Shown here: one piece after another, positions 1 to 59,110 of the stretch
How the letters are laid out: each line of letters opens with the position of its first letter
Numbering within the stretch: the stretch's first letter is position 1
Virus record (IMG/VR): IMGVR_UViG_3300025626_000029
Span: 1 to 59,110 of that record
Length of the DNA: 59,110 nucleotides
DNA from: a virus
Direction: 5' to 3' (one strand)
The notes under the pieces: generated by a model
What the model was told of the DNA's origin: nothing
Seen by the model: only the letters and a program-made list of their open reading frames with translations
The model's database searches: none
Translations under genes and position numbers: made by a program

Positions 1-563
1 CTAAACCCTATACTTTTTGCTCTTTTGCTTTCCAGCTGGTCGTGAGTAGAAGCCATAAAATAGTTTTTATAACCTTCAGCCCATTCTTTCTCCCATTGGT
101 GAGTGTATCCAGTCCAGGTCTTCGCATTCCACACCATAGCATCAATAACAGATAAAGGCATTAATGACGGCTCACCATACGTCCCAAACCTTACGTAACT
201 ATTGAACGATAGCTCGATTATTTGCTGTTGTTTGTCCCTTGTAAGTGGTGTGAGCTCCTCGTGTTTAATACTCCTTAGCATAGATAAGAAGCCAACGTAC
301 TGGTTAAACTTATGTGTGTAGCATCCCCCTTCTCCCATATTACCACTATATGGACAATCTAAACAATTCGCTCCATCCAGCGCAAAGAATTTCTTCATTC
401 CGAAGCCTTTACTGGTTGAGGCTAACGTCCATTGTGCCGTACTAAAGGTGTACGTTTGAACCAATGGCGCACCATTAGAAATCTTCTTGTTTGTTGTTTT
501 CCCTTTACGTATTACTACCAGTATATCCTTGTCTGGTATTGTAAAGACTACTCTATTTTTCAT
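1..563 (-). CDS. Cys-motif phage protein, partial (3' end off the window)
   Basis: A leftward reading frame opens at an ATG (complement of 561-563) and is still open at base 1, giving at least 187 residues, so the C-terminus is missing. The middle holds a cysteine cluster (CLDCPYSGN then GGCYTHK), preceded by TSKGFGMKKFFALDG. This pattern loosely recalls the phage GP88 family, in which a sugar-like loop precedes a Cys cluster, but I cannot confirm the match. It is the last visible gene of the leftward small-gene operon. Its start is preceded by one copy of the operon's repeated hairpin element. The function is unknown; the cysteines could bind a metal. Confidence 0.75.
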   Translation of the reverse strand, partial: MKNRVVFTIPDKDILVVIRKGKTTNKKISNGAPLVQTYTFSTAQWTLASTSKGFGMKKFFALDGANCLDCPYSGNMGEGGCYTHKFNQYVGFLSMLRSIKHEELTPLTRDKQQQIIELSFNSYVRFGTYGEPSLMPLSVIDAMVWNAKTWTGYTHQWEKEWAEGYKNYFMASTHDQLESKRAKSIGF

Positions 564-573
564 AGTAGATAGT

Positions 574-618
574 TTAATTAGTTAACAGATAACCGAAGCG
601 CCCACTGGCGCTCCTTAA
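574..618 (-). repeat. Start-associated repeat copy 1
   Basis: In mRNA sense this reads GGAGCGCCAGTGGGCGCT and then, after two bases, GGTTATCTGTTAACT, ending 10 bases before the ATG of the next gene. AGCGCC and GGCGCT form a perfect 6-bp stem with an AGTG loop. Confidence 0.9.
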
Positions 619-619
619 T

Positions 620-769
620 TCATAGCTCTACATTTAATAAAATGCAAAGCTCCTCGTAATAAATTCTCCCACTACTGCTTAAGCGGTCGTAATCCCAGCC
701 CATATTATAGACTAAATCTTGTATGCGCTCCATTTTCTCATTCCAAAGCATAGCTTCTTTATTCTTCAT
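620..769 (-). CDS. Hypothetical 49-residue protein
   Basis: A short acidic/aromatic protein that starts MKNKEAMLWNEKM and ends in CILLNVEL. It is bracketed by repeat copies 1 and 2, exactly as its longer neighbours are, which is the main reason to accept so small a frame. No signal peptide, membrane segment or known motif is visible. The function is unknown. Confidence 0.65.
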   Translation of the reverse strand: MKNKEAMLWNEKMERIQDLVYNMGWDYDRLSSSGRIYYEELCILLNVEL

Positions 770-783
770 TGAATGTTTCTTTA

Positions 784-826
784 TTAATTAACAGATAACC
801 GAAGCGCCATTACTGGCGCTCCTTAA
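784..826 (-). repeat. Start-associated repeat copy 2
   Basis: Same element as copy 1, with the hairpin loop changed: GGCGC and GCGCC arms around ATTACT on the plus strand, followed in mRNA sense by GGTTATCTGTTAATT. It lies 15 bases upstream of the start of the 49-residue gene. Confidence 0.85.
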
Positions 827-827
827 T

Positions 828-1283
828 TTAGGCTAACGATCTTTCGCCATTGTCAGCGAAGCTATAATACCCATCTTCACAAACGATAATATGGTCTAAT
901 ACCGATATATCAAAAAGATCTAAGTTCTTTTTAAGTTTCTTAGTTACTCTTTTGTCGTTCTCACTGGGGTTTTTATTCCCGCTTGGGTGGTTATGAGCGA
1001 CAATAACAGAGTGAGACGTGCCCTCAATCGCCCTTCTCGTTATAGCTGGAATATCTACACTACAAGAAGCACCGCATCCTTGCGTAATTGTTTCTAACCA
1101 TAGTACAGAATTCGCCTTATTCATATACATTACAATAAATAGCTCTTGTTCAAATATCTTTTTCCCAATGTGCGCCTTTAATAAATTGTAGGCATCACGT
1201 GAGCTCCTTATTTTCTGTTCTATAGGGTTCTTTTTAGCCTTCCATTTTACCTCAGCTTTCCCAATAAATACTGTTGTTTTCAT
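828..1283 (-). CDS. radC: RadC-like MPN/JAB domain protein
   Basis: This 151-residue protein consists almost entirely of a RadC-type MPN (JAB/JAMM) domain. The metal-site signature is clear: H97-N-H99-P-S-G followed by D110, with a RadC-like lead-in (FIVMYMNKANSVL, then SVIVAHNHPSG). It lacks the N-terminal helix-hairpin-helix of full-length bacterial RadC (about 220 residues), so it is a domain-only version as often seen on mobile elements. RadC-like proteins are linked to anti-restriction and polyvalent-protein systems; no enzymatic activity is firmly established for the family. It sits in an early operon and is preceded by repeat copy 3. A second, separate HNHPSG domain occurs inside the giant protein at 43403-52195. 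Confidence 0.85.
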   Translation of the reverse strand: MKTTVFIGKAEVKWKAKKNPIEQKIRSSRDAYNLLKAHIGKKIFEQELFIVMYMNKANSVLWLETITQGCGASCSVDIPAITRRAIEGTSHSVIVAHNHPSGNKNPSENDKRVTKKLKKNLDLFDISVLDHIIVCEDGYYSFADNGERSLA

Positions 1284-1300
1284 CTTGTTTAAAGTTTAAA

Positions 1301-1338
1301 TTAGTTAACAGATAACCAAAGCGCCCAATGGCGCTCTT
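1301..1338 (-). repeat. Start-associated repeat copy 3
   Basis: Element before the RadC-like gene, with hairpin arms GCGCC / GGCGC around a short CAAT-type loop and the same TTATCTGTTAACTAA tail in mRNA sense. Confidence 0.85.
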
Positions 1339-1340
1339 TA

Positions 1341-1637
1341 CTATTCTAAATGTTCTCCAGCGTTGAAATAATCGTAGTAACGGTCGGCTCTGTATGGATA
1401 TTTTCCGTTTTCTATACATTCATCACACCAGCTCCCCGTTGCGTACCCGTACGCATCGTGACGGTCATATACGTTTTGATCATTACCACATCTACAAATT
1501 AACGACTCCTCCATATAAAATCCTCCTTCGCTGAATACGTCAGCGCATCCGAATTCCAAAAAGTCTTCCGCTTCCATCTTGTTATCAAAGGACGTGTATA
1601 AGTCCCCGTTTGCCTTGTATATCTTGTATACCTTCAT
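1341..1637 (-). CDS. Hypothetical Cys-containing early protein
   Basis: A 98-residue acidic, tyrosine-rich protein starting MKVYKIYKANGDLYTSF. The middle carries CRCGNDQ and, about 20 residues later, WCDECIENG, so there are two CxC / CxxC pairs that could form a small zinc-binding site. No recognised family. It lies in the repeat-punctuated leftward operon between copies 3 and 4, and is probably an early, host-directed accessory protein, judged only from size, composition and context. Confidence 0.7.
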   Translation of the reverse strand: MKVYKIYKANGDLYTSFDNKMEAEDFLEFGCADVFSEGGFYMEESLICRCGNDQNVYDRHDAYGYATGSWCDECIENGKYPYRADRYYDYFNAGEHLE

Positions 1638-1650
1638 CTTAATTAGTTTT

Positions 1651-1690
1651 AGTTAACAGATAACCAAAAAGAGCGCCCACTGGCGCTCCT
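1651..1690 (-). repeat. Start-associated repeat copy 4
   Basis: AGCGCC / GGCGCT hairpin plus the GGTTATCTGTTAACT tail in mRNA sense, just upstream of the 98-residue gene. Confidence 0.88.
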
Positions 1691-1693
1691 TTG

Positions 1694-1930
1694 TTAGTGT
1701 TCAGCGTAAACGGACGGTATTTGTATTCCGCTTTCGCTCCAAAGCTCACTCTCCCAATTCACAGAGTAAAAAAGCTCCTCGTCTTGCAATTCCTCCCAAA
1801 TGTCCAGCACCTCATCCACAGAGTAGATTTCCCCTGACGAATTGAACACGAAAGAACCAACGTTGTAAGGGTTGGAACGATCCAACAGTTGCAGTTGTTG
1901 AACACTCCACAATTTCGTAGCATTTCCCAT
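1694..1930 (-). CDS. Hypothetical acidic early protein
   Basis: A 78-residue protein beginning MGNATKLWSVQQLQLLD and strongly acidic in its second half (EELQDEELF). No membrane segment or known motif. The start is supported by repeat copy 5 immediately upstream and by tight packing with its neighbours. Function unknown. Confidence 0.65.
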   Translation of the reverse strand: MGNATKLWSVQQLQLLDRSNPYNVGSFVFNSSGEIYSVDEVLDIWEELQDEELFYSVNWESELWSESGIQIPSVYAEH

Positions 1931-1943
1931 TTTAATAGGTTTA

Positions 1944-1980
1944 AAGTTAACAGCTAACCAGGAGCGCCCACTGGCGCTCC
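1944..1980 (-). repeat. Start-associated repeat copy 5
   Basis: Hairpin arms GGAGCGCC / GGCGCTCC (plus strand GGAGCGCCCACTGGCGCTCC) and a slightly diverged tail, GGTTAGCTGTTAACT, in mRNA sense. Confidence 0.88.
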
Positions 1981-1985
1981 CTTAA

Positions 1986-2237
1986 TTAATCAATAATGTA
2001 AACAAGTTGAGTAAGTAGTTCAACTTTAACGTTATCATTCACGAGCCCTTCGCAGTATTCATCTATGTGGTCAATGTAGCTCTTAGGATCAAAACAGTAC
2101 TTTTTATACTGCTCTGTAGCTTGTGAGTATACACCGTTAAACGCTGAGTCCATAATTTCAAGAAATTGCGAATAGGTACGATAGTTACCCGTTGCAAAGT
2201 CCAGCTCTGCATTGTCGTAGTTGCTTAATGTTTCCAT
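1986..2237 (-). CDS. Hypothetical early protein, first gene of the leftward operon
   Basis: An 83-residue acidic protein (METLSNYDNAELDF at the start) that appears to be the promoter-proximal gene of the operon. About 200 bases of structured leader separate its ATG from the predicted promoter near 2445-2475, and repeat copy 6 lies directly upstream. No domain recognised. Composition and size are typical of small phage early proteins. Confidence 0.65.
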   Translation of the reverse strand: METLSNYDNAELDFATGNYRTYSQFLEIMDSAFNGVYSQATEQYKKYCFDPKSYIDHIDEYCEGLVNDNVKVELLTQLVYIID

Positions 2238-2250
2238 TTTAATAAGTTTA

Positions 2251-2290
2251 ATTAGTTAACAGATAACCAGCGCCCCATATAGGAGCGCCA
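2251..2290 (-). repeat. Start-associated repeat copy 6
   Basis: The most diverged hairpin (GCGCTCC pairs with GGGGCGC with one wobble), but with the intact tail GGTTATCTGTTAACTAATT in mRNA sense, ending 13 bases before the ATG of the 83-residue gene. Confidence 0.8.
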
Positions 2291-2440
2291 GTGTTGAACG
2301 TGTGCCCGTTCATAGGTTTCGGCTTTCTTAAGCCCTGGCGCCATTACTGGCGCACTGACCCCGCACTACTGGGGTTCTTCAGATCTGTTTAAACTTTCCC
2401 GAATGTCAAAGAACCTTTGAACGTTGAACCGTTCGCTATT
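2291..2440 (-). promoter_or_regulatory. Structured leader of the leftward operon with repeated dyads
   Basis: This is the predicted 5' untranslated stretch of the leftward operon. Visible structure: the dyad GAACG-N6-CGTTC occurs twice (2296-2311 and 2419-2434), TCAAAG-N3-CTTTGA lies at 2406-2420, a GGCGCC..GGCGC hairpin like those of the start-associated repeats lies near 2337-2353, and CCCC-N8-GGGG lies at 2359-2374. The two identical dyads could be operators or RNA hairpins. No protein frame is supported here. Confidence 0.5.
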
Positions 2441-2444
2441 AAAT

Positions 2445-2475
2445 GCAAGATATAAACATTTGTGAGTAAACCAAA
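2445..2475 (-). promoter_or_regulatory. Predicted Bacteroidetes-type promoter of the leftward operon
   Basis: On the minus strand a TTTG (complement of 2472-2475) is followed after 19 bases by TATCTTGC (complement of 2445-2452). The known Bacteroidetes consensus is TTTG-N19-21-TAnnTTTG, so spacing and most of the -7 box fit, with one mismatch in the TTTG part. Confidence 0.45.
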
Positions 2476-2605
2476 CACAAAGCACAAAAACATTTAAACG
2501 TTTTAAGCGATCAATTACTAAGCTCGTGAGCTGGTCAGCTCGTCAGCTCATACACCGGGCAAAGGTGTGCCCCGGTATGCAAGTACGTGCCCGTTCTGGA
2601 CGTTG

Positions 2606-2613
2606 TACGTTTG
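2606..2613 (+). promoter_or_regulatory. Promoter-like TACGTTTG box
   Basis: Matches TAnnTTTG exactly, but no TTTG lies about 20 bases upstream and no accepted gene follows before the terminator-like hairpin at 2798-2828. Confidence 0.25.
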
Positions 2614-2797
2614 TTTTGGTTGTCTGGGGCTGGTTGGGTTGGTATTGATCACTAAACAGGTAAAACAGGAGCGCCACAGGCAGGTCAACAGTTGCAAAAA
2701 GCTGAAAAAGTGCACAAAGACGGTCAGCTGGTCGGGGTGGGGTGGTCTGGATATCGGTTCAGGTGCGCAGTTTTTATAGGATAAACATATATATAAT

Positions 2798-2828
2798 CCC
2801 CCCGATAGATATTTCTGGGGTCTTTTTT
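2798..2828 (+). terminator. Terminator-like hairpin
   Basis: A run of C (2798-2803) can pair with GGGG at 2817-2820 and is followed at once by TCTTTTTT. The stem is short and the loop long, so this is a moderate call. If real, it ends a rightward transcript that has no obvious protein. Confidence 0.4.
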
Positions 2829-3220
2829 CGGGTTATAGTTTGCTGTAAATTGGAGAAAGGCTGTGTTTTGGCTCAGAGTAAGGATTTGCGGGGGTGTATA
2901 GAATAGATCTGTTAGGTGGTGGACACTGACTATGCAATACTAATAACAGCTGTTGTAAGGGGATCTCTGGGACTGAACGCATGGTTCCGGCACAGGTATA
3001 GTTTGGGCGTATTGTAGTGTTTAACGTGAATTTTAGAGTGTGCCTTGATTTGGGATTTGGCACTCTGAACTAGGATTAGTTTATTTCTGAACTATAAACT
3101 GATTCACTTAAGAACATGAGTTCAATCATTCGTTTGATCTCAATCACAATGCTAAGTTAGTAAAAATATATGACATTATCAAGTCCCATATGAGACAAAC
3201 AGCTGTAGTATTTTATTGAT

Positions 3221-3228
3221 TATCTTTG
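3221..3228 (+). promoter_or_regulatory. Late-arm promoter, TATCTTTG, 5 bases before ATG
   Basis: A perfect TAnnTTTG box. The next ATG is at 3234, only five bases after the box, where transcription should begin, so the transcript is expected to be leaderless. The box would lie inside the frame if the upstream TTG at 3216 were used, which argues for the ATG at 3234. Confidence 0.6.
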
Positions 3229-3233
3229 TATCT

Positions 3234-3398
3234 ATGACAGGCATTATTATATTACTAAGCATTGTGCTGTTGGTGAGTATGTTACACCGAATAGCAGGTA
3301 TAGATACAACAGCAGAGCACCCTTTCGCTTGTGGTAGTGATGAGGTATGTTACTGTTCTAAATCAGAAAACTGTAAGAAGCGTGAAGAGCAAGTATAA
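3234..3398 (+). CDS. Small single-pass membrane protein
   Basis: 54 residues. Residues 3-17 are a strongly hydrophobic stretch (GIIILLSIVLLVSM), followed by a short tail with four cysteines (ACGS, CYC, NC) and a charged end. The ATG at 3234 is chosen because the upstream TTG lies within the promoter box. The 3' end overlaps the next gene, whose GTG start is at 3382. It heads the rightward arm. Function unknown; it could be a small virion or membrane-active protein. Confidence 0.55.
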   Translation: MTGIIILLSIVLLVSMLHRIAGIDTTAEHPFACGSDEVCYCSKSENCKKREEQV

Positions 3399-3768
3399 GA
3401 AGTACGATAATGGCGGTAAGCCTAAGAAAAAGAAGAGAAGCAAGAAAACAGAGTTTGCCAGACAAATGGAAGAACTTGCTTTAGCGGCTAAGATTATGAT
3501 GCTTGAAGGTATTATGGATCCAGAGGATATGCCAGCAGAGATTACCAGCTATATTGATAGTGGTATGATGGGCGGAGCTATTGACCAAGAGGATTCAGAC
3601 CCTATGTATACTATGCGTCCCTATATGATGGACCCAGAGAACCTAGTTATGGCTAGAAACTCTAGACCAGGCAGAGAAGAATACAGCAAACGTATTCCTA
3701 TGCAAGAGGTTAGAGATGCTAGATTCCCAGAGCTCATGTTACCTAAGAAAAAAATAAGCCTGTTTTAA
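3382..3768 (+). CDS. Tagged virion-arm protein 1 (shared basic GG N-terminus)
   Basis: The open frame extends upstream to 3331, but I place the start at GTG 3382. Translation from there gives (M)KSKYKKYDNGGKPKKKKR, the same N-terminal signature as the next proteins, and the upstream part overlaps the previous gene. The product is 128 residues: a lysine-rich tag, then a methionine- and acid-rich body (EELALAAKIMMLEG, MMGGAIDQEDSD), then a basic end. No known domain. The stop overlaps the next start (TAATG). It is probably a virion or assembly protein, judged from the tag and operon. Confidence 0.65.
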   Translation: MKSKYKKYDNGGKPKKKKRSKKTEFARQMEELALAAKIMMLEGIMDPEDMPAEITSYIDSGMMGGAIDQEDSDPMYTMRPYMMDPENLVMARNSRPGREEYSKRIPMQEVRDARFPELMLPKKKISLF

Positions 3769-4988
3769 TGAAGAGTAAGTATAAATACGATGAAGGCGGT
3801 AAGCCTGGTAAGCCCGGTAAGAAAGGTCCTAGATTTAGCCGTATGATAGGCGGTCCTGTTCGCTATAAAGGTGGATGGGAAGATAAGCTAGAGGAACTAA
3901 TGCAATCTCAAGCAGATAAGTTAGCTGCACGTTACGGTTGGGCTCCCAACTATAGAGATGCAGAGCTTCCAGAAGATAGAAATAGAGACGATCTACCAGC
4001 ATTCTACGACTTTGTAACAAGAGCAAGAGCAGAAGACCTGTATGATGAGGCGCTACCATTAGATGATTATACTACAACATACAACCTAGGTCCATTATCA
4101 CTACAACGTTGGAAGAATGCAAAGCAATCACCAGATGGCGTAAACTATAGAACACCTTATTGGGCTGCTGAGAAAGTAAAAAAAATAGGAGAAAGCGTAA
4201 CTCTGGGGAAAACACGAGCCAATGCTGGTGTTCACTTAGGGGATGAGCAGAACGATATGCTAGAAGAAGTTAGATTTGGTAACTATAAGTTAGGACACCA
4301 AAAAGAAAAGCTAGATAACACCTTACTAGATAAGTTCAGACAATCTCTTGGTTCTGTGTTCCCACCTGCTAATACTCTTTTAGCTGGAGGTGCATCTACA
4401 GGAGGTAAGAATCTTGACGAAATAGCCCAGCTTGCTTACTCAGCAAAAACTTATAATGATTTATATAAGCAAGAAAAGATTCTGGTTGGAATACAGGATC
4501 AAATACAAGACGCACCCTCTGCCGATCGTCCAGCTCTAGTAGATCAATACAACCAAGCTTCTGAAGGGTACGAAAGAAAAACAGCTGAAGCTACTTGGTT
4601 TGCCCCAACTGCTGGTCTACTTGGTTTAGGTGGTCTTTCTACTACAGATGGATTGGTAATACCAACTGCTGGTCTTATGAGAAACCCACTTCAAAAAGCT
4701 TACAAGCAAGAGAAAAAAGCGTTTAAGAAAACTCTAGAAGACGCAGATGAAAGATACGCTTCTAACAGAGAAGAGTATTTAATGCAAAAGAGTCAACGTG
4801 AGTTAGATAGATACCTAGATGCTTACGAGGAGGAGTATGGTGTAAGACCAGTGTTTAAAGACCCACCAGTAACAAAGACACCTAGAAAAAAAGCTTCGGA
4901 ATATGTTATACCTAACGGCAGAAGAGGTGAAAACAGAAACCCTATATATTTGATGGATGGCGGTAAGGTAAAGCTTAAAAAGAAATGA
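3768..4988 (+). CDS. Tagged virion-arm protein 2
   Basis: 406 residues with the N-terminal signature MKSKYKYDEGGKPGKPGKK and, unusually, a second Gly-Gly basic motif at the very C-terminus (MDGGKVKLKKK). The body is largely helical and charged, with a small hydrophobic Gly/Ala/Leu stretch near residues 275-305 (WFAPTAGLLGLGGLS) that could touch a membrane. No enzyme motif was recognised. It is translationally coupled to both neighbours by four-base or shorter overlaps. Likely an internal or scaffold-associated virion protein; the exact role is unknown. Confidence 0.7.
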   Translation: MKSKYKYDEGGKPGKPGKKGPRFSRMIGGPVRYKGGWEDKLEELMQSQADKLAARYGWAPNYRDAELPEDRNRDDLPAFYDFVTRARAEDLYDEALPLDDYTTTYNLGPLSLQRWKNAKQSPDGVNYRTPYWAAEKVKKIGESVTLGKTRANAGVHLGDEQNDMLEEVRFGNYKLGHQKEKLDNTLLDKFRQSLGSVFPPANTLLAGGASTGGKNLDEIAQLAYSAKTYNDLYKQEKILVGIQDQIQDAPSADRPALVDQYNQASEGYERKTAEATWFAPTAGLLGLGGLSTTDGLVIPTAGLMRNPLQKAYKQEKKAFKKTLEDADERYASNREEYLMQKSQRELDRYLDAYEEEYGVRPVFKDPPVTKTPRKKASEYVIPNGRRGENRNPIYLMDGGKVKLKKK

Positions 4989-6220
4989 AAAGCAAGTACA
5001 GAAAATATAACGAAGGCGGACCTGTAAAACCTAAGAAGCGTAAATCACCTGTAAGCGAATACTTTGAATCGGCTCCAAAAGGAACAAAAATTGTTGATCT
5101 TAAATACAACGATGATGGAATGGCTATTTTTACATTTAATGATGGTCATGTAGTTTCTCAGAAGCACTCACAGACAATGGGTTATCCATATGACGCAGGT
5201 TATATGGAAAAAGTTTATAACGACAGGTCTCAATACGAAAACGCAGTCAAATCATTTAGGGACAGTTTGTCGTTGGCAAACTTTACAAGTGGTGGTGAAT
5301 TCCCAGAGTATGATTCAGATTGGGACCAGCCCGGAGCAATATCTAAAGAGGGTTCTGAAAAATCTGATTTAGCTAGAAAAATTGTAGAAAGATCAAAAGG
5401 TGATATAAAGGGGTATTACCCCGGAGAACAGCCTGGATACCATCTTTATAGAGAGCCTCCAATACTAAGATGGAGTAACGACCCTAATAAAAAATTAGAC
5501 GGAAACTATAGGGGTAATAATACCGAGTACTATGGATATACTGAATCTCCAGAACCATACAAAAGAACAAACTTTGATTCTGGTCAGACGTTAATGTATA
5601 ACGAAAATACTGGAGACTTCGGAATTCCTATGGATGTATACGAAACAAGAAAAGTCCCTATGGGTCAAGGTAATTTCACAAGTGTCAAATATAAAAACGA
5701 CAGAGGTGATGAGGAAAGTTTCTTAAAAGAAAAGCAAGGTGGCGACTATTTAAGAACTGGTAAAATTATACAAACCGCAGACGAGTCTGGTACTGACTTT
5801 TTAGATACAGGATACCACAGGGCATATTATCCCGATTTTGCTCCACCAAAGGTAAGACCTGTATACAGAGAGCCTGTAAGTAAATTATCTCTAAAACCTA
5901 AGGGATTTAATATAAAGCCAAACATACCCCAATTAAAACCAGTTAATACGCTACCTGACTTTTACTCTAGAAAAATGAATAGGAATGGAGATATTATATA
6001 CGAAACTAGCTTTGGGGAATTTGTCACAACCAAAGATCCTAATCAATTAGGAAGGATAAAAGGAAATAGTAACAGGTATAGAAACAAATTAAATCTACCT
6101 CCGATGCTTGATCAAGATTTTCAAAACATGTTTAGAAATCGTATTGACCAAGGTGTTAGAGACAATCGTGGGCAGTTTAAACAAAACCAAATGAATATAA
6201 AAGCCTCTTACAGAAAATGA
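4985..6220 (+). CDS. Tagged virion-arm protein 3, paralogue of the protein at 6889-7956
   Basis: 411 residues beginning MKSKYRKYNEGGPVKPKKRK. The body is rich in Tyr, Asp, Asn and Pro without a recognised fold. The C-terminal 90 residues contain RKMNRNGDIIYETSFGEFVT and PMLDQDFQNMF, matched closely by RRMNRKGDIIYNTSFGDYVT and PMLDQDFQNFF in the protein two genes downstream. The two genes are therefore tandem paralogues with diverged middles and conserved ends. The start overlaps the previous stop by four bases (ATGA). Function unknown. Confidence 0.7.
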   Translation: MKSKYRKYNEGGPVKPKKRKSPVSEYFESAPKGTKIVDLKYNDDGMAIFTFNDGHVVSQKHSQTMGYPYDAGYMEKVYNDRSQYENAVKSFRDSLSLANFTSGGEFPEYDSDWDQPGAISKEGSEKSDLARKIVERSKGDIKGYYPGEQPGYHLYREPPILRWSNDPNKKLDGNYRGNNTEYYGYTESPEPYKRTNFDSGQTLMYNENTGDFGIPMDVYETRKVPMGQGNFTSVKYKNDRGDEESFLKEKQGGDYLRTGKIIQTADESGTDFLDTGYHRAYYPDFAPPKVRPVYREPVSKLSLKPKGFNIKPNIPQLKPVNTLPDFYSRKMNRNGDIIYETSFGEFVTTKDPNQLGRIKGNSNRYRNKLNLPPMLDQDFQNMFRNRIDQGVRDNRGQFKQNQMNIKASYRK

Positions 6221-6876
6221 AAGTAAAGTACAACAACGGAGGACCAGTAAAGCCTAGCAAGTACGACAAGTACGGATTTCCGGTATCTGATACTACAGGC
6301 ACAGCTTCTTATGAGAAGATGGCTAAGTATCTTCTTGAGACTAGAGGAGGTAGCAGAGAGCGTATGGAAGACTTAATGTATGACATTGCAGCTGTTGAAT
6401 CGGGTAGAACATTTGACCCAGCTATAAAGCAAATAGGTGGCGGTCCAGGTCGTGGTATATTTCAATACGAGGGACCATTTACAGAAGATAGTAGCAATCG
6501 TGCTAAAGACGCTGTTAGTAGAGCTATGCAATATTACAGCTCTGATAAGACTGGTTCTATGCCAGAATGGCTACAGAATTTTATTGATGAGTCCGGAGGT
6601 TCTTATGACTTCTCTAAACTAACAATACCTCAGCAGAAGTCTCTATTTCTAGCTGACTACAGCCAATCTAAAAGCATACCTTTCAAAGCTTTTATGCAAG
6701 GCGAGGGTACAACAGAAGATATGTGGGCTGACCACCATAAAGTATCTGGTGCAGATAGACCACACTTCAGAGAGCTTGAGGAGTTAGCAGACAAACAAAA
6801 ACAAGCACGCACGCTAACAGACGATCAGATACGTTCAATGATGTTAGGTAGAAGCGTAATTCAAACCCTAAAGTAG
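6217..6876 (+). CDS. Predicted lytic-transglycosylase-like peptidoglycan hydrolase with the GG tag
   Basis: 219 residues. After the shared tag (MKVKYNNGGPVKPSK) comes a lysozyme/SLT-like fold: an AAVESG segment with a candidate catalytic Glu at residue 61, and a GGGPGRGIFQYE segment at residues 74-85 that resembles the second conserved block of phage and bacterial transglycosylases. The protein lacks a signal peptide, which fits a virion-borne enzyme used at entry better than a secreted lysin; the lysis cassette lies far away at 52211-53330. It is flanked by two paralogous tagged proteins. The enzyme class is inferred from motifs only. Confidence 0.6.
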   Translation: MKVKYNNGGPVKPSKYDKYGFPVSDTTGTASYEKMAKYLLETRGGSRERMEDLMYDIAAVESGRTFDPAIKQIGGGPGRGIFQYEGPFTEDSSNRAKDAVSRAMQYYSSDKTGSMPEWLQNFIDESGGSYDFSKLTIPQQKSLFLADYSQSKSIPFKAFMQGEGTTEDMWADHHKVSGADRPHFRELEELADKQKQARTLTDDQIRSMMLGRSVIQTLK

Positions 6877-6888
6877 CCCAATGCCACG

Positions 6889-7956
6889 ATGAAAAGCAAG
6901 CACAGAAAATATAATAACGGTGGACCTGTAAAGCCTAAGAAGCGTAAAAAAGAATTTACTGACCGCTCGGAATTTCTGAATCGATTATCCGCTTATAATG
7001 ACAGCTTGTATGCCGCAAACACTTCAGAAGCAGCATTGGCATATTTTGATGAAGTACTTGGAGACTACACAAAATACCAACAAACGCTTAGTGATCTTGA
7101 TTCAAGTGACAGGGTATCATACGCTGATATATTAGATAAAAACTCCAATATAGTAGGAGAACCTTATGATCTAAACGTAACTGCTACAAAAGATAATTTT
7201 GTTGCCCCTAGCGCATTAGATAGACTATTGGGAGATAACGAATTAAAGGTGAGTACTACCAATAGACAGTTAAACTATAAAAACTATCAACTCAAGAACC
7301 CCCAAAAACCTGTAGAACGATACACATACCAACCTCCTTCTGTTATTCTTTCAGATACAAAATACAGCCTTGGCTCTAACGGTGATAAAATAGAGAGGAG
7401 AACTTATAAGGATGGAGACAATAAAGGGGATTATATAAATCCAAAAACAAATCCTTTCTGGAGGTATAATCACCGGTACGAACTAGAGGATAACATATAC
7501 GATTTCAACAGAAATTTTGTTATAGATAAGTTCCAACAGCCAAATGTTGAACCCGTATACACGGGTAAGTCGACAGTAAACCCTATAGCGGGAAACCAGT
7601 TAAAAGCCATCAAGTCTCACAAAAAAAGATTAGTTAATCCGATGCCAAAAATTGCTATGGTAGAGCTACCCCCAAAGCTACCATTTGGTAACATGGAACT
7701 AAATAAAGTTCCTACACTGCGTAACGTACTTCCAGAAATCTATGGTAGAAGAATGAACAGAAAAGGAGATATTATATACAACACAAGTTTTGGAGACTAC
7801 GTAACAACTAAGGATTCAAATAGATTAAACATTCTTAGATCTGGAGCTTTAGGCAGTAGGTATAAAAATAAAGATAACGTTGCTCCAATGCTCGATCAAG
7901 ATTTTCAAAACTTTTTCAGATCACAAATAGAAAATTTACGTAACAACAGAAGATAA
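6889..7956 (+). CDS. Tagged virion-arm protein 5, paralogue of the protein at 4985-6220
   Basis: 355 residues. The tag MKSKHRKYNNGGPVKPKKRK is also nearly identical to that of the 4985 gene at DNA level over the first 60 bases. The C-terminus has the shared block (MNRKGDIIYNTSFGDYVTTK, then PMLDQDFQNFF). The middle is rich in Asn, Tyr and Lys and differs from its paralogue. There is a 12-base gap from the hydrolase gene, unlike the overlaps elsewhere in the cluster. Function unknown, but the pair bracketing a cell-wall enzyme suggests a shared virion location. Confidence 0.7.
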   Translation: MKSKHRKYNNGGPVKPKKRKKEFTDRSEFLNRLSAYNDSLYAANTSEAALAYFDEVLGDYTKYQQTLSDLDSSDRVSYADILDKNSNIVGEPYDLNVTATKDNFVAPSALDRLLGDNELKVSTTNRQLNYKNYQLKNPQKPVERYTYQPPSVILSDTKYSLGSNGDKIERRTYKDGDNKGDYINPKTNPFWRYNHRYELEDNIYDFNRNFVIDKFQQPNVEPVYTGKSTVNPIAGNQLKAIKSHKKRLVNPMPKIAMVELPPKLPFGNMELNKVPTLRNVLPEIYGRRMNRKGDIIYNTSFGDYVTTKDSNRLNILRSGALGSRYKNKDNVAPMLDQDFQNFFRSQIENLRNNRR

Positions 7957-7957
7957 C

Positions 7958-8230
7958 ATGGCAAAAGCAAAGAAAATGATCAAGCGTAAAGACGGTAGCT
8001 ACAGCAAACGTGGTTTGTGGGATAACATCCGTGCTAACAAGGGTTCTGGCAAGAAGCCTACAAAAGAGATGCTAGAGCAAGAGCGTAAGATTAAAAAGAA
8101 AGCTAAGAAAAAGAAATACTACGCTGGAGGTAAAGTGAAATACCTAGAAGGTGGTCAAGTAAAGCTTGATAAGAACGGCAACGGTGCTCTAGATGCTAAC
8201 GACTTTAAAATGTTGCGTGGTGAAAGCTAA
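7958..8230 (+). CDS. Small basic protein with Gly-Gly motifs and an EF-hand-like loop
   Basis: 90 residues. The N-terminal half (KRGLWDNIRANKGSGKKPTK, then EMLEQERKIKKK) looks like a small basic phage protein family. Two Gly-Gly basic motifs follow (YYAGGKVKYLEGGQVKL). Residues 71-82 read DKNGNGALDAND, with acidic or Asn ligands at loop positions 1, 3, 5, 9 and 12 and Gly at 6, which fits a calcium-binding EF-hand or dockerin-type loop. It is placed directly after the tagged proteins. Probably a minor virion protein; calcium binding is inferred. Confidence 0.65.
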   Translation: MAKAKKMIKRKDGSYSKRGLWDNIRANKGSGKKPTKEMLEQERKIKKKAKKKKYYAGGKVKYLEGGQVKLDKNGNGALDANDFKMLRGES

Positions 8231-8384
8231 AAAGAAAACAGAAAAAGTAATGGTTGACGCACCCTCTGGCTATCACTGGATGGACAAAGGAGGGCGCTAC
8301 TACCTTATGGAGCATAAAGGTAAGTTTGTACCACATAAAGGAGCGTCACTAAAGAAGCCTTTTAAAACTATTGCTTCACACTAA
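8220..8384 (+). CDS. Small basic phage protein (GYHWM family-like)
   Basis: The open frame reaches back to 8193, but the likely start is GTG 8220, giving (M)KAKKKTEKVMVDAPSGYHWM and 54 residues. That N-terminus resembles the basic starts of its neighbours; an ATG at 8250 is the alternative. The core GYHWMDKGGRYYLMEHKGKF resembles small phage proteins with a PKGYHWM motif. It overlaps the end of the previous gene, and its 3' end converges on the leftward regulator at 8368, overlapping by 17 bases. Function unknown. Confidence 0.5.
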   Translation: MKAKKKTEKVMVDAPSGYHWMDKGGRYYLMEHKGKFVPHKGASLKKPFKTIASH

Positions 8385-8814
8385 TAGGTTCTTCACCAGC
8401 CATCTTGCGGTAGAATTTAGATACAACCAGTCTACCGTTTTGGCTGAGTGCATACCTTACACGGTAATTATATTTATTCTCTTCTCTAAACAAATGATCT
8501 TCTCTAACAGTAGACGGAGTAAGCTTATCAAAATGCTTATAGATATACCCCTTTTTAAGAAGCGGGTATACAAGCCTACGTCCTATGTTTCGTTTCTCAT
8601 ACTTGTACTCTCCGGCAATCCAGTCCATCGTAAAGAATTCCAAGTCGTAGACGAAGAGCATGAACCGCATCTCTTTATCTGATAGATCATATCTAGAAAG
8701 CATGTCGCTCATAACAATGCTCCAGTTTTTTAGGTAGTTGTCTTTCATCCATTTTTCCTTGAGATAGGAGAAATCTCTGAACATCTTTGTCTTTGCTACT
8801 CTTCCCTTTGGCAT
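8368..8814 (-). CDS. Putative winged-helix (MarR-like) regulator
   Basis: 148 residues and the only leftward gene within the late arm. Residues about 45-95 read as a winged-helix pattern (YDLSDKEMRFMLFVYDLEFF, then MDWIAGEYKYEKRNIGRRLV and PLLKKGYIYKHF), ending in a wing-like segment with YALSQNGRLVVSKFYRKM, as in MarR-type regulators. It is divergent from the 8866 operon, whose promoter lies in the gap between them, so it is well placed to control that promoter and itself. The DNA-binding role is inferred from fold pattern and position. Confidence 0.5.
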   Translation of the reverse strand: MPKGRVAKTKMFRDFSYLKEKWMKDNYLKNWSIVMSDMLSRYDLSDKEMRFMLFVYDLEFFTMDWIAGEYKYEKRNIGRRLVYPLLKKGYIYKHFDKLTPSTVREDHLFREENKYNYRVRYALSQNGRLVVSKFYRKMAGEEPISVKQ

Positions 8815-8833
8815 AAGCCTTTTATTAAATTAG

Positions 8834-8841
8834 TATATTTG
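8834..8841 (+). promoter_or_regulatory. Promoter box TATATTTG
   Basis: A TAnnTTTG match in the divergent gap. The frame annotated from TTG 8839 would begin inside this box, so the true start is the downstream ATG at 8866, leaving about 20 bases of leader. Confidence 0.55.
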
Positions 8842-8865
8842 ATAAAATTAAACATTGTAAATCAA

Positions 8866-9192
8866 ATGAAAGAAAATGAGAAAGATGCTATTTACGAAAT
8901 CCAAGAGCTTATACTAGCAATAGCTGCTGTTGCGAAAAAGTACGACATCGAGGACTCGTTTATTTCTTGTGTTGCTGTTGGATTTTTAGATATGGACAGT
9001 GCTTATCTTGATGATGAAGGTCAAGAGCGTGCTAATATGAACCTACTATCTTCATTCTCTGTAACAGATGAAGAAGAGCTGGACGACCTTCTTTCTTATT
9101 GTGTTGAAGCATACCGACAAGAAAATGAACCAGATCCAGGTAGTATTGATTACTGGATTGACTTAGCCCGTAGAAACGGAGATATAAATTAA
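8866..9192 (+). CDS. Hypothetical acidic protein
   Basis: 108 residues from ATG 8866 (MKENEKDAIYEIQEL). The frame can be extended to TTG 8839, but that codon is part of a promoter box. The protein is acidic and helical (LILAIAAVAKKYDIEDSF, DEEELDDLLSYCVEAY) with no recognised domain. It is the first gene of the unit leading to the GroES-like and terminase genes, divergent from the predicted regulator. Function unknown. Confidence 0.65.
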   Translation: MKENEKDAIYEIQELILAIAAVAKKYDIEDSFISCVAVGFLDMDSAYLDDEGQERANMNLLSSFSVTDEEELDDLLSYCVEAYRQENEPDPGSIDYWIDLARRNGDIN

Positions 9193-9197
9193 ATAAA

Positions 9198-9431
9198 ATG
9201 ATACGTAAGATTATTATAGGGGAAAACCCCCTAAAAGCTATGGCTTATTATATAGGTCAGCGAGCTGGTGAGTCTATTGTAGACACTATTATACTCGATG
9301 AAAAGTACTTACACAAGTACGGAAAAACACAATACCTTATTTATATCAAACACCCTAAAGATGGTGTGATGCTATGGAAGTCTACAGTGGATATGCCGGT
9401 GCTTCTAGAATACGACTGTGATTTTTCGTAA
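9198..9431 (+). CDS. Hypothetical conserved-looking phage protein
   Basis: 77 residues, MIRKIIIGENPLKAMAYYIG at the start, with a mixed beta pattern and the end LWKSTVDMPVLLEYD. It follows the previous gene by five bases. I recall similar small proteins near terminase genes of Bacteroidetes phages but cannot name a family. There is no membrane segment. Function unknown. Confidence 0.6.
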   Translation: MIRKIIIGENPLKAMAYYIGQRAGESIVDTIILDEKYLHKYGKTQYLIYIKHPKDGVMLWKSTVDMPVLLEYDCDFS

Positions 9432-9436
9432 GTTTG
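9429..9436 (+). promoter_or_regulatory. Promoter box TAAGTTTG
   Basis: A TAnnTTTG match overlapping the stop of the previous gene and 35 bases before the ATG at 9472, so it could drive the GroES-like, terminase-adjacent and terminase genes. Confidence 0.4.
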
Positions 9437-9471
9437 TGTTAGATAAATAACACTACTTAAATTTAATTAAC

Positions 9472-10059
9472 ATGAGATCATTGTACGATTTCTTCGTTAG
9501 AATGCCTAAAGCTTTTAACGATGAACTAAAGGTTGGCGATAAGTCAATATACCTAGATCCAAAATGGAATGAGTTTGAAAACAGAAAGATGTCTGCTGAG
9601 GTCTATGCAGTCCCAGAGAAATATGACACTGGAGTCAAACCTGGAGACACACTCTACTTCCACCACCATGTCGTTATATCAAATGAAGGTAAAGGTCAGC
9701 TCTTAGAGGATGATATATACTTCGTCAGATTTGATCCCTATAATAGCGGAAACACCCAGGCTTATGCCTACAAGTGTCAAGATACGGGAGAAATACATCT
9801 GTTGTCTGAATGGATCTTCTTAATACCCGAAGAACAGGAGGATGAAGAAGTTACTGAAAGCGGCATTATTACCGAACTCAAAAAGCCAGAATACAACATG
9901 TTTGGTTATGTTCTTTACGATTCGCCAGCTGTACAAGAGCTCGGACTTAAAAAGGGCGACAAAGTAATGATTATGAAGAACGCTGACTATCGCATGGAGA
10001 TAGATGGTGAAGAGGTCTACCGTACACACATAACACATATTTACGCAACTGGATTCTAA
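9472..10059 (+). CDS. GroES-like protein (two Cpn10-type folds)
   Basis: 195 residues containing what looks like two tandem co-chaperonin-like barrels. The second (about residues 130-195) shows FGYVLYDSPAVQELGLKKGD, then KVMIMKNADYRMEIDGE and a final HIYATGF, which follows the GroES pattern closely. The first (about 40-120) has SAEVYAVPEKYDTGVKPGD, FHHHVV and a late LLSEWIFL strand. Phage GroES homologues such as T4 gp31 help the host chaperonin fold capsid protein, a fitting role just upstream of packaging genes. It lacks an obvious GroEL-type mobile loop in domain two, so chaperonin binding is uncertain. Confidence 0.55.
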   Translation: MRSLYDFFVRMPKAFNDELKVGDKSIYLDPKWNEFENRKMSAEVYAVPEKYDTGVKPGDTLYFHHHVVISNEGKGQLLEDDIYFVRFDPYNSGNTQAYAYKCQDTGEIHLLSEWIFLIPEEQEDEEVTESGIITELKKPEYNMFGYVLYDSPAVQELGLKKGDKVMIMKNADYRMEIDGEEVYRTHITHIYATGF

Positions 10060-10355
10060 TGGGACGTAGGAAAAAATTTGACAGTGTATACGCTGGAGAA
10101 GAGCTTCTTCATGCCATGTCTATAGCTATTGAAAACATCACAGAAGAAATAAAAAAGCCTGTAGATAAAGAGTTAAGCGGTAGCCAGCGTAGGTCTGAAC
10201 TGCAAAGTATAAAGCAGTCAGCAATAGATGCAAAGGAGCTAATAACAGAATACCAAAAGCTAGAGCAGATGCTAAAAGAGCTGAAGAAAACAGGTAATAT
10301 AAAAGAAGAGGTAGACTACAGCTCTGGGTTTAGCGAGAAATTTGCAAAGAAATAG
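10059..10355 (+). CDS. Small coiled-coil protein before the large terminase (small-terminase candidate)
   Basis: 98 residues, basic start (MGRRKKFDSVYAGEEL), then heptad-rich helices (AIENITEEIKKPVDKEL, ELITEYQKLEQMLKELKK). The stop of the previous gene overlaps its ATG (TAATG), and it is immediately followed by the terminase ATG at 10356. Its position and helical make-up fit a small terminase or packaging accessory protein, but no helix-turn-helix can be pointed out, so the role rests on context. Confidence 0.5.
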   Translation: MGRRKKFDSVYAGEELLHAMSIAIENITEEIKKPVDKELSGSQRRSELQSIKQSAIDAKELITEYQKLEQMLKELKKTGNIKEEVDYSSGFSEKFAKK

Positions 10356-12476
10356 ATGGCTGGGTTAGTAAACATAGAAGGTGTTGATGAACCTGTAGTA
10401 AACATATGCCCACAGGGTACTGGTGGTGAGGTGATTAACATATCTGATGTTTACCTGCAACTACCAGCTGTTCCTAAAAAGAAAGACATATTATTTAGCG
10501 ACCTAAAAAAAGAAGAGCAATACTGGCGTAGGATAGACCCCCCGTCAGATTTGATGAAGATTAGGTCCATGGATGATTGGACAGATATGCCTAAGCCTTT
10601 TAAGGAAAGGTATACAGAGTTTATACGTAAGGAATTTGATAGACGTAGAAACGGTGTGTGGTTTATGAATAACGGTGAGCCCACCTATATTACCGGTCAC
10701 CACTACATGTTCCTGCAATGGTCCAAGATTGATATTGGATACCCTAGTTACTTAGAGTTTCAAAATAGACTTTCCCGACATTTCGTTGCTTGCGAACACG
10801 ACCCAAGATCTATGGGGCAGGTCTATGTAAAGTGTAGACGTTCGGGTTATACCCAGATGTGTTCTGGTAACTTGTCTGATGAAGGCACTCAGGTTAAAGA
10901 CAAACTGCTTGGTATCGTGTCTAAGACGGGTAAAGATGCACAAGAGAATGTGTTTATGAAGAAGATAATGCCAATATACCGGAACTATCCATTCTTCTTT
11001 AAACCTATTCAAGACGGTACAACTAACCCTCGTCAAGAGCTTGCATTCCGAGAACCATCAAAACGTATTACTAAAAACAATAAAACAGCAAACAAAGGTG
11101 AGGCTTTAGACACGATAATCAACTGGAAGAACACTACTTCCAATGCTTATGATGGTGAGAAGCTACATTACCTTTTTCTTGATGAGGCTGGTAAAATAGA
11201 AAAGCCAGAAGATATAACTGAGATATGGCGTGTACATAGAACCTGTTTACTTGTAGGTCGTAAGATTATAGGCAAGGCAATGGTAGGTTCTACTGTAAAC
11301 CCTTTGGATAAAGGTGGTAGAAATTTTAAGAAGTTAGTATACAACTCAGACCCTACAGAACGCAATGCCAACGGTAGAACAAAAACAGGTCTGTATAAAA
11401 TATTTATACCATCCTACGAAGCGCTAGAAGGTTTTTTTGACCGTTATGGTAATCCTGTTATAGATGACCCGGAAGAACCTGTTCTTGGCGTAGAGAACGA
11501 GATGATAGAGATAGGCGCTAAAACGTTTTTAAAGAATGAGCGTAAAGCATTATCAAACGACAGTTATGATTTAAACGAGGTTATACGACAGTTTCCATTT
11601 ACCATGGATGAGGCGTTTCGTGACTCTACTAAAGCATCTACTTTTAACATTGCTAAGATATATGAGCAGCTGGAAAACAATATGGAGCTCTATCCTAACC
11701 CCGTTGTTCGTGGTAACTTTGTATGGGACAATGGTGTTCAAGATACAAATGTTGTATTTAGACCAGACCCTAACGGTAGATTTAGAATAGCCTGGATGCC
11801 GCCAGACGAAATACGTAATAAAGTTGTAACAGAAAGAGGTAAAAAAACTCCTGGTAATGCATGGTTAGGTGTAGGAGGTGTGGATAGCTATGACCTTGAT
11901 ACAACTGTAGATGGCAGAGGATCTAAGGGTGCACTGCATCTGTATAACAAAATAAATATGGAGCACCCCTCAAATATGTTTGTATTAGAGTACGCTTCAC
12001 GTCCACCACTGGCTAGAATATTTTACGAGGATGTTCTTATGGCTGCTGTTTTTTATGGGTATATGATACTAATAGAAAATAACAAATACGGTATTGCTAG
12101 GTATTTTGAGAACAGAGGATACGATGGTTACCTCATGGATAGACCGGTACACTTGGGTGGTGGGTCACGTAGTGCTACAAAAACAAAAGGTATACCATCC
12201 AACTCTCAAGATATTATACAAGCTCACGCCCAGTCTATTGAAGCGTATATACATGAGCATGTTGGGTTAAACGAAGAGGGTCATTATGGTAAAATGTTTT
12301 TTGACAACACACTAGAAGACTGGATTAACTTTAAAATAGACGACCGTACCAAGTTTGACCTTAGTATTAGTTCTGGTCTTGCGCTTATGGCTGCTCAAAA
12401 GTCAATTAAAAAACAAGAGAAGAAAGATAACAGCAATAAGAAATTCTTCCGTAAAGTCAAGGTAATTCAGCGTTAA
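10356..12476 (+). CDS. terL: Terminase large subunit
   Basis: A 706-residue DNA-packaging motor. The ATPase half has a variant Walker A at residues 159-166 (KCRRSGYT, with Tyr where the classical Lys would be and Arg161/Arg162 upstream, as in many phage terminases) and Walker B at 272-277 (YLFLDE). The nuclease half (RNase H-like) has candidate metal ligands D510 in GGVDSYDLD, E574 in MILIENNKYG and D668 in KFDLSIS. Domain order and spacing are those of a TerL. It is followed by a promoter and the portal gene, the usual partner at the packaging vertex. Confidence 0.9.
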   Translation: MAGLVNIEGVDEPVVNICPQGTGGEVINISDVYLQLPAVPKKKDILFSDLKKEEQYWRRIDPPSDLMKIRSMDDWTDMPKPFKERYTEFIRKEFDRRRNGVWFMNNGEPTYITGHHYMFLQWSKIDIGYPSYLEFQNRLSRHFVACEHDPRSMGQVYVKCRRSGYTQMCSGNLSDEGTQVKDKLLGIVSKTGKDAQENVFMKKIMPIYRNYPFFFKPIQDGTTNPRQELAFREPSKRITKNNKTANKGEALDTIINWKNTTSNAYDGEKLHYLFLDEAGKIEKPEDITEIWRVHRTCLLVGRKIIGKAMVGSTVNPLDKGGRNFKKLVYNSDPTERNANGRTKTGLYKIFIPSYEALEGFFDRYGNPVIDDPEEPVLGVENEMIEIGAKTFLKNERKALSNDSYDLNEVIRQFPFTMDEAFRDSTKASTFNIAKIYEQLENNMELYPNPVVRGNFVWDNGVQDTNVVFRPDPNGRFRIAWMPPDEIRNKVVTERGKKTPGNAWLGVGGVDSYDLDTTVDGRGSKGALHLYNKINMEHPSNMFVLEYASRPPLARIFYEDVLMAAVFYGYMILIENNKYGIARYFENRGYDGYLMDRPVHLGGGSRSATKTKGIPSNSQDIIQAHAQSIEAYIHEHVGLNEEGHYGKMFFDNTLEDWINFKIDDRTKFDLSISSGLALMAAQKSIKKQEKKDNSNKKFFRKVKVIQR

Positions 12477-12485
12477 TAAATTATC

Positions 12486-12493
12486 TATCTTTG
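12486..12493 (+). promoter_or_regulatory. Promoter box TATCTTTG before the portal gene
   Basis: A perfect TAnnTTTG box in the 42-base terminase-portal gap, 25 bases before the portal ATG. Confidence 0.5.
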
Positions 12494-12518
12494 TTTCTGA
12501 TTAATATTCAGCGAAAAG

Positions 12519-14945
12519 ATGAATGTAACAAAGAAAGGAAGCTTCCCAAACCCTCTAGCAAAGCACGCTGAAAAAAGCCAGAAAGAATATGGCTTAGAGT
12601 ATGCTAAGGCGATGATGAATCAATGGGGAGGGTTAGACACAGAGGGAAGTTTGTATCAAAAGCGGTACAAAGAGTTTGAGCAGTCACGCATGTACGCTAA
12701 CGGTACACAGGACACTCGTATATATAAACAAATACTTAACAGTTTAGATCCAGGTAATGACGATGGTTCTTTGCTGTCTATTGATTGGACTCCAGTTCCT
12801 ATCGTTCCTAAGTTTGTTAAGATTGTAGCAAACAAAATCATATCATCATATCGTTATCCTCAGATTGAAGCTGTCGATCCACTTTCTCAAAGCGAGAAGG
12901 ATGTAAAGAAAAAAATGATTGCTTTACAGATTGAAAAGAAGGAGATGATTGCGGAAGCTAAAGCTTCTGGTCTGCAAACACAGGTAGATCCAGATGCCCT
13001 TCCAGATACTCCTGAAGAAGCTGAAATATTTTTAGAAACAAATGTAAAAACAGATGCTGAGGTTGCTGGTCAACTTGCAACGCAGCTTACACTACAGTGG
13101 AATGACTTTGACGAGCGCATCTACCGCAGGTGTGTTGAAGATATTATTAGCTGTGGTATGGCTGTTGCTAAACGCAGCAATGACCCTAACTATGGTATTA
13201 CTGAGGAGTATGTAGACCCATCAATGTTTATACATAACTATACTGATGACCCTACGTTTTCTGACTTAGTCTATGCTGGACATATTAAGCGTATGAGTAT
13301 TATGGAGCTCAAGCGTTTAGCCGGTGATCAGTTTACTGAAAAGGAATATACCGAAATGGCTGAGAGTGTAATGAACAAACACTCTAATAGCGCAGAGCGT
13401 TTTACAGAAAAGTATTACGACAAACAGCTTAATAAATACAAGTACGGTTACGATGAGTACACTGTTGAGATATTAGACTTTGAGTTCTTATCTGTAGATT
13501 CTATGATCTACGAAAACAAGATGTCTCGTCATGGAAACATGGGATTCTATTACAAAGGAGAAGAATATGAAGCTCCTAAGAATTCCGTTTACGATCGTGA
13601 GCCAGTGTACATGCAAAACTCTACAGTTTATGGAGGTATGTACATTATTGGCACGGACCATTTATTTAACTACGAGAAGCAACATAATATTCCTAAGAAT
13701 ATCCACGATATTTCTAAGGCTCGTTTATCTTATTCTGTAACTTCTGTAAACATGCGTAACATGATACCTAAATCTTTGGTATCTGGTGTTGTTGGGTTTG
13801 CAGATCAACTACAGTTAACGCACTTGAAACTACAGCAAGCAATTGCGAAGAGTAAGCCAGATGGTATCATGGTTGATATTGAAGGTTTGGAGAATGTTGA
13901 CCTAGGTCGTGGTGGTGATTTACAGCCTTTAGATATTCAAGACATCTACGAACAAACAGGTGTCTTTTACTACCGTAGTAAGAATCCAGAAGGCGGTTTT
14001 CAGAATCCTCCTATTCGTGAGATTGGAAATACAATCCGTAATATCAACGAGCTTATTGCATTATACAATCACTACCTACGTATGATTCGTGATGCTACAG
14101 GTATCAATGAGGTAATGGACGGTACAACTCCAAAAGGAGAAGCGTTAGTAGGTGTAAACCAGATGGCTGTAAATGCCGGTAACAACGCTATCTATGATAT
14201 TACGAATGCTAGTATGATTCTTTATAGAAGAGTCTGTGAAGACATCTTAAAATGCGTTCAGATACTTCCTGTAGAATCAGTTATATTCAAGGTATATGAA
14301 AAAGCTATTGGCAAGACTAATATGTCTGTCTTATCAAGCTTTAGAGATCTTCCAATGTACAACTTTGGTGTCCGGGTTCTCAGTGATCTTAACGATATGG
14401 ACCGTCAGTACCTTGAGCAAAATATACAAATTGCTCTAGCTCAAAAAGAAATAGACCTTGAAGACGCTATTGCTATTCGTCAGTTAAAAGACGTTGACCA
14501 GGCAGAGCGTTTACTCATTATACGTAGAAAGAAACGTATAGCTCAACAACAGGCTATAGCACAACAAAATGTACAGGCGCAATCACAAGCTCAAGCTATG
14601 CAGCAACAATCAGCTGTTGAAGTTGATTTACAGAAGCAGCAAGTTCTTGCACAGTTGGATATGCAGAAAAAACAATTTGAGTATCAGCTAAAAATGCAGT
14701 ACGCTCAAATGGAACACCAAATGAAGATCCAGCTTGAGCAAATGAAAGGTGAGTATGGTCTTGCGGAACAGCAAATTGAAAGTGGAGCTGAAGCTAGAGA
14801 TGAAGCAATGAAAGAAGATCGTAAAGACGAGCGTGTTAAAAAACAAGCTGTAGAGCAATCTAAGTTATTGTCTCAACGTCAGGGTAAACGAGATGAGTTG
14901 CAAGATAGCTCAGACGCTTTAAGTCAACTTCTTGGTAACCAGTAA
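12519..14945 (+). CDS. Portal protein
   Basis: 808 residues, directly after the terminase. The segment around residues 515-570 (RMIRDATGINEVMDGTTPKG, then NQMAVNAGNNAIYDI) is the conserved portal core pattern with the long stem helix region. The C-terminal 130 residues are an extreme Gln/Ala/Lys coiled coil (QQQAIAQQNVQAQSQAQAMQ), consistent with a portal barrel or crown extension into the capsid. Portals form the dodecameric DNA gate at one capsid vertex. The size is at the large end for portals, as in some podoviruses. The identity is strong from order, length and core motif. Confidence 0.85.
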   Translation: MNVTKKGSFPNPLAKHAEKSQKEYGLEYAKAMMNQWGGLDTEGSLYQKRYKEFEQSRMYANGTQDTRIYKQILNSLDPGNDDGSLLSIDWTPVPIVPKFVKIVANKIISSYRYPQIEAVDPLSQSEKDVKKKMIALQIEKKEMIAEAKASGLQTQVDPDALPDTPEEAEIFLETNVKTDAEVAGQLATQLTLQWNDFDERIYRRCVEDIISCGMAVAKRSNDPNYGITEEYVDPSMFIHNYTDDPTFSDLVYAGHIKRMSIMELKRLAGDQFTEKEYTEMAESVMNKHSNSAERFTEKYYDKQLNKYKYGYDEYTVEILDFEFLSVDSMIYENKMSRHGNMGFYYKGEEYEAPKNSVYDREPVYMQNSTVYGGMYIIGTDHLFNYEKQHNIPKNIHDISKARLSYSVTSVNMRNMIPKSLVSGVVGFADQLQLTHLKLQQAIAKSKPDGIMVDIEGLENVDLGRGGDLQPLDIQDIYEQTGVFYYRSKNPEGGFQNPPIREIGNTIRNINELIALYNHYLRMIRDATGINEVMDGTTPKGEALVGVNQMAVNAGNNAIYDITNASMILYRRVCEDILKCVQILPVESVIFKVYEKAIGKTNMSVLSSFRDLPMYNFGVRVLSDLNDMDRQYLEQNIQIALAQKEIDLEDAIAIRQLKDVDQAERLLIIRRKKRIAQQQAIAQQNVQAQSQAQAMQQQSAVEVDLQKQQVLAQLDMQKKQFEYQLKMQYAQMEHQMKIQLEQMKGEYGLAEQQIESGAEARDEAMKEDRKDERVKKQAVEQSKLLSQRQGKRDELQDSSDALSQLLGNQ

Positions 14946-14950
14946 ATTAG

Positions 14951-14958
14951 TACATTTG
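14951..14958 (+). promoter_or_regulatory. Promoter box TACATTTG, 4 bases before ATG
   Basis: A TAnnTTTG box followed by CAAT and the ATG at 14963. The start codon falls at or next to the expected transcription start, so a leaderless mRNA is predicted. Confidence 0.5.
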
Positions 14959-14962
14959 CAAT

Positions 14963-15322
14963 ATGGCAACACAAATAAATCTAGATACATCAACAAGAGT
15001 AGATATTACCTGTCGCAAGGGTGATACGTTTAAGCTTGAGCTTACGTTTACCGACTCGGATGGTACAGCTATTGATATTTCAGGATATTCTTGGAAGATG
15101 GATGTAAAAGAAACAGATACGTCTTCAGGTGATATTATTGCTGATGATAGCTTTACTTACTCTGGTGCTAGCAATGGAAAACTAACGATTACTTCAGACG
15201 CTCCTACAATGGCTGGAGTATCTGGCGGTTTATATGTTTACGATCTTCAGTCTACCAACTCTGGTGAAGTTAAAACTTGGGTGTACGGAATATTTAAAAT
15301 AAACGAAGACGTAAGTGAGTAA
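14963..15322 (+). CDS. BppU-like N-terminal tail domain protein
   Basis: 119 residues. The pattern DITCRKGDTFKLELTFTDSD, then AIDISGYSWKMDVKE and a late GLYVYDLQS strand matches the small beta domain found at the N-terminus of phage baseplate upper proteins and many fibre-associated proteins. It opens the tail/fibre gene block and overlaps the next gene by eight bases. It probably serves as a fibre attachment or adaptor domain. The receptor, if any, is unknown. Confidence 0.6.
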   Translation: MATQINLDTSTRVDITCRKGDTFKLELTFTDSDGTAIDISGYSWKMDVKETDTSSGDIIADDSFTYSGASNGKLTITSDAPTMAGVSGGLYVYDLQSTNSGEVKTWVYGIFKINEDVSE

Positions 15323-15635
15323 TATAGAGGTAAAGTCGGGAGACACAATAAACATAAACACTACTACTCAGGTAGCGTCCTCAACTATAAAGGTTGAACA
15401 AGGATTTACTTCGGTATCTATAAAAGGAATACAAGGTGGTGATGCTCACTATACACATACACAATCTACACCTAGTACCGTTTGGAGTGTTCAGCATAAC
15501 CTCGGTAAGAAAGCCTCGGTAACAGTAGTAGACAGCGCAGATAGCGTAGTTTACGGAGATATTGAGTATACAGATTTAAACAACTTAACAATAACCTTTA
15601 ACGGTGCTTTCTCTGGGAAGGCATACTTTAACTAA
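15315..15635 (+). CDS. Small beta-rich tail protein
   Basis: 106 residues. The C-terminal half (WSVQHNLGKKASVTVVDSAD, then DLNNLTITFNGAFSGKAYFN) is a repeated phage fibre module; a related version (SYAITHSLETLDVIVQVYEK) ends the 592-residue protein downstream. The N-terminal part is a Thr/Ser-rich beta segment. The gene overlaps its predecessor and lies seven bases before the next fibre gene. Likely a fibre tip or collar component, based on module similarity and position. Confidence 0.6.
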   Translation: MSNIEVKSGDTININTTTQVASSTIKVEQGFTSVSIKGIQGGDAHYTHTQSTPSTVWSVQHNLGKKASVTVVDSADSVVYGDIEYTDLNNLTITFNGAFSGKAYFN

Positions 15636-15641
15636 TAAACT

Positions 15642-17420
15642 ATGGCTATTAAGTATCTAAACAGCCTAAACTTAGGCAAAAACGAGTTACAAAACGCTCG
15701 TATTCAAAACTTAGCTACAGCTCCGTCAAGCCCAGTAGAAGGACAAATCTACTACAACACGGGTGATAATGAGATGTACTACTACGATGGAACTGCGTGG
15801 CAGTCTATGGCAGGGGATATTACCTCTGTTACAGCTGGTGCAGGTCTTACAGGTGGTGGAACAGACGGTGCTGTAACTCTATCTATCAGCTCTGGGGCGA
15901 TTACTAATGCAATGCTTGACAACAGTTCTTTAACTGTTACATCAGGTGCCGGTCTCACAGGAGGCGGTTCAATTGCATTGGGAGGCTCTAGAACGCTTAA
16001 TATCGGTGCTGGTACAGGTATTACTGTTAATGCCGATGATGTTGCCTTAGACACCTCTCATAACCGTAACGTAGATCACTCAGCTGTTACACTTACAGCA
16101 GGTGCGGGTTTAACCGGTGGTGGTGACATTACAGCGTCACGCACTTTCACCGTTGGAGCGGGTACTGGTATCGCAGTAAACGCTGATGATGTTGCTCTTA
16201 GCCACTTAGGTCTTGAAGCTTTAGCAGACCCTAACGCTGACCGTATCCTATTTTGGGATGACTCAGCAGGTGCTACAGCTTGGTTAAGCACTTCTTCTGC
16301 TAGTGGTTTATCACTATCTGGAACAACACTTAGCTTATCAGCTATCCCTAACTCAAGCCTTACAAACAGCTCTGTAACTTACACTTCTGGTAATGGTTTG
16401 ACTGGCGGTGGTGAAGTTGCTTTAGGCGGATCCGCTACATTTAACATTGGTGCTGGAACAGGTATTACAGTTAATGCTGATTCTATTGAGCTTTCAGGAG
16501 CTTCAAGTTTAACATCTACGGTATTACCTAAATGGGATTCTGGTGGTGAGTTGGTAGACTCTTTGGTAAGTGACGATGGTAGTACAGTAACTATCTCAGG
16601 TAACTTAACTGTAAGTGGTACAACTACTACGGTCAACACCGAGACTATTAACCTTGCTGATAATATCATCCTCTTAAACTCTAACGAGGCAGGCGCTCCT
16701 ACGCAGAATGCAGGTATTGAGATTGAGCGTGGTACATCTACAAACGTACAGTTTGTTTGGGATGAAACAGGAGACCGCTGGGACTTTGGTGCTACCTACG
16801 ATGTACGTGCAAATGCATTTATTGGTGACTTAGAAGGTAACGCTGATAGCGCTACTGTTTGGGCTAATGCTAGAACAATCACTGTAGATGGCGATGTTTC
16901 TGGTAGTGTTTCAATTGATGGTTCTGCTGATGTTACCCTGAGTGTTACTGTAGATGGTGTTCAAGCCAACTCTGTTGCTTTAGGTACAGATACTACAGGA
17001 AACTATGTTGCTACGGTAACTACTTCAGGAGCGTTAAACGGATCAGCTTCTTCTGAAGGTGCTGCTTTAGCGCTTAGTGTAGATACAGCTACTACAGGTC
17101 AACAAGGTGTTGTTGAGTTAGCTACCAATGCTGAAACTATTACAGGAACAGATACTGGACGTGCAGTTACTCCAGCAGGAGTAGAGGCGCATCACGATTC
17201 TAAGAATCACGCTGAGGATGTAGGTGATGGAAGTGCTACTTCTTACGCTATTACTCACAGCTTAGAGACATTAGATGTAATTGTACAGGTTTACGAAAAG
17301 AGTAGCGGTGCTACAGTCTTTACAGATGTAGAGCGCACTGATACAGATACAGTTACTTTAGTTTTTGCTTCTGCCCCTGCTGCTAATGCGTACAGAGTAT
17401 TGGTAACAAGCGTAGCATAA
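15642..17420 (+). CDS. Tail fibre protein 1
   Basis: 592 residues. It starts MAIKYLNSLNLGKNELQNAR, an N-terminus shared with the next fibre gene (MAIKFLNSLN) and probably its virion anchor. Residues about 50-290 carry repeated blocks (AGAGLTGGGDITASRTF, GAGTGIAVNADDVAL) typical of trimeric beta fibre shafts. The middle has DNIILLNSNEAGAPTQNAGI, common in fibre shafts, and the end has the SYAITHSLETLDVIVQV module. There is no S74 domain. A terminator follows directly. Binding target unknown. Confidence 0.75.
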   Translation: MAIKYLNSLNLGKNELQNARIQNLATAPSSPVEGQIYYNTGDNEMYYYDGTAWQSMAGDITSVTAGAGLTGGGTDGAVTLSISSGAITNAMLDNSSLTVTSGAGLTGGGSIALGGSRTLNIGAGTGITVNADDVALDTSHNRNVDHSAVTLTAGAGLTGGGDITASRTFTVGAGTGIAVNADDVALSHLGLEALADPNADRILFWDDSAGATAWLSTSSASGLSLSGTTLSLSAIPNSSLTNSSVTYTSGNGLTGGGEVALGGSATFNIGAGTGITVNADSIELSGASSLTSTVLPKWDSGGELVDSLVSDDGSTVTISGNLTVSGTTTTVNTETINLADNIILLNSNEAGAPTQNAGIEIERGTSTNVQFVWDETGDRWDFGATYDVRANAFIGDLEGNADSATVWANARTITVDGDVSGSVSIDGSADVTLSVTVDGVQANSVALGTDTTGNYVATVTTSGALNGSASSEGAALALSVDTATTGQQGVVELATNAETITGTDTGRAVTPAGVEAHHDSKNHAEDVGDGSATSYAITHSLETLDVIVQVYEKSSGATVFTDVERTDTDTVTLVFASAPAANAYRVLVTSVA

Positions 17421-17444
17421 TTAGAAATAAATGAATATTTAAAG

Positions 17445-17480
17445 AGGGGTAGTGGCGGTAAGTCGCTACCCCTTTATTTT
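17445..17480 (+). terminator. Rho-independent terminator after fibre 1
   Basis: AGGGGTAG pairs with CTACCCCT (17466-17473) and is followed by TTATTTTTT. The next promoter box starts immediately after, at 17482. Confidence 0.8.
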
Positions 17481-17481
17481 T

Positions 17482-17489
17482 TATCTTTG
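17482..17489 (+). promoter_or_regulatory. Promoter box TATCTTTG for fibre 2
   Basis: A perfect TAnnTTTG box immediately downstream of the terminator T-run and 18 bases before the ATG at 17508. Confidence 0.6.
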
Positions 17490-17507
17490 TAGACATACAA
17501 TATTACT

Positions 17508-20500
17508 ATGGCAATAAAGTTTCTCAATAGTTTAAATGCAGACTCTGGTGTTCTGTATGTAGATGCAAATAGCAACAGAGTAGGTATTGGCACAACGAGT
17601 CCTGCTGTAGGATTAGATGTTAGACCCCTTGCAAGATTCTGGCACGGTTCAACAAGCCACTTCACTCAGTTCTCTAACGGTAATGAGATAAATACCTTTA
17701 ACTCATCAGGAGGTAGCACTGTAATGTATTTACAATACAGAAGTGGTAGTTTAAATGTTGGTGCTGGAACTTTAATTGTTCAAAGTGGTAACGGTAACGT
17801 AGGTATAGGTACAACTAGTCCAGCAGCTAAGTTAGAAGTTGTTGCGTCCACATCAGGATCAATAAAATTTACTCAAGGCGCTAACGCTTACCAGCAGCAG
17901 ATAGAAACTACTGGTCATACTATATTTCAAAGACCTGATAATCATATATTTCAGGTTAAAAGGGGTACGACTACCGACATGTATATCCAGTCAAATGGCA
18001 ACGTAGGTATTGGTACTACTAATCCATTAGAGAGGTTACATATAAACGGTGCAATCAAATTAGATCAGAGCGCTAATGTAGTCGGCAATGGTATTGCACA
18101 CCATACAAATGGTTACCTATATGTAACAGGTGGTACTGCAGGAGCTGCAATAGGTAATGATTCTTATAGTAGCGCAGTATATGCATTAGACAACGGCTCT
18201 TTAGAACTGTATGCAGGAAGTTCAAACAGGCTTCATATCACTTCTGGAGGCAACGTTGGTATTGGACTTACAAACCCTTCTCAAAAATTACACGTTGACG
18301 GAAACATAAAAGCAAACGGTAGCGTAAGTGTAACCAATATCGTTACAAATAGAATTGTTAAATTTAACGGAAGTGTTCTTGATGATTCTTTGTTATACGA
18401 TAATGGTACAAGTATTGGTTTAGGAACTACATCGCCAAACCCTTGGGCTCAATTAGAAACTAGTGGTACTGTAGCTGTAGGAGGAATACTATATGTTAAG
18501 TCTAGTCAAAAAATTCAAGGTCTAACAGGATTTCCTGGTAGTGCTGGTAATTTATCAATCAACCCAGATGGAGGTAACGTAGGTATTGGGACAACTAGTC
18601 CATCTTATAAATTAGATGTAAACGGGGAGGGTAGGATTACAGGTATGACTTTTACAGCTTCAGGAGCTACAAGAGCAATATCTACACATTCATCTGCGGG
18701 TCAATTACAATTAAATGGTGGTACTTCTGCAACAACTGGTGCATATATTAATATAGCTGGAGACTCTTACTCTACTGGTGATTATGTTGAGATAATAGCA
18801 GGAAGAACATATTTTACAGGCAACGTAGGTATTGGTACTTCTAGTCCAGAGCAAAAGCTCCACCTTTCAGGAAACTTTCTATTACAGAACAACAAAGAAA
18901 TAAGATTTAAGGACACTGGAGGAACTCAAAGAACAATTACAAGAGTAAATTCTTCAAATGAATTAGAAATTGGTTGGAGTGGTAGTGGTCCTGTTAAGTT
19001 TATGGGTGGAGGTTCCTATACAGAGCGTATGCGTATCCACACTGATGGTAATGTAGGTATTGGTAAAACAAACCCAGTTCGCACTTTAGATATTAATGGG
19101 TCTTTCTTAGCTAGAACAGCTAGTACAAATTTAGAGTATAACAATGGCGTTATATATCACGGAGGAAGTTATTACCAATTTTCAAGTGGTTCAAACTACT
19201 TGCTATACGGGCGCTCTGGAATGGGCTTGGTATTTGGTTCAAATGATTCTGAAGCAGCTAGATTTGATTTATCAGGTAATCTAGGTATTGGGACTACTTC
19301 GCCCACAGCGGCATTACACGTTCAGAAAGCTATTAACGGAGGATTTGCAGGAACCATATACAATACTCAAGCCACAGGCGGGTTTGGATTAAGCGTAAGA
19401 GGGGGTAACTCATCTGCTGAAGACGCATTAAGAGTGCAAAATGTAGGCGGAACGTATTTACTAAATGTTAAAGGCAACGGTAACGTAGGTATAGGAACTA
19501 CTAGTCCTCAAACTAATTTAGATGTATTCTCAGGCACAGGTGGTACATTAAGATTAGGTACATCAGACACTGTTGTATTAGGTGGAGACACTATAGGAAG
19601 AATAGAATTTTTCTCTTCAGATGCTACTAATACAAATAGTGGACTAGGAGCTTTTATTGACCTTGTAGCAGACGGAAGTCAAGATCATTTTAATCCTAAT
19701 GGAGATTTGCGTTTTGGTACATCATATGCTTCAGCATCAGCTGCCACAACGAGGATGACCATAAAGGGTAATGGTAACGTAGGCATTGGAACAACTAGTC
19801 CTTCTGAGAAGTTAGAGGTTCTAGGCGACATCAGATTTGGAGGATCAACTAATGGAGATTGGGCTGTATTAGAATACGGAACAAAGTCAATACAGTTCAC
19901 ACAATCTAACGCAGGATCTGGAGGTCACGAAATGAAATTTAGAACTCCAGGATGGAGTACGGATGCATTTATATACACAAACGGAAGCACAGAAAGATTC
20001 CGTATTACTGGTACTGGTAACGTAGGTATTGGGACTACAAGTCCTTCTGCTAAATTACACGTAGACGGAGATGTCCGTATCACCGGAGCATACTACGACT
20101 CAAATAACTCAGCAGGTACATCAGGTCAAGTTCTTTCTTCTACAGCTACAGGAACAGATTGGGTAAGCTTATCTGAGATTCAAGGTGTAGACGGTAGCGG
20201 TACTACTAATTATATTGCTAAGTGGAGTGATACTGATACAATTGCTAATTCTGTTATTTATGATAATGGGACTGACGTAGGTATTGGAACTACTAGTCCA
20301 AATGTTGAGTTAGCAGTTTATCAAACCAGTACTCCAAGACTACACCTACAAAATTCAACAAGTGGAACTGCTTACAATAAAGGATTTCAATTAGCATTAA
20401 GTGATAATGATGGTTATTTATGGAATTGGCAAAACGGTTCTACAATTTTTGGAACCAATAATACCGAACGTATGCGCATTACTAGCGCAGGTAATGTTGG

Positions 20501-21680
20501 TATTGGTACTACATCACCAAACGGAAAACTTCACGTTTATGGAGGTAGGCTTGTATTAGATAATATAGCAACAGCTCAAACGGCTATACAATTTAACTCA
20601 GCAGGTTCTGAGAAGATAGTGATGTATAGACCAACTAGTACAGAGGATTTCAGGATATATACTCCAGCTGCCGGTGACGCTTTTACCTTATTACAATCGG
20701 GCAACGTAGGTATTGGTACTACTAGCCCACAACAAAAACTTGATGTTAATGGAAATATAGGTCTTAGTGGTAATGGTACCGGAAATAGGTGGATTTTATT
20801 AAATGAAACTAATACATATGCTGGAACTTTAAGAATACAAGCAGGAGGAGGTAGCGCAGGTTATGGTGGTGCTATAAATATGTACGGTCACTCTCACGCT
20901 ACTAATCCCGGAGATGTTGCTGTAGGAATATCTAATGGGTCTGGGGGTTCATTTAGAGTAAATAGCACAGGAATAGATACAGGCACAGATTTATTTATAG
21001 TAAAATCATCAGGCAACGTAGGTATTGGGACTACTAGTCCTTCTTATAAGCTAGATGTTCAAGGCAATGCTGGATTAGCTACTATTAACACTAATGGAGC
21101 GATACAAGCCGGTGGGCAGTTTATTTCTGGTGCTGGTGAATTCGTGTCTAGTAGTTCGGGAACAGATGTGAATTTTAGAGCGGGTTCAACGCACCTTATG
21201 GTTCTAAAAACATCAGGTAACGTTGGTATTGGGACAACATCGCCTTCTGAAAAGCTTGAGGTAGACGGTAATGTAAAAGCTAACAGCTTCATCGGAGGCA
21301 ATGAGGCAGGTATCTACACCTTTAATGATACAGTCAATGCTAGTGCTTCAGAAGACATCTTTAGCATATCTAATCAACACGGTGCGCAGGCATTTAGAGT
21401 CACCTTTGTGTGTAGTACAAGTTCTTATTCTGTAGCTAAAACATTTGAAGTGGTACATTCTCACGGAATTGACCCTGTGTTCTTTAAAGTGGTAGACACA
21501 GGCGCTTTTGGAGGTCACGACTTTGATGTAAGTTTTGCAACAGAAGCAGGTGGTGGAGCGGCAAATAACAACAAAATCATTTGTACCATCACAAACAACT
21601 CCACAACTGTCAACGCAGACATTGCAACAACCGTCTTCTTGGGTGGTTCACCAACAACAATAACAGTAACAGCTTTATAA
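17508..21680 (+). CDS. Tail fibre protein 2 with GNVGIGTTSP repeats
   Basis: 1,390 residues. The MAIKFLNSLN anchor-like start is followed by about seventeen copies of a block whose core reads GNVGIGTTSP and continues KLDV/KLHV, spaced by variable beta segments, and often preceded by ERMRI or RLHI. This is the usual architecture of Bacteroidetes and marine phage trimeric fibres. It ends without an S74 chaperone, in a distinct C-terminal domain (HSHGIDPVFFKVVDTGAFGG) that may be the tip. Repeat cores are also nearly identical at DNA level (GGTAACGTAGGTATTGG variants), making recombination between copies likely. Confidence 0.8.
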   Translation: MAIKFLNSLNADSGVLYVDANSNRVGIGTTSPAVGLDVRPLARFWHGSTSHFTQFSNGNEINTFNSSGGSTVMYLQYRSGSLNVGAGTLIVQSGNGNVGIGTTSPAAKLEVVASTSGSIKFTQGANAYQQQIETTGHTIFQRPDNHIFQVKRGTTTDMYIQSNGNVGIGTTNPLERLHINGAIKLDQSANVVGNGIAHHTNGYLYVTGGTAGAAIGNDSYSSAVYALDNGSLELYAGSSNRLHITSGGNVGIGLTNPSQKLHVDGNIKANGSVSVTNIVTNRIVKFNGSVLDDSLLYDNGTSIGLGTTSPNPWAQLETSGTVAVGGILYVKSSQKIQGLTGFPGSAGNLSINPDGGNVGIGTTSPSYKLDVNGEGRITGMTFTASGATRAISTHSSAGQLQLNGGTSATTGAYINIAGDSYSTGDYVEIIAGRTYFTGNVGIGTSSPEQKLHLSGNFLLQNNKEIRFKDTGGTQRTITRVNSSNELEIGWSGSGPVKFMGGGSYTERMRIHTDGNVGIGKTNPVRTLDINGSFLARTASTNLEYNNGVIYHGGSYYQFSSGSNYLLYGRSGMGLVFGSNDSEAARFDLSGNLGIGTTSPTAALHVQKAINGGFAGTIYNTQATGGFGLSVRGGNSSAEDALRVQNVGGTYLLNVKGNGNVGIGTTSPQTNLDVFSGTGGTLRLGTSDTVVLGGDTIGRIEFFSSDATNTNSGLGAFIDLVADGSQDHFNPNGDLRFGTSYASASAATTRMTIKGNGNVGIGTTSPSEKLEVLGDIRFGGSTNGDWAVLEYGTKSIQFTQSNAGSGGHEMKFRTPGWSTDAFIYTNGSTERFRITGTGNVGIGTTSPSAKLHVDGDVRITGAYYDSNNSAGTSGQVLSSTATGTDWVSLSEIQGVDGSGTTNYIAKWSDTDTIANSVIYDNGTDVGIGTTSPNVELAVYQTSTPRLHLQNSTSGTAYNKGFQLALSDNDGYLWNWQNGSTIFGTNNTERMRITSAGNVGIGTTSPNGKLHVYGGRLVLDNIATAQTAIQFNSAGSEKIVMYRPTSTEDFRIYTPAAGDAFTLLQSGNVGIGTTSPQQKLDVNGNIGLSGNGTGNRWILLNETNTYAGTLRIQAGGGSAGYGGAINMYGHSHATNPGDVAVGISNGSGGSFRVNSTGIDTGTDLFIVKSSGNVGIGTTSPSYKLDVQGNAGLATINTNGAIQAGGQFISGAGEFVSSSSGTDVNFRAGSTHLMVLKTSGNVGIGTTSPSEKLEVDGNVKANSFIGGNEAGIYTFNDTVNASASEDIFSISNQHGAQAFRVTFVCSTSSYSVAKTFEVVHSHGIDPVFFKVVDTGAFGGHDFDVSFATEAGGGAANNNKIICTITNNSTTVNADIATTVFLGGSPTTITVTAL

Positions 21681-21688
21681 AATAAGAT

Positions 21689-24600
21689 ATGGCAATCACG
21701 TTTAATCACAACGATCAGGTATACGTAAAGGACGGTAAACTAGGTATTGGAACTGCTAGTCCAGCAGCTAAGTTAGAGGTGCTTAGCGGTGGCGGTATTC
21801 ATATAACCGATGACTCATTAGGGAGGACTTTAATAATAAAGCCAAGCTTATCGGGAGCTGTACACGAGTTTACTAGCGACAACACTGCAGCTGGGTATTC
21901 TTTTTCTAATAACTCATCCGAATTTATGCGTATTGCCGCAGACGGCAACGTTGGTATTGGAACTACTAGTCCTTCTTACAAACTGCACGTAGATGGAGAT
22001 ATTGGTATAAACGCTAACGATGCATTTAAAGCTAGGTATGATACTAATGAAAACTACCACGGTTCATTTAGATGGTCAGGCTACAATTAGGTAATAACGG
22101 AGCTAATAAGATTATAGCTGGTAGAACAGGCACAGCCGGGTATTTTCAGTTCTACGTAAACAATACAAACGATGCTTCAGATTATAATGTAACCCCAGAC
22201 GGTACTAAAATCTTAACATTAGCAGCTGATGGTACATCAACATTTACTGCAGGCAACGTAGGTATTGGAACTACTAGTCCAGCAGCTAAGTTGCATATAA
22301 AGATAAATGATTCTGGTGCTACTCCTATATCTCAACAACACTTAGTATTAGAACATAACTCAGCAACTGGATTAGGTATATTAACAACATCATCCACTTC
22401 TGGATATATTTTCTTTGGAGATGAAAATGATGCTCAACGTGGGTATATTTCATATAATCATCCTACTGATGATATGACTTTTAAAGTAGCTGGGTCTGAA
22501 AGGATGCGTATCATTAATAACGGCAACGTAGGTATTGGGACTACTAGTCCAGCCCATCCCTTGCACGTAAACGGTGCGGCTAGACTACAGGGGGCATTAG
22601 AAGTAAACTATGGGGTAAGCACTGCTGATGCAGCAATTAACGTAGGTGTATCTAGGACAGATAGCGGCTATGCTTACTTAGATTTAATTGGAGACACAAC
22701 ATACACCGATTATGGGTTAAGAGTAATCAGAGGAAACTCTGGAGCAAACGCCTCTTCTCAAATAAATCATAGAGGAACAGGAGATTTTGAATTTCGTGCG
22801 TTAGAGGCAGCGAATATTACATTTGATACTAACGCTACTGAAAGAATGCGTATTACTTCAGCAGGTAACGTAGGTATTGGAACTGCTAGTCCGACTTCAC
22901 AGTTTACCATCTCTGACCCAACTGCACCAACACTAGAGTTTAACCGTCAGGGTTCAACTGCTAATGGGTGGATAAAAACAACAGATAGTTCTCAAAACGT
23001 AGAAGCTGCTATTCAAATGTACGGAAACGAAGTGCGTTTGTTTACAAATGGAGAAAGTAACCAGAGAATGATGATAGACGCTTCTGGCAACGTTGGTATC
23101 GGGACGACAGCGCCTGTAAGTTTAGTACACGCAAGCAATGGAAATTATAGGGTTTCTAATGAGACTGCTGCAACTTTTAGGGGTTATGTTTTTGGAGCAA
23201 CTGCGGGCGACTCTACGGAATATAGTTACTTAAAATGGGAGCCTCAAGGAGGAGAATTGAGACTATGGAATAATCCGGCAGCATTTGGTGGATTTTTTAG
23301 TATTTATACAAACGCTGTAGAACGCTTACGCATCACCAGCGCAGGCAACATAGGTATTGGTACTACTGCACCAAATCATAAACTTGATGTTTCGGGTGTT
23401 ATTATGGGTAGAAGTGGTATTTCTACTTACGGATACCATAGAACAATTCCGGTATATTCTTATAGCAACGGAATTCTTATAGCTACTAATATCGCTACTT
23501 CTGACAATAATATGATTCAGTTAGAAGTTAGCGGAAATACATATTCAAACGGTACTCCTTTAAAAGCTCAATATCAGTGTTATAACTACACCAGTAGTGG
23601 AACATTTATTAGAAACTACGGCATTTCAACTCATCCAGAATTAGAGGTAGATGTTTTTCATTACAATGGATACGTTTACTTTTGGATGGAGCAGGTAAGC
23701 GATTTTAATACATTAACGTTTGAATTGTATTCTGGACTGTACAGTGATAGAAGAATAACTCAAACAAGCAACTCTGCTAAACCAACAACCGGAGTAACTA
23801 ATAGTGTAACTATTGTTCCTAAGTCTTGGTGGCACAGTGGAAATGATGGTACTGGTAGCGGATTAGATGCTGACTTACTAGATGGATTAGAAGCAACAGC
23901 TTTTGCAACTGCAGCACAAGGAACTAAAGCAGATACTGCACACGGATGGGGTGACCATTCTACTGAAGGATATGCACCTTTAGCTTCACCTGCTTTAACC
24001 GGTACACCAACAGCACCAACAGCAGGATCTACTACAAACAACACACAGCTTGCTACAACAGCTTTTGTACAAACTGCGGTATCAAACCTTGTTGACTCTG
24101 CTCCAGGTACGTTAGACACGCTTAATGAGCTTGCAGCTGCATTAGGTGACGATGCTAACTTTAGTACTACAATGACTACAGCATTGGGTAATAGATTACG
24201 TATTGATACTAATGCTCAAGGTCTAAACGCAACTCAACAAGCTAATGGTCGTACTAACCTAGGGCTGGGTACGGCTGCTACTTCGGCATCAACAGACTTT
24301 GTTTCAGCAACTGCTGATGATACAATGGCTGGAAAGTTAACTATTCAGAAAGTTTCTTCAAGTGTAAGTCAAGGTTCGTTTAGTCATTCAAATGCTCATT
24401 TAGATTTATACAATAGTTGGGAATCTAATACAGACCAAAAGGGTTCTATAATTACGTTTACCGACAATTATTACGATGGAAGTAATTACATTAAAACCAC
24501 AAGAGCAGCAATAAAAGGAGGAACTGACACTGTAGGTAATACTGCTGATGGTTATTTAGAGTTTTACACAGACTCTGCTGGAGCTAATTCTCCAAGTCTT

Positions 24601-27564
24601 GCATTAAGGTTAGATAGAAATCAAAACGCTACTTTCTCTGGAACTATAACAGCCACTGGAGGAAACTCTACTAACTGGAACACAGCTTACGGCTGGGGCA
24701 ATCACGGATCAGCTGGATACATAACATCGCAACGTGCTATAAGCAGTACTCCTACAGATGGTGCTACCACAACAGCTATAAGTTCTGATTGGGCGTTTGA
24801 TAATGTTAAGACTGCTGTGCCTGCTAATGCTGTGTTTACAGATACAGTGAATACTTTTGATGGTGCATATACTTCTTTGACTGGGCTGCCAACATTAGGA
24901 ACTGCAGCTGCAACTGCTTCTACTGACTTTGCAACTGCTGCTCAAGGAACAAAGGCTGACAATGCCTTACCAATTTCAGCTGGTTCAACAAAACCTTTGA
25001 GTGACAATCTTCATTTTAGCGCAGCTGCTTCATATATATTTGGCGGTGACGATGAGATATTAGCAGGACAAGATGGTAGTGCATATTACTACGCAACAGG
25101 TAATGGTCAAAATTTAACAAAGCCTGTTTTTATCGGTGACAATAACGCATATATCAGATTTAATTCTGGTAATTCAGAAAAGATGCGTATTACAAATGCG
25201 GGCAACGTTGGTATTGGCACTACTGGTCCTGCTAAAAGGCTATCTGTAGAAACAAGCGATACTGCTACATATGACCCTACAATCAACGCTTCTGAGATTA
25301 GTGTATCTAGAAAGAACAGTAGCAATACAGCAGGTCAGGTAGCTGCAATCAGTCTTAATGCAACCGGTTGGTCAGGACAAACTACGGGTGTAGTAGTCCT
25401 TAATGCTATAGCACGTCAAGGAAACTTTAGTAATGCAGACTTTGCCATTCAGAACAGAGTTGGTGGGAGTTTTGTAGAAACATTTAGAATTACTACATAC
25501 GGTAATGTAGGGATTGGTACTGATACTCCAGACGACAATATAAATACTGGGACTTATTTTAAACCAGATAGTGGTGGTAGATTCTTAACAGTAAAGGACA
25601 GTTCAGGTTCTTTTATAATGTTAGAAAGCAGTACAACCACAGATGATGACCAAATAGGTGGGATATACTTTAACAACACAGTCGGTCAAGCAGATGCTCA
25701 CGTACACGTAGCGGGGATTGATGCTATTCTACACAAACACGGTACAAATGATGCACTTAGTGGTGGAGATTTAAGATTCTTTACTAAGCCCTCTGGAAGC
25801 GGGATAAACGGTCCTAGGATGGTTATTTTGCAGAATGGCAACGTAGGTATTGGGACGACTAATCCTGGTAAGAAATTGGATGTAAACGGAGAAGCAAGAG
25901 TAAATAGTATTTTAACTTTAAACAGAGCAAGTGCAGCTAGTTTAAAATTTTCCAGAGGTAGTGACTTTTATTTAGGCATAGATGATTCAGGGAATTTAAA
26001 CTTTTTAAACAACGCAGCTTCTAGTTTAGGTGTTTGGCAAAATACAGGTAACGTAGGAATTGGAACTACTAGTCCTTCTACAAAACTACACATAGATAGT
26101 GTTGATGGTAGTTCAAACAGAACCTCTCCGTTTAATGTATTGACAATAGAAGCAGAAAGTGGTACACTACCTTATACTGGTTTCGGTGGTGGTATTGTAT
26201 TTAAGAACAGAACCTACACCTACGGAATGCTGACCTCAGCTAGAATACGTAGTGTTATAGATGCTGACTCTGCATCAAATAGAGGAGCTGGACTAACTTT
26301 TGAAACTACTGATGTAAATCAAAACTACATTAGCGCTATTTCTCTGAAGTACAACGGGGCTATACAGTTCCCACAGTACGGAGCAGGCTTCCTAGTAACA
26401 GACGCAAATGGTAATATATCTTCAGATACTAATACCTACCTAACATCCGTAGCATTCTCAGACTTAACAACCACACCAACTACAATAGCTGGTTATGGAA
26501 TTACTGATGCACTACAGATAGGAACTACAGCAACAACAGCTTTAGCCGGTGATACTTCTATACCTGCAAGCGGTACTGATTTTGATCCTGTAGGTACAGA
26601 TAATAGTACCGATGTAACTTTAGATACCAGCTCTTACGATTACCTTTCTATAAGTGGTCAAGAGATTACGTTAGGGCAGATTGATTACGATGCTGATATA
26701 ACTAACCTACCTACACTTGGTACAGCTGCTGCGGCAGATACAGGTGACTTTGCAAGTGCGACTCAAGGGGCTACTGCTGATTCAGCGTTACAACCAGCAG
26801 ACATAATTACCTTTGCTGGTGATGGTGAAGGTCTTGTGCCAGACGGAACTTCAGCTGATGCTTCTAAATTCCTAAACGGAGATGCTGGATGGACAGTACC
26901 TACAAATACTGTAACAAGTGTAGGTGTATCTGGAGATTTATCTACTGGAAATATAACTCTTGCAGGAAGCGGTGATGTTACCGTAACTAAAAGCGGTGGT
27001 ACTATTACAATTGATTGCAGCGATACAGATACGCAGTATACAGCAGGAGCTGGTTTAGATTTAACTGGAACTTCATTCTCTATAGAGGCTGACTTGTCTT
27101 CAGATGTGCATACGATAGGTCGTGATGCAGATGACAAGTATGTAGTCAACACTACAAACCACGCTTGGTACTTGGATGGTGTGTTAGATATGCGCCTTGC
27201 AAACAACGGTACTCTTGATGTAGACGGTGATGTTGTTGCTTTCTCTACTGTTACAAACTCTGACCGCAGATTAAAGACGGACATAGAGACTATTGAGAAC
27301 GCTTCTGAGAAGGTTTCTAAGTTGCGTGGTGTATCTTACACTTGGGATCACGGTAAGCGCAAAGGACAGCGTGATATAGGTTTGATTGCTCAAGAGGTTG
27401 AAGAGGTTGTACCAGAGGTAGTAAGCGAAGGTCAGCTACTAGACGGAACAACAGCTAAACGAGTAGACTACGCTAAACTAGTTGGTTTACTTATTGAGTC
27501 CAACAAAGAGTTACAAGCTCAGGTTAATGAACTAAAAGATAGATTAGATGGCATTACAAAGTAG
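21689..27564 (+). CDS. Tail fibre protein 3 with C-terminal S74 chaperone, interrupted by a 1-base frameshift near 22079-22081
   Basis: Two frames, 21689-22090 and 22072-27564, read as one fibre. The first starts MAITFNHNDQVYVKDGK and breaks after FRWSG; the second resumes with LQLGNNGANKIIAGR, the natural continuation (FRW-x-GLQLGNNG is a common fibre string). The sequence TGG TCA GG CTA lacks one base of the Gly codon at 22079-22081. The joined protein has about eleven GNVGIGTTSP repeats and ends in an S74 intramolecular chaperone/autoprotease beginning NSDRRLKTDI (Ser at 27259-27261), with IGLIAQEVEEVVPEVV and a final coiled coil. S74 domains trimerise the fibre and then cut themselves off. 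Confidence 0.75.
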
Positions 27565-28453
27565 TGGACAAATAAAAATATCAGAAATAAAAGCAGAGTT
27601 AGGGTCTTCAAGCAACAGCTTGAGGGCGTTATCTGCTGCCGCTAATCTAAGTGTACCAGATGCAATGTCTGAGTTCTACGGATTCTCTGCCGCTAAATAT
27701 TACTGGGATTTGAGTAATGATATTAAGTGGGACTCTGCTACAGACAAACCACTACAGACTGCTGAAGAAAGTTTTGCTATGTCATTATGGATTAGACCGC
27801 AATGGACTGCTACAGATTTAAACTTAATAATTTTTGATTTAACACCTTCTGGTACAACGTCAACAGCAAACCGATTCTTCCTTCAATACGACTACGGCTT
27901 AAACAGATTTATAGCAAGATACAGAAGCGATTCTCAAAACTTTGATAGACAGCTTGCCTTGCACGACAATAACTCAGCAACAGGAACAGGAACGAGTAGT
28001 TCTAACAATTGGACTGCTTCTAACAGAGGTAATGCAAACTCAGACGGATTTGTACATCTGTTTTTAACTTACAACGCCCCAGAACAAAGCCCTACAAATG
28101 CTTTTAAAATTTACTGGAACAACGTAGAGCTTACTTCAACAGCTGCGACAAGCACAGGGGCTAAAGACACAATGTCTTTAGACGAGCTTACATTCTGTGG
28201 TAACGACCACAACACTGGTGGTAGTAGAATTGCTGACTACATGTATATGCATATGTGGGATAGCATACCTACAGCTGCTAATATTACATCTATGTATAAT
28301 AGTGGTGACCCTATATCTGCATCAGACGCAGGTGTAACATCAAATCTAATCTTTGGAGATACCTCTGAGTCTGTACCTTCTGTTAATGCTGCTGATGACA
28401 GCGGGAACTATGACTTTGCTTCTGCTAATAGTCAGTCTGTAGTATCCTTATAA
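27548..28453 (+). CDS. LamG-like lectin domain tail protein
   Basis: 301 residues. The first 45 (SGQIKISEIKAELGSSSNSL, then VPDAMSEFYGFSA) match an N-terminal module seen on many phage tail and adhesin proteins. The remainder is a concanavalin/LamG-type jellyroll (WDLSNDIKWDSATD, FAMSLWIRPQWT, FVHLFLTYNAP). Such domains bind glycans, so this is a likely receptor- or surface-binding protein. The ATG overlaps the last 17 bases of the fibre 3 gene. Ligand unknown. Confidence 0.7.
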   Translation: MALQSSGQIKISEIKAELGSSSNSLRALSAAANLSVPDAMSEFYGFSAAKYYWDLSNDIKWDSATDKPLQTAEESFAMSLWIRPQWTATDLNLIIFDLTPSGTTSTANRFFLQYDYGLNRFIARYRSDSQNFDRQLALHDNNSATGTGTSSSNNWTASNRGNANSDGFVHLFLTYNAPEQSPTNAFKIYWNNVELTSTAATSTGAKDTMSLDELTFCGNDHNTGGSRIADYMYMHMWDSIPTAANITSMYNSGDPISASDAGVTSNLIFGDTSESVPSVNAADDSGNYDFASANSQSVVSL

Positions 28454-28458
28454 ATTAT

Positions 28459-28466
28459 TATCTTTG
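28459..28466 (+). promoter_or_regulatory. Promoter box TATCTTTG
   Basis: A perfect TAnnTTTG box 26 bases before the ATG at 28493. Confidence 0.55.
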
Positions 28467-28492
28467 TAACGTTATAACAAAAACATTTATAA

Positions 28493-28876
28493 ATGGCAAA
28501 CACTTATTCTTGGGACTGTCGCACAGTAGATGCGTACCCAACACACACAGACGAGAACGGAGTAACCGAATCTCAAGTAGTTTACAATGTACACTGGCGT
28601 GTAACAGGAACAGACGGAACGCATAGCGCTACCTCTATTGGTACACAAACTCTAGAGACAGCTGACCTCTCAGGCTTTACAGCTTTTGATGCAGTAACTC
28701 ACGAGGATATGATTGCTTGGACTCAAGCAGCGTTAGGTGCAGAACGTGTAACTGAACTAGAGGTTTCTTTAGATTCTCAAATTGCAGAATTGGCAGTACC
28801 TTCGTCTGTAACTCTTACAATTGCAGAAGCTGTAGAACCTGTTGAAGCTCCTGCTGAAGAACCGACTGCCGAATAG
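28493..28876 (+). CDS. Small tail-associated protein
   Basis: 127 residues. The core (ESQVVYNVHWRVTGTDGTHS, GTQTLETADLSGF, VTHEDMIAWTQAALG) resembles a small family common among marine phage tail genes. The C-terminus is a Pro/Glu-rich acidic tail (VEPVEAPAEEPTAE). It has its own promoter box and sits between the lectin protein and a coiled-coil protein. It is probably a minor virion protein or a tail-assembly helper; the role is inferred from position. Confidence 0.6.
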   Translation: MANTYSWDCRTVDAYPTHTDENGVTESQVVYNVHWRVTGTDGTHSATSIGTQTLETADLSGFTAFDAVTHEDMIAWTQAALGAERVTELEVSLDSQIAELAVPSSVTLTIAEAVEPVEAPAEEPTAE

Positions 28877-28898
28877 TCAGTTGATTAGATATTTGCAT

Positions 28899-28906
28899 TA
28901 TCTTTG
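28899..28906 (+). promoter_or_regulatory. Promoter box TATCTTTG
   Basis: A perfect TAnnTTTG box in the 62-base gap before the coiled-coil gene, 32 bases from its ATG. Confidence 0.55.
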
Positions 28907-28938
28907 TATAAGTTAATTAACTTAAATATTTAAAGATT

Positions 28939-29196
28939 ATGGCTAACAAGGCTAAACTTACCGAAGAAGAATTGAAAGCAGTACAAACTGCTGTTTCTAA
29001 TCTTAACCAAGCGAAAACTATCCTTGGTGATGTAACTAATCAAGCATACAAAGCACAGCTACAAGTTAACTCTATGGAGGAAGCTATGGGTGCTGCTCAA
29101 AAAGAGCTTGAAGATAAGTACGGATCTATTACTGTTGACCTTACCACAGGTGAGTACGAAGAGGTAGTAGAAGAAGCTGAAACGGTAGAAGAGTAA
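28939..29196 (+). CDS. Small coiled-coil protein
   Basis: 85 residues, mostly one long helix with heptads (LKAVQTAVSNLNQAKTILGD, SMEEAMGAAQKELEDKYGS), ending TVDLTTGEYEEV and an acidic tail. Similar small helical proteins are common in marine phage tail regions. A strong terminator follows, so this gene ends the fibre transcription units. Possible roles are assembly chaperone or minor structural protein; neither is shown by the sequence. Confidence 0.6.
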   Translation: MANKAKLTEEELKAVQTAVSNLNQAKTILGDVTNQAYKAQLQVNSMEEAMGAAQKELEDKYGSITVDLTTGEYEEVVEEAETVEE

Positions 29197-29222
29197 GACT
29201 CGCTTACACTATACTGATTACG

Positions 29223-29254
29223 AGAGGGTTACAGAAATGTAGCCCTCTTTTTTT
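29223..29254 (+). terminator. Rho-independent terminator before the signalling operon
   Basis: AGAGGGTTAC and GTAGCCCTCT form a stem around AGAAAT, followed by a T-rich run. It separates the fibre genes from the operon holding the histidine kinase. Confidence 0.85.
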
Positions 29255-29255
29255 A

Positions 29256-29263
29256 TATCTTTG
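29256..29263 (+). promoter_or_regulatory. Promoter box TATCTTTG, 4 bases before ATG
   Basis: A perfect box that begins as the terminator T-run ends, then CTAA and the ATG at 29268. A leaderless transcript is expected, covering the small basic protein through the two-component genes. Confidence 0.65.
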
Positions 29264-29267
29264 CTAA

Positions 29268-29561
29268 ATGAAAGCGAAGAAGAAAGACTCACGTTTGAAA
29301 AGTGCAGGGGTATCTGGTTACAATAAGCCTAAGCGTACACCTAGCCACCCTAAAAAGTCACACGTTGTAGTGGCTAAAGTCGGAGATAAGGTTAAGACTA
29401 TACGTTTTGGAGAGCAAGGCGCAAGCACTGCTGGTAAGCCTAAGTCTGGTGAGTCAGATCGTATGAAGAAGAAACGTGCATCATTTAAAGCACGTCATCG
29501 CAAGAATATAGCTAAAGGTAAAATGTCCGCAGCATACTGGGCTAATAAGGTTAAATGGTAA
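29268..29561 (+). CDS. Basic conserved phage protein
   Basis: 97 residues, about a third Lys/Arg. The blocks KSHVVVAKVGDKVKTIRFGE, then SGESDRMKKKRASFKARH and NIAKGKMSAAYWANKVKW at the C-terminus are a string I recognise as a family seen in many marine phages. The strong positive charge suggests DNA or RNA contact or a capsid-interior role. It is the first gene of the signalling operon, and its TAA overlaps the next ATG (TAATG). Exact role unknown. Confidence 0.7.
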   Translation: MKAKKKDSRLKSAGVSGYNKPKRTPSHPKKSHVVVAKVGDKVKTIRFGEQGASTAGKPKSGESDRMKKKRASFKARHRKNIAKGKMSAAYWANKVKW

Positions 29562-29719
29562 TGAACGAAACCGATATCAGACTACTAATACTCAACGCTA
29601 CTACATTTACTGTAAGTATGTCACAAATAGAAACAACACTAAAGCTGTTGTTATTAATAATATCAATAGGATACACAGCACAGCGTTGGTACTTTCTACG
29701 CAAAAATATAGACGAATGA
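29561..29719 (+). CDS. Small single-pass membrane protein
   Basis: 52 residues from the ATG overlapping the previous stop. After an amphipathic start (MNETDIRLLILNATTF) residues 27-40 form a hydrophobic helix (LKLLLLIISIGYTA) ending in QRWYFLRKN. The layout resembles small holin-like or antiholin-like proteins common in Bacteroidetes phages. The stop overlaps the next start by four bases (ATGA). It may belong with the signalling genes or modulate lysis; both are guesses. Confidence 0.6.
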   Translation: MNETDIRLLILNATTFTVSMSQIETTLKLLLLIISIGYTAQRWYFLRKNIDE

Positions 29720-29907
29720 TACACAAATGGACTTCAGTTAGAGCAGTATACTTATTAATGTCTGCTGTTTTGTTTTTAGGATTAACCCTTCAGTCTTGGT
29801 GGGTTGTTGTCTTTGTAATCGCTATGCTTAACGTAGGGGTGTGGACTAAGTTTTGTCCAAGCAAATGGTTCTTTGAAAAAATAGGATTCCGCAACACAGA
29901 ATTGTAA
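29716..29907 (+). CDS. Two-helix membrane protein (DUF2892-like)
   Basis: 63 residues from ATG 29716; the open frame reaches 29686 but that would overlap the previous gene by 34 bases. It starts MIHKWTSVRAVYLLMSAVLF and continues WWVVVFVIAMLNVGVWTKFC, so two membrane helices, with a CP dipeptide (FCPSKWFFEKIGF) as in the YgaP-type DUF2892 family. Four-base coupling to the kinase downstream. Role unknown; possibly accessory to the membrane sensor. Confidence 0.55.
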   Translation: MIHKWTSVRAVYLLMSAVLFLGLTLQSWWVVVFVIAMLNVGVWTKFCPSKWFFEKIGFRNTEL

Positions 29908-30806
29908 TGAATGCTCTTGACGGCATCTCAAAAAGGTCAATTGTATGCTTGATTTGCTCCATACTAATTATGCTAACCTTTTTTGTATTTAAGACTCTCG
30001 TAGTATTTAAATACATACATCACTCCACATTTACACATTACTTTGAATGGCTATCTGTAATAGCCTTTATGCCACCTTTCTTTATGGTGGTACAAGAGTT
30101 CTTGCAAAACAAGGCTAAAATTAAAGACGACCTAAGTAAAAAAAATATCTACTTAGAACACGCTGCTAAAATTATACGTCACGATATGCATAGCGGTATC
30201 AATACCTACTTACCAAGAGGTATCAAATCACTGAACCGTAGGCTTACAGATAAGAACATTAAAGACTTGCGTATTAGCGCACCTTTAAAACTTATTAAAG
30301 ACGGCTTACACCACGCTCAGAAGGTGTATGCTGGCGTGTATGAGTTTACCAACTTAGTAAAAGAGAATGCACAGCTAAACAAATCTCCGCACAACATAAT
30401 AGAAATACTAACAGACTACTTAAAGCTCACTGCTTACAAAAATCAAGTAGTATTATCAGATAACTTACCAGACGTATTAGATGTTAATGAGGCATTGTTT
30501 TGTACTGCGTTAGATAACTTTATTAGGAATGGATTAAAATACAACGACAGTGGAACTAAGTGGGTAAAAATATACCACGAAGGCAGTTACCATACAGGTT
30601 CTTATCTTGTTGTAGAAGACAACGGCAGAGGCTTAACAGCTGAAGAGTTTATAATCCTATCGAAGCCTTACACCAGAAAAGAAAACCAGAAAGAAGCTGG
30701 GACTGGACTTGGTTTAAACATTTCTATAGAGATTCTAAAAGAACACGGATACAGCGTGTCTGCTAAAAAAACAGGTAACGGTACAAAAATATATATAAAG
30801 TTATGA
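29907..30806 (+). CDS. Phage-encoded sensor histidine kinase
   Basis: 299 residues. Two membrane helices (about 12-34 and 48-66) bracket a very short outer loop, so sensing is likely within or at the membrane. The dimerisation/phosphoacceptor helix has IIRHDMHSGINTY with His92. The ATPase domain carries all expected boxes: N-box TALDNFIRNGLKYND, G1 VVEDNGRGL, G2 GTGLGL near 265-270. It should therefore be an active kinase. The next gene, a stand-alone receiver, overlaps its end by four bases and is the obvious partner. Complete two-component pairs are rare in phages. The stimulus is unknown. Codon use and spacing match the neighbouring genes, so the pair looks resident rather than a recent insert. 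Confidence 0.85.
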   Translation: MNALDGISKRSIVCLICSILIMLTFFVFKTLVVFKYIHHSTFTHYFEWLSVIAFMPPFFMVVQEFLQNKAKIKDDLSKKNIYLEHAAKIIRHDMHSGINTYLPRGIKSLNRRLTDKNIKDLRISAPLKLIKDGLHHAQKVYAGVYEFTNLVKENAQLNKSPHNIIEILTDYLKLTAYKNQVVLSDNLPDVLDVNEALFCTALDNFIRNGLKYNDSGTKWVKIYHEGSYHTGSYLVVEDNGRGLTAEEFIILSKPYTRKENQKEAGTGLGLNISIEILKEHGYSVSAKKTGNGTKIYIKL

Positions 30807-31240
30807 TTGACACATTAATGCTCATAGACGATGAAAACCTCTTCCACCTTGTGTTTGAAGATGCTTGTTCTATGTTGGACATTGCTCTATCTATAGAGTC
30901 ATTAGACAGCTCTGATGAGGCTGACAGAAAATTTAAAGCTTGGTTTCCAGACGACCCAGACCACGAGCGTCCACAATGTGTATTCGTAGACTTAAACATC
31001 ATTGGCTCTTCTTTTGATGGTATCGAGATGATACGAAAGATAAATACAGAATACGGAAACGGATGTGTTATAGGAATTATATCGAGTAGCTCCGACCAAG
31101 AAGAGATTGATAAAGCTAAAGCTGTAGGCGCTCAGTTCTGGATTATTAAGTCTGATGACATAGAACCACGACTTGAGGAATTCCACAAAGACTACGAAGG
31201 TTACGTAAGTAAAACAAATCCGTTTAAGGTTTATAGATGA
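30803..31240 (+). CDS. Stand-alone response-regulator receiver
   Basis: 145 residues forming one receiver fold and nothing more: acidic pair D9-D10 (LMLIDDE), phosphoacceptor D63 (CVFVDLNI), hydroxyl residue S94/S95 (GIISSSS) and invariant-type Lys116 (WIIKSDD). No DNA-binding output domain follows, so, as with CheY or Spo0F, signal output must be by protein contact or phosphorelay. A longer acidic insertion (PDDPDHERPQ) precedes strand 3. It is translationally coupled to the kinase and to the coiled-coil membrane protein downstream, a plausible output target. Confidence 0.85.
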   Translation: MIDTLMLIDDENLFHLVFEDACSMLDIALSIESLDSSDEADRKFKAWFPDDPDHERPQCVFVDLNIIGSSFDGIEMIRKINTEYGNGCVIGIISSSSDQEEIDKAKAVGAQFWIIKSDDIEPRLEEFHKDYEGYVSKTNPFKVYR

Positions 31241-31782
31241 TAAGCTCTAAGGACACTATAAAGCAAGCCATCCAAAAGGCAGCAAAGAAAAAAGTTTACA
31301 TAGAAGGAAACTTTGTAAAGCTGTTGGGAGATACTTCTGATGAGGAGGTAAAGGCTTATATAGAGGAGTGTAAAAGAAGAGATTTAGCACAGAGAAGAAA
31401 ACGCTTAGATATAACCAAACAGGTTCAGAAACAAAATAAAGAACTGGAGGAAGCAGCAGTAATAAAAGGAGCACTTGTCATAGAGCTACAAAACGAAAAG
31501 AATGAAGCCGAGAGGTTGCGTGATGAAGCTGTAGAAGATCTAGATATGATGCAGAAGCGCACTCAGTTTGAACTAATAGGAACTATTGTTAAAGTCGCTC
31601 TGTATGTAATTGTAGGTGTTGGAGTGCTAACTACCGTTATGTATGCTTGGGCTATGACCTCTGGTACAGATACACAAATTATAGGAAGTACTTGGTCCAA
31701 TATGTTTGGTATACTGCTTACAAACGCATTTAGTATTGTTGGTACGATAATGGGTGTCAAGTACGCAACAGACAAGGACTAA
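31237..31782 (+). CDS. Coiled-coil membrane protein, possible third component of the signalling cassette
   Basis: 181 residues. Residues 1-110 are a highly charged helix (QKAAKKKVYIEG, RRKRLDITKQVQKQNKELEE, ELQNEKNEAERLRDE). Two hydrophobic helices follow (about 112-135, TIVKVALYVIVGVGVLTTVM; about 150-175, MFGILLTNAFSIVGTIMGVK). A cytoplasmic coiled coil on a two-pass membrane anchor is a layout seen in small holins and in signalling adaptors. It starts four bases inside the receiver gene and is the last gene before the scaffold promoter. Function inferred only from context. Confidence 0.6.
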   Translation: MISSKDTIKQAIQKAAKKKVYIEGNFVKLLGDTSDEEVKAYIEECKRRDLAQRRKRLDITKQVQKQNKELEEAAVIKGALVIELQNEKNEAERLRDEAVEDLDMMQKRTQFELIGTIVKVALYVIVGVGVLTTVMYAWAMTSGTDTQIIGSTWSNMFGILLTNAFSIVGTIMGVKYATDKD

Positions 31783-31803
31783 ATTACATATTGATAAAAG
31801 TGT

Positions 31804-31811
31804 TAATTTTG
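31804..31811 (+). promoter_or_regulatory. Promoter box TAATTTTG
   Basis: A TAnnTTTG match 17 bases before the scaffold-gene start. Confidence 0.45.
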
Positions 31812-31828
31812 TAACATAATTAAATTTA

Positions 31829-32983
31829 ATGAACATGGAAAATAAACAAGAAGCTGAAATTGAAAATCAACTTGGCGATGCCGGGTTTAGCTTTTCTGAT
31901 ACAATGCCAGAAGGAACAGAGTCTGCTCCTCCACCAGTGCCAGATAGCTTTGATATAGATTTAAGTAGTGCCCCAGCAGCTGAGGAACAGCAAGTAGAAC
32001 AGGAGCCTGTTCAACAATCTGAGCCAGTTGCAGAGGAGCAAGCTACTGAGCCGGTAGTAGAGCCTACTGGCGAAAGTTCTTTAAATACAGAAACACCCGT
32101 TGCAGAAGAGCCATCTCTTGATGAGTCTGCTGTATCTCGTTACGTCAGCGAAAAGCTTGGCTTAGAGATAGAGAGTCTTGATCAATTGTCAGCTTTTCTA
32201 CAACAAACACAACAGCAACAAGAATCTACAATTGACGAGCGAGTTAAGGTTATCGCAGACTTTGTAGAGCAGACAGGTCGCAACCCAGAAGATTGGTTTA
32301 GATACCAGGCTTTAAATCCGTCCGAAATGGATGATATGACAGCCATTCGTGTATCTATGTCAAACGAATATCCAAACCTTAGTGGTGAGGAGATTGATAT
32401 GCTTGTAGGCTCAAAGTATAAACTTGACGAAGATTATCACTCAGAAGATGAGGTTAAACTTAGCAAGCTACAATTGAAGATTGATGCTGATAAAGCTAGA
32501 ACAGGAATTGATCAGATTCGTTCTCAATTTACTGCTCCAGCAAAACAAAAAGATGAAGCTGTTCAGTCACCTATTGACGACCGTTGGATTCAGAATATGC
32601 AAGAACAAACCAACAACCTAGATGCTGTTACTTTTGAGTTAGCAGATGGTAAGGAGTTTGAGTTCGGTATTAATGATTCTTACAGAAATCAATTGATTGA
32701 CAAGAACCGCAACATTGAATCGTTCTTTGACCAGTACATTAGCCAAGAAGGACAATGGGACTACGATAAGTTCAACATTCATCAAACGCTGATTGATAAC
32801 ATTGATGCGATAGCAAAATCATTGTATCAGCAAGGTATGAGTGACGGACAGCGTAGAGTCGTTAACGAGGCGGCAAATGTTAAGTCAGAAGCACCGGCAG
32901 TAGGTACGGCACAACCTACAGACAATGTCTCACAGCAACTCTTAGATGCGTTGGGTGTAGATAAAACTTTGAAATTTTTCTAA
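31829..32983 (+). CDS. Capsid scaffold protein
   Basis: 384 residues, very acidic and Gln/Glu/Pro-rich in the first 120 (EEQQVEQEPVQQSEPVAEEQ), helical afterwards, with no cysteine-rich or enzyme motif. Composition, size and position directly before the major capsid gene are typical of a phage head scaffold. Start choice: ATG 31829, with ATG 31835 equally possible (MENKQEAEIEN). Scaffold proteins direct prohead assembly and are then lost. No protease motif is visible here or adjacent. Confidence 0.75.
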   Translation: MNMENKQEAEIENQLGDAGFSFSDTMPEGTESAPPPVPDSFDIDLSSAPAAEEQQVEQEPVQQSEPVAEEQATEPVVEPTGESSLNTETPVAEEPSLDESAVSRYVSEKLGLEIESLDQLSAFLQQTQQQQESTIDERVKVIADFVEQTGRNPEDWFRYQALNPSEMDDMTAIRVSMSNEYPNLSGEEIDMLVGSKYKLDEDYHSEDEVKLSKLQLKIDADKARTGIDQIRSQFTAPAKQKDEAVQSPIDDRWIQNMQEQTNNLDAVTFELADGKEFEFGINDSYRNQLIDKNRNIESFFDQYISQEGQWDYDKFNIHQTLIDNIDAIAKSLYQQGMSDGQRRVVNEAANVKSEAPAVGTAQPTDNVSQQLLDALGVDKTLKFF

Positions 32984-33002
32984 AACATAAAAACTTTAAA
33001 TA

Positions 33003-34361
33003 ATGAGTTTAAAAGCAAGTCAGCCATCCGTTAGTGGTGGCGTACAAAGCGCATTTAAGCGCTTAGACCCAGCAAAGTACACTTCTTTAGGTGACTTTAT
33101 TGATGAAGTAAACCGCCCCGATATTCGTGAGGCGTTAGCAAAAACTTACGGTGATCAAGGTATCACAGGTTTCTTGCAAATGACAGGAGCAGTTAAATCT
33201 GCTGGAACAGCTGACAAAGTTCAGTGGTGGGAAGAAGCTCGTCTTCACGCACGTCAAACTGGTGACTGGATCGCTGGTGGTAAAATTGCAGTTACTGTAG
33301 CTGATGAGAAAATCTTTACTCGTGTAAACGATGTATTATTAGTTGGAACTGATCGTTACTTGGTAACAGCTATTGCTGATGTAGGTAGCCCAGTTACTTC
33401 TCGCAACTTGACTGTAGTCAATATGGGAAGCACTGCTTCTAACCCAACTTCTGGTGCTGTTGATGCAGCTATCATTGGTAACTTGTACGGACAAGGTTCA
33501 AGCCAACCAACAGAATACTTGGAAAGCAACGTTGTATTACGTGAGAATCCATACAGCATCTTGAAAGAAACATTCAAGGTAACTGGTTCTCAAGCTACGA
33601 ACATTGGCTACATCAACCTTGGTAACGGTGACTACCGTTGGTACATCAAAGGTGAGATGGATACTCGTCAGCGTTTCTTAGACAAGCGTGAGATGATGAT
33701 GTTGTTAGGTCAGAAAAAAGCTACTGATGTAACCATCGGAGATTACTCTGTAAACGGTTCTGAAGGATACTTCGCTGCAATTGAAGATCGTGGTATTGTT
33801 GAAACTGGTGGTGTGGTTAACACATTAACTGAGCTTGATGCAATCGTTACTGAATTAGATAAGCAAGGAGCTGCTCCAGAATACGCTATCTACGGTAACA
33901 CTGCTCAGATGTTGGCAATTGATGACATGGTAGCTTCATTGAATGGTGCTTCTGGATTTGCTTCTGGTGGTCCAACTACTGGTTCTGCTGCATTTGGCGC
34001 ATTTTCTAATGCTGACCAAGCTGTACGACTTGGATTCAAGTCATTCGGACGTGGTGGTTACACATTCCACAATAAGTCTTGGAAGTTGCTTAACGACCCA
34101 ACATTGTTAGGTGGTTCTGACTTCAAGGGTGTAATGATTCCTTTGACTTCTGTAATTGATCCTAAAAGCGGTTCTCGTGCAGCAGCTCTAGAGATGAACT
34201 ACAAAGCAGTTGATGGTTACTCTCGTGAAATGGAGCACTGGATGACAGGTTCTATCCTTGGTGTTACTAACACTAATGACGATAGCTTGCAATTCAACTA
34301 CCGTTCAGAATGTAACTTGGTTACTCGTGCAGCTAACCAGCATGTTTTGATCCGCTCATAA
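33003..34361 (+). CDS. Major capsid protein
   Basis: 452 residues immediately downstream of the scaffold. The region VQWWEEARLHARQTGDWIAG followed by small beta segments, then IKGEMDTRQRFLDKREMMML and MEHWMTGSILGVTN, follows an HK97-like major capsid pattern seen in Bacteroidetes and marine phages. Codon use here is the most uniform in the window (frequent ggt, gct, cgt, aac), as expected for the most highly expressed gene. A strong terminator follows. The exact A- and P-domain borders cannot be assigned by eye. Confidence 0.8.
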   Translation: MSLKASQPSVSGGVQSAFKRLDPAKYTSLGDFIDEVNRPDIREALAKTYGDQGITGFLQMTGAVKSAGTADKVQWWEEARLHARQTGDWIAGGKIAVTVADEKIFTRVNDVLLVGTDRYLVTAIADVGSPVTSRNLTVVNMGSTASNPTSGAVDAAIIGNLYGQGSSQPTEYLESNVVLRENPYSILKETFKVTGSQATNIGYINLGNGDYRWYIKGEMDTRQRFLDKREMMMLLGQKKATDVTIGDYSVNGSEGYFAAIEDRGIVETGGVVNTLTELDAIVTELDKQGAAPEYAIYGNTAQMLAIDDMVASLNGASGFASGGPTTGSAAFGAFSNADQAVRLGFKSFGRGGYTFHNKSWKLLNDPTLLGGSDFKGVMIPLTSVIDPKSGSRAAALEMNYKAVDGYSREMEHWMTGSILGVTNTNDDSLQFNYRSECNLVTRAANQHVLIRS

Positions 34362-34375
34362 GAGCACAATACATA

Positions 34376-34412
34376 GGAGGGAGCCTTAGGGCTCTCTCCT
34401 TTTATTTTTTTT
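34376..34412 (+). terminator. Strong terminator after the capsid gene
   Basis: GGAGGGAGCC pairs with GGCTCTCTCC around a TTAG loop, followed by TTTTATTTTTTTTT. Confidence 0.9.
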
Positions 34413-34431
34413 TAATTTAATATTCAATACA

Positions 34432-35253
34432 ATGGCTAATACGACAGCTAAAAAATCACCTGGTCGTCCTAAAAGAGAGGCTGCACCAGAAGCATTACCA
34501 ACAGCAAAACCTGTAGACTATTCTGTTAAACAGGTATTCAATCCACAAACCACAAGATTCTACGAGATTATAAACGGTGGTGGTATCGTTTGTAGAATTA
34601 AATCTGAGGTTACTGTTTACGATCCAGTAAAGCAGGTAACTACAGCATTAAGATATTGTCCTAACGAAAAGACAATTTATCGTGATGAACAAAGTCAATA
34701 CGCTAGAAGAGAGCATGTAATTTTTAGAGATAAGATGTTAGCTGTTGAATTTACAAACCCGAACCTAATTAACTTTTTAAACATGCACCCAGACAATGTC
34801 TCTAATGGTGGTGGTGTTTTTAAGTTAATCGATAAATCAAAGACAGCTGAAGAAGAATTAGACCGTGAGTTTGATTTACATGAGGCTATCTCTCTGATTA
34901 AAAATAAAGACATTCAAGACCTCTTACCGGTTGCATTATCGTATGGTATCAATGTGAACCAGAAGAACGCTGAGATCAAGCGAGAATTGCTTAGAGACGC
35001 TAAGATAAACCCAGAGAAGTTTATCAAGATGTTTGACAACCCAGAGGTCATGTGTCGCTCTGCTGTTATGCAAGCTGGAGAGTTTCAGATTCTCAGTCTT
35101 ACGGAAAACGGTGTTTACTGGTTTGACAACAATAGATTAATTGTATCTTGCCCTCCGGGTAGCAGTCCTACTGACGTTGCTGTCCGCTTCTTCATGACTG
35201 AGAAAGGAGCCGCAGTTTACGACCAAGTTGTAGAACAGCTAAACAATATCTAA
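34432..35253 (+). CDS. Capsid-proximal protein with AT-hook-like N-terminus
   Basis: 273 residues. The start (TAKKSPGRPKREAAP) contains a GRPK core like an AT-hook, suggesting DNA contact. The middle is mixed alpha/beta (FYEIINGGGIVCRIKSEVTV, VIFRDKMLAVEFTNPNLINF), and helices follow. It sits alone between two terminators, just after the capsid gene, so it is probably a separately expressed virion or head-associated protein. No family recognised. Confidence 0.6.
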   Translation: MANTTAKKSPGRPKREAAPEALPTAKPVDYSVKQVFNPQTTRFYEIINGGGIVCRIKSEVTVYDPVKQVTTALRYCPNEKTIYRDEQSQYARREHVIFRDKMLAVEFTNPNLINFLNMHPDNVSNGGGVFKLIDKSKTAEEELDREFDLHEAISLIKNKDIQDLLPVALSYGINVNQKNAEIKRELLRDAKINPEKFIKMFDNPEVMCRSAVMQAGEFQILSLTENGVYWFDNNRLIVSCPPGSSPTDVAVRFFMTEKGAAVYDQVVEQLNNI

Positions 35254-35279
35254 TTTTCTGTTACATAGAATGTTAAGCA

Positions 35280-35310
35280 AAGGGGTTGCCAAAAGCAGCC
35301 CCTTTTCTTT
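35280..35310 (+). terminator. Terminator
   Basis: AAGGGGTTGC and GCAGCCCCTT form a stem around CAAAA, followed by TTCTTTT; the promoter box at 35314 follows directly. Confidence 0.85.
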
Positions 35311-35313
35311 TCG

Positions 35314-35321
35314 TATATTTG
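35314..35321 (+). promoter_or_regulatory. Promoter box TATATTTG
   Basis: A TAnnTTTG box right after the terminator and 20 bases before the ATG at 35342. The longer open frame starting at 35270 would span both signals and is rejected. Confidence 0.6.
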
Positions 35322-35341
35322 TAGTATCTAATATCAATCAG

Positions 35342-36085
35342 ATGGCAAGTGTAAACAGAGTATATACAGCATTAAAAGACCTGGTCAACAAAGATCAGAA
35401 GGGATTTGTATCTCCAGCTGTATTCAATAGTTTTGCTGGTTTAGCTCAGATGAACATCTTTAACAGATTGTTTGACGAGCATAGAAATGCAATGCGTTTC
35501 CGTAGAGCTGGCATTGACCCAGGTAAAAGTTTAGGCAAGACTAAAAATATAGATGAGGATTTATCTGTATTTCAGAAGAAGCAAAAGTTAACTCAGGCAA
35601 ACGGAGTATTCTCTAAGCCTAGTGACTTAGCTAGAGTTTCTTCAATGACTACAAACAGTACATATGTATTTGGATCTAGTGTAGGTACAAACATACAACT
35701 GATGCATAATCAAGAAGATATTGATCGTGCTCTAATGAGTGACCTGTCTAACCCAAGTGAAACTTCTCCAATAGCTTTAATTGGTGATGATATAGAAGTA
35801 TTTCCAACTACTATTAAAAAGATTGAGCTAAGATACTACAAGCTACCCCAAGGTTTAAATCCAACAACCACAGCAAAGACAACAGCCCAGCCTAAGTTTG
35901 GGTACATATCTACTGTTCCTGGTGTTGAGATATTTGATGCTACAAACAGTATAGACTTTGAGCTACCAGAGCATTTCTTTGGAGACTTGGTTGTAGAAAT
36001 AGCCCAGCTTATTGGTATTAACCTACGTGATTCTGCTGTCGCTCAATACGCAACGGTAGAGAAACAGAAAGAAGAGAATAAATAA
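35342..36085 (+). CDS. Ring/adaptor-like structural protein 1
   Basis: 247 residues from ATG 35342 (MASVNRVYTALKDLVNKDQK), chosen because the upstream extension covers a terminator and a promoter. The helical start followed by a beta-rich second half (IEVFPTTIKKIELRYYKLP, FELPEHFFGDLVVEIAQLIG) is a pattern I associate with head-tail ring or adaptor proteins encoded after the capsid gene in short-tailed Bacteroidetes phages. It overlaps the next gene by one base. The role is inferred from order and pattern. Confidence 0.6.
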   Translation: MASVNRVYTALKDLVNKDQKGFVSPAVFNSFAGLAQMNIFNRLFDEHRNAMRFRRAGIDPGKSLGKTKNIDEDLSVFQKKQKLTQANGVFSKPSDLARVSSMTTNSTYVFGSSVGTNIQLMHNQEDIDRALMSDLSNPSETSPIALIGDDIEVFPTTIKKIELRYYKLPQGLNPTTTAKTTAQPKFGYISTVPGVEIFDATNSIDFELPEHFFGDLVVEIAQLIGINLRDSAVAQYATVEKQKEENK

Positions 36086-36825
36086 TGTCGTTAGAAACCG
36101 TATCAATAGATCAGATTGTCAACGACTTCATGTTAACCATGGGGTATGATGACTATACAAGCAATGCTCCAGAGGTTGTTGTAAGAAACTTTGCTCTTAG
36201 GGGAGTACGTGAGATTGGTTTTGACATGGGTCTAAAAGTAAAAGCAGCAGAGCTAACAGTAGACCAAACAAAAGGAACAGTTACTTTGCCTACAGATTTT
36301 GTAGGCTTGTTAAAGCTAGGCGTTATAGGTGGTGATGGTCTTGTTTATCAGTTTATAGAAAACAGAAACATTAACCTTATATCTAATAGAGGTAAGGACG
36401 TTATTCCTAACTACAGTGCTTTTGATTCAGAGGTATACAGAAACTATATTGCTAATGGATCACAAGGTCGCCTGTATGGTATGGGCGGTGGTAAAGGTGC
36501 TGGAGAATACCGGGTAAACTTTGACCAAAACAGAATTGAGCTTTCAACAAATGTAGGATCCGCTACAGTAGCTATAGAGTACATAGCTGACGAGGCTTTA
36601 TCTACATCACCTAGTGTACATAAGTTTGCTGAAGAAACAGTAAGAGCTTACATATACTACAAGCTCATAGAGCGTAAGAGTAATGTACCTGCTGTAGAGA
36701 AGTCTAGAGCAAGACAAGAGTATTACAATGAGCGTAGAAAGTCTAATGCACGAATGAAGTCATTTGGTAAGCAGGATGCATTAGCAACGATTAGAAAGAA
36801 TTTCAGACAGTCGCCTAAATATTAA
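36085..36825 (+). CDS. Head-tail adaptor / tail tubular A-like protein
   Basis: 246 residues. A helical N-terminus (NDFMLTMGYDDYTSNAPEVV, FALRGVREIGFDMG) leads to beta segments with TVTLPTDFVGLLKLGV and an end rich in helices (VRAYIYYKLIERKSNVP, then RARQEYYNERRKS). The LP-x-DF-x-x-LLK motif and layout resemble T7 gp11-type tail tubular or adaptor proteins in podoviruses. It is followed two bases later by the large stabilisation-like protein, matching the gp11-gp12 order. Identity moderate. Confidence 0.6.
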   Translation: MSLETVSIDQIVNDFMLTMGYDDYTSNAPEVVVRNFALRGVREIGFDMGLKVKAAELTVDQTKGTVTLPTDFVGLLKLGVIGGDGLVYQFIENRNINLISNRGKDVIPNYSAFDSEVYRNYIANGSQGRLYGMGGGKGAGEYRVNFDQNRIELSTNVGSATVAIEYIADEALSTSPSVHKFAEETVRAYIYYKLIERKSNVPAVEKSRARQEYYNERRKSNARMKSFGKQDALATIRKNFRQSPKY

Positions 36826-36827
36826 TT

Positions 36828-39800
36828 ATGGCTATAGATAAGCTAACCCCAAGGTATCTAAATAAAGATAGCGATGAACGTCTCGTAAAGAACGTAGAGA
36901 TGACAGACGCATTAAACTTGCGTATATCTACTGAAGACGATGGCGATGGTATTGTTATTAAAAACGCTTATGGTAATGTTGCAAAAAGCTTTAACATAGC
37001 TCCAGCTTCTGGAACTAGCAAAGTTGTAGGTTCTGTTTCTCATGAGCAGTTAGGCGTTATTATATTCTTTATATATAACAGCAATAACAGCCACTCAATA
37101 TACCAGTACAAGTCTTCTACAGGATCCTCTACAAGGGTTTATCAGGATTCCGTGTTAGGATTTACAGCTGATTCTTTTGTAAAGGGTGATATCATAGAGT
37201 CTAACACAGGCGATATACTTTTATTCTTTAATGATAGTGAATCAGATCCAAAGAAGATTAATGTAACCAAGGCTATAGCTGGTAACTACCCTTCAAAATT
37301 TACTACAGGTACTGATGAAGAGAAGTTACTTTTCTTAACTGTTGCTAAACAGCCGCCTTTAGACCCTCCTACATATAATATTGTAAACAACTCAGCGCTA
37401 AAAGAAAATAGAATCTTTAACAAGGTGTATCAGTTTGCTTACAAGTATGTATATGACGATGGAGAGCATTCAGCATTATCTCCATACAGCTCGTTAACCT
37501 CTTCTATAACACAGTTAAGAGATGGCTTTATAACAGAGTCTGCTAAAAATTTTTACAACCAGATAAATATTTTTGTTAAAAATAGTGTAGCTGATGTAGA
37601 TAAAATAGTTGTATACGCAAGGGAAGGTAACGCTGGTCCATTTTTTGAAATAGAAGAAAAGACAAATCTTCATAATAGTAATGCTGTAACTATAAATTTC
37701 ACAGATGATAAAAGAGGTTCACTAGTTTCGTCTACAGAACAGAACAAACTTTTTGATAATGTTCCTTTAAAAGCTGACAGCCAGGAAATAGTTGAAGGTA
37801 GATTAATGTATGCTGGTTATACAGAGGGGTATGAGAATATTGACACAACCAGTGAACTAATTAGCAACTATAAACACGTTGATAATTCTATAGCTGTTTC
37901 CTTATCTCAATCAACAAATTACGCTGTTTTATTAGACTATAGTGGACTACCTTCTACTTTTACAGAGGATAGAGTTTTATACTTAAACATAGTTCTTAAC
38001 GCTGATGAAATTAATTTATCTGATAGTGGATTTGCCGATCTATCTGTTAGCACAGATATATTTTTTTCTGATGAAGATGGAAAAAACGTAGATACAAAAT
38101 CAATATCTAAAATAAAAAATGGTATTCAATCTGGTATATCGCCTCTTATTATTAGAGAACAAATAAATATTTCTTCTGGAGATAGTAAGCAAGATTTAAA
38201 AGATGCTATTTATGCTTTAATGCATAACAATCTTTTTAAAGTCAAGCTTTATCCTTTAGGTGACGGAGACTCTATTCGTGTAATGAACGCAAGTGGATCT
38301 TCATTATTTACGGTTGAAAGCGGAGAGGTAAAAGGCTCTTTAACATTTAAATGTACTAGCACCGCTAATGCGGGCACTCTTATTTTTAATCCAGAGTATC
38401 TAGATGTCTATATAAATAGCTTTTACGAAGATGCTAAAAAAAGACTTATTATAAGGTCTGGAAGAATAGTCCTAGACAATGCAGATCCTTCTACTGATTT
38501 TGTTATGACATTAACAAACAGAACGTCTTATTTCACAGCTCCTTTGTTGAAAAACTTAGATGTAGGTAAAACATTCAAATCTGGATCTTCTCACAAGCTA
38601 GGTATTGTTTATTATGATAATAGAAATAGAAGTGGCGGTGTTCAAGAATTAGGAAGAACTTATGTAAACTCCTTAGCTGATAGAGCTGATGAGGACAACT
38701 TGAAGGGATCTGCAAGTGTGGTAATGAGAGTCTCCCATGATCCACCTACTTGGGCTAATAGTTGGGCTCCTGTATACACTGGTAAAGGTTTATCTGTTAG
38801 TAAATTTATATACGGAATAGGTGGTGGTTTTATTCCGTTTAATGAAAACTCCGGAGTATTTAGCACTCCTAATAAAAGAATATATATATCATTAAACACT
38901 CTTTTTGAAAAAGATAATAGCTATGTAAAAGCTTTCGGATCCGATAAAAGTTATTCTTATAAACAGGGAGATAAAATGAGGATAATATCATATGGGTCTT
39001 CAAGTTTAGATTTAAATATATTTAAAGTTGTAGGTCATGAGATATTAGTAGATGATTACAATACGAACCCAATACTTGATAGTTCTACTCCAGACACAGT
39101 AAATTATACAACCGGATCATTTTTAATTATAGAGGAGAATCAAGAAGCTACTGGATTTACCTATAAAAATTTAGAAAACAACGATAGCAAATGGTTTGAC
39201 GATTGCATTATAGAAGTGTATAATGATAATCAAGAGAATAAAGAAAGTATATACTACGAAATCGGAACTAAGTACGATGTTGTATCTGGAGCTCATGAAG
39301 ACGACAGGGTTACAACAACTCCTAGTTTTATAATTACTTCACAAAGCGGTAGTGATGTTGAAGGTACTACTACAGACAGAATATTTAAGGGAGATATTAT
39401 AACTTCTGGTAGCTTTAGTATTACTGTAGGTAATGTATACAAAGAAGGTAATACTTATTATTTCTTTGCTGAAGAGACAACAGATTCTACGTTTACACTA
39501 GATGTAGCGTATGCTGGAACAGTTACAAACACTGACAAGGTCATTGAGATAATACAGGGTGATGCATATATGCGACCTAGAGTTATGTTTGCAGCTCCTG
39601 ATCAAATATCAAAAGGAAGGTTTAGAAAAATGCCTGGATATAACGGAATTGTTAGGTTTATAGATGATTACTCTGTAAGCGATTTCTTTAATTCTGAAAG
39701 CAGTTCTATTGGTAGACCTATTGCTAGAATCGATAATGCTAAACAGCAAAAAAGAAAAGCATCTATAACCTATTCTGATTTTTATTCAGCAGATGGTTCT

Positions 39801-41054
39801 GAGTTAAATCTATCATCTTTTAATTTATCACTAGCGAACTATAAAGATTTAGCCATAGAACATGGTTCAATAAAAAGTCTTGTTAGTTACAACCAGTCGT
39901 TATTCTTTATACAAGAGCGTAGAGCTGGTGTACTAGCTGTTGGTAAGAATGTAATACAGACGGGTAGTGGTGATGATTTAGTTACATTAAGTACAAATGT
40001 TTTAGGAAATGAAAGATACTTTACTGGTGAATACGGGTGTGGGAATAATCCAGAGTCCGTAGCTCATTATAACGGTAAAATATTTTTTGCTGATGTAAAT
40101 AGCGGAGACTTAGTAGCTGTATCTTCTAATGGATTAACATCTATTAGTGATAAGACAATGTCATCTTTTATAAACAAGAAGTTCAACGCTGTCTCAAATG
40201 AGACTAGCCATAAGGTTATTGGTGGCATTGACAAAGACAACAAAGAGTATATTGTTACTACACCAGCAATAAGTGGTAGTCAAGATTCATTTACGTTAGG
40301 GTATTCTATAAACAATAACGTATTCACTACATTCTATAGTTTTGAACCAGAGTCTATTGTTAGCCTAAGAGGTTTCTTGCATACTTTTAAAGACGGTTAC
40401 TTATACGAGCACAACGAAACAGCTAGTAGAAACACGTTTTACGGAGCTTCAGCTGCTCAATCTTTAGTTGAAGTTATTTCTAAAAGCTCTCCTTCTGCCG
40501 TAAAGACTTATGAGTCATTATCCTTGGAGGGTAACACAGCGTGGGACACAACTATTTCTACAACTAATCAATCAGCTGTTATAGATGATACGTCTTATGG
40601 TGAGAAAGAAGGTTTTTACTACGCCTATGTACACGGAGCTACTACTAGCAGAAACGGAACAGATAATATCACTACAACAAAAAGCACAGATGAGTTTTTT
40701 GGATTAGGAATTGTAGATAGTGTATCGACTAATACCATTACGTTTAAGAATGATATATCCTCTATGAGTTTTCCTCTGGGTGTTTCTTCTTTCTTATATA
40801 AGGTAAATAACACGCAGCTTGTAGCATTGTCTTTAACAGCTTCTAGTATTTCTGGATCAAATCAACTAACTTGTAACGCAAATGTATCTGGATTAGCGCA
40901 AGATGATGTCGTTGTATTAGTTGCAGATTCATCTATTGAGGGTGACCAGATAAGAGATTACTTTGCTAAAATCAAACTAACAAAAACAGATACAAATCCT
41001 ATAGAATTATATGCTGTAAACGCAGTGGTAACAGATTCTAAGGCACATAATTAA
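36828..41054 (+). CDS. Large tail stabilisation/nozzle-like protein
   Basis: 1,408 residues. The N-terminus KLTPRYLNKDSDERLVKN, then EMTDALNLRI and NAYGNVAKSF strongly recalls the start of stabilisation or nozzle proteins of short-tailed phages, where repeated blades follow. Here repeated blade-like strings occur (YQYKSSTGSS, LLFFNDSESDPKKINV, FQFAYKYVYDDGEHSAL-type, SLFFIQERRAGVLAVG, VAHYNGKIFFADVNSGDLVAV). No cysteine or enzyme motif. It probably forms the tail tube nozzle beneath the adaptor. There is no N-terminal signal. Confidence 0.6.
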   Translation: MAIDKLTPRYLNKDSDERLVKNVEMTDALNLRISTEDDGDGIVIKNAYGNVAKSFNIAPASGTSKVVGSVSHEQLGVIIFFIYNSNNSHSIYQYKSSTGSSTRVYQDSVLGFTADSFVKGDIIESNTGDILLFFNDSESDPKKINVTKAIAGNYPSKFTTGTDEEKLLFLTVAKQPPLDPPTYNIVNNSALKENRIFNKVYQFAYKYVYDDGEHSALSPYSSLTSSITQLRDGFITESAKNFYNQINIFVKNSVADVDKIVVYAREGNAGPFFEIEEKTNLHNSNAVTINFTDDKRGSLVSSTEQNKLFDNVPLKADSQEIVEGRLMYAGYTEGYENIDTTSELISNYKHVDNSIAVSLSQSTNYAVLLDYSGLPSTFTEDRVLYLNIVLNADEINLSDSGFADLSVSTDIFFSDEDGKNVDTKSISKIKNGIQSGISPLIIREQINISSGDSKQDLKDAIYALMHNNLFKVKLYPLGDGDSIRVMNASGSSLFTVESGEVKGSLTFKCTSTANAGTLIFNPEYLDVYINSFYEDAKKRLIIRSGRIVLDNADPSTDFVMTLTNRTSYFTAPLLKNLDVGKTFKSGSSHKLGIVYYDNRNRSGGVQELGRTYVNSLADRADEDNLKGSASVVMRVSHDPPTWANSWAPVYTGKGLSVSKFIYGIGGGFIPFNENSGVFSTPNKRIYISLNTLFEKDNSYVKAFGSDKSYSYKQGDKMRIISYGSSSLDLNIFKVVGHEILVDDYNTNPILDSSTPDTVNYTTGSFLIIEENQEATGFTYKNLENNDSKWFDDCIIEVYNDNQENKESIYYEIGTKYDVVSGAHEDDRVTTTPSFIITSQSGSDVEGTTTDRIFKGDIITSGSFSITVGNVYKEGNTYYFFAEETTDSTFTLDVAYAGTVTNTDKVIEIIQGDAYMRPRVMFAAPDQISKGRFRKMPGYNGIVRFIDDYSVSDFFNSESSSIGRPIARIDNAKQQKRKASITYSDFYSADGSELNLSSFNLSLANYKDLAIEHGSIKSLVSYNQSLFFIQERRAGVLAVGKNVIQTGSGDDLVTLSTNVLGNERYFTGEYGCGNNPESVAHYNGKIFFADVNSGDLVAVSSNGLTSISDKTMSSFINKKFNAVSNETSHKVIGGIDKDNKEYIVTTPAISGSQDSFTLGYSINNNVFTTFYSFEPESIVSLRGFLHTFKDGYLYEHNETASRNTFYGASAAQSLVEVISKSSPSAVKTYESLSLEGNTAWDTTISTTNQSAVIDDTSYGEKEGFYYAYVHGATTSRNGTDNITTTKSTDEFFGLGIVDSVSTNTITFKNDISSMSFPLGVSSFLYKVNNTQLVALSLTASSISGSNQLTCNANVSGLAQDDVVVLVADSSIEGDQIRDYFAKIKLTKTDTNPIELYAVNAVVTDSKAHN

Positions 41055-41060
41055 AATACG

Positions 41061-41068
41061 TAAATTTG
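41061..41068 (+). promoter_or_regulatory. Promoter box TAAATTTG, 4 bases before ATG
   Basis: A TAnnTTTG box followed by CACT and the ATG at 41073, another predicted leaderless start. Confidence 0.5.
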
Positions 41069-41072
41069 CACT

Positions 41073-42005
41073 ATGGATCCAATTACAATGTCACTTCTCG
41101 TAGCTCAAGGTGTAGCCGGTCTGGGTAAGACTGGTTATGGTTTGTATCAGCAGAATGCTGGTAAAGCTGGTTTAGCTGGAGTACAAGAAGCTTCACGCAT
41201 GAAGCCGGCTGAATATGCCGAGATGTTAAAACAAGCTAAGTCTGGTCAAGCTGTACAGCAGCGTATTAGCGAGATAAACAAGGCGTTATCTACATCTACA
41301 GAAGCTTTACAGCGATCAGGTTCACGAGCTGTTATTGGAGGTATAGGTAAGGTTGTTGATGCAGGAACAGGAGCTACAAACCAGTTACTAGCACAACAGC
41401 AAAGAGATATTATGTCTGCGTTAGGCGCTTCTGCTATGGGTTCTGAAAGACAAATAAATAGAGATACACAGCGTGAAATGCTTGAACGTCAAGGATTCCA
41501 AAATGCCATTAATGCAGGTGTTCAAAATACTGTTAGTGGACTAAGCGATATTGGAAGAACTATTGGTTATGGGGCTTCTATGAGAAATGAGAGCAAAAAA
41601 TCTGGATCTGATTTACAAGACCCATTAGATTTTGAGATGAAAAATCCTCTGGAAGAAACAAATATACCTCAAGTAGGTGACCCTCTTCTAGAAGGTGGTG
41701 TTAATGCAGCTGGTATTGCCGAAATGTACAGACCCACTTCAAGCCCTATGATGGATTTAACTCTAGAGGAAGAAGAGGCAGCACGTAGAGCTATTAGCCA
41801 AATGAATAACTTTAAATATGGTGGTATGATGCAAACTCCAGGAGAGTTTAGTCATGATACTAATCCTATACACATGATCCAGGACGGAGAAGTTATTGGA
41901 GAAATGACAGGAGGGGAATACGTTTTGAACCCAAAACAAGCAAAAGCTATATCTAAAGAATCAAAGTTCTTCCGCAATTTGTTAAAGACAAAAAGATTTA
42001 AATAA
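41073..42005 (+). CDS. Internal virion protein with hydrophobic N-terminus
   Basis: 310 residues. The N-terminus (MDPITMSLLVAQGVAGLGKT) is hydrophobic and Gly/Ala-rich, like T7-type internal virion proteins that enter the host envelope. A helical middle follows. The C-terminus holds FKYGGMMQTPGEFSHDTNPI, HMIQDGEVIGEMTGGEYVLN and PKQAKAISKES, a module I recall from other phage virion proteins; its KYGG string echoes the Gly-Gly tag of the 3382-7956 cluster. It overlaps the next gene by one base. Role inferred. Confidence 0.6.
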   Translation: MDPITMSLLVAQGVAGLGKTGYGLYQQNAGKAGLAGVQEASRMKPAEYAEMLKQAKSGQAVQQRISEINKALSTSTEALQRSGSRAVIGGIGKVVDAGTGATNQLLAQQQRDIMSALGASAMGSERQINRDTQREMLERQGFQNAINAGVQNTVSGLSDIGRTIGYGASMRNESKKSGSDLQDPLDFEMKNPLEETNIPQVGDPLLEGGVNAAGIAEMYRPTSSPMMDLTLEEEEAARRAISQMNNFKYGGMMQTPGEFSHDTNPIHMIQDGEVIGEMTGGEYVLNPKQAKAISKESKFFRNLLKTKRFK

Positions 42006-43378
42006 TGGAGGAGTTCGTACCAAGCACTGTAATTCAAACACCAGACTTTCTTGGATTGGCGCAACAACGCCAAGACCAAATGAAGAAAGAAAAAGCGGCT
42101 ACCTATAACTACATTAAAGATTATAAGCAGACGGGTGAAAACTACTTAGAAGGTTTTATACCAGCTGTTCAATCACAGTGGAATCAAGTAGAGCAAGCAA
42201 TGAGTGGTATTGCTTCTGATGATAATGTAGGAACTAGACGAGCTTTAGATAACGCTTATGCTAATTATTCCCGTGTCGCTGGAACAGCAAAACAACTAAC
42301 AGAAAGCTATCATACAAACACCTCAGCATTTAGATCTGACCCTGCTGGTTATGGAGTGAGCTTTGATGAGTATGATTTAACATCCCAGGCATATAGATTC
42401 ACACCTCAGACTCCTAATAGCTTGTTAGCTATGAGTGATTACGTTTTACCAAAGCGTAAGGAATTTGAGATAAACGATCCAGTAACAACAGCTAGACAGT
42501 TCTATAATGATTTAGGCGATCGCATTAAAAACGAGTTTACTAACCCTACTACTGGTCAGATAAATATAGAGGCTGCTGAAAATGCTGTTAGAGATCTTTT
42601 AGATTCTAGGATGAATGACCCTTACTCAGAAAACGTTTTAAAGGCTACTGTTTGGGGAGGTATAGATGCCGGACTACTAGGTCAAGAAAAACAAATAAGA
42701 AACGAACAGCAGTTTCAATTTATAGTACAGCAACCAGAAGATAAGAAAGAAAGATTCTTAGGTCGTTATAACGAAGCTGTTGTAAACAATTTCTTGTCTT
42801 TAATTCCAAGAGAAACCAAACCTACTAGTGAGGCTGGTAAGGCTATTGAATCTTATAAAAATGTAAGAGGATATAAAGTATCTAGCTTATTGATATACGG
42901 AGCCAAGAAACCTAGCGCTAGTGATGTTACAGCATTCCCTATACCAGAATCTGACATTATTGAAACTTCTAACAAATACGATGCCGCTCAAGATGCTCAA
43001 GGCAGAGCTAAAGAGCTTAAGGAAGATATTATAGAAGTTATGGTTGATGGTGACGGAGAGGTATTAGTCAAGGTGCAGGGAGCTTTTAAAGACAAAAACG
43101 GAAACAGCTTGCCTCCTGGAGTTATGGCTATTGTAGGAAACTTACCAGGTGTTGACGCTGACGCTAACAGAGATGTGTATACAACTGTTAGACCAGCCAA
43201 GCCAGATGAGATTGCTAAGATTCAAAGCAATCCAGGGTTATTAAGTTTACTAGAAAGAACGAAACAGGGTAAAATGCCAATAGCTGTGGATGCTGTAAAC
43301 CCACTGGGTGTTGGCGGTCAAAATTCCGTACCTTCGTCTAGTGGTAATCCACTAAATCTAAACTTACCCACACCGTAA
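42005..43378 (+). CDS. Virion structural protein
   Basis: 457 residues. Starts MEEFVPSTVIQTPDFLGLAQ, then a long helical region (RQDQMKKEKAATYNYIKDYK) and beta-rich parts, with a Pro/Asn/Gly-rich disordered end (NPLGVGGQNSVPSSSGNPLN). No enzyme motif. It lies between the hydrophobic internal protein and the giant protein, a position that in podoviruses usually encodes the second of three internal ejection proteins. Specific function unknown. Confidence 0.6.
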   Translation: MEEFVPSTVIQTPDFLGLAQQRQDQMKKEKAATYNYIKDYKQTGENYLEGFIPAVQSQWNQVEQAMSGIASDDNVGTRRALDNAYANYSRVAGTAKQLTESYHTNTSAFRSDPAGYGVSFDEYDLTSQAYRFTPQTPNSLLAMSDYVLPKRKEFEINDPVTTARQFYNDLGDRIKNEFTNPTTGQINIEAAENAVRDLLDSRMNDPYSENVLKATVWGGIDAGLLGQEKQIRNEQQFQFIVQQPEDKKERFLGRYNEAVVNNFLSLIPRETKPTSEAGKAIESYKNVRGYKVSSLLIYGAKKPSASDVTAFPIPESDIIETSNKYDAAQDAQGRAKELKEDIIEVMVDGDGEVLVKVQGAFKDKNGNSLPPGVMAIVGNLPGVDADANRDVYTTVRPAKPDEIAKIQSNPGLLSLLERTKQGKMPIAVDAVNPLGVGGQNSVPSSSGNPLNLNLPTP

Positions 43379-43402
43379 AAAGATTAATAAAAAATAATCA
43401 AT

Positions 43403-46400
43403 ATGCCTCAAGATAAACTCTCTGTACAGGATTTTGCATCACAGATAAAGGCTAAGTATCCAGAGTACAACGAATACGATGATTCTGTATTAGTTGACGC
43501 TATACTAGAAAAGTACCCTGTATACAAAGGGCAAGTAGATTACGCTCCAAAAAAAAAAGAAGCTACAGCTGGAGAGTCTTTGGTTGGACCATCAGTATCC
43601 ACAGAACCGACAGAGGTTGAGACACCACCAAATCCTTTCTTTGAGTCACTTAAAAAAGCTGATTTAGCGTTTGGTAGAGGTATTGCAAAGACTCCTATAT
43701 TAGCGGAGTTAGTATCTGGATCTAACAGCGTTGTCGGGGGAATACTTGATTACGCTAACATGGCTTACGACTTTGCTCGTTCTTCTGGAATGCCAGGTGG
43801 TTTTAATAGTGCTTTATTTCAAACCATAACATCTTTTGATGAACCTAACTTGGTTGAACAAGCGGCAGATATTTTTGCTAACAACTCAGAATACATAAGA
43901 AATACTCGTAACGCACAAGCGGGCATCACTAAAGAAGAGGCTGAGAAAGGTATTATAGGTTTAGCACAAGATGGTCAGATAGCTAAATCAGCTTTCTTAT
44001 TATTTAGCGGTGCTACAGAGGCTATACCTTCAGTAGCTTTGGCTGCTACAACAGGTGTTGGTACAGTTGCTGTAAGCGCTGGTGGTAATAAGTATCGTGA
44101 GATTGAAAACAATCCAGCATACTCACCGTCAGAAAAATTACTGTTTGCTACCGCAGCTGGTATTGTAGAGGGATTAGCAGAAAAGATGGGTGGGGCTGAC
44201 CTTGCAGCATTTAGAAAGATATTCTCTACACAAGCTTCTACTGAAGCATACAAACAATTTTTTATACAAAGTGTAAAAGCTAGTGACATCTATAAACAGA
44301 TGGCTAAAGGAGGTCTAGAAGAAGGTTTTGAAGAGGCTCTAGTAAATTCGTTTGATCAAATGGTTGCTGGGGTTAAAGAAGGAAAGCCTTTTGAAGTAAA
44401 CAAACTTGTTGACGATTTCTTAGTAGGTATGGTTGCCGGTGGTGGTACCATTGTAACAGCAAATGGAATGAGTGCTCGTGGTTCTATAAAGAATGAGAAG
44501 GCACGTGCAAAAAATGCACAACAGATAAAAGACCTACAGGATAAGAAAAAAGAAGCATCACAAGAACAGGTTAATGTTATTGATGATATGATCAAGAAGA
44601 ACATATCCTCATTACGTACATTAATTGATCAAGACGTTGAGTTCTTTGGTAAGTTTTCTACTGAGGACCAAAAAAGAATTAGAGATATTGATAGTGGGTT
44701 AAACAGTATAGCTAAGAAAAGAGAGCTTACTTCTGATGATTCTCAACTATATCTTTTACAAACAGAAGCTGTAGAACTTCTTGTTGAGAAAGATGCTATT
44801 GAATCTAAGTATCGCAACAACGAGGAAAATGCACTTATTGAAAAAGCTACTGACGAACAAATTGATGAGATTAGAAATCTTGAAGCTGTCATCCTTGATA
44901 AGAAGCAGAGGTTAGAAAATACAGAATCAAAAACAGCAGCTGATTTAATCAAATCTCAAATTGAAACATTAGAGTCAGAGCTGAATAAGAAAATAACAGA
45001 TATAATTGGTACAGTTGAAACTAAACCAGCTGCGCCAACAGAAACATTTGTACCAGAGGACGAACCTACTCCAGTTACTATTGACTTAAATGTAGACAAA
45101 CAAGCACAGCCAGATCGATTTGAGGATCTTATTGATGGTCGTGTAACCATGAAGTCTCCTTCTGGCAAGCAAGTTGCTGGTCGTATTGTTGATGAGGGTG
45201 CTGGTAAGATGTCTTTGCTAACTGACGATGGAGATATAATTGAGCTTGGTAATATGGATGATCTCAAGGGTAATTTTGCCGATGAGATAGGATTAGCTAA
45301 AGCAGAAGAGATAGTATCAATTGATGGTAATAAAATTACTATTCGTGGCGAGCAATATGAAAACAACTATAGCGATCCTCTAGCAGCGATTAACCGTGAC
45401 GATGAAGGCAGTATAGTATCCGTAAATTTGGATGCCGCAAACGGCACTAAAAGAACGTTTAGAGGCAACATAGGAGACGAGGTTGCTTATAACATTATTA
45501 CTAGCCAATACGAGCAAGAAGAATTAGAAAAGCAATTAGAAATTTTAGCTAAACAAGATGAAAAAATCAACCAACAGCTTGCCACGGCTCCAGAAACTGA
45601 AGTCGCTCCCACTCAAACAGCAACTACAAATATTGAGCAAGCTCCCGAACAAGAGCCAGAAGTAGCGCCACAGCCGAAAAAACGTATACAAGACAATCAA
45701 GTTCCGGTCAAAAAAGAGGTAATACGAGTAAAATCTAATGATGGTAGCTACGTAGATTATACTGTTACAACTAATTTAGACGGAAGCTATAAGTCTAGTT
45801 CTATAACTTACGATGAAAACGGTAATGAAACAGGACGCAATACAAGTACTTCAATAGGAAAGGGTTCAACAGCGTTAGATGCTGTAAAACAAAATGTAGC
45901 TGATGAATCATTAGGAGATATAGTTACAGTAGAGTCTACTCAAAGTGGAGAAGATTTTATGAATCCTAAAAAGAAAGCCGCATTAACTTCAGGACAAAAA
46001 AATAAACTTAAATCAAAGCAAGCTCCATCCGAAAAGCCAGCTGTTGAGAAAAAGTCAGAGCCTTCTACCACAGGGGATACCGAACTCCAAAAATTAACCG
46101 CATATGTTGATTACTTTAAATCAAATCCTGAAGCTAAAACAAAGATTCCAGGACCTAAATTCCCTAAAACCTATGGTTTAGATATATCAGTTGAAGTATA
46201 TAACCTACCTAATGGACGTTACGATATAGAAGCTTCATATGATGTAAGAAGAAAAGGAGAGATTTTTGGTTCTACCAGTATGTCGTCAAAAACTAATTAC
46301 GACCTTAACGGTGGATCTTCTTTTGAACAAGCGCTGGATATTGCATTTTCAAACATTGATAATAGTCTTTTAAACAAATCCAATCCTGTGTATACAGAAA

Positions 46401-49400
46401 GTGAATTGGCTAAAATCAAAGGCGTATTTATTGAAAATTGGAAAGCTGAAACACTTATCGGTAGAGCAGATGTTGAATCAAAAAAGACCGACAATACTGA
46501 TATGATAACCAGATTTGCTGGTGCTAGTGATATGAGTAGCGGTAACCCTAATAGACAGTGGGAAAATGAAGAAGATTTCTACTCTAAGGTTACCAGAGGC
46601 ACAGGAATGTCTGATGAATTCAAAACACAGATAGGTATTGCAGCTGTAATAAATAATGCAAAAAGAGATCGAGATGTTATCAATGGTAAGAAGCCTACTT
46701 CAAATAATGAATTGGTAAGTAAACCTCTTGATAGTATAGAAAGATTTAGAACTGTAGGTAAACAGGGTAAAATAGAATACTTTGCTGGTAGAGAAATGAG
46801 TCCAGGGAAGGGTTGGAAAGCTGTATATGGAACTCCTTTAGCTTCTAAATTAGTAGATATTGATGATGTATTAGTTAAAGCTGGTTTAAAGAAAGAAGAA
46901 TCTGTTGAGCCGGTAAAAGCGAAACCAACTGTTAAAACAGTTACACCAAAGAAAGATTCTAAGCCAATACCTAGTAAATCTGAAATTATTGATGCTGATT
47001 TAACAACAGGAATGTCGTTAAAGTCTGACAAAGATGCTAAGAACTTTCAGGAGATTAGAAAGTTTGGTATTGGTGTCGTAATAGAGACAACCCCTAAAAA
47101 GTTTATTAGCGAACACATAAAAGCTGTGTCTGCAAAATACACTTTTGTAGCACCTGGATATTCGCAAAACACTATTCCAGAGGTACAGAAAGTAATCATT
47201 GATTTTGTTAAAGATTACAATGCGAAGATTAACAGTATAGATAAAGAAGCTAGACCTTTTAGCCAGCTTATTGATTCTCGCAAGAAAGCTATTGATACTA
47301 TTAAATCCTTCGTAAAGGAAAAAGCAGATGCTATCGGTGTAAATAAGATACTGTTTGACTCTGTAACTATTGATGGTGTAAGTAAGGTATTAACCTTTGC
47401 TGATGCTATTAAACAGATCGATGACAGTGAGTTTTCTAAACTAAGAAATTATACTGAGGAGAATATTAAAGAAGAAGAAACCATCATAGCTGGTGTTAAG
47501 CTGACTAAAGAGGAGGCTAAAAGAGCTAAGGGGTTCATACCTTCAGCCGAAGATCTTAAAAACTTCTTCACTACAGAAAATGGTAAAGGCGCTGAGTTCA
47601 CAGTGCCCAATAAAGAATGGTGGGAAGCCGCTAAGAAGATAATGAATCTTGGTAGTGGTGTATCTGTAAGATTACACATCTATGAAGGCGGATACGATAA
47701 AAACCCAAAAAGAAAAAAAACAAAAGACGCTCCTAAAAATATAATGATACACGGCTCAGACAAGGGAGCCGCTAAAAGTGTAAAGGATGTTCTTGATTTT
47801 AAATACAAGGGCTTAAAAGGCATTGAGGCTGTATCAGCATTAGAGCAAGACTACTTTCATAACCTCGCTAACCCATGGCTTAAAAAAACCGTTACTGGAA
47901 CCAAAATAAAATTTGATCCAAAGGAAGTAGGTCAAGTAATGTGGGCTAATAACGGAATGTATGGATTTGAACTCATCACAAAAGCCAGAGCGTTTGATGC
48001 TTTAAGTAAAGGCAAAGGGGCTAAGAGACTTGTAATGGACGGGTTTGATGCGGATAGTTTTAGCGATTACGCAACTGAAAGCAATTTAATACAAGATATT
48101 AAAGACCTAAGAGCAGAAGGTTTAGATGTAGTAAAACAATACGTATCAGCTGTCGCTAAAGCTTTTAACGAAACAGAGGACAACGTAGCTAAGAGATTAG
48201 GGTTTGAGGCTTTGACAAAAGATGAAGAGGTTGTAGCTGTTAAATATCCAAAGACAGAAGAACTTAAAGGAACTGATGCAGCGCCTTCTGGAGCTTATAC
48301 TGATCAAAAAACTCAAGTAGTAAACAGTAAGCAACTCGGACCAATACGTTTTAAAAGCTCTATGGTAGCTAAAAACAAAACTGAAGAGTTCACCTTACAG
48401 CAAAGAATATACGAACGGAACGATGCTTTCAATCTTACAGGTCCAGAAAAAATAAACGGTCCTAGTGATGTAGCGTTTTTATTACGTCACCTTGAGTCAG
48501 CTACTTCTGAAAACATGTTCTTAGTAGTCAGTACTAAAGAAGGAGATTACAAAACCATTTGGCTTGGAACAGGTACTCAAAATTCAGCTGGCGTTGATAT
48601 GGTGCAAGTTGCTGGTCTTATAGATGCTGCTAGATTTGATTTAAAAGGAAAAGAAGTTTTTGTGACTTTTATCCATAACCACCCTTCTGGTAATTTAAAT
48701 CGTAGTTCTGGAGATTTAAACGTATATAGAAAATTTTCAAAATATATAAAATCAGTACCTGGAGTTACGCTATTAGATGGTTTAATTATCAATCTTGATA
48801 GCGGAAAATTCTCAACTTTTAATTCTGCAACATCAGAAAAATTAGATGTAAAAACTCCAGATAGTGTTGTTCCGGCTACAGTATATTCATTTTCAAGAAA
48901 AGAATTATACGAGCCGTTTTCAGAAAGACCTGGGGTTTTGACAGATAACACAAAGGCTGCAATGTTTTTAAGTAAGTTAAAGATTAATAATAGTGGAAAG
49001 TTTGGTCACCTTATATTAGACCAGAGTTTAGCCCCAACTTACTTTGCGTTTGTAGATCCTAATATATCAGCTGCTGAATGGGCAAGAACAATTGCTGTAG
49101 ATGCTGGTAGACATGGTATTACTACAATTATAGTGGGACCAATCGGAGATCCAAAAGTATTAAGCACTACGAACACATTGAAGAAAATGAGTGAGGTTCA
49201 AGTTATTGATACTAAAAATACAAGTGGTAATACTTCTATATTTGAAGGCAATGTTGAATACGTAACAGTAGAGGAAAGCACCCCAGAATTTAAAGAAAAA
49301 CAAGGATATACTCCTTTAACAGATGAAGAATTAGACTATCCATCAAGACTGCAATCTGCTTTAGAGAAGATTAAAGGCTTTAAATGGAACCAAGTACAAA

Positions 49401-52195
49401 AAGAGGTTATAAAAATGGAAGAGATGAGATCTTCTAAAGTCTCTATAGGTATGAAAGGTCTAGGAAAGATTTTACGAGAACTCAACAAAGACCTTGGTGG
49501 TAACTGGGTGAGCCGTAAGTTGAAGGGTATAGATACTGAATACATTGTTAAAGCACGTATGTTAGCCAACAGATTTATGATGGAGGTTGACAAATCAGCT
49601 GTTGTTAATGATATACTTGAGTTGAAAAACGGTGAGCGTATACTTAAAAACTTAAGAGCTGTACGTGCTATCATAGATGAAAAGTCTGCTGCTTTGGTAA
49701 CAGATAGTACATTCTCTAAGCTGCCAAAAGAAACAAAAGAGAACATCTTAGAAAACATTGGTACATACATGCACCGCTCTTACAGGTTCTTTGACGATCC
49801 TACATACAAGTTTAAGTTCGGATCTATAGGCAAGTATCTAAATCTAGGAAAGAACGAAAGAAACAAAGCTGTACAAGAAGAGTTTTTAGTTCTTTATAAC
49901 AACTGGATTAACAAGCTTATTGACGAAGCTGGATACACCAGAGAGCAAGCTGTTGAGTCAACATTGGTAAAGGCTTCAAAAGGAAGCAATAAGGGATACT
50001 CTAAGAGAGAGTTGATTATAGATGAGGCTAAGAGAAATATAGACAACCTTATTAAAGAATACACTGAGCTTCTCGATAACAGAAAGAAGATGAGAGCTCA
50101 AGGTAAAGGAACCAATATTCCTAATAGTGCTTTCTTGGAAAAGAAGGATATACCGGCACACATCAGAGAGCTTCTTGGCGAAGTCAAAGATCCTATTGCA
50201 CAAATGGCGGCAACAGGTGAGGTGCTGTTTAACATCTACGAAAAAGGTAAGATGGTTGAGATGATTGCTGACGGCATAGAAGACAACCTAAAAGATGTTT
50301 ACGCTAAAGAAGAGTTTAAAAAAGATTTCTCTAAGCTTACTAAGCCACAGAAGAAATTGATATTAGACCGTGTTAATCAAGAGCCGATGATCATTTCCAA
50401 CAACAACATAAAGGAAAGACAGAAGGCTACATACAAACAGATTAACGACCCTATGAGTCCATTAAACACAAAGTGGGTTCATAATGATATCATTGAAATC
50501 ATACAGTCTAAACCAATTTACGAGACAAGCAAAGATGGTATAGAAGGTGGTTTCTGGAGAGGTTACTTCTTTGCATTAAAGAATCAACGTATGGTTAACG
50601 TTATATTGAATAGCCCGACATGGGGTAAGAACGTTATAGGTACAATGTATTTTAACTGGGCTAACGGATGGTTCAATCCTACGAAGCAAATGGTTAACGT
50701 TAAAAACATGGCTGAAGGTATTCTAAATGGAGACCAAAAGTACATGGATATGCTTACCGAAATGTCAGAGAATGGATTAATAGGTCAGTCATTTAATGTA
50801 AATCAAATCGGTCTTTCTGGATTCTCATACTATTTCTCTGTAACTGGAGACAGGTCCTTCTACGATAAGTACGTGGGTAAAGTACGTAATATGGGCAAGA
50901 AGGTTATTGCCGACTTAGGATCTACTTATGCTGCCGTTGATGATTTTGGTAAGATGTCTATCTATCAAAACGAAAGAGAGTCTTTTGCTAAGAAACTTTA
51001 TGGTGATGAGTACGCTAACCTAAACGACACACAGCAGAAAAAAGTTAGAGCTGCCGCTGCCGAACGTGTAAAAGACAACACTCCTACATGGGGTAGAATC
51101 ACTAAGCTTGGTAAAGCTGTACAGAGAATGCCTATTGGTGATTTCCAGGGTTTCCGTTTTGAAGCGTTTAGAAGTACCTATAGAATTATAGCGAACTTAA
51201 GAGACGATATTAAAACACTAACATCAGACGATACTTTATCTGACAAACAAAAATCCGAATACAGAAAAGACATCCGCAGAAAACTTACCGGTCTTGGATG
51301 GGTAGGAGTATCTGGTCCTTATGCTATAATCAAATCCGTTGCTTATGCTTACAGTGGTGTACTTGGTATGCTTGGGTTTGATGATGAAGAAGAAACAGAA
51401 CAGCAAAGAAAGAAACAAGCAGAGATGTTTGAGGCAGCAACAGTTGTTAGACCAGGATGGTTGAAAGACCACAAGGTTTGGGTTAAATCTGTTGATGATG
51501 ATTTAAAGGTTCGTGTATACGACTACACTGGATTTGATCCTTACGCTGAGGTCTTTGGATTTGATGGTTACTTTGGCGTATTAGGCGATGCTATACAGCC
51601 TAACATGGCTGTAAACCTTTTAACTTCTTTATCTAAGAATGAAGATGTTTATGGTAGATCAATCGCTGATCCTTCTGATCCAGCCTTTAAGCGTGTTATG
51701 GACATGGCTAAGTATGGAGGCTCTCAGTTCTTACCTTCTTTAATAACGTCTTCTTACAGAGATGCTTCTAAGAAAAACGAAGAGATAGAAAAAGCTGAAA
51801 GATACTTAAAGCTACAAGGTTTGAATCCAAAAGACTTTGACTTGCAAAGAGTAAATGTAGCAAAGGAAACTTTAAAGCTTATTTCTGAAAGAACCTTTGT
51901 ACGTGACTACGAGTATGATTTAGTACAGCAGTTTAGATACGCTGTTAAAGGATATAAGAGAAGCTTTGACGAGAACTACCTAACTACAGATTATCCAGAG
52001 CACAGAAAGAAAATCTTAGATGATGTAAGGGATATGTATTATTCTGTAATTAAGGTTGCTGCTTACAAAGGAAACTTTCAAAAAATAACGGATGTAAATA
52101 AAATTATTAAAACCAACTTTGATGATTTTGAAGAGTCCTATATTTTAAACAATACTGATTTGAGCAGTAAATTCCCAAAAGGATATTTTGATTAA
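43403..52195 (+). CDS. Giant internal virion / polyvalent protein with an embedded RadC-like MPN domain
   Basis: 2,930 residues, 15% of the window. Start: DFASQIKAKYPEYNEYDDSV, then LVDAILEKYPVYKGQVD, an N-terminal helix pair seen on giant phage virion proteins. About 150-260 is a hydrophobic Gly/Ala region, 370-540 coiled coil, 650-1000 acidic linkers. A RadC-type MPN domain has the metal motif H1758-N-H1760-P-S-G then D1771. The last 900 residues are helical and aromatic (NVILNSPTWGKNVIGTMYFN, WGRITKLGKAVQRMPIGDFQ). Such polyvalent proteins are thought to enter the cell with the DNA. No polymerase catalytic motif (for example a DxDGD-type) was seen. Confidence 0.7.
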   Translation: MPQDKLSVQDFASQIKAKYPEYNEYDDSVLVDAILEKYPVYKGQVDYAPKKKEATAGESLVGPSVSTEPTEVETPPNPFFESLKKADLAFGRGIAKTPILAELVSGSNSVVGGILDYANMAYDFARSSGMPGGFNSALFQTITSFDEPNLVEQAADIFANNSEYIRNTRNAQAGITKEEAEKGIIGLAQDGQIAKSAFLLFSGATEAIPSVALAATTGVGTVAVSAGGNKYREIENNPAYSPSEKLLFATAAGIVEGLAEKMGGADLAAFRKIFSTQASTEAYKQFFIQSVKASDIYKQMAKGGLEEGFEEALVNSFDQMVAGVKEGKPFEVNKLVDDFLVGMVAGGGTIVTANGMSARGSIKNEKARAKNAQQIKDLQDKKKEASQEQVNVIDDMIKKNISSLRTLIDQDVEFFGKFSTEDQKRIRDIDSGLNSIAKKRELTSDDSQLYLLQTEAVELLVEKDAIESKYRNNEENALIEKATDEQIDEIRNLEAVILDKKQRLENTESKTAADLIKSQIETLESELNKKITDIIGTVETKPAAPTETFVPEDEPTPVTIDLNVDKQAQPDRFEDLIDGRVTMKSPSGKQVAGRIVDEGAGKMSLLTDDGDIIELGNMDDLKGNFADEIGLAKAEEIVSIDGNKITIRGEQYENNYSDPLAAINRDDEGSIVSVNLDAANGTKRTFRGNIGDEVAYNIITSQYEQEELEKQLEILAKQDEKINQQLATAPETEVAPTQTATTNIEQAPEQEPEVAPQPKKRIQDNQVPVKKEVIRVKSNDGSYVDYTVTTNLDGSYKSSSITYDENGNETGRNTSTSIGKGSTALDAVKQNVADESLGDIVTVESTQSGEDFMNPKKKAALTSGQKNKLKSKQAPSEKPAVEKKSEPSTTGDTELQKLTAYVDYFKSNPEAKTKIPGPKFPKTYGLDISVEVYNLPNGRYDIEASYDVRRKGEIFGSTSMSSKTNYDLNGGSSFEQALDIAFSNIDNSLLNKSNPVYTESELAKIKGVFIENWKAETLIGRADVESKKTDNTDMITRFAGASDMSSGNPNRQWENEEDFYSKVTRGTGMSDEFKTQIGIAAVINNAKRDRDVINGKKPTSNNELVSKPLDSIERFRTVGKQGKIEYFAGREMSPGKGWKAVYGTPLASKLVDIDDVLVKAGLKKEESVEPVKAKPTVKTVTPKKDSKPIPSKSEIIDADLTTGMSLKSDKDAKNFQEIRKFGIGVVIETTPKKFISEHIKAVSAKYTFVAPGYSQNTIPEVQKVIIDFVKDYNAKINSIDKEARPFSQLIDSRKKAIDTIKSFVKEKADAIGVNKILFDSVTIDGVSKVLTFADAIKQIDDSEFSKLRNYTEENIKEEETIIAGVKLTKEEAKRAKGFIPSAEDLKNFFTTENGKGAEFTVPNKEWWEAAKKIMNLGSGVSVRLHIYEGGYDKNPKRKKTKDAPKNIMIHGSDKGAAKSVKDVLDFKYKGLKGIEAVSALEQDYFHNLANPWLKKTVTGTKIKFDPKEVGQVMWANNGMYGFELITKARAFDALSKGKGAKRLVMDGFDADSFSDYATESNLIQDIKDLRAEGLDVVKQYVSAVAKAFNETEDNVAKRLGFEALTKDEEVVAVKYPKTEELKGTDAAPSGAYTDQKTQVVNSKQLGPIRFKSSMVAKNKTEEFTLQQRIYERNDAFNLTGPEKINGPSDVAFLLRHLESATSENMFLVVSTKEGDYKTIWLGTGTQNSAGVDMVQVAGLIDAARFDLKGKEVFVTFIHNHPSGNLNRSSGDLNVYRKFSKYIKSVPGVTLLDGLIINLDSGKFSTFNSATSEKLDVKTPDSVVPATVYSFSRKELYEPFSERPGVLTDNTKAAMFLSKLKINNSGKFGHLILDQSLAPTYFAFVDPNISAAEWARTIAVDAGRHGITTIIVGPIGDPKVLSTTNTLKKMSEVQVIDTKNTSGNTSIFEGNVEYVTVEESTPEFKEKQGYTPLTDEELDYPSRLQSALEKIKGFKWNQVQKEVIKMEEMRSSKVSIGMKGLGKILRELNKDLGGNWVSRKLKGIDTEYIVKARMLANRFMMEVDKSAVVNDILELKNGERILKNLRAVRAIIDEKSAALVTDSTFSKLPKETKENILENIGTYMHRSYRFFDDPTYKFKFGSIGKYLNLGKNERNKAVQEEFLVLYNNWINKLIDEAGYTREQAVESTLVKASKGSNKGYSKRELIIDEAKRNIDNLIKEYTELLDNRKKMRAQGKGTNIPNSAFLEKKDIPAHIRELLGEVKDPIAQMAATGEVLFNIYEKGKMVEMIADGIEDNLKDVYAKEEFKKDFSKLTKPQKKLILDRVNQEPMIISNNNIKERQKATYKQINDPMSPLNTKWVHNDIIEIIQSKPIYETSKDGIEGGFWRGYFFALKNQRMVNVILNSPTWGKNVIGTMYFNWANGWFNPTKQMVNVKNMAEGILNGDQKYMDMLTEMSENGLIGQSFNVNQIGLSGFSYYFSVTGDRSFYDKYVGKVRNMGKKVIADLGSTYAAVDDFGKMSIYQNERESFAKKLYGDEYANLNDTQQKKVRAAAAERVKDNTPTWGRITKLGKAVQRMPIGDFQGFRFEAFRSTYRIIANLRDDIKTLTSDDTLSDKQKSEYRKDIRRKLTGLGWVGVSGPYAIIKSVAYAYSGVLGMLGFDDEEETEQQRKKQAEMFEAATVVRPGWLKDHKVWVKSVDDDLKVRVYDYTGFDPYAEVFGFDGYFGVLGDAIQPNMAVNLLTSLSKNEDVYGRSIADPSDPAFKRVMDMAKYGGSQFLPSLITSSYRDASKKNEEIEKAERYLKLQGLNPKDFDLQRVNVAKETLKLISERTFVRDYEYDLVQQFRYAVKGYKRSFDENYLTTDYPEHRKKILDDVRDMYYSVIKVAAYKGNFQKITDVNKIIKTNFDDFEESYILNNTDLSSKFPKGYFD

Positions 52196-52210
52196 CTAAT
52201 ATATATAATT

Positions 52211-52435
52211 ATGAAAAAGTTCGTAGAGATTTTTAATAATGACAACAGCTACAATGAGAAGACGGTAATAGGTTTTTTATCGTTTGCTGTTATGGTATTG
52301 GTAATGCTTGCCGATGTAATCACTGGAGCGTTTGGAGCACACCTACCTATCAATGAGTTTACTTATAACAGTTTTGTTATTGTTACTTTAGGTAGCTTTG
52401 GTATCGCAGGACTAGAGAAGTTTGCTAAAAAATGA
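52211..52435 (+). CDS. Holin-like protein
   Basis: 74 residues. Two hydrophobic stretches (VIGFLSFAVMVLVMLADVIT and FVIVTLGSFGIAGLEKF) joined by a short linker with GAHLPINEF, and a basic end (KFAKK). This matches a holin type seen next to endolysin-like genes in Bacteroidetes phages. Holins open the inner membrane at a set time. It directly precedes and overlaps (ATGA) the DUF5675-like gene, so the cassette reads holin, wall-acting protein, spanin. Confidence 0.65.
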   Translation: MKKFVEIFNNDNSYNEKTVIGFLSFAVMVLVMLADVITGAFGAHLPINEFTYNSFVIVTLGSFGIAGLEKFAKK

Positions 52436-52917
52436 TAAGAGCTATGGAGTTAGAGGTACTACGATTCAGCAGCCAAGATGATTCAACAAATGGAATATTA
52501 TTTGATGTTACAGGAGGACAAAGAAAGTTCTTGTGCTATACCCTTGAAGACGAATATCGTGAAGATAAAGTCATGGGTGAAACTAGAATTCCCGCAGGCA
52601 CATATAGAATAACACTTAGAACTGTTGGTGGATTCCACGGCAGATACAAAAAAAAGTATGGCGAGATGCACAAAGGAGCGTTATGGGTACGTGACGTTCC
52701 TAACTTTGAGTATATCCTTATTCATACTGGTAATACTGACGAACATACTGCTGGGTGTCTTCTTTTGGGTGATTCTCAACAAGCGAACTTTGGCTCTAGT
52801 AATGGTATGGTGGGGTCAAGTGTTAATGCGTATAAAAGAGTCTATCCTCCGATTGCTAAGGCACTTGAAGAAGGGGAATCGGTAAGTATTACTTATGTAG
52901 ATTTTGACACTGTATGA
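52432..52917 (+). CDS. DUF5675-like wall-acting protein (L,D-transpeptidase-like motif)
   Basis: 161 residues. The block TRIPAGTYRITLRTVGGFHG and the later LIHTGNTDEHTAGCLLLGD follow the DUF5675 family. The second block carries H98, H105 and C109 in an order resembling the L,D-transpeptidase catalytic HxnHxxxC site, so a peptidoglycan-directed role is plausible. It sits between the holin-like and spanin genes, where a phage usually keeps its endolysin. No signal peptide. ATG 52444 is an alternative start. Lytic activity has not been shown and is inferred. Confidence 0.65.
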   Translation: MIRAMELEVLRFSSQDDSTNGILFDVTGGQRKFLCYTLEDEYREDKVMGETRIPAGTYRITLRTVGGFHGRYKKKYGEMHKGALWVRDVPNFEYILIHTGNTDEHTAGCLLLGDSQQANFGSSNGMVGSSVNAYKRVYPPIAKALEEGESVSITYVDFDTV

Positions 52918-53330
52918 AATGGCTGGTAAAATTAACTCTATTGCTGTTATTAACGAGTTGCAGCGCTCAATGGCACTTAAAGAAAGCGGTGCAGAAGGAT
53001 CCAGCAATTCTGGAAAAAGACACGCTGGTTGTAACGACCACGGTTGTCAGCCCACCTGTGGCTATCACGGATACTGTGACTTTGAAGCAACACGATACTA
53101 TTACAATAGTGAAGGATCGTCTGAAAGTACAGCTAATAAAGGTGAACGACACGATTACTATAAACGCAGAATGCGCCTCGGATACGATAGTTCAGACTAT
53201 TAATGTTCCTTACGATAGGGTAGTATATATAGAAAAAGAATCTATATGGGACAAGATAAAGAACCTAGCTATCTATATGGGGCTGGCGTTCTTATTGTTT
53301 AAGTTAATAATGAAACAATTTGACAAGTAA
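52914..53330 (+). CDS. Unimolecular spanin (u-spanin) candidate
   Basis: 138 residues. The N-terminus MKWLVKLTLLLLLTSCSAQW is a lipoprotein signal with a lipobox (LTSC, Cys16). The C-terminus has a membrane helix (about 116-134, AIYMGLAFLLFKLIM) ending in a basic tail. Between them lies a beta-rich Thr/Val segment (TTTVVSPPVAITDTVTLKQH). An outer-membrane anchor at one end and an inner-membrane anchor at the other is the layout of u-spanins such as T1 gp11, which fuse the two membranes at lysis. It overlaps the DUF5675 gene by four bases. Confidence 0.75.
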   Translation: MKWLVKLTLLLLLTSCSAQWHLKKAVQKDPAILEKDTLVVTTTVVSPPVAITDTVTLKQHDTITIVKDRLKVQLIKVNDTITINAECASDTIVQTINVPYDRVVYIEKESIWDKIKNLAIYMGLAFLLFKLIMKQFDK

Positions 53331-53436
53331 CAGAAAAAAGAAAAATCAACATACTGTAAAATATTGTGAAATAGAACCTAAAGAATGTGACGGTAAGTGC
53401 TGTTACTCAAAGAGGAAAAACAAAAAAGGAGGCTAA
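53320..53436 (+). CDS. Possible Cys-rich microprotein
   Basis: A 38-codon frame from TTG 53320, overlapping the end of the spanin by 11 bases: basic start, then YCEIEPKECDGKCCYSKRK and a stop in the terminator loop. Four cysteines in 13 residues and no downstream ATG. The translation does not look random, but only a TTG start is available. Confidence 0.3.
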   Translation: MTSNRKKKNQHTVKYCEIEPKECDGKCCYSKRKNKKGG

Positions 53437-53447
53437 TGCCTCCTTTT
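53424..53447 (+). terminator. Strong terminator at the end of the late arm
   Basis: AAAAGGAGGC and GCCTCCTTTT form a perfect 10-bp stem around TAAT. Its A- and T-rich flanks make it work in both directions, fitting the converging operons. Confidence 0.9.
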
Positions 53448-53588
53448 CTGATCTGTTAACTTAAACTCTATGAACCATCCAAGAGTGGGGGAGAGAGATG
53501 AAATGATCAATAGAACTGGTGCTAAGATACTAATATTCTTTATATAAAAAGAAAGAGGGGTAGAATAATTTCCACCCCTCCCTTAATT
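53448..53588. other. Convergent gap between the two arms
   Basis: Only a 25-codon plus-strand frame beginning at ATG 53470 is present (MNHPRVGERDEM...); I do not accept it. The stretch otherwise holds the leftward operon terminator at 53555-53580. Confidence 0.5.
53555..53580 (-). terminator. Terminator of the leftward replication operon
   Basis: In leftward sense GAGGGGT-N12-ACCCCTC is followed by TTTCTTTTTA, just downstream of the 40-residue gene. Confidence 0.8.
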
Positions 53589-53711
53589 CTAACCGCTACA
53601 GCTCTCACATTCCGGGTTATCGATCGAGCACTGAGCATTCTCGTTCTTATCACTGGTTTCAAGCTCGTTGATAAAGTCAGCAAAGCTGTCACTCATCTGT
53701 AATTCAGACAT
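53589..53711 (-). CDS. 40-residue acidic Cys-containing protein
   Basis: Starts MSELQMSDSFADFINELETS and ends with CSIDNPECESCSG, so three cysteines lie in the last 13 residues. It is followed by a leftward terminator. It is the last gene of the leftward replication operon. The size, cysteine cluster and clear operon end make it worth annotating. Function unknown. Confidence 0.55.
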   Translation of the reverse strand: MSELQMSDSFADFINELETSDKNENAQCSIDNPECESCSG

Positions 53712-53762
53712 AGTATTATTGTTTAATGGTTAGAAAAATAAAGAGCTTGTAAAGGTAATCAA

Positions 53763-54140
53763 TTAACCCTTATACTGGAAGCCATGGTAACCCCTGTAAT
53801 GCAGCTGTGTTTCCAACAGATGGGCTACTTTAGGGTCTGAATATTGACCTACAATCTCGTAACCCTCAACAATTTTACCTTTCTTGTTGTGATCTTTCAT
53901 GCGGTGCAGGAGATCCTTTGTCATACCTACGTAATGTTCCTCCGGCAAGTAGTAAACAGTATATATTACATTACCACTCTCGTCTAAATCACCATAGAAT
54001 CTATTGCGTTCAGAGTCAATTTTTCTTTTACAGCTCTTGCAATAAGAACCTACACCAGATTTCCTAGAATTGTCTTTATGGAACAGGTGTTTTCTTTTTA
54101 ACCTATTGCACTTGCCGCATTTATACCTGCCCCTTTGCAT
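53763..54140 (-). CDS. GIY-YIG nuclease with N-terminal zinc finger
   Basis: 125 residues. Cys8-Cys11 and Cys34-Cys37 (CGKC ... CKSC) form a probable zinc ribbon. The C-terminal 70 residues follow GIY-YIG: YTVYYL at 60-65, YVG at 70-72, R80 (LLHRMKDH) and E110 (LLETQLHYRG). Such small enzymes are often homing or repair nucleases; a free-standing form within an operon suggests homing activity or DNA processing. The start overlaps the previous gene by 20 bases. The activity is inferred from motifs. Confidence 0.75.
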   Translation of the reverse strand: MQRGRYKCGKCNRLKRKHLFHKDNSRKSGVGSYCKSCKRKIDSERNRFYGDLDESGNVIYTVYYLPEEHYVGMTKDLLHRMKDHNKKGKIVEGYEIVGQYSDPKVAHLLETQLHYRGYHGFQYKG

Positions 54141-54378
54141 TTTCTTCCAGGTGTTGGTGTACAGAAGACTTGATCATATCGAGCTCTAAACGCATTTTGT
54201 TTTTAAACTCTTTTGTTAATTCAAGTATCTGTTCTTCATCAAGCACTGGATTGCCGTAGCCATCGTGTAGGCTTTCATACAGCTCATTGATCATTTCGTG
54301 CATCATTGCACAGGCATTAAAGAAATCAATGCTCACGGAGTTGGTATCCATAGAGCTTGATACGACATAGGAACTCAT
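54121..54378 (-). CDS. Hypothetical helical protein
   Basis: 85 residues (or 76 from the internal ATG at 54351, MDTNSVSIDFFNACAMMHEM). Helical and acidic with FKNKMRLELDMIKSSVHQHL at the end. The longer start overlaps the RusA-like gene by 53 bases, the shorter by 26, so the shorter may be correct. No family recognised. Confidence 0.5.
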   Translation of the reverse strand: MSSYVVSSSMDTNSVSIDFFNACAMMHEMINELYESLHDGYGNPVLDEEQILELTKEFKNKMRLELDMIKSSVHQHLEENAKGQV

Positions 54379-54703
54379 CTTTATTTAGGTTTTTGTTGAA
54401 CTTGGTACTCTGTTTTATAAAGTATTTAGGTGTGTCATCAATTGCGTACTCATTATCTTTTAAGAAGTCGCTAACAAATTTAGCACACATAATAGCGTTG
54501 TCTACATCGTACCTTGCGTTGTACTCTACCTCTAATGCATATTGTTCTGTTGTAAAAAGATCGTAATTGGTTAATGCTTCCTTTAGGCTTTTGGTATAGC
54601 TCTCTTTATGTTTTTTTCGTATTGTCCAGTGTCTTCCAGCGTAAAACGCATTCAATGATGGAGGTTTAGGCAAATACAGTACTATTTCGTTGTTTGTGTC
54701 CAT
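54326..54703 (-). CDS. rusA: RusA-like Holliday junction resolvase
   Basis: 125 residues, the usual RusA length. LPKPPSLNAFYAGRHWTIRK is the RusA opening motif, and ARYDVDNAIMCAKFVSDFLK supplies D66, D68 and N69; AIDDTPKYF carries the third acidic cluster at D89-D90. RusA-type enzymes cut four-way junctions during phage recombination and before packaging. It follows the primase-helicase gene in the operon after a 30-base gap. Confidence 0.85.
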   Translation of the reverse strand: MDTNNEIVLYLPKPPSLNAFYAGRHWTIRKKHKESYTKSLKEALTNYDLFTTEQYALEVEYNARYDVDNAIMCAKFVSDFLKDNEYAIDDTPKYFIKQSTKFNKNLNKDEFLCRIKLYGYQLREH

Positions 54704-54733
54704 ATACTTTATAACAAAATAGTGATTAGCTGT

Positions 54734-56560
54734 TTATAAAACCAGCTCTCCTTGCATTTTTTTTAACATAAGGGGTTTATACAGTGGACCTTGTGCTGTA
54801 AACGTTCTAAAACCTGTGTTTGATTCAGTCATTTGGAATAAGAATGGCTCATTATATACAGTTGGAGCACCCCCGGTTTCTGTCTCACGAACCTTGCGCA
54901 CATGGAATTCCATTGTCCTACGAGTGTCGTAGTCCGGAGAAGACACTTTTCTATGGAACGTAAGGAAACAATCGGCTCTATTCACGAACTTACCCCCGCC
55001 TTCAGTCATTGATGCTGTTGGCGCTACAGGTAGTCCATCTTCACCACGCATGCGTTGTGCCTCAGTAACTGCGTGCATATTTAACCAAACAGCCATCTTC
55101 ATACGATTAGCAAACGTTAAGAATTCAGAAGCTGCTTCATAATGGTACTCGTGGCTATTCTTATTTATCCCTTGAGCCATATCTATGCGTAAACTGTTGT
55201 ATGGATCTACAAAGAACCCATCGTAAGGTCCTTCGTGGTGTATAATCTTTTCAGCGAATAGTATAAGCTCTGAGTAGCTGTATACATCGTTGTTGCTTAT
55301 AACCTTGTAGTGTTTATTTACCCAGTTGTAAGCATACTTAATCATCTCGGTATCCATCTGTCGTATAGGCATATCAACAATGAACTCCATAAGCCTCATC
55401 TTAATAGATGCTGTTTTATTCTCAGAGCTGTATATGATCCACTTCCAGCCGTGTTGTACAGATGCGTTAATCATAAGGTGTAGTGCTAATGTAGTCTTAC
55501 CTACGTTGCTGATACCGTTTATGATTGTAAAGTCTTTCTTGTATCTAAAGTTTCTGTCAAGGATGTCGTTACCAGTTGTTAGACCCACCTCTATAAGCCC
55601 AGAGGCGTATTCTGTAATCCAGCTAAAATCAAGGTCATCATTAGATACAAAGCTAAAGTCATTATCGTTGAGTTGCATCTGGCGTATTGCCTTACTCTCG
55701 CCATCTATGACATCACGGATAGGCATCTTCTTACCCGATTCAATTGCATCGTCTATAGCCTTACGTGCGTTGTCTTCGTTATCTACTTCTTTCTTTAGTA
55801 TCTCACGGAGCAATACTCTGCGAGCTTCTTCTTCCTCTATTCTACCAGCTGCTACAAAACCCCCGGCTAAATGTGCGGCTTTTACGAGCTCGGTATGCTT
55901 CTCTCCATCTTGAGCACGTCTAATTATAGAAGAAATAACAGCAAGCTTGTTGTAGTCAGTGATAACCTCTTTATGTGAGGCAACCTGTACATCTTCAGTA
56001 TCGGATACTATAGATGAGAATGTCTTGCTGTTGGTGTTTATAATTATGTCTGGATCATACGACTCAAAACACGCACGAGATTCATTCTTACCAGAGGGAT
56101 CTACTTCTAACCCGTAGGTGCGCTCCATGTATTTTTCAATAGCCTTGAAGTGCTCACGGTGTTTTGATGGTGTACTTACCTTGACTAGAGCCTTGAGTCC
56201 ATCTCCACTTGGCGATACCCAACAGGCAAACACGTAGTCATCTGTAGCTAGAATAGTTTTTGAAACCTCTACATCTAGGTGGTCAAAGTCAAGAACGATA
56301 AGACCATTATGCGATACGAGTGAGTCATCTTTACGTAACTCAAACTGACCGCTAAAACATACTACTGGTAGCTCTTTCTTAGCTTCCTTGTCCGGAACCT
56401 GGTTTCCGTTCTGATCTATACTGTGAATCCCACGGACCCTCTCTATCAAGGATTTGCTCTTGCCACTCTTTATACGCTCCAGTGCTGTTTGTAACGTAAT
56501 AAGGTGAGGACCCTGTATGTCCCTTATATCCTTGAATATCGTTACCGTTAGATTCTCCAT
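54734..56560 (-). CDS. Primase-helicase fusion (BT4734-like N-terminus plus RecA/DnaB-like ATPase)
   Basis: 608 residues. The N-terminal part starts VTIFKDIRDIQGPHLITLQT and has LIVLDFDHLD (D91, D93) and SPSGDGLKALV (116-126): the BT4734-type primase-polymerase domain common in Bacteroides elements. The C-terminal part holds Walker A at 349-357 (GISNVGKTT) and Walker B at 448-455 (GFFVDPYN), with GGKFVNRADCFLTFHRK near the end, a RecA/DnaB-like helicase core. It could prime and unwind at the phage fork. The start at MENLTVTIF fits the domain, yet it lies 182 bases inside the DUF3310 gene. Confidence 0.85.
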   Translation of the reverse strand: MENLTVTIFKDIRDIQGPHLITLQTALERIKSGKSKSLIERVRGIHSIDQNGNQVPDKEAKKELPVVCFSGQFELRKDDSLVSHNGLIVLDFDHLDVEVSKTILATDDYVFACWVSPSGDGLKALVKVSTPSKHREHFKAIEKYMERTYGLEVDPSGKNESRACFESYDPDIIINTNSKTFSSIVSDTEDVQVASHKEVITDYNKLAVISSIIRRAQDGEKHTELVKAAHLAGGFVAAGRIEEEEARRVLLREILKKEVDNEDNARKAIDDAIESGKKMPIRDVIDGESKAIRQMQLNDNDFSFVSNDDLDFSWITEYASGLIEVGLTTGNDILDRNFRYKKDFTIINGISNVGKTTLALHLMINASVQHGWKWIIYSSENKTASIKMRLMEFIVDMPIRQMDTEMIKYAYNWVNKHYKVISNNDVYSYSELILFAEKIIHHEGPYDGFFVDPYNSLRIDMAQGINKNSHEYHYEAASEFLTFANRMKMAVWLNMHAVTEAQRMRGEDGLPVAPTASMTEGGGKFVNRADCFLTFHRKVSSPDYDTRRTMEFHVRKVRETETGGAPTVYNEPFLFQMTESNTGFRTFTAQGPLYKPLMLKKMQGELVL

Positions 56561-56771
56561 TTGCTCTTTGATGTTTAAGTTCAGTTTCCAGATGTACTAT
56601 TGCTTTCTCAATATCTTGAGTCGCTGGGTTGCCCTCTTTCTTGCCAGCTCTCAGTAGGTAGGCTATTGCCACACCAAGGTTGTAATTATCCTCTTGAAAA
56701 TCAAGAACGACATCCATTGCCTCTATATTCTTGTACTTACCTATGTAGTACTTGGGTGTATTATCAGTCAT
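56379..56771 (-). CDS. DUF3310-like protein with a C-terminal overlap
   Basis: 130 residues. The first 70 follow DUF3310 (YYIGKYKNIEAMDVVLDFQE, YLLRAGKK, DIEKAIVHLETEL). Normally the domain ends about there, but this frame runs on for about 60 codons, out of frame, over the beginning of the primase gene, adding a Gly/Ser/Tyr-rich tail with no recognised features. In the alternative frames near the domain end there are early stops, so a small indel could have removed the original stop. Function of DUF3310 is unknown; it is usually found near phage replication genes. Confidence 0.65.
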   Translation of the reverse strand: MTDNTPKYYIGKYKNIEAMDVVLDFQEDNYNLGVAIAYLLRAGKKEGNPATQDIEKAIVHLETELKHQRANGESNGNDIQGYKGHTGSSPYYVTNSTGAYKEWQEQILDREGPWDSQYRSERKPGSGQGS

Positions 56772-56970
56772 CGAGTGAGTCTTTAATTAATCTACCTATC
56801 TTCTCTGGATCAAGGTGCTGTATTTTTCTGAGCTTTCTACGCTCTTCTTTCTTGGCTTTGTCGTAATCACTCTTTGAGTTCTCAATCCCAAGGTTAACAA
56901 ACATACGTGCGTTTTGCATAAGTACGCAGTCAATAACCTTCTTGTGTTCTTTGTTGTCTAAGTATCCCAT
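56764..56970 (-). CDS. Hypothetical basic helical protein
   Basis: 68 residues (MGYLDNKEHKKVIDCVLMQN ... EERRKLRKIQHLDPEKIGRL). Predicted helical with alternating charge, no membrane segment. Overlaps both neighbours by a few bases, so it is transcribed with the replication operon. Unknown function; may be a DNA-binding or adaptor protein, judged only from charge. Confidence 0.6.
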   Translation of the reverse strand: MGYLDNKEHKKVIDCVLMQNARMFVNLGIENSKSDYDKAKKEERRKLRKIQHLDPEKIGRLIKDSLDD

Positions 56971-57242
56971 TGGAAATCTTCTATAAAAATTGGTGTGTAT
57001 TCTCCTACATAAGTATTAAATGTATTGTACTCTAGGAAGTCCATAGCATCCTCTACAGACTCTCCTTCTTCTACAAGTATATCTATACATTTGTTCCTTG
57101 AGTAAACAGCTCTAAGGGAGTTTGGATCGATACCTATCAAAGCATCATCAAATCCAGCAGCTAACAACGGTCCTTCATCACTGTGGTCTCCGTAGTGTTC
57201 AATGATTAAATCTTTAATTGACATAGTGCTATTTTTTCTCAA
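56958..57242 (-). CDS. Hypothetical acidic protein
   Basis: 94 residues (MRKNSTMSIKDLIIEHYGDH). Acidic with several hydrophobic helices (AAGFDDALIGIDPNSLRAVY, EEGESVEDAMDFLEYNTFNT). An alternative start is the internal ATG (MSIKDLIIEHYG). No known domain recognised. It lies upstream of DUF3310 in a dense small-gene run. Confidence 0.6.
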   Translation of the reverse strand: MRKNSTMSIKDLIIEHYGDHSDEGPLLAAGFDDALIGIDPNSLRAVYSRNKCIDILVEEGESVEDAMDFLEYNTFNTYVGEYTPIFIEDFQWDT

Positions 57243-57288
57243 GGTATAAACATTTACTTATTTAAACAAGTCATGTTTTGTAACGTGA

Positions 57289-57381
57289 TCATTCTTCTTT
57301 CATTTTATAAAGCAGGTAAGCTACAAACATCAGAGCAGAAAGAATAACTACCGTCCATTCTATAAACAGCTGATTAATCAT
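57289..57381 (-). CDS. 30-residue membrane microprotein
   Basis: MINQLFIEWTVVILSALMFV followed by AYLLYKMKEE and stop. One hydrophobic helix with a basic/acidic tail. It overlaps the upstream gene start-to-stop by eight bases, consistent with a real gene in the operon. Function unknown. Confidence 0.45.
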   Translation of the reverse strand: MINQLFIEWTVVILSALMFVAYLLYKMKEE

Positions 57382-57547
57382 TTTCTATACCGTTTTTACG
57401 TAGGTCTTCTATACATGCGTCTACGATACGTGCGTAAACGCTACTCTTTACCTTTGTCCGCATCATATTCTTTGAGGCGTATCTCGCTATGCGAACTATT
57501 GTTTCTTTGGATTCCGGTGTTCTCGATGATTCGTAATTCGTTTTCAT
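57374..57547 (-). CDS. Hypothetical basic protein (57 residues)
   Basis: MKTNYESSRTPESKETIVRI then ARYASKNMMRTKVKSSVYAR and an acidic end (DACIEDLRKNGIEND). Helical and basic, tightly packed between the HTH protein and the membrane microprotein. Possibly DNA-associated; no motif is decisive. Confidence 0.5.
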   Translation of the reverse strand: MKTNYESSRTPESKETIVRIARYASKNMMRTKVKSSVYARIVDACIEDLRKNGIEND

Positions 57548-57554
57548 ACTTTCA

Positions 57555-57758
57555 TTATCTAATGTTTGTCCACTGGACGGGTTTAACAGTTTTAGGTGCT
57601 TCGGGCTTATAACTTATACCCCACTTATTTATATACCTGTGTATTGTTCTTGCTGTTATCCCTAAATGCTTTGCAGCAATAGTAGGACTATTGTACTTTT
57701 TCAACGCATACATAACGTATATGCGTGTGTGGTAATCTATGTTTAAAATTTCAGCCAT
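57555..57758 (-). CDS. Small Fis/HTH_8-type helix-turn-helix protein
   Basis: 67 residues. Residues about 17-46 read YALKKYNSPTIAAKHLGIT then ARTIHRYINKWGI, a Fis/HTH_8-type helix-turn-helix in which SPTIAAKHLG is the first helix and TARTIHRYINK the recognition helix. It could regulate early transcription or bind near an origin. It overlaps the preceding 64-residue gene by 16 bases. DNA binding is inferred from the pattern; targets unknown. Confidence 0.7.
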   Translation of the reverse strand: MAEILNIDYHTRIYVMYALKKYNSPTIAAKHLGITARTIHRYINKWGISYKPEAPKTVKPVQWTNIR

Positions 57759-57937
57759 CTCTTTCTTCTCTCGTATTTACGTATTAAACTCCCTAAGTTA
57801 TTCAGATGATCTACAACAGCGTCAGTATATTCTGTTGAACTTGATATGATCACTGTATTTATGATCTCCCAGCGTATTTCATTTAAGTACCTATTTACGT
57901 ACCTATAATGCGCTCTCTTGCGAATGTAGTTTTTCAT
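57743..57937 (-). CDS. Hypothetical basic helical protein
   Basis: 64 residues rich in Arg and Tyr (MKNYIRKRAHYRYVNRYLNE, RKYERRKRWLKF at the end). Strongly basic and helical, no recognised family. Overlaps both neighbours, so part of the same unit. A nucleic-acid contact is possible. Confidence 0.55.
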   Translation of the reverse strand: MKNYIRKRAHYRYVNRYLNEIRWEIINTVIISSSTEYTDAVVDHLNNLGSLIRKYERRKRWLKF

Positions 57938-58128
57938 TCCTCAAATGTTTTTATAATGTATCGGTATACTTTGTCGTAAGCTTCCCACTTAGCTCTTATA
58001 GTATTGATATGATCTTTAAGCTCTTGATTCCGGGGATCTGTGGTAAGCTTTCTTTCAAACTCTTCCAGGTAGTAGGACAGGAATTCACACTCTCTACCGA
58101 CCATCTGTTTTAAATCTTGATGTCTCAT
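57934..58128 (-). CDS. Hypothetical helical protein
   Basis: 64 residues (MRHQDLKQMVGRECEFLSYY, LKDHINTIRAKWEAYDKVYR). Charged helices, no motif recognised. It overlaps the PD-(D/E)XK-like gene by four bases. Confidence 0.55.
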   Translation of the reverse strand: MRHQDLKQMVGRECEFLSYYLEEFERKLTTDPRNQELKDHINTIRAKWEAYDKVYRYIIKTFEE

Positions 58129-58592
58129 TTATTCGGGCTTTTATCATATACTGTTTGTGCTTCTATCCAGGTACACTTTTCTTTAGGAACCCTATAGAAT
58201 AAATCATTACCCAATCTATCAGATGTTTGTATTTTCAACTCTTCAGTATACTCCTCTTTGTATATTATTGATGAGTGAGCAATACACATTGCTGTTGTTT
58301 TTTTGCAGATCAGTGCGTAGTAAAACCCTTGTTCTTTCCATTTCTTCTTCCTGCCTAGGAAAGAGACGGTACTAAATTTAAATGACTTCATATCTGTCCA
58401 CGGGTAGTTAATCTTTACTTCTGCTTCAAAGCTATGTTCGTTACCGTGATGATCTAGTACCGTTAGGTCTACTCCATAATCTTCTATATCGTTGAAGACG
58501 TGAACTACCCAATCTTGTTTGCGTAGCCAACTAATTAAGATGTTTCTACCAAACGCATCATTTTCATCGTAAGATGATTGAACAAATTTCAC
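58125..58592 (-). CDS. PD-(D/E)XK-like nuclease
   Basis: 155 residues from GTG at 58592 (the GTG lies inside the AAGTGA overlap with the gene upstream). The core YGVDLTVLDHHGNEHSFEAE then VK provides D42, E58 and K60 in the order of the PD-(D/E)XK active site, with an Arg/Lys-rich helix before it (FGRNILISWLRKQDWVVHVF). Similar short proteins in phages act in repair, recombination or host DNA degradation. The substrate is not evident from sequence. Confidence 0.6.
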   Translation of the reverse strand: MKFVQSSYDENDAFGRNILISWLRKQDWVVHVFNDIEDYGVDLTVLDHHGNEHSFEAEVKINYPWTDMKSFKFSTVSFLGRKKKWKEQGFYYALICKKTTAMCIAHSSIIYKEEYTEELKIQTSDRLGNDLFYRVPKEKCTWIEAQTVYDKSPNK

Positions 58593-58663
58593 TTCTTTCC
58601 TTTATTAGTGAGGTACATAAACATCACACTCACGAGCAAAGTGATTATTACTATCTCTTTCAT
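58589..58663 (-). CDS. 24-residue membrane microprotein
   Basis: MKEIVIITLLVSVMFMYLTN then KGKK and stop. One hydrophobic helix with a basic end. Its stop overlaps the start of the nuclease gene and its start overlaps the stop of the gene upstream; the perfect overlaps support translation. Function unknown. Confidence 0.45.
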   Translation of the reverse strand: MKEIVIITLLVSVMFMYLTNKGKK

Positions 58664-58884
58664 TTTATTTCCCCTTCGTCTCCCCACATTAAATAAATCG
58701 CAACAAATGATGAGAAGAATAAAAAATCAAAGTGTATGTCTAATTCTAAACGTCTTTGAACTCTGCCCGTGTCAAGGTTGTTTATAAAACCAAAGCCCCA
58801 CCAATCAAATTGCAGACTCGGTAATAAGAACAGCGTTGTATACGAACGCCATTTAGCATATCTTTCTCCTATCCCTATTTTCAT
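58660..58884 (-). CDS. Hypothetical membrane-associated protein
   Basis: 74 residues with aromatic segments (LFLLPSLQFDWWGFGFINNL, FDFLFFSSFVAIYLMWG). One probable membrane helix near the C-terminus. It overlaps both neighbours by four bases. No family recognised. Confidence 0.5.
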   Translation of the reverse strand: MKIGIGERYAKWRSYTTLFLLPSLQFDWWGFGFINNLDTGRVQRRLELDIHFDFLFFSSFVAIYLMWGDEGEIK

Positions 58885-59006
58885 TTCTCTTTGGTGTTAA
58901 AGGTTTCTAATTTATCCAGCGAATCTTTTACTATAGCATACCAAGCCCATTTGTCCTTGTCAGCGTTCCAAAGTTTCTCATACATCTCAAGTAGTATCTC
59001 TCTCAT
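58881..59006 (-). CDS. Hypothetical 41-residue acidic protein
   Basis: MREILLEMYEKLWNADKDKW, then AWYAIVKDSLDKLETF and NTKEK. One acidic amphipathic helix rich in Trp. It follows the truncated HNH gene by eleven bases and overlaps the next start. Function unknown. Confidence 0.5.
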   Translation of the reverse strand: MREILLEMYEKLWNADKDKWAWYAIVKDSLDKLETFNTKEK

Positions 59007-59017
59007 TTCTCTTTTGG

Positions 59018-59110
59018 TTATTTGTGTCTATCTCCTTTAAGGACATTTTTTGATTGACTAATGCGCTGAAGATTATCTAATCTGTTATTTGATATATCTC
59101 CATCTATATG
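59018..59110 (-). CDS. HNH homing endonuclease, partial (5' end off the window)
   Basis: A leftward frame entering from the right edge with 30 residues before the stop: HIDGDISNNRLDNLQRISQS then KNVLKGDRHK. HIDGD-x-x-NNR-x-DNL is the diagnostic C-terminal half of the HNH motif in free-standing phage homing endonucleases. The first histidine and the DNA-binding N-terminus are outside the window. Confidence 0.75.
   Translation of the reverse strand, partial: HIDGDISNNRLDNLQRISQSKNVLKGDRHK

Follow-up and report, generated by a model that had tools for sequence, protein, structure and literature searches.

The window analysed here is the whole 59,110 bases of a virus record (IMGVR_UViG_3300025626_000029). 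Because it encodes a Crassvirus muzzle protein, the window is assigned by gene content to a crAss-like phage of Bacteroidetes; among annotated phages it stands closest to Caudoviricetes ctfjg026, with 50% identity in the terminase, and to the Flavobacterium phages elemo (41%). The record is a fragment with genes broken at both ends, a phrog_2554 gene at position 1 and an HNH-like C-terminus at 59110. At its left end six small genes lie on the minus strand between 3 and 2237 (in order of transcription 1986-2237, 1694-1930, 1341-1637, 828-1283, 620-769, and 3-563), encoding a RadC-like protein (828-1283), a phrog_2554 protein (3-563), and four products of unknown function. The sixth gene is cut by the window edge, leaving 187 of about 238 amino acids (238 in relatives). 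A second RadC-like JAB domain is found in residues 1690-1803 of a 2930-aa protein (43403-52195) at the end of the structural module.

A repeated element precedes each of the six leftward genes, as the original prediction had proposed. It consists of a hairpin of 7-11 bp, a gap of 0-1 nt, and a tail, GGTTATCTGTTAA or a close variant, ahead of the ATG, and all six copies are on the minus strand between 580 and 2288. The first in transcription, copy 6 (2254-2288; hairpin 2270-2288, GGTTATCTGTTAACT 2254-2268), is followed by gene 1986-2237; copy 5 (1945-1980; hairpin 1961-1980, then GGTTAGCTGTTAACT) by gene 1694-1930; copy 4 (1651-1692; hairpin 1667-1692, tail 1651-1665) by gene 1341-1637; copy 3 (1303-1337; hairpin 1318-1337, tail 1303-1317) by the RadC-like gene 828-1283; copy 2 (786-822; hairpin 801-822, tail 786-800, GGTTATCTGTTAATT) by gene 620-769; and copy 1 (580-614; hairpin 595-614, tail 580-594) by the edge-truncated gene 3-563. 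The first G of the tail lies 28-34 nt from the ATG. The motif AGCGCC-N3-7-GGCGCT occurs five times in the window and not once in 100 shuffles, and GGTTANCTGTTAA occurs six times, always on the minus strand, with none in the reversed control.

The copies had been described as nearly identical, which is mostly so, but the copy at 786 ends in TTAATT, that at 1945 has GGTTAG, and that at 2254 has an unrelated stem (GCGCTCC/GGGGCGC). That the element stands before each gene of that operon is correct as far as the six genes at 3-2237 are concerned; in relatives the array runs on with more genes and more copies, and the array in this phage probably continues past the window edge. Other operons had been thought to lack the element. 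The leftward genes at 53.6-59 kb do lack it, but one degenerate copy is present on the plus strand at 53425-53470. This copy, a hairpin AGGAGGCTAATGCCTCCT followed by CTGATCTGTTAACTTAAACTCT and the ATG of a 25-codon ORF, overlaps a likely terminator between convergent operons.

The search of related phages that had been recommended revealed arrays in three, all in gene direction: IMGVR 3300025108_000042 (10 copies), 3300021958_001469 (8), and 3300045135_000807 (9). Counted by the tail GGTYATCTGTWAA, the four phages have 6, 10, 8, and 9 copies, on the gene strand only, with G at position 6 in one window copy; the pattern was absent from a reversed-pattern control, seven more distant contigs, and two GenBank phages. 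Hairpin and GGT are 0 or 1 nt apart in 31 of the 33 copies, and the first G lies 24-37 nt (mean 30) from the ATG. Tail position 4 (Y) is T or C in all 33 and never G, and stem sequences diverge widely with pairing kept. Some elements are present in one phage and absent, or with their gene elsewhere, in another (the 49-aa gene of the window, the C_2639 gene, and gene 1341-1637 compared with D_5431), so genes and elements are shuffled as units.

Beyond these phages, a 14-base scan of viral contigs returned mostly chance single matches, with multiple copies with hairpins in the four phages only. A scan of 84,980 genomes returned 94 single matches, fewer than estimated by chance, and no multi-copy case; blastn of the element region against GenBank phages gave no match. 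L527, considered as a second array, was rejected as a pentapeptide-repeat gene, and a match to the FopS sRNA was rejected because its score was far under its cut-off.

The composition of the stems bears on whether the element is read as RNA or as DNA. On the sense strand the 33 stems contain 257 Watson-Crick pairs, 17 G.U pairs, and no A.C pairs (G.U and A.C being scored symmetrically), and with distinct stems counted once (n = 24) the figures are 15 G.U and no A.C; stem-pair events are partly dependent through shared ancestry, and the direction of the G.U bias is clear. Every sense-strand G.U is an A.C mismatch on the opposite strand. This pattern indicates that the hairpin is selected as sense-strand RNA and acts in the mRNA. 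Of the functions first offered, the same excess favours the two RNA options, a control signal and a processing site, and speaks against a DNA operator.

These counts make a DNA-level site very improbable, whether it served as an operator bound by a protein or as a hairpin promoter of the N4 type, used by a virion RNA polymerase. It would fit a repeated dyad near early-gene starts, and virion RNA polymerases are present in the crAss-like phages as a group. The promoters of the N4 virion RNA polymerase are template-strand DNA hairpins and resemble the elements as short hairpins before early genes, whereas the G.U pairs of the elements favour sense-strand RNA. In addition, stem sequences vary freely, and a DxDxD polymerase motif was looked for in the 2930-aa protein and not found.

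The comparison originally drawn with start-associated sequences of cluster K mycobacteriophages extends to position only. The cluster K SAS and ESAS are likewise repeated conserved sequences just before the starts of non-structural genes, partly with upstream inverted repeats, but SAS overlaps the Shine-Dalgarno sequence, and the ESAS repeats have SigA-like promoters and lack RNA covariation (PMC11373665). The 13 bp GGGATAGGAGCCC or the 17 bp inverted repeats with promoter hexamers that define the cluster K elements were not found in the window elements, whose hairpin does covary as RNA and whose sequence and structure are unrelated.

In most copies only 0-6 nt separate the preceding gene's stop codon from the start of the hairpin, genes move between phages together with the element, and 4-6 T follow the stem in a few copies. 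These features would suit a cassette like the T4-type PeSL (promoter-stem-loop), in which the hairpin terminates the upstream transcript and the tail is the phage promoter of the next gene. Such a cassette seems to us very unlikely, as the stem is followed by 0-2 T in most copies, in contrast to the convergent terminator near 53.43 kb, and in all four phages the first copy still keeps its hairpin although it has no gene to terminate. Inside the arrays, a search for host-type promoter motifs before the elements found none, and both the gap and the tail-to-ATG spacing are nearly fixed. The likeness to PeSL (Arbiol 2010 and Comeau 2014, through PMC4503421) lies in a stem-loop between small genes shuffled as modules; the window elements differ in that their T-tracts are mostly short, the promoter motif was not found, and the tail matches a leader RNA. 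The defining pair of a terminator stem-loop with T-tract and an early promoter was not seen in them.

This leader, at 2295-2389 and just upstream of the first element copy, is the most informative part of the locus and was missed by the original prediction. Conservation here extends over ~110 nt; the leader occurs once in each of the four array phages and was absent from all other phages checked. Reading along the minus strand, the P1 5' strand AACAGAT (2383-2389), complementary to element ATCTGTT, is directly followed by CTGAAGA (2376-2382), which matches hammerhead CUGANGA and is invariant in the four phages. Three covarying helices follow, P2 (2358-2375, loop AGTAGTGC), P3 (2338-2353), and P4 (2321-2334), and then GAAACC (2315-2320), a hammerhead-like GAA with ACC complementary to element GGT. 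The last helix, P5 (2295-2312), has the loop GGCACA, whose GCAC could kiss GUGC of the P2 loop. A weak flavobacterial promoter-like site, TTTG...TATATCTTG, lies upstream of the leader (2446-2475, minus strand); the motif TTG-N-TATATTTG in this place is exact in two relatives.

Across the four leaders 96% of cells are paired, and nine pairs changed on both sides compared with 3.2 in shuffles, none of 500 shuffles reaching nine; the compensatory changes are seen in P2, P3, and P4. P5 is paired in three leaders, and the fourth (phage D) allows, by eye, a shifted stem that keeps the GCACA loop. The P1 strands are invariant, so covariation cannot test P1. In the minimum-energy folds of all four leaders AACAGAU pairs with the AUCUGUU tail of the first element, and this predicted cis fold is well supported. 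Among the 56 occurrences of CTGANGA in the window, AACAGAT stands in front of one only, that of the leader (0.0034 expected). A blastn search of the leader against GenBank phages gave two 21-base chance matches, and the stricter version of a scan for CTGAAGA..AGTAGTGC returned known members only, plus chance-looking matches. Upstream of P1 lies an invariant GUUCUU that is able to pair with AAGARC (window 2376-2415, minus strand); judged by complementarity, this helix would exclude CUGAAGA and P2 and compete with the core, a possible switch.

Leader AACAGAU-CUGAAGA...GAAACC pairs with element GGU-Y-AUCUGUU in the strand order of a type I hammerhead (RF00163; PMC3088659; PMC10085705), the strand blocks of which are named C, G, and S in Eckert 2023 (PMC10085705). 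The likeness comprises CUGANGA, GAAA, and UH, flanked by strands of stems I and III that match, with the blocks arranged as C, G, S. CUGANGA stands directly after the stem I 5' strand (AACAGAU-CUGAAGA), and UH, with A15.1-U16.1, lies between the stem III and stem I 3' strands (GGU-Y-AUCUGUU against GAAACC and AACAGAU). Unlike a type I hammerhead, however, the window has separated halves, with one enzyme-like leader and many site halves, position 17 is mostly U, and block G is interrupted. No stem II 3' strand lies directly before GAAA, P3 and P4 standing between it and P2; because they break block G between the stem II hairpin and GAA, the leader is not classed as a hammerhead. Rfam gave no match in window or leader, and a covariance model of relatives' hammerheads gave no significant match to the leader. 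Weak antisense matches of that model to the elements were judged to be a side effect of their palindromic layout.

Complementarity of this kind might also serve without cutting, the leader, or an RNA processed from it, pairing with every element to control translation or stability. The single leader sequence of each genome has 7 bp complementarity (6 in five copies) with 32 of 33 tails, and fold and cofold agree on the pairing. But the tail alone forms duplexes of modest energy (-5 to -7 kcal/mol), the paired region lies upstream of the ribosome footprint, and neither GAAACC:GGU nor the tolerated T/C position is explained, and we regard control by pairing alone as quite unlikely.

Complete hammerheads occupy the place of the elements in relatives, which favours the RNA processing site among the functions first offered. 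A perfect example precedes the start codon of a phrog_2554 ortholog: GGTTAA CTGATGA GGAT-TTATG-ATCC GAAA TGCCGTA-GTGA-TACGGCA TA TTAACC. Such RNAs (for example in L535, L359, and elemo) are complete in their core nucleotides, and their three stems follow the type I order (stem I, CUGANGA, stem II, GAAA, stem III, UH, stem I). The covariance model (R1), built from 18 sequences and used alongside a structural search, gave 36 matches at E < 1e-4 in 77 loci; many crAss-like relatives have one to four hammerheads at a locus, and an ORF invariably follows 18-33 nt past the cut. A separate pattern scan found at least 114 hammerheads in at least 89 viral loci, most of them with 18-26 nt between cut and ATG. 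In L525, L534, L535, and L537 a hammerhead precedes the ortholog of window gene 3-563. The cultured Flavobacterium phage elemoE_6-9C (NC_055854; L240:16304-16361, minus strand), which was not in the model, has a canonical hammerhead before gp66 (E 1e-8; predicted cut at 16309, 28 nt from the ATG); the annotated small ORF gp65 on the other strand overlaps it.

Canonical type I hammerheads with stem I GGUUAA/UUAACC were also observed, at a fixed distance to start codons, in L559-L678, L177, L178, L179, L188, L359, and L534-L541, with up to five in 3.8 kb (L633). Rfam misses or under-scores these RNAs, one scoring 30.2 bits where the RF00163 cut-off is 34. The sequence after the cut is alike in relatives (TTAACCAATTAAA) and window (TTAACTAATTAAA). 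Half-sites with the TTAACC stem of the relatives were searched for, and the search yielded chance cases or protein-coding look-alikes only. A precedent near a start codon exists in haloviruses HF1/HF2, where a hammerhead lies 13 nt upstream of an early helicase gene (PMC3088659). Among the open-licence papers searched, none was found that describes hammerheads before several crAss-like phage genes, or half-site arrays, which is weak evidence of absence.

Another start-associated array was observed in L520/G011 (IMGVR 3300046167_000571; L520:4120-6230). It has A-U-closed hairpins, with G.U pairs on the sense strand, then TTTAGGTAGTA and the ATG, and it precedes several genes, one of them orthologous to window gene 3-563. 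A complementary CUGANGA strand or enzyme half was looked for in this contig and not found; arrays of this type may have another reader, or the partner may lie outside the contig.

A protein could read the hairpin and GGUYAUCUGU of the elements in the mRNA and coordinate the genes; it might be a translational regulator of the phage or an endoribonuclease of phage or host, and the leader would pair with the first copy to tune that one gene. The layout is typical of sites for RNA-binding proteins, with a hairpin conserved in structure only and, at about -30 to -17 from the AUG, a single-stranded tail that does not vary, and the L520 array, with its hairpin and TTTAGGTAGTA, suggests that a different reader may exist. 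We consider a protein reader a credible if unlikely explanation. No candidate protein was identified, and such a reader would leave unexplained both the presence of CUGAAGA and GAAACC at the exact flanks of the tail-complementary strands and the occurrence of complete hammerheads in this position in relatives.

We put at about even the chance that the elements belong, as site halves, to a hammerhead-type system by which the polycistronic early mRNA is cut ahead of each gene, the first copy being cleaved in cis and the others in trans. One early mRNA, from a host-type promoter upstream of the structured leader, probably covers the six genes. Each element would be a cut-site half made up of the hairpin, GGU (stem III strand), Y (position 17), and AUCUGUU (stem I strand). 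This reading makes sense of the tail invariance, with GGU as stem III arm, T/C as cut position, and AUCUGU as stem I. The leader would supply the enzyme half once, with AACAGAU (stem I), CUGAAGA, a hairpin at the place of stem II, and GAA-ACC; it would pair with the first element in cis and with the others in trans or at long range. Cleavage in GGUYAUCUGU between Y and A is predicted between 2265 and 2264, 1956 and 1955, 1662 and 1661, 1314 and 1313, 797 and 796, and 591 and 590 for copies 6 to 1, respectively. Each gene would thereby gain a 5' end that is short, A/U-rich, and unstructured and lies 20-33 nt before the AUG, which would suit Bacteroidetes ribosomes, since these work without Shine-Dalgarno pairing. 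Each upstream message would be left with a 3' hairpin cap, and the hairpin would stack beside the short arm. More tentatively, and with some doubt, we propose that a single hammerhead-like leader RNA cleaves, in trans or at long range, the half-sites before 6-10 early genes, in replacement of the individual hammerheads of relatives. The simplest account would be that the lineage of the window swapped separate hammerheads for site halves and one enzyme-like leader.

Computed support for this cleavage system comes from selection of the hairpin on the sense strand, the constancy of the tail across the 33 copies, a leader that covaries and is complementary to it, and the hammerheads at the same position in relatives; from these we infer cleavage itself, catalysis by the leader, action in trans, and the benefit to the mRNA. 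Several observations weigh against it, among them the interruption of the leader's core by P3 and P4, the lack of a match between leader and hammerhead models, and the competing GUUCUU helix. Position 17 is U in 29 of 33 element copies and C or A in all of the relatives' hammerheads among the matches listed (at least 114); U is the poorest permitted base there in hammerheads. The G of copy 1945 breaks the second stem I pair, and the stem III arm has only 3-4 bp. Cofolding in trans gives the same pairing with modest energy and beats shuffled-tail controls in some cases only.

The analysis suggests that at the elements one early mRNA is divided into messages for single genes, and one ribozyme-like RNA heading the operon may do the cutting. 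The natural hammerheads known to us cut themselves; if the proposal is true, the locus would be a natural one-to-many ribozyme, with one enzyme-like half and many site halves, and would show how a cis ribozyme could turn trans-acting. The presence of a hammerhead in a cultured Flavobacterium phage makes the processing idea directly testable. The hammerheads at a fixed distance before starts in many crAss-like relatives point to a general means of splitting polycistronic early mRNA, which would yield messages of one gene each with unstructured 5' ends in hosts whose translation begins without Shine-Dalgarno pairing.

Follow-up and report, generated by a model that had tools for sequence, protein, structure and literature searches.

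Which signal, if any, is carried by a short start common to unlike neighbouring proteins? The question is raised by a metagenomic virus record 59,110 bases in length, hereafter the window, in which five adjacent genes encode products with nearly the same N-terminus. The window comes from an uncultured virus with marine-type bacteria as hosts. Its terminase, portal and capsid proteins indicate a phage near the Flavobacterium elemoviruses, Cellulophaga phage phi38:1 and the Pachyviridae, and no relatives were found at the DNA level among named phages. We found no earlier description of the motif in the open-licence literature, nor any published account of how crAss-like and other Bacteroidota phages choose the proteins that are packed and injected. 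With a motif that can be recognised in sequence, the injected cargo of uncultured phages could be predicted, be it enzymes or unknown proteins, and laboratory phages could be tested for cargo loading by means of a peptide handle.

The tagged genes of the window

Reading the starts from the DNA confirmed that a basic, Lys-rich Tyr-x-x-Gly-Gly tag opens five consecutive, nearly abutting ORFs on the + strand between 3382 and 7956. ORF1 (3382-3768, 128 aa, GTG start) begins with MKSKYKKYDNGGKPKKKKR at 3382-3438. ORF2 (3768-4988, 406 aa) carries MKSKYKYDEGGKPGKPGKK at 3768-3824, followed by an internal copy of the motif, MIGGPVRYKGG, at about 3843-3875 (GGPVRY). Furthermore, ORF2 ends with LMDGGKVKLKKK (to 4985) and has the C-terminal motif NRNPIYLMDGGKVKLKKK at 4932-4985, and the pattern NRNPI..GGKVK at this C-terminus is invariant across four homologues. 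ORF3 (4985-6220, 411 aa) and ORF5 (6889-7956, 355 aa) are tagged with MKSKYRKYNEGGPVKPKKRK at 4985-5044 and MKSKHRKYNNGGPVKPKKRK at 6889-6948, respectively, and the tag MKVKYNNGGPVKPSK at 6217-6261 opens ORF4 (6217-6876, 219 aa), a predicted lysozyme-like hydrolase with its domain at about 6301-6801. The block is followed by a basic protein of 90 aa (7958-8230, + strand) that has two tandem copies of the motif (YYAGGKVKYLEGGQVKL, about 8117-8167) and then an EF-hand-like loop. The C-terminal echoes announced by the sequence-only reading are thus confirmed: ORF2 ends with one, and this small protein has two.

The same reading had described the five bodies as mostly unrelated. This holds with one exception: ORF3 and ORF5 have a C-terminal segment in common (55% identity across about 84 aligned residues), so the bodies represent four families and not five. 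It had also called one body a peptidoglycan hydrolase; for ORF4 a lysozyme-like motif (AAVESG...GGGPGRGIFQYE) and weak family matches speak for this call, which is based on them and not on a structure (the AlphaFold model of an ORF4-type hydrolase reached a pLDDT of 44, too poor for a fold search). For ORF2, identity as a PF15646 toxin was rejected, the score being 20.3 bits against a cut-off of 27.6.

How much of this could arise from composition? When the tag is defined loosely, as at least three Lys/Arg before aromatic-x0-3-GG within the first 30 residues, it is found in 5 of the 59 genes of the window, where shuffled N-termini would give 1.9, and one of these genes, at 8193, is none of ORF1-ORF5. 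Taken by itself, the loose pattern is weak evidence, with about two occurrences per genome from composition alone. Because it is so common, the case rests on the near-identical adjacent starts and on their conservation in relatives, and these are not chance. The strict form MKxKY..GGPVKP had no match at the DNA level in a search of bacterial and archaeal genomes totalling 257 billion bases. A tblastn search with the tag as query also gave no matches, the tag being probably masked by the low-complexity filter of BLAST.

Relatives and a virion protein family

In the closer uncultured relatives the tag is present, in a block of genes situated upstream of the terminase. From contig to contig the bodies and their order differ and the tag is kept; the bodies include the ORF1, ORF2 and hydrolase families, the C-terminal family of ORF3 and ORF5 with variable middles, and others. 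For instance, the orthologues of ORF1 in two relatives (G001 and L082) retain the tag, and a 347 aa protein of G001 has the motif at both its N- and C-terminal ends. In a third relative, L084, an ORF2-type body and the hydrolase form a single ORF of about 549 aa, whose joint reads NRNPIFLENGGKVKEG; in the window, ORF2 ends with NRNPIYLMDGGKVKLKKK and ORF4 begins with MKVKYNNGGPVKPSK. Short peptides bearing similar motifs are also present in other viral contigs. About 50 kb was read of each of the cultured elemovirus, phi38:1, phi18:3, phi13:2 and Gundel_1, Pachyviridae included, and the tag is absent from all of these stretches, as it is from the Manatee Spring record; HMO-2011 and HTVC010P showed no clear tag. 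The sequence-only reading had named the lack of any shared N-terminus among homologues as refuting it, and the outcome is mixed: such an N-terminus is found in the closer relatives and not in the cultured elemovirus, phi38:1 and Pachyviridae phages.

A connection to virions comes from elsewhere in the genome. The window encodes an untagged 310 aa protein (41073-42005, + strand) between a 1408 aa tail protein and a 2930 aa giant, the latter with a RadC/JAB domain at residues 1690-1803. The family of this protein is homologous to gp120 of Cellulophaga phage phi18:3 (hhalign probability 96.7, E 4e-10); gp120 owes its annotation as a structural protein to MS/MS of virions. Profile homology thus joins it to the internal virion protein family of phi18:3 gp120 and phi38:1 gp99, with which it also shares its position between a tail protein and the last long gene. 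Orthologues of the 310 aa protein are tagged in about 20 sister contigs, with the starts MRPKKSKEPKKYAVGG, MKYQKDKNVKKYIAGG, MKPKKGKPVKKYAVGG or similar. Since the window's own copy and the cultured relatives are without it, not every virion protein requires the tag. No homology was detected between the 310 aa family and gp45 of crAss001 (see below), so that the link between these two is one of gene order and termini. The AlphaFold model of the 310 aa protein was too poor for a fold search (pLDDT 49), and comparison of profiles with PDB sequences gave no convincing match.

The motif in crAss-like cargo proteins

In crAss001, gp45 has been identified as cargo protein C1 by virion mass spectrometry and cryo-EM, and its residues 425-552 bind the portal (PMC10172136); the published structure shows no more than parts of a single cargo protein (PMC10172136). 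The N-terminus of gp45, MAKKKIKRRGKMPPNIFDTGG, is basic and leads to FDTGG, aromatic-GG motifs occur throughout the protein, with AFGGWLNTQGG...INEGGSHE at residues 425-450, and its C-terminus, EYTGGTKKAKGGKVRTKKKKGLTYG, contains GGKVRTKKKK. Similar termini are seen in most of the gp45 relatives examined.

Among 2.9 million viral contigs scanned for GGPV(D/N)PPxK, eight had a match. One match lies in a 17-codon frame, one in a tagged hydrolase of the window's lineage and three in copies of a small tagged protein of the EF-hand type. The other three are gp081 of Cellulophaga phage phi14:2 and proteins of two contigs (L259 and L263), each with the Pfam domain crAss_CARG1 above cut-off. In phi14:2 gp081, structural according to its MS/MS annotation, the CARG1 domain is followed by GGxVDPPxK twice. 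The 1170 aa protein of L259 starts with a domain homologous to ORF4 (33% identity over 142 aa, E 8e-23; hhalign 99.3), continues with the motif FAVGGPVDPPTKKK and further modules, and ends with crAss_CARG1. An ORF4-type enzyme and CARG1 are likewise found in a single chain in L269, L271 and L281, and in L275 with CARG1 slightly below the Pfam cut-off. In another phage group, a phrog_7595 domain is connected by the linker KSQKKRFEDGGVVDPPKKE to an ORF4-type hydrolase; the window has a member of phrog_7595, the family fused to the hydrolase elsewhere, as a separate basic protein of 97 aa (29268-29561, + strand).

No match to crAss_CARG1 was obtained in the window record, five relatives and four cultured relatives, and for this reason we do not class the tagged proteins with crassvirus cargo protein 1. 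By analogy, we nevertheless propose that they may work like it.

Candidate roles of the motif

The motif recurs on unlike bodies, is conserved, and in other phages is part of proteins that mass spectrometry has identified in virions. Judging from these sequences, the tag probably marks proteins for packing and injection, as a packing or docking signal. The more specific reading that we prefer, and to which we give about an even chance, is that the tag represents, in terminal position, a short modular linker of Bacteroidota-phage virion cargo, which would dock uncleaved for packing and ejection. The linker would have the form basic - aromatic - x0-3 - Gly-Gly - x - Val - Lys/Asp - Pro/basic. 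In crAss-like phages, lysozyme-like, peptidase-like and portal-binding CARG1 modules can share one chain with the motif at the joints. In the window's phage the modules are encoded separately and every one of them opens with the motif, which ORF2 repeats at its C-terminus; the small basic protein and its two further copies adjoin them. The uncleaved motif may then dock all cargo proteins to one shared acceptor of the assembling head, for which the portal, an internal virion protein or a core are candidates; unlike proteins would thereby be packed near the portal and may exit ahead of the DNA. On entry, ORF4 would make a local opening in the cell wall. Lysis may be the task of another pair of genes, DUF5675 / lipoprotein-like (52432-53330), which would free ORF4 for such a role.

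The five tagged proteins are thus placed in the virion by inference. The predicted cargo status of ORF4 is well supported, that of ORF2 fairly so, through the L084 fusion, and ORF1, ORF3 and ORF5 would be cargo by association only. Several observations weigh against the preferred reading. In several enzyme-CARG1 fusions, as in further hydrolase homologues, the enzyme is not flanked by such a motif; similar motifs stand on short peptides of other viral contigs, and the loose form is common from composition. Moreover, the tag is absent from the cultured relatives and from the window's 310 aa protein, CARG1 is absent from the window and its relatives, and the 310 aa family has no detected homology to gp45. 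The original proposal of a sorting or packaging signal is the best-supported reading and stands in part: the motif occurs, in sister phages, on the homologue of a virion protein verified by MS/MS, and it joins crAss-like cargo modules, some with an ORF4-type enzyme. We extend the proposal more tentatively to a general, uncleaved and transferable packing code for injected proteins in Bacteroidota phages: a single aromatic-GG-x-V-basic motif, at the ends of modules or between them, might dock unlike cargo on one acceptor near the portal, and the injected set might be put together as modules are fused, split or swapped at the motif.

The main rival explanation, in our view rather unlikely but to be taken seriously, is that the motif is a flexible basic inter-domain linker and that fission of cargo proteins left tails free of sorting information, in which case the tailed proteins may still be virion proteins. 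Indeed, the motif sits at module joints, the same modules are known both fused and split, and the composition is rich in Gly, Lys and Pro. However, a passive linker would hardly keep K, GG, V and K invariant, as in six hydrolases whose enzyme identity falls to 31%. Neither does it account for the finding of one motif both on bodies that differ and on the 310 aa family, which is unrelated to them, nor for the synonymous differences in most tag pairs, which indicate that the protein sequence is held.

Lys-rich tails could also anchor the proteins to packaged DNA or host nucleic acid, by binding DNA or neutralising charge, with Gly-Gly as a hinge. The high Lys/Arg content of the tags agrees with this possibility, as do the basic tandem copies seen in the 90 aa protein and, in other contigs, in small proteins, but we consider it improbable: the aromatic, GG and V positions are kept although charge does not require them, and Asp-Pro-Pro replaces Lys in some linkers.

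Gene copying or recombination in a cassette array, leaving a functionless tag, appears somewhat more doubtful still as an explanation of all the shared starts, even if it has likely contributed. The tags of ORF1 and ORF2 use the same codon at 9 of 12 shared residues (5.7 expected) and those of ORF3 and ORF5 at 14 of 17 (7.6 expected), so that within each pair the tags are likely copies of each other; the common C-termini of ORF3 and ORF5 and the variable gene content of relatives fit as well. Most other tag pairs are near the codon-usage expectation, which points to constraint on the protein sequence, and the motif persists in distant phage groups. A motif that stays conserved across many orthologues while synonymous sites are saturated would contradict mere copying, and this is in part seen already.

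Very improbable, finally, is the removable tag of the sequence-only reading, a leader that a phage protease, with the RadC/JAB-like domain of the giant protein as a candidate, would cleave after Gly-Gly: Gly-Gly is the most constant element of the tag and that domain is present, but Pro directly follows Gly-Gly in three of the five tags, uncut fusions exist as single ORFs in some relatives, phage RadC-like domains carry annotations of other roles, and the motif also occurs C-terminally, in tandem and as an internal linker, a placement explained by an uncleaved docking or packing signal and not by a cleaved N-terminal leader. Of the window proteins scanned, a subset of all, none was recognised as a prohead protease.

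Among known systems, bacteriocin double-glycine leaders resemble the tag in having Gly-Gly near the N-terminus. Such leaders are amphipathic, stand on small peptides and are cut by C39 transporter peptidases, whereas the window's tags are Lys-rich, often have Pro next and open proteins of 128-411 aa, and a leader of this type was rejected on sequence. Ejected head proteins of the giant phages SPN3US and phiKZ also share N-terminal sequences, propeptides for which prohead targeting has been proposed (PMC5694885); unlike the tag, these are mostly long and cut at A/S-x-E-type sites, and no sequence resemblance was seen. The capsid targeting sequence of T4 is, like the tag, a short N-terminal sequence common to unlike proteins; it is sufficient for loading foreign proteins and is removed by the prohead protease (PMC7697877, PMC5694885). 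It is N-terminal only and cut, whereas the window's motif is also C-terminal and internal, with no indication of cutting.

The closest parallel is crassvirus cargo protein 1 (crAss001 gp45; PF25725, PMC10172136). This consists of one or two long proteins with the portal-binding CARG1 and is packed in the virion, while the window's proteins are short, separate and devoid of CARG1. Both have a basic N-terminus followed by aromatic-x-x-GG, a basic GGKV C-terminus, and the linker motif aromatic-GG-x-V-(D/K)-P, with aromatic-GG-x-V motifs standing between the modules of the cargo protein. They also share a catalytic-type module, some members of cargo protein 1 containing the ORF4-type enzyme itself.

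Fibre-like, two-component-like and other genes of the window

The plus strand carries very long fibre-like genes (17508-27564) in which NVGIGTTSP repeats are abundant throughout. The product of the last of them ends in a C-terminal Peptidase_S74 chaperone domain, and this gene may contain a frameshift, because it is split into two overlapping ORFs (21689-22090 and 22072-27564). Within the virion gene block, a gene for a sensor histidine kinase-like protein (HATPase_c match, E 3e-14) and one for a response-regulator receiver protein, whose Response_reg score is barely over the cut-off, adjoin back to back at 29907-31240 (+); they are possibly a phage-encoded two-component pair. The small basic protein of 90 aa encoded at 7958-8230 (+) ends in one EF-hand/dockerin-like calcium loop, LDKNGNGALDANDFKML, which is kept in many relatives. 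Finally, two RadC/JAB-type sequences are present in the window: a domain of the 2930 aa giant protein (43403-52195, +; Pfam RadC) and a separate gene for a 151 aa protein (828-1283, -) that matches a phage DNA-repair family.

Cargo protein 1 in crAss-like phages

Cargo protein 1 appears, from profile matches, to be split in several crAss-like phages (contigs L242, L270, L271, and L281): of the CARG1 profile, the first ORF matches just the initial half, and the next ORF gives weak CARG1 domain matches.

Short ORFs and TonB-box-like segments with the Gly-Gly motif

Other viral contigs (L091-L138; e.g., L098, L099, L106, and L116) contain tiny ORFs of 21-39 codons consisting almost entirely of the Gly-Gly motif, single or in tandem (for instance MKSKYAAKAGGLVKKKNGG... 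and MKKKYKAGGTVKKKKGGTVKLKKYHHGGRV...). Close to the motif, the segments LDEVSVTA, LDEATVTA or LDEVVINS occur in proteins of three further viral sequences, namely L140 (record G001, a 347 aa protein), L023:445-924, and L259, a contig encoding a CARG1 protein; in sequence, these segments resemble the TonB box.

Follow-up and report, generated by a model that had tools for sequence, protein, structure and literature searches.

Three consecutive genes in the virus record analyzed here (59,110 bases, the whole of which we call the window) encode a histidine kinase (HK), a single-domain response regulator (RR) and a coiled-coil membrane protein that we designate NX, and their products may constitute a virus-specific three-component relay that operates within the lysis machinery and adjusts lysis, a reading to which we assign a probability of around 0.5, marginally on the favorable side. 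The HK and RR reading frames share a four-base ATGA overlap, as the original prediction had noted, and those of RR and NX are coupled likewise; upstream of HK, the chain of overlaps also takes in the genes for two small membrane proteins that had been overlooked (Table 1). For the 63-aa product, the open reading frame is listed from a TTG at 29686 and the homologs agree with the ATG at 29716. The trio is flanked upstream by tail-fibre-like genes and downstream by a putative scaffold gene (31829) and capsid-region genes (33003), the position originally described for the pair, and is presumably expressed late. A scan for promoters and terminators gave no excess over shuffled sequences. The protein encoded at 33003 belongs to phrog_13704 (virion structural protein) and is about 31% identical to proteins from Flavobacterium elemo, Cellulophaga and Maribacter phages; because of this resemblance, the host of the virus is likely to be a member of the flavobacteria. 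Elsewhere in the window, a GroES-like co-chaperonin gene (9472-10059) precedes the terminase, in the arrangement seen in elemo phages, and a single ORF of 2,930 aa (43403-52195) takes up almost 9 kb of sequence in the late region.

Table 1. Positions in the window of the trio, the neighboring small genes, the mosaic block and the lysis-type genes (nt, unless given as residues; TM, transmembrane segment)
Feature	Position	Strand	Evidence or remarks
54-aa one-TM protein	29555..29719	+	Upstream neighbor of HK in g29555-type cassettes
63-aa two-TM protein	29716..29907	+	Precedes HK in most cassettes
Mosaic block, HK plus RR	29866..31244	+	83% DNA identity to L002; flanks diverge
HK, histidine kinase, 299 aa	29907..30806	+	Pfam, alignment, AlphaFold2, Foldseek
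HK, TM1	residues 9-33		Followed by an external loop of ~7 residues
HK, TM2 into DHp helix	residues 41-112
HK, codon of His92	30180-30182
HK, second DHp helix	residues 124-150
HK, CA domain	residues 160-298
RR, single-domain CheY-like response regulator, 145 aa	30803..31240	+	Pfam, alignment
RR, key residues	D9, D10, D63, S94, K116		Codon of D63, 30989-30991; output domain absent
NX, coiled-coil membrane protein, candidate output protein, 181 aa	31237..31782	+	Alignment, model, TM prediction
NX, small N-terminal helical head
NX, stalk-into-TM1 helix	residues 36-142
NX, TM2 hairpin	residues 147-179
74-aa holin-like membrane protein	52211..52435	+	80% identical to a gene near HK in L002
DUF5675 protein, putative endolysin, 161 aa	52432..52917	+	Relatives adjoin HK elsewhere
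Putative lipoprotein with C-terminal TM, spanin-like, 138 aa	52914..53330	+	Topology, neighborhood

HK matched Pfam HATPase_c (3.3e-14) and RR matched Response_reg (3.2e-7; 30.9 bits, with a cut-off of 30.2). Residues His92, N204/N208, D238/G240/G242 and G265/G267/G269 are invariant among 34 aligned phage HKs, as are the five key residues of the receiver among 38 aligned RRs, for which the mean column identity is 86%. The AlphaFold2 model of HK, built on 34 sequences (mean pLDDT 80.7), places His92 within a long helix, after which come helix 124-150 and then the CA domain, and Foldseek retrieved HK853, ZraS, WalK and CpxA with E values of about 1e-9. HK thus carries its His in a DHp helix pair next to a CA domain with N and G boxes, as expected of a histidine kinase, and RR contains the acidic pair, phospho-Asp, Ser/Thr and Lys expected of a receiver. 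No HisKA-type Pfam match was found for HK at E 1 or better, and a Gly replaces the usual Pro of the H-E/D-x-x-x-P pattern in its H-box (HDMHSGI). These results bear out the original description of a sensor kinase with intact H-, N-, G1- and G2-boxes and of an intact single-domain receiver without a DNA-binding output. From what is known of both protein families, phosphotransfer from HK to RR is very likely. A role of RR as a chemotaxis CheY is not supported, as no chemotaxis genes were recognized in the neighborhood of the cassettes, which contains lysis and structural genes instead.

The window HK has the traits of an intramembrane-sensing kinase (two TMs, a loop shorter than about 25 residues and neither a PAS nor another sensor domain), a description that applies to this copy and not to the whole family, since in many relatives TM2 and the DHp helix are separated by a PAS domain. 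The insert of these longer kinases was considered as an intron, which we rejected because it is an in-frame PAS domain. The kinase of contig L137 has no TMs; the sensor end of HK is variable across the family, while RR and NX stay constant. Some further variants were found: in one kinase (L030:633-1724), about 68 extra residues are inserted towards the end of the CA domain, adjoining its last strands; divergent cassettes (L297-L301) encode kinases of 587-608 aa, a length that makes extra sensor domains likely, and in two of them (L300 and L301) an additional gene separates HK from RR; and the RR or HK frames are broken, by sequencing error or real loss, in L026:6882-7160, L028:2745-3071 and L037:4271-5535.

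The search with HK retrieved 54 viral loci, with HK, RR and NX consecutive in every locus that was long enough. Using the RR alignment, we found at least 560 viral contigs that encode RR (contigs, not lineages) and a single matching contig, L137, among 84,980 bacterial and archaeal genomes, which we consider phage-like because it carries PhoH and a terminase-like gene. RR and NX had no matches, and HK two weak partial ones, in 50,697 phage records; Flavobacterium phage immuto gave no match to the trio. In a set of 83 unique cassettes, HK lies directly upstream of RR (78/78) and NX downstream (75/75); likewise, when NX, which has no sequence in common with RR, was used as the query, RR was found upstream in all 107 distinct cassettes with room for it. 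We therefore consider that the three genes form one unit: the two-gene pair of the original prediction is intact and under selection, but the conserved unit also comprises NX, which had been missed. As judged by sequence comparison, HK-RR-NX is a large family restricted to viruses. In the phage group of the window its distribution is accessory and patchy; the trio is lacking from the closest cultured phages and from most capsid relatives of the window phage.

Divergence is unevenly distributed among the three proteins, RR being the most conserved, with a mean pairwise difference of 19%, followed by HK (36%) and NX (43%). Comparison of the window with contig L002, whose HK is the closest, gave dN/dS values of 0.047 for HK, 0.014 for RR and 0.063 for NX, which are rough estimates, with synonymous sites near saturation, and which indicate strong purifying selection on the three genes. 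The similarity of the HK-RR block to L002 has sharp edges, while the region downstream (31794-44364) matches, with 88% identity, contig L057, which lacks the trio and has other small membrane genes in the equivalent slot. From this discordance we deduce that the pair moves between phages, and that the mosaic block is a footprint of horizontal exchange. In close relatives, the slot preceding the scaffold gene is filled by other genes (L057:7025-8747, L058:7444-8565 and L102:5275-7579) coding for small membrane proteins or for proteins that combine a TM with a coiled coil, to which L057 adds a 360-aa porin-like-looking protein, indicating that this slot is a hotspot for accessory genes.

NX showed no similarity above chance to any Pfam or PHROG family, including holin families and LiaF, and no meaningful relative in the PDB; its one relative in BFVD is an uncharacterized protein from an uncultured phage, with 48% identity. 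The alignment and a model (36 sequences, pTM 0.35) predict a short helical head, then a stalk helix that runs on without a break into TM1, and finally the TM2 hairpin, and two TMs were predicted in 123 of 125 NX ORFs. Hardly any variation is seen in TM2 and its flanks, and the hairpin contains the near-invariant sequence TNAFSIVGTIMGVK. The length of the stalk between two conserved motifs is 45, 52, 59, 66 or 73 residues in 68 of the 72 distinct sequences, and 98 in the remaining four. Steps of seven residues preserve the phase of a coiled coil, and such indels are known from chemoreceptors; this pattern of heptad steps suggests that the stalk transmits a signal, as a phase-sensitive signaling coiled coil. 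NX is likely the output protein of the trio, with RR likely acting on it, and is the evident candidate partner for the direct protein contact originally suggested for a receiver of this type. In one subgroup of cassettes (L040:7691-8191, and similarly in L041, L048, L173 and L193), the gene for a protein of 160-170 aa that has several TMs and a coiled coil at its C-terminal end is inserted between RR and NX.

The neighbors of the cassettes include genes for a Phage_holin_4_1-like protein (1e-3; phrog_199 holin), a PG_binding plus Amidase_2 protein, a GH19 protein, an Rz-like spanin (phrog_739), the endolysin family phrog_33083 and DUF5675. Of 106 distinct cassettes, many of which are on short contigs, 63 have a lysis gene (holin, endolysin or spanin) up to four genes upstream or up to five genes downstream, over several unrelated backbones; among cassettes with full context the proportion is 28/43, about a third having no recognized lysis gene nearby, and all these counts partly reflect shared ancestry. 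In T4-like contigs, a holin-HK-RR-NX block occurs after NrdA (L015, L192) or between the prohead genes and the gp23 capsid gene (L031, L149), and Flavobacterium phage immuto provides cultured relatives of both backbones. Of 17 whole records, 10 have an amidase or DUF5675 gene no more than 2.5 kb away from RR; when the 17 were collapsed to nine lineages, by hand and as a matter of judgement, four had such a gene versus 0.73 expected (p about 0.003). The Pfam search for Holin_4_1 in whole records was too insensitive to be used as a control. Many of the phages carrying the trio already encode a separate holin. SPFH/Band 7 and HSP20 proteins, both related to membrane or stress biology, are also encoded next to some cassettes (L023:2623-3573 and L029:2046-2456).

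In the window, the three lysis-type genes (52211, 52432 and 52914) are 21 kb downstream of the trio, and were assigned to holin, endolysin and spanin, respectively, by topology, DUF5675 and neighborhood, none of them having a curated lysis label. Relatives of all three flank the trio in L002, whose gene order is DUF5675, holin-like, two small TM genes, HK, RR, a small gene, NX and spanin-like; the product of 52914 is 56% identical to that of the gene directly after NX in this contig, and the DUF5675 protein is 80-83% identical to the products of genes directly upstream of HK in L003 and L006-L009. Given the distance in the window and the third of full-context cassettes without a lysis gene, adjacency to lysis genes is common, not universal. 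The comparison of phage homologs and their neighbors made a link to lysis, which the original prediction had contemplated, the leading hypothesis, even if the lysis-type genes of the window itself are remote from the trio.

We propose that HK, as a short-loop membrane kinase, would read the state of the membrane or envelope, with an additional cytoplasmic PAS signal in many relatives, and would phosphorylate RR on Asp63. RR would then dock on the cytoplasmic head or stalk of NX, whose phase-locked coiled coil would convey a conformational change to the transmembrane hairpin; NX could either restrain or trigger the permeabilization of the membrane by the holin, or itself form the lesion, so that the state of the cell would time lysis post-translationally. 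Lysis is a plausible target of the trio, and both the sign of the control and the nature of the signal are conjectural. Speaking against this reading are the 21 kb between trio and lysis-type genes in the window, the lack of any recognized holin or antiholin similarity in NX, the separate holin of many carrier phages and the absence of the trio from most capsid relatives. The fuller formulation, a phosphorylation-gated lysis clock in which a widespread virus-only relay switches NX according to cell state and travels, along with lysis genes, from one phage to others unrelated to it, is more tentative, with a somewhat less than even chance of being right.

Alternatively, the trio could serve superinfection exclusion or guard the envelope, detecting membrane perturbations such as the entry of DNA from a second phage, with NX blocking entry or stabilizing the membrane and the proximity of lysis genes reflecting only the clustering of small membrane genes. 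The suitability of a short-loop kinase for membrane signals, the membrane nature of NX and of the small upstream proteins, the patchy distribution in the phage group of the window and the occupation of the variable slot by other small membrane proteins in relatives are consistent with this; nevertheless, we deem it unlikely, as recurrent co-location with endolysin, holin and spanin genes at different positions of the backbone is not expected for exclusion genes. The two readings overlap, as lysis inhibition in T4 ties the control of lysis to superinfection exclusion.

Quite unlikely is the reprogramming of the host, with RR binding a conserved host protein or feeding a host phosphorelay and NX merely anchoring it. 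RR lacks an output domain and is conserved as if its partner were conserved, and relatives of the carrier phages infect flavobacteria, but the presence of NX in every cassette, with its near-invariant TM2 and phase-conserved stalk, exceeds what an anchor needs; the host phosphorelay contemplated originally now seems less likely than an output encoded by the phage itself. Comparably improbable is that NX acts on the input side, controlling HK as an accessory membrane sensor of the LiaF type, with RR acting on the holin or elsewhere. HK has nearly no external loop, resembling membrane-sensing kinases that use accessory membrane proteins, such as that of LiaFSR (PMC7191749), and NX is a membrane protein encoded together with it. 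However, the sensor parts of HK vary, through the presence or absence of PAS and the loss of TMs in L137, whereas RR and NX are constant, and mirror-tree distances correlate better for NX-RR (0.50) than for NX-HK (0.32), values that co-inheritance alone is enough to produce. Lastly, an artefact, in the form of host genes fused to a phage contig or of passenger genes in decay, would accord with the abundance of kinase/receiver pairs in bacteria and with the absence of the trio from the closest cultured phages, and we reject it as next to impossible in view of the at least 560 viral contigs, which exclude the contig join without phage homologs considered originally, the sole and phage-like match in 84,980 genomes and, for decay, the dN/dS values.

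Lysis timing in phages is usually attributed to the accumulation of holin; the classic example of timing that responds to a signal is lysis inhibition of the T4 type. If the lysis relay proposed here is correct, many aquatic phages would read the state of the cell by phosphotransfer and decide when to burst, which would be a categorically new mode of lysis control. NX, in addition, constitutes a large protein family that lacks annotation and to which the model assigns a specific output role that can be tested. Phages related to the carriers (Flavobacterium immuto and elemo phages) have been cultured, which puts a bench system within reach. Two-component systems as such are familiar, and the literature searched contained none that is confined to viruses and has its own membrane partner in lysis cassettes; nor did it contain phage kinase/receiver pairs in lysis cassettes, although the search covered few subscription journals and is weak evidence of absence.

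HK shares with HPK-type kinases (HK853, WalK, CpxA and ZraS) the DHp pair with its His and the CA domain with N, G1 and G2 boxes, and differs in belonging to a virus-only family, in lacking a Pfam HisKA match and in having HDMHSGI instead of the usual H-E/D-x-R-T-P-L. As in LiaFSR and other intramembrane-sensing kinases, there are two TMs, a very short loop and a third membrane protein alongside the pair; conversely, RR has no DNA-binding domain, NX is a coiled coil plus C-terminal hairpin without a match to LiaF, and many HK relatives add a PAS domain. RR resembles CheY and Spo0F as a lone receiver with the canonical D-D-D-S-K residues, although it has a conserved C-terminal tail, is paired with NX and lacks chemotaxis or sporulation partners. 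In the T/RI lysis inhibition of T4, phage membrane proteins also time lysis upon a signal, but no phosphotransfer is known there, which is expected for the trio, and no sequence relation was seen. Among marine phages, the Curli-linked T8SS clusters of pelagiphages carry a histidine kinase gene, with neither a partner RR nor a lysis context described in the available text of that source (PMC9599517). Finally, the LytST two-component system, which controls the holin-like LrgAB proteins (PMC3507848), is likewise linked to holin-like functions; it is bacterial and acts through transcription, whereas the phage trio is viral and has no DNA-binding output.
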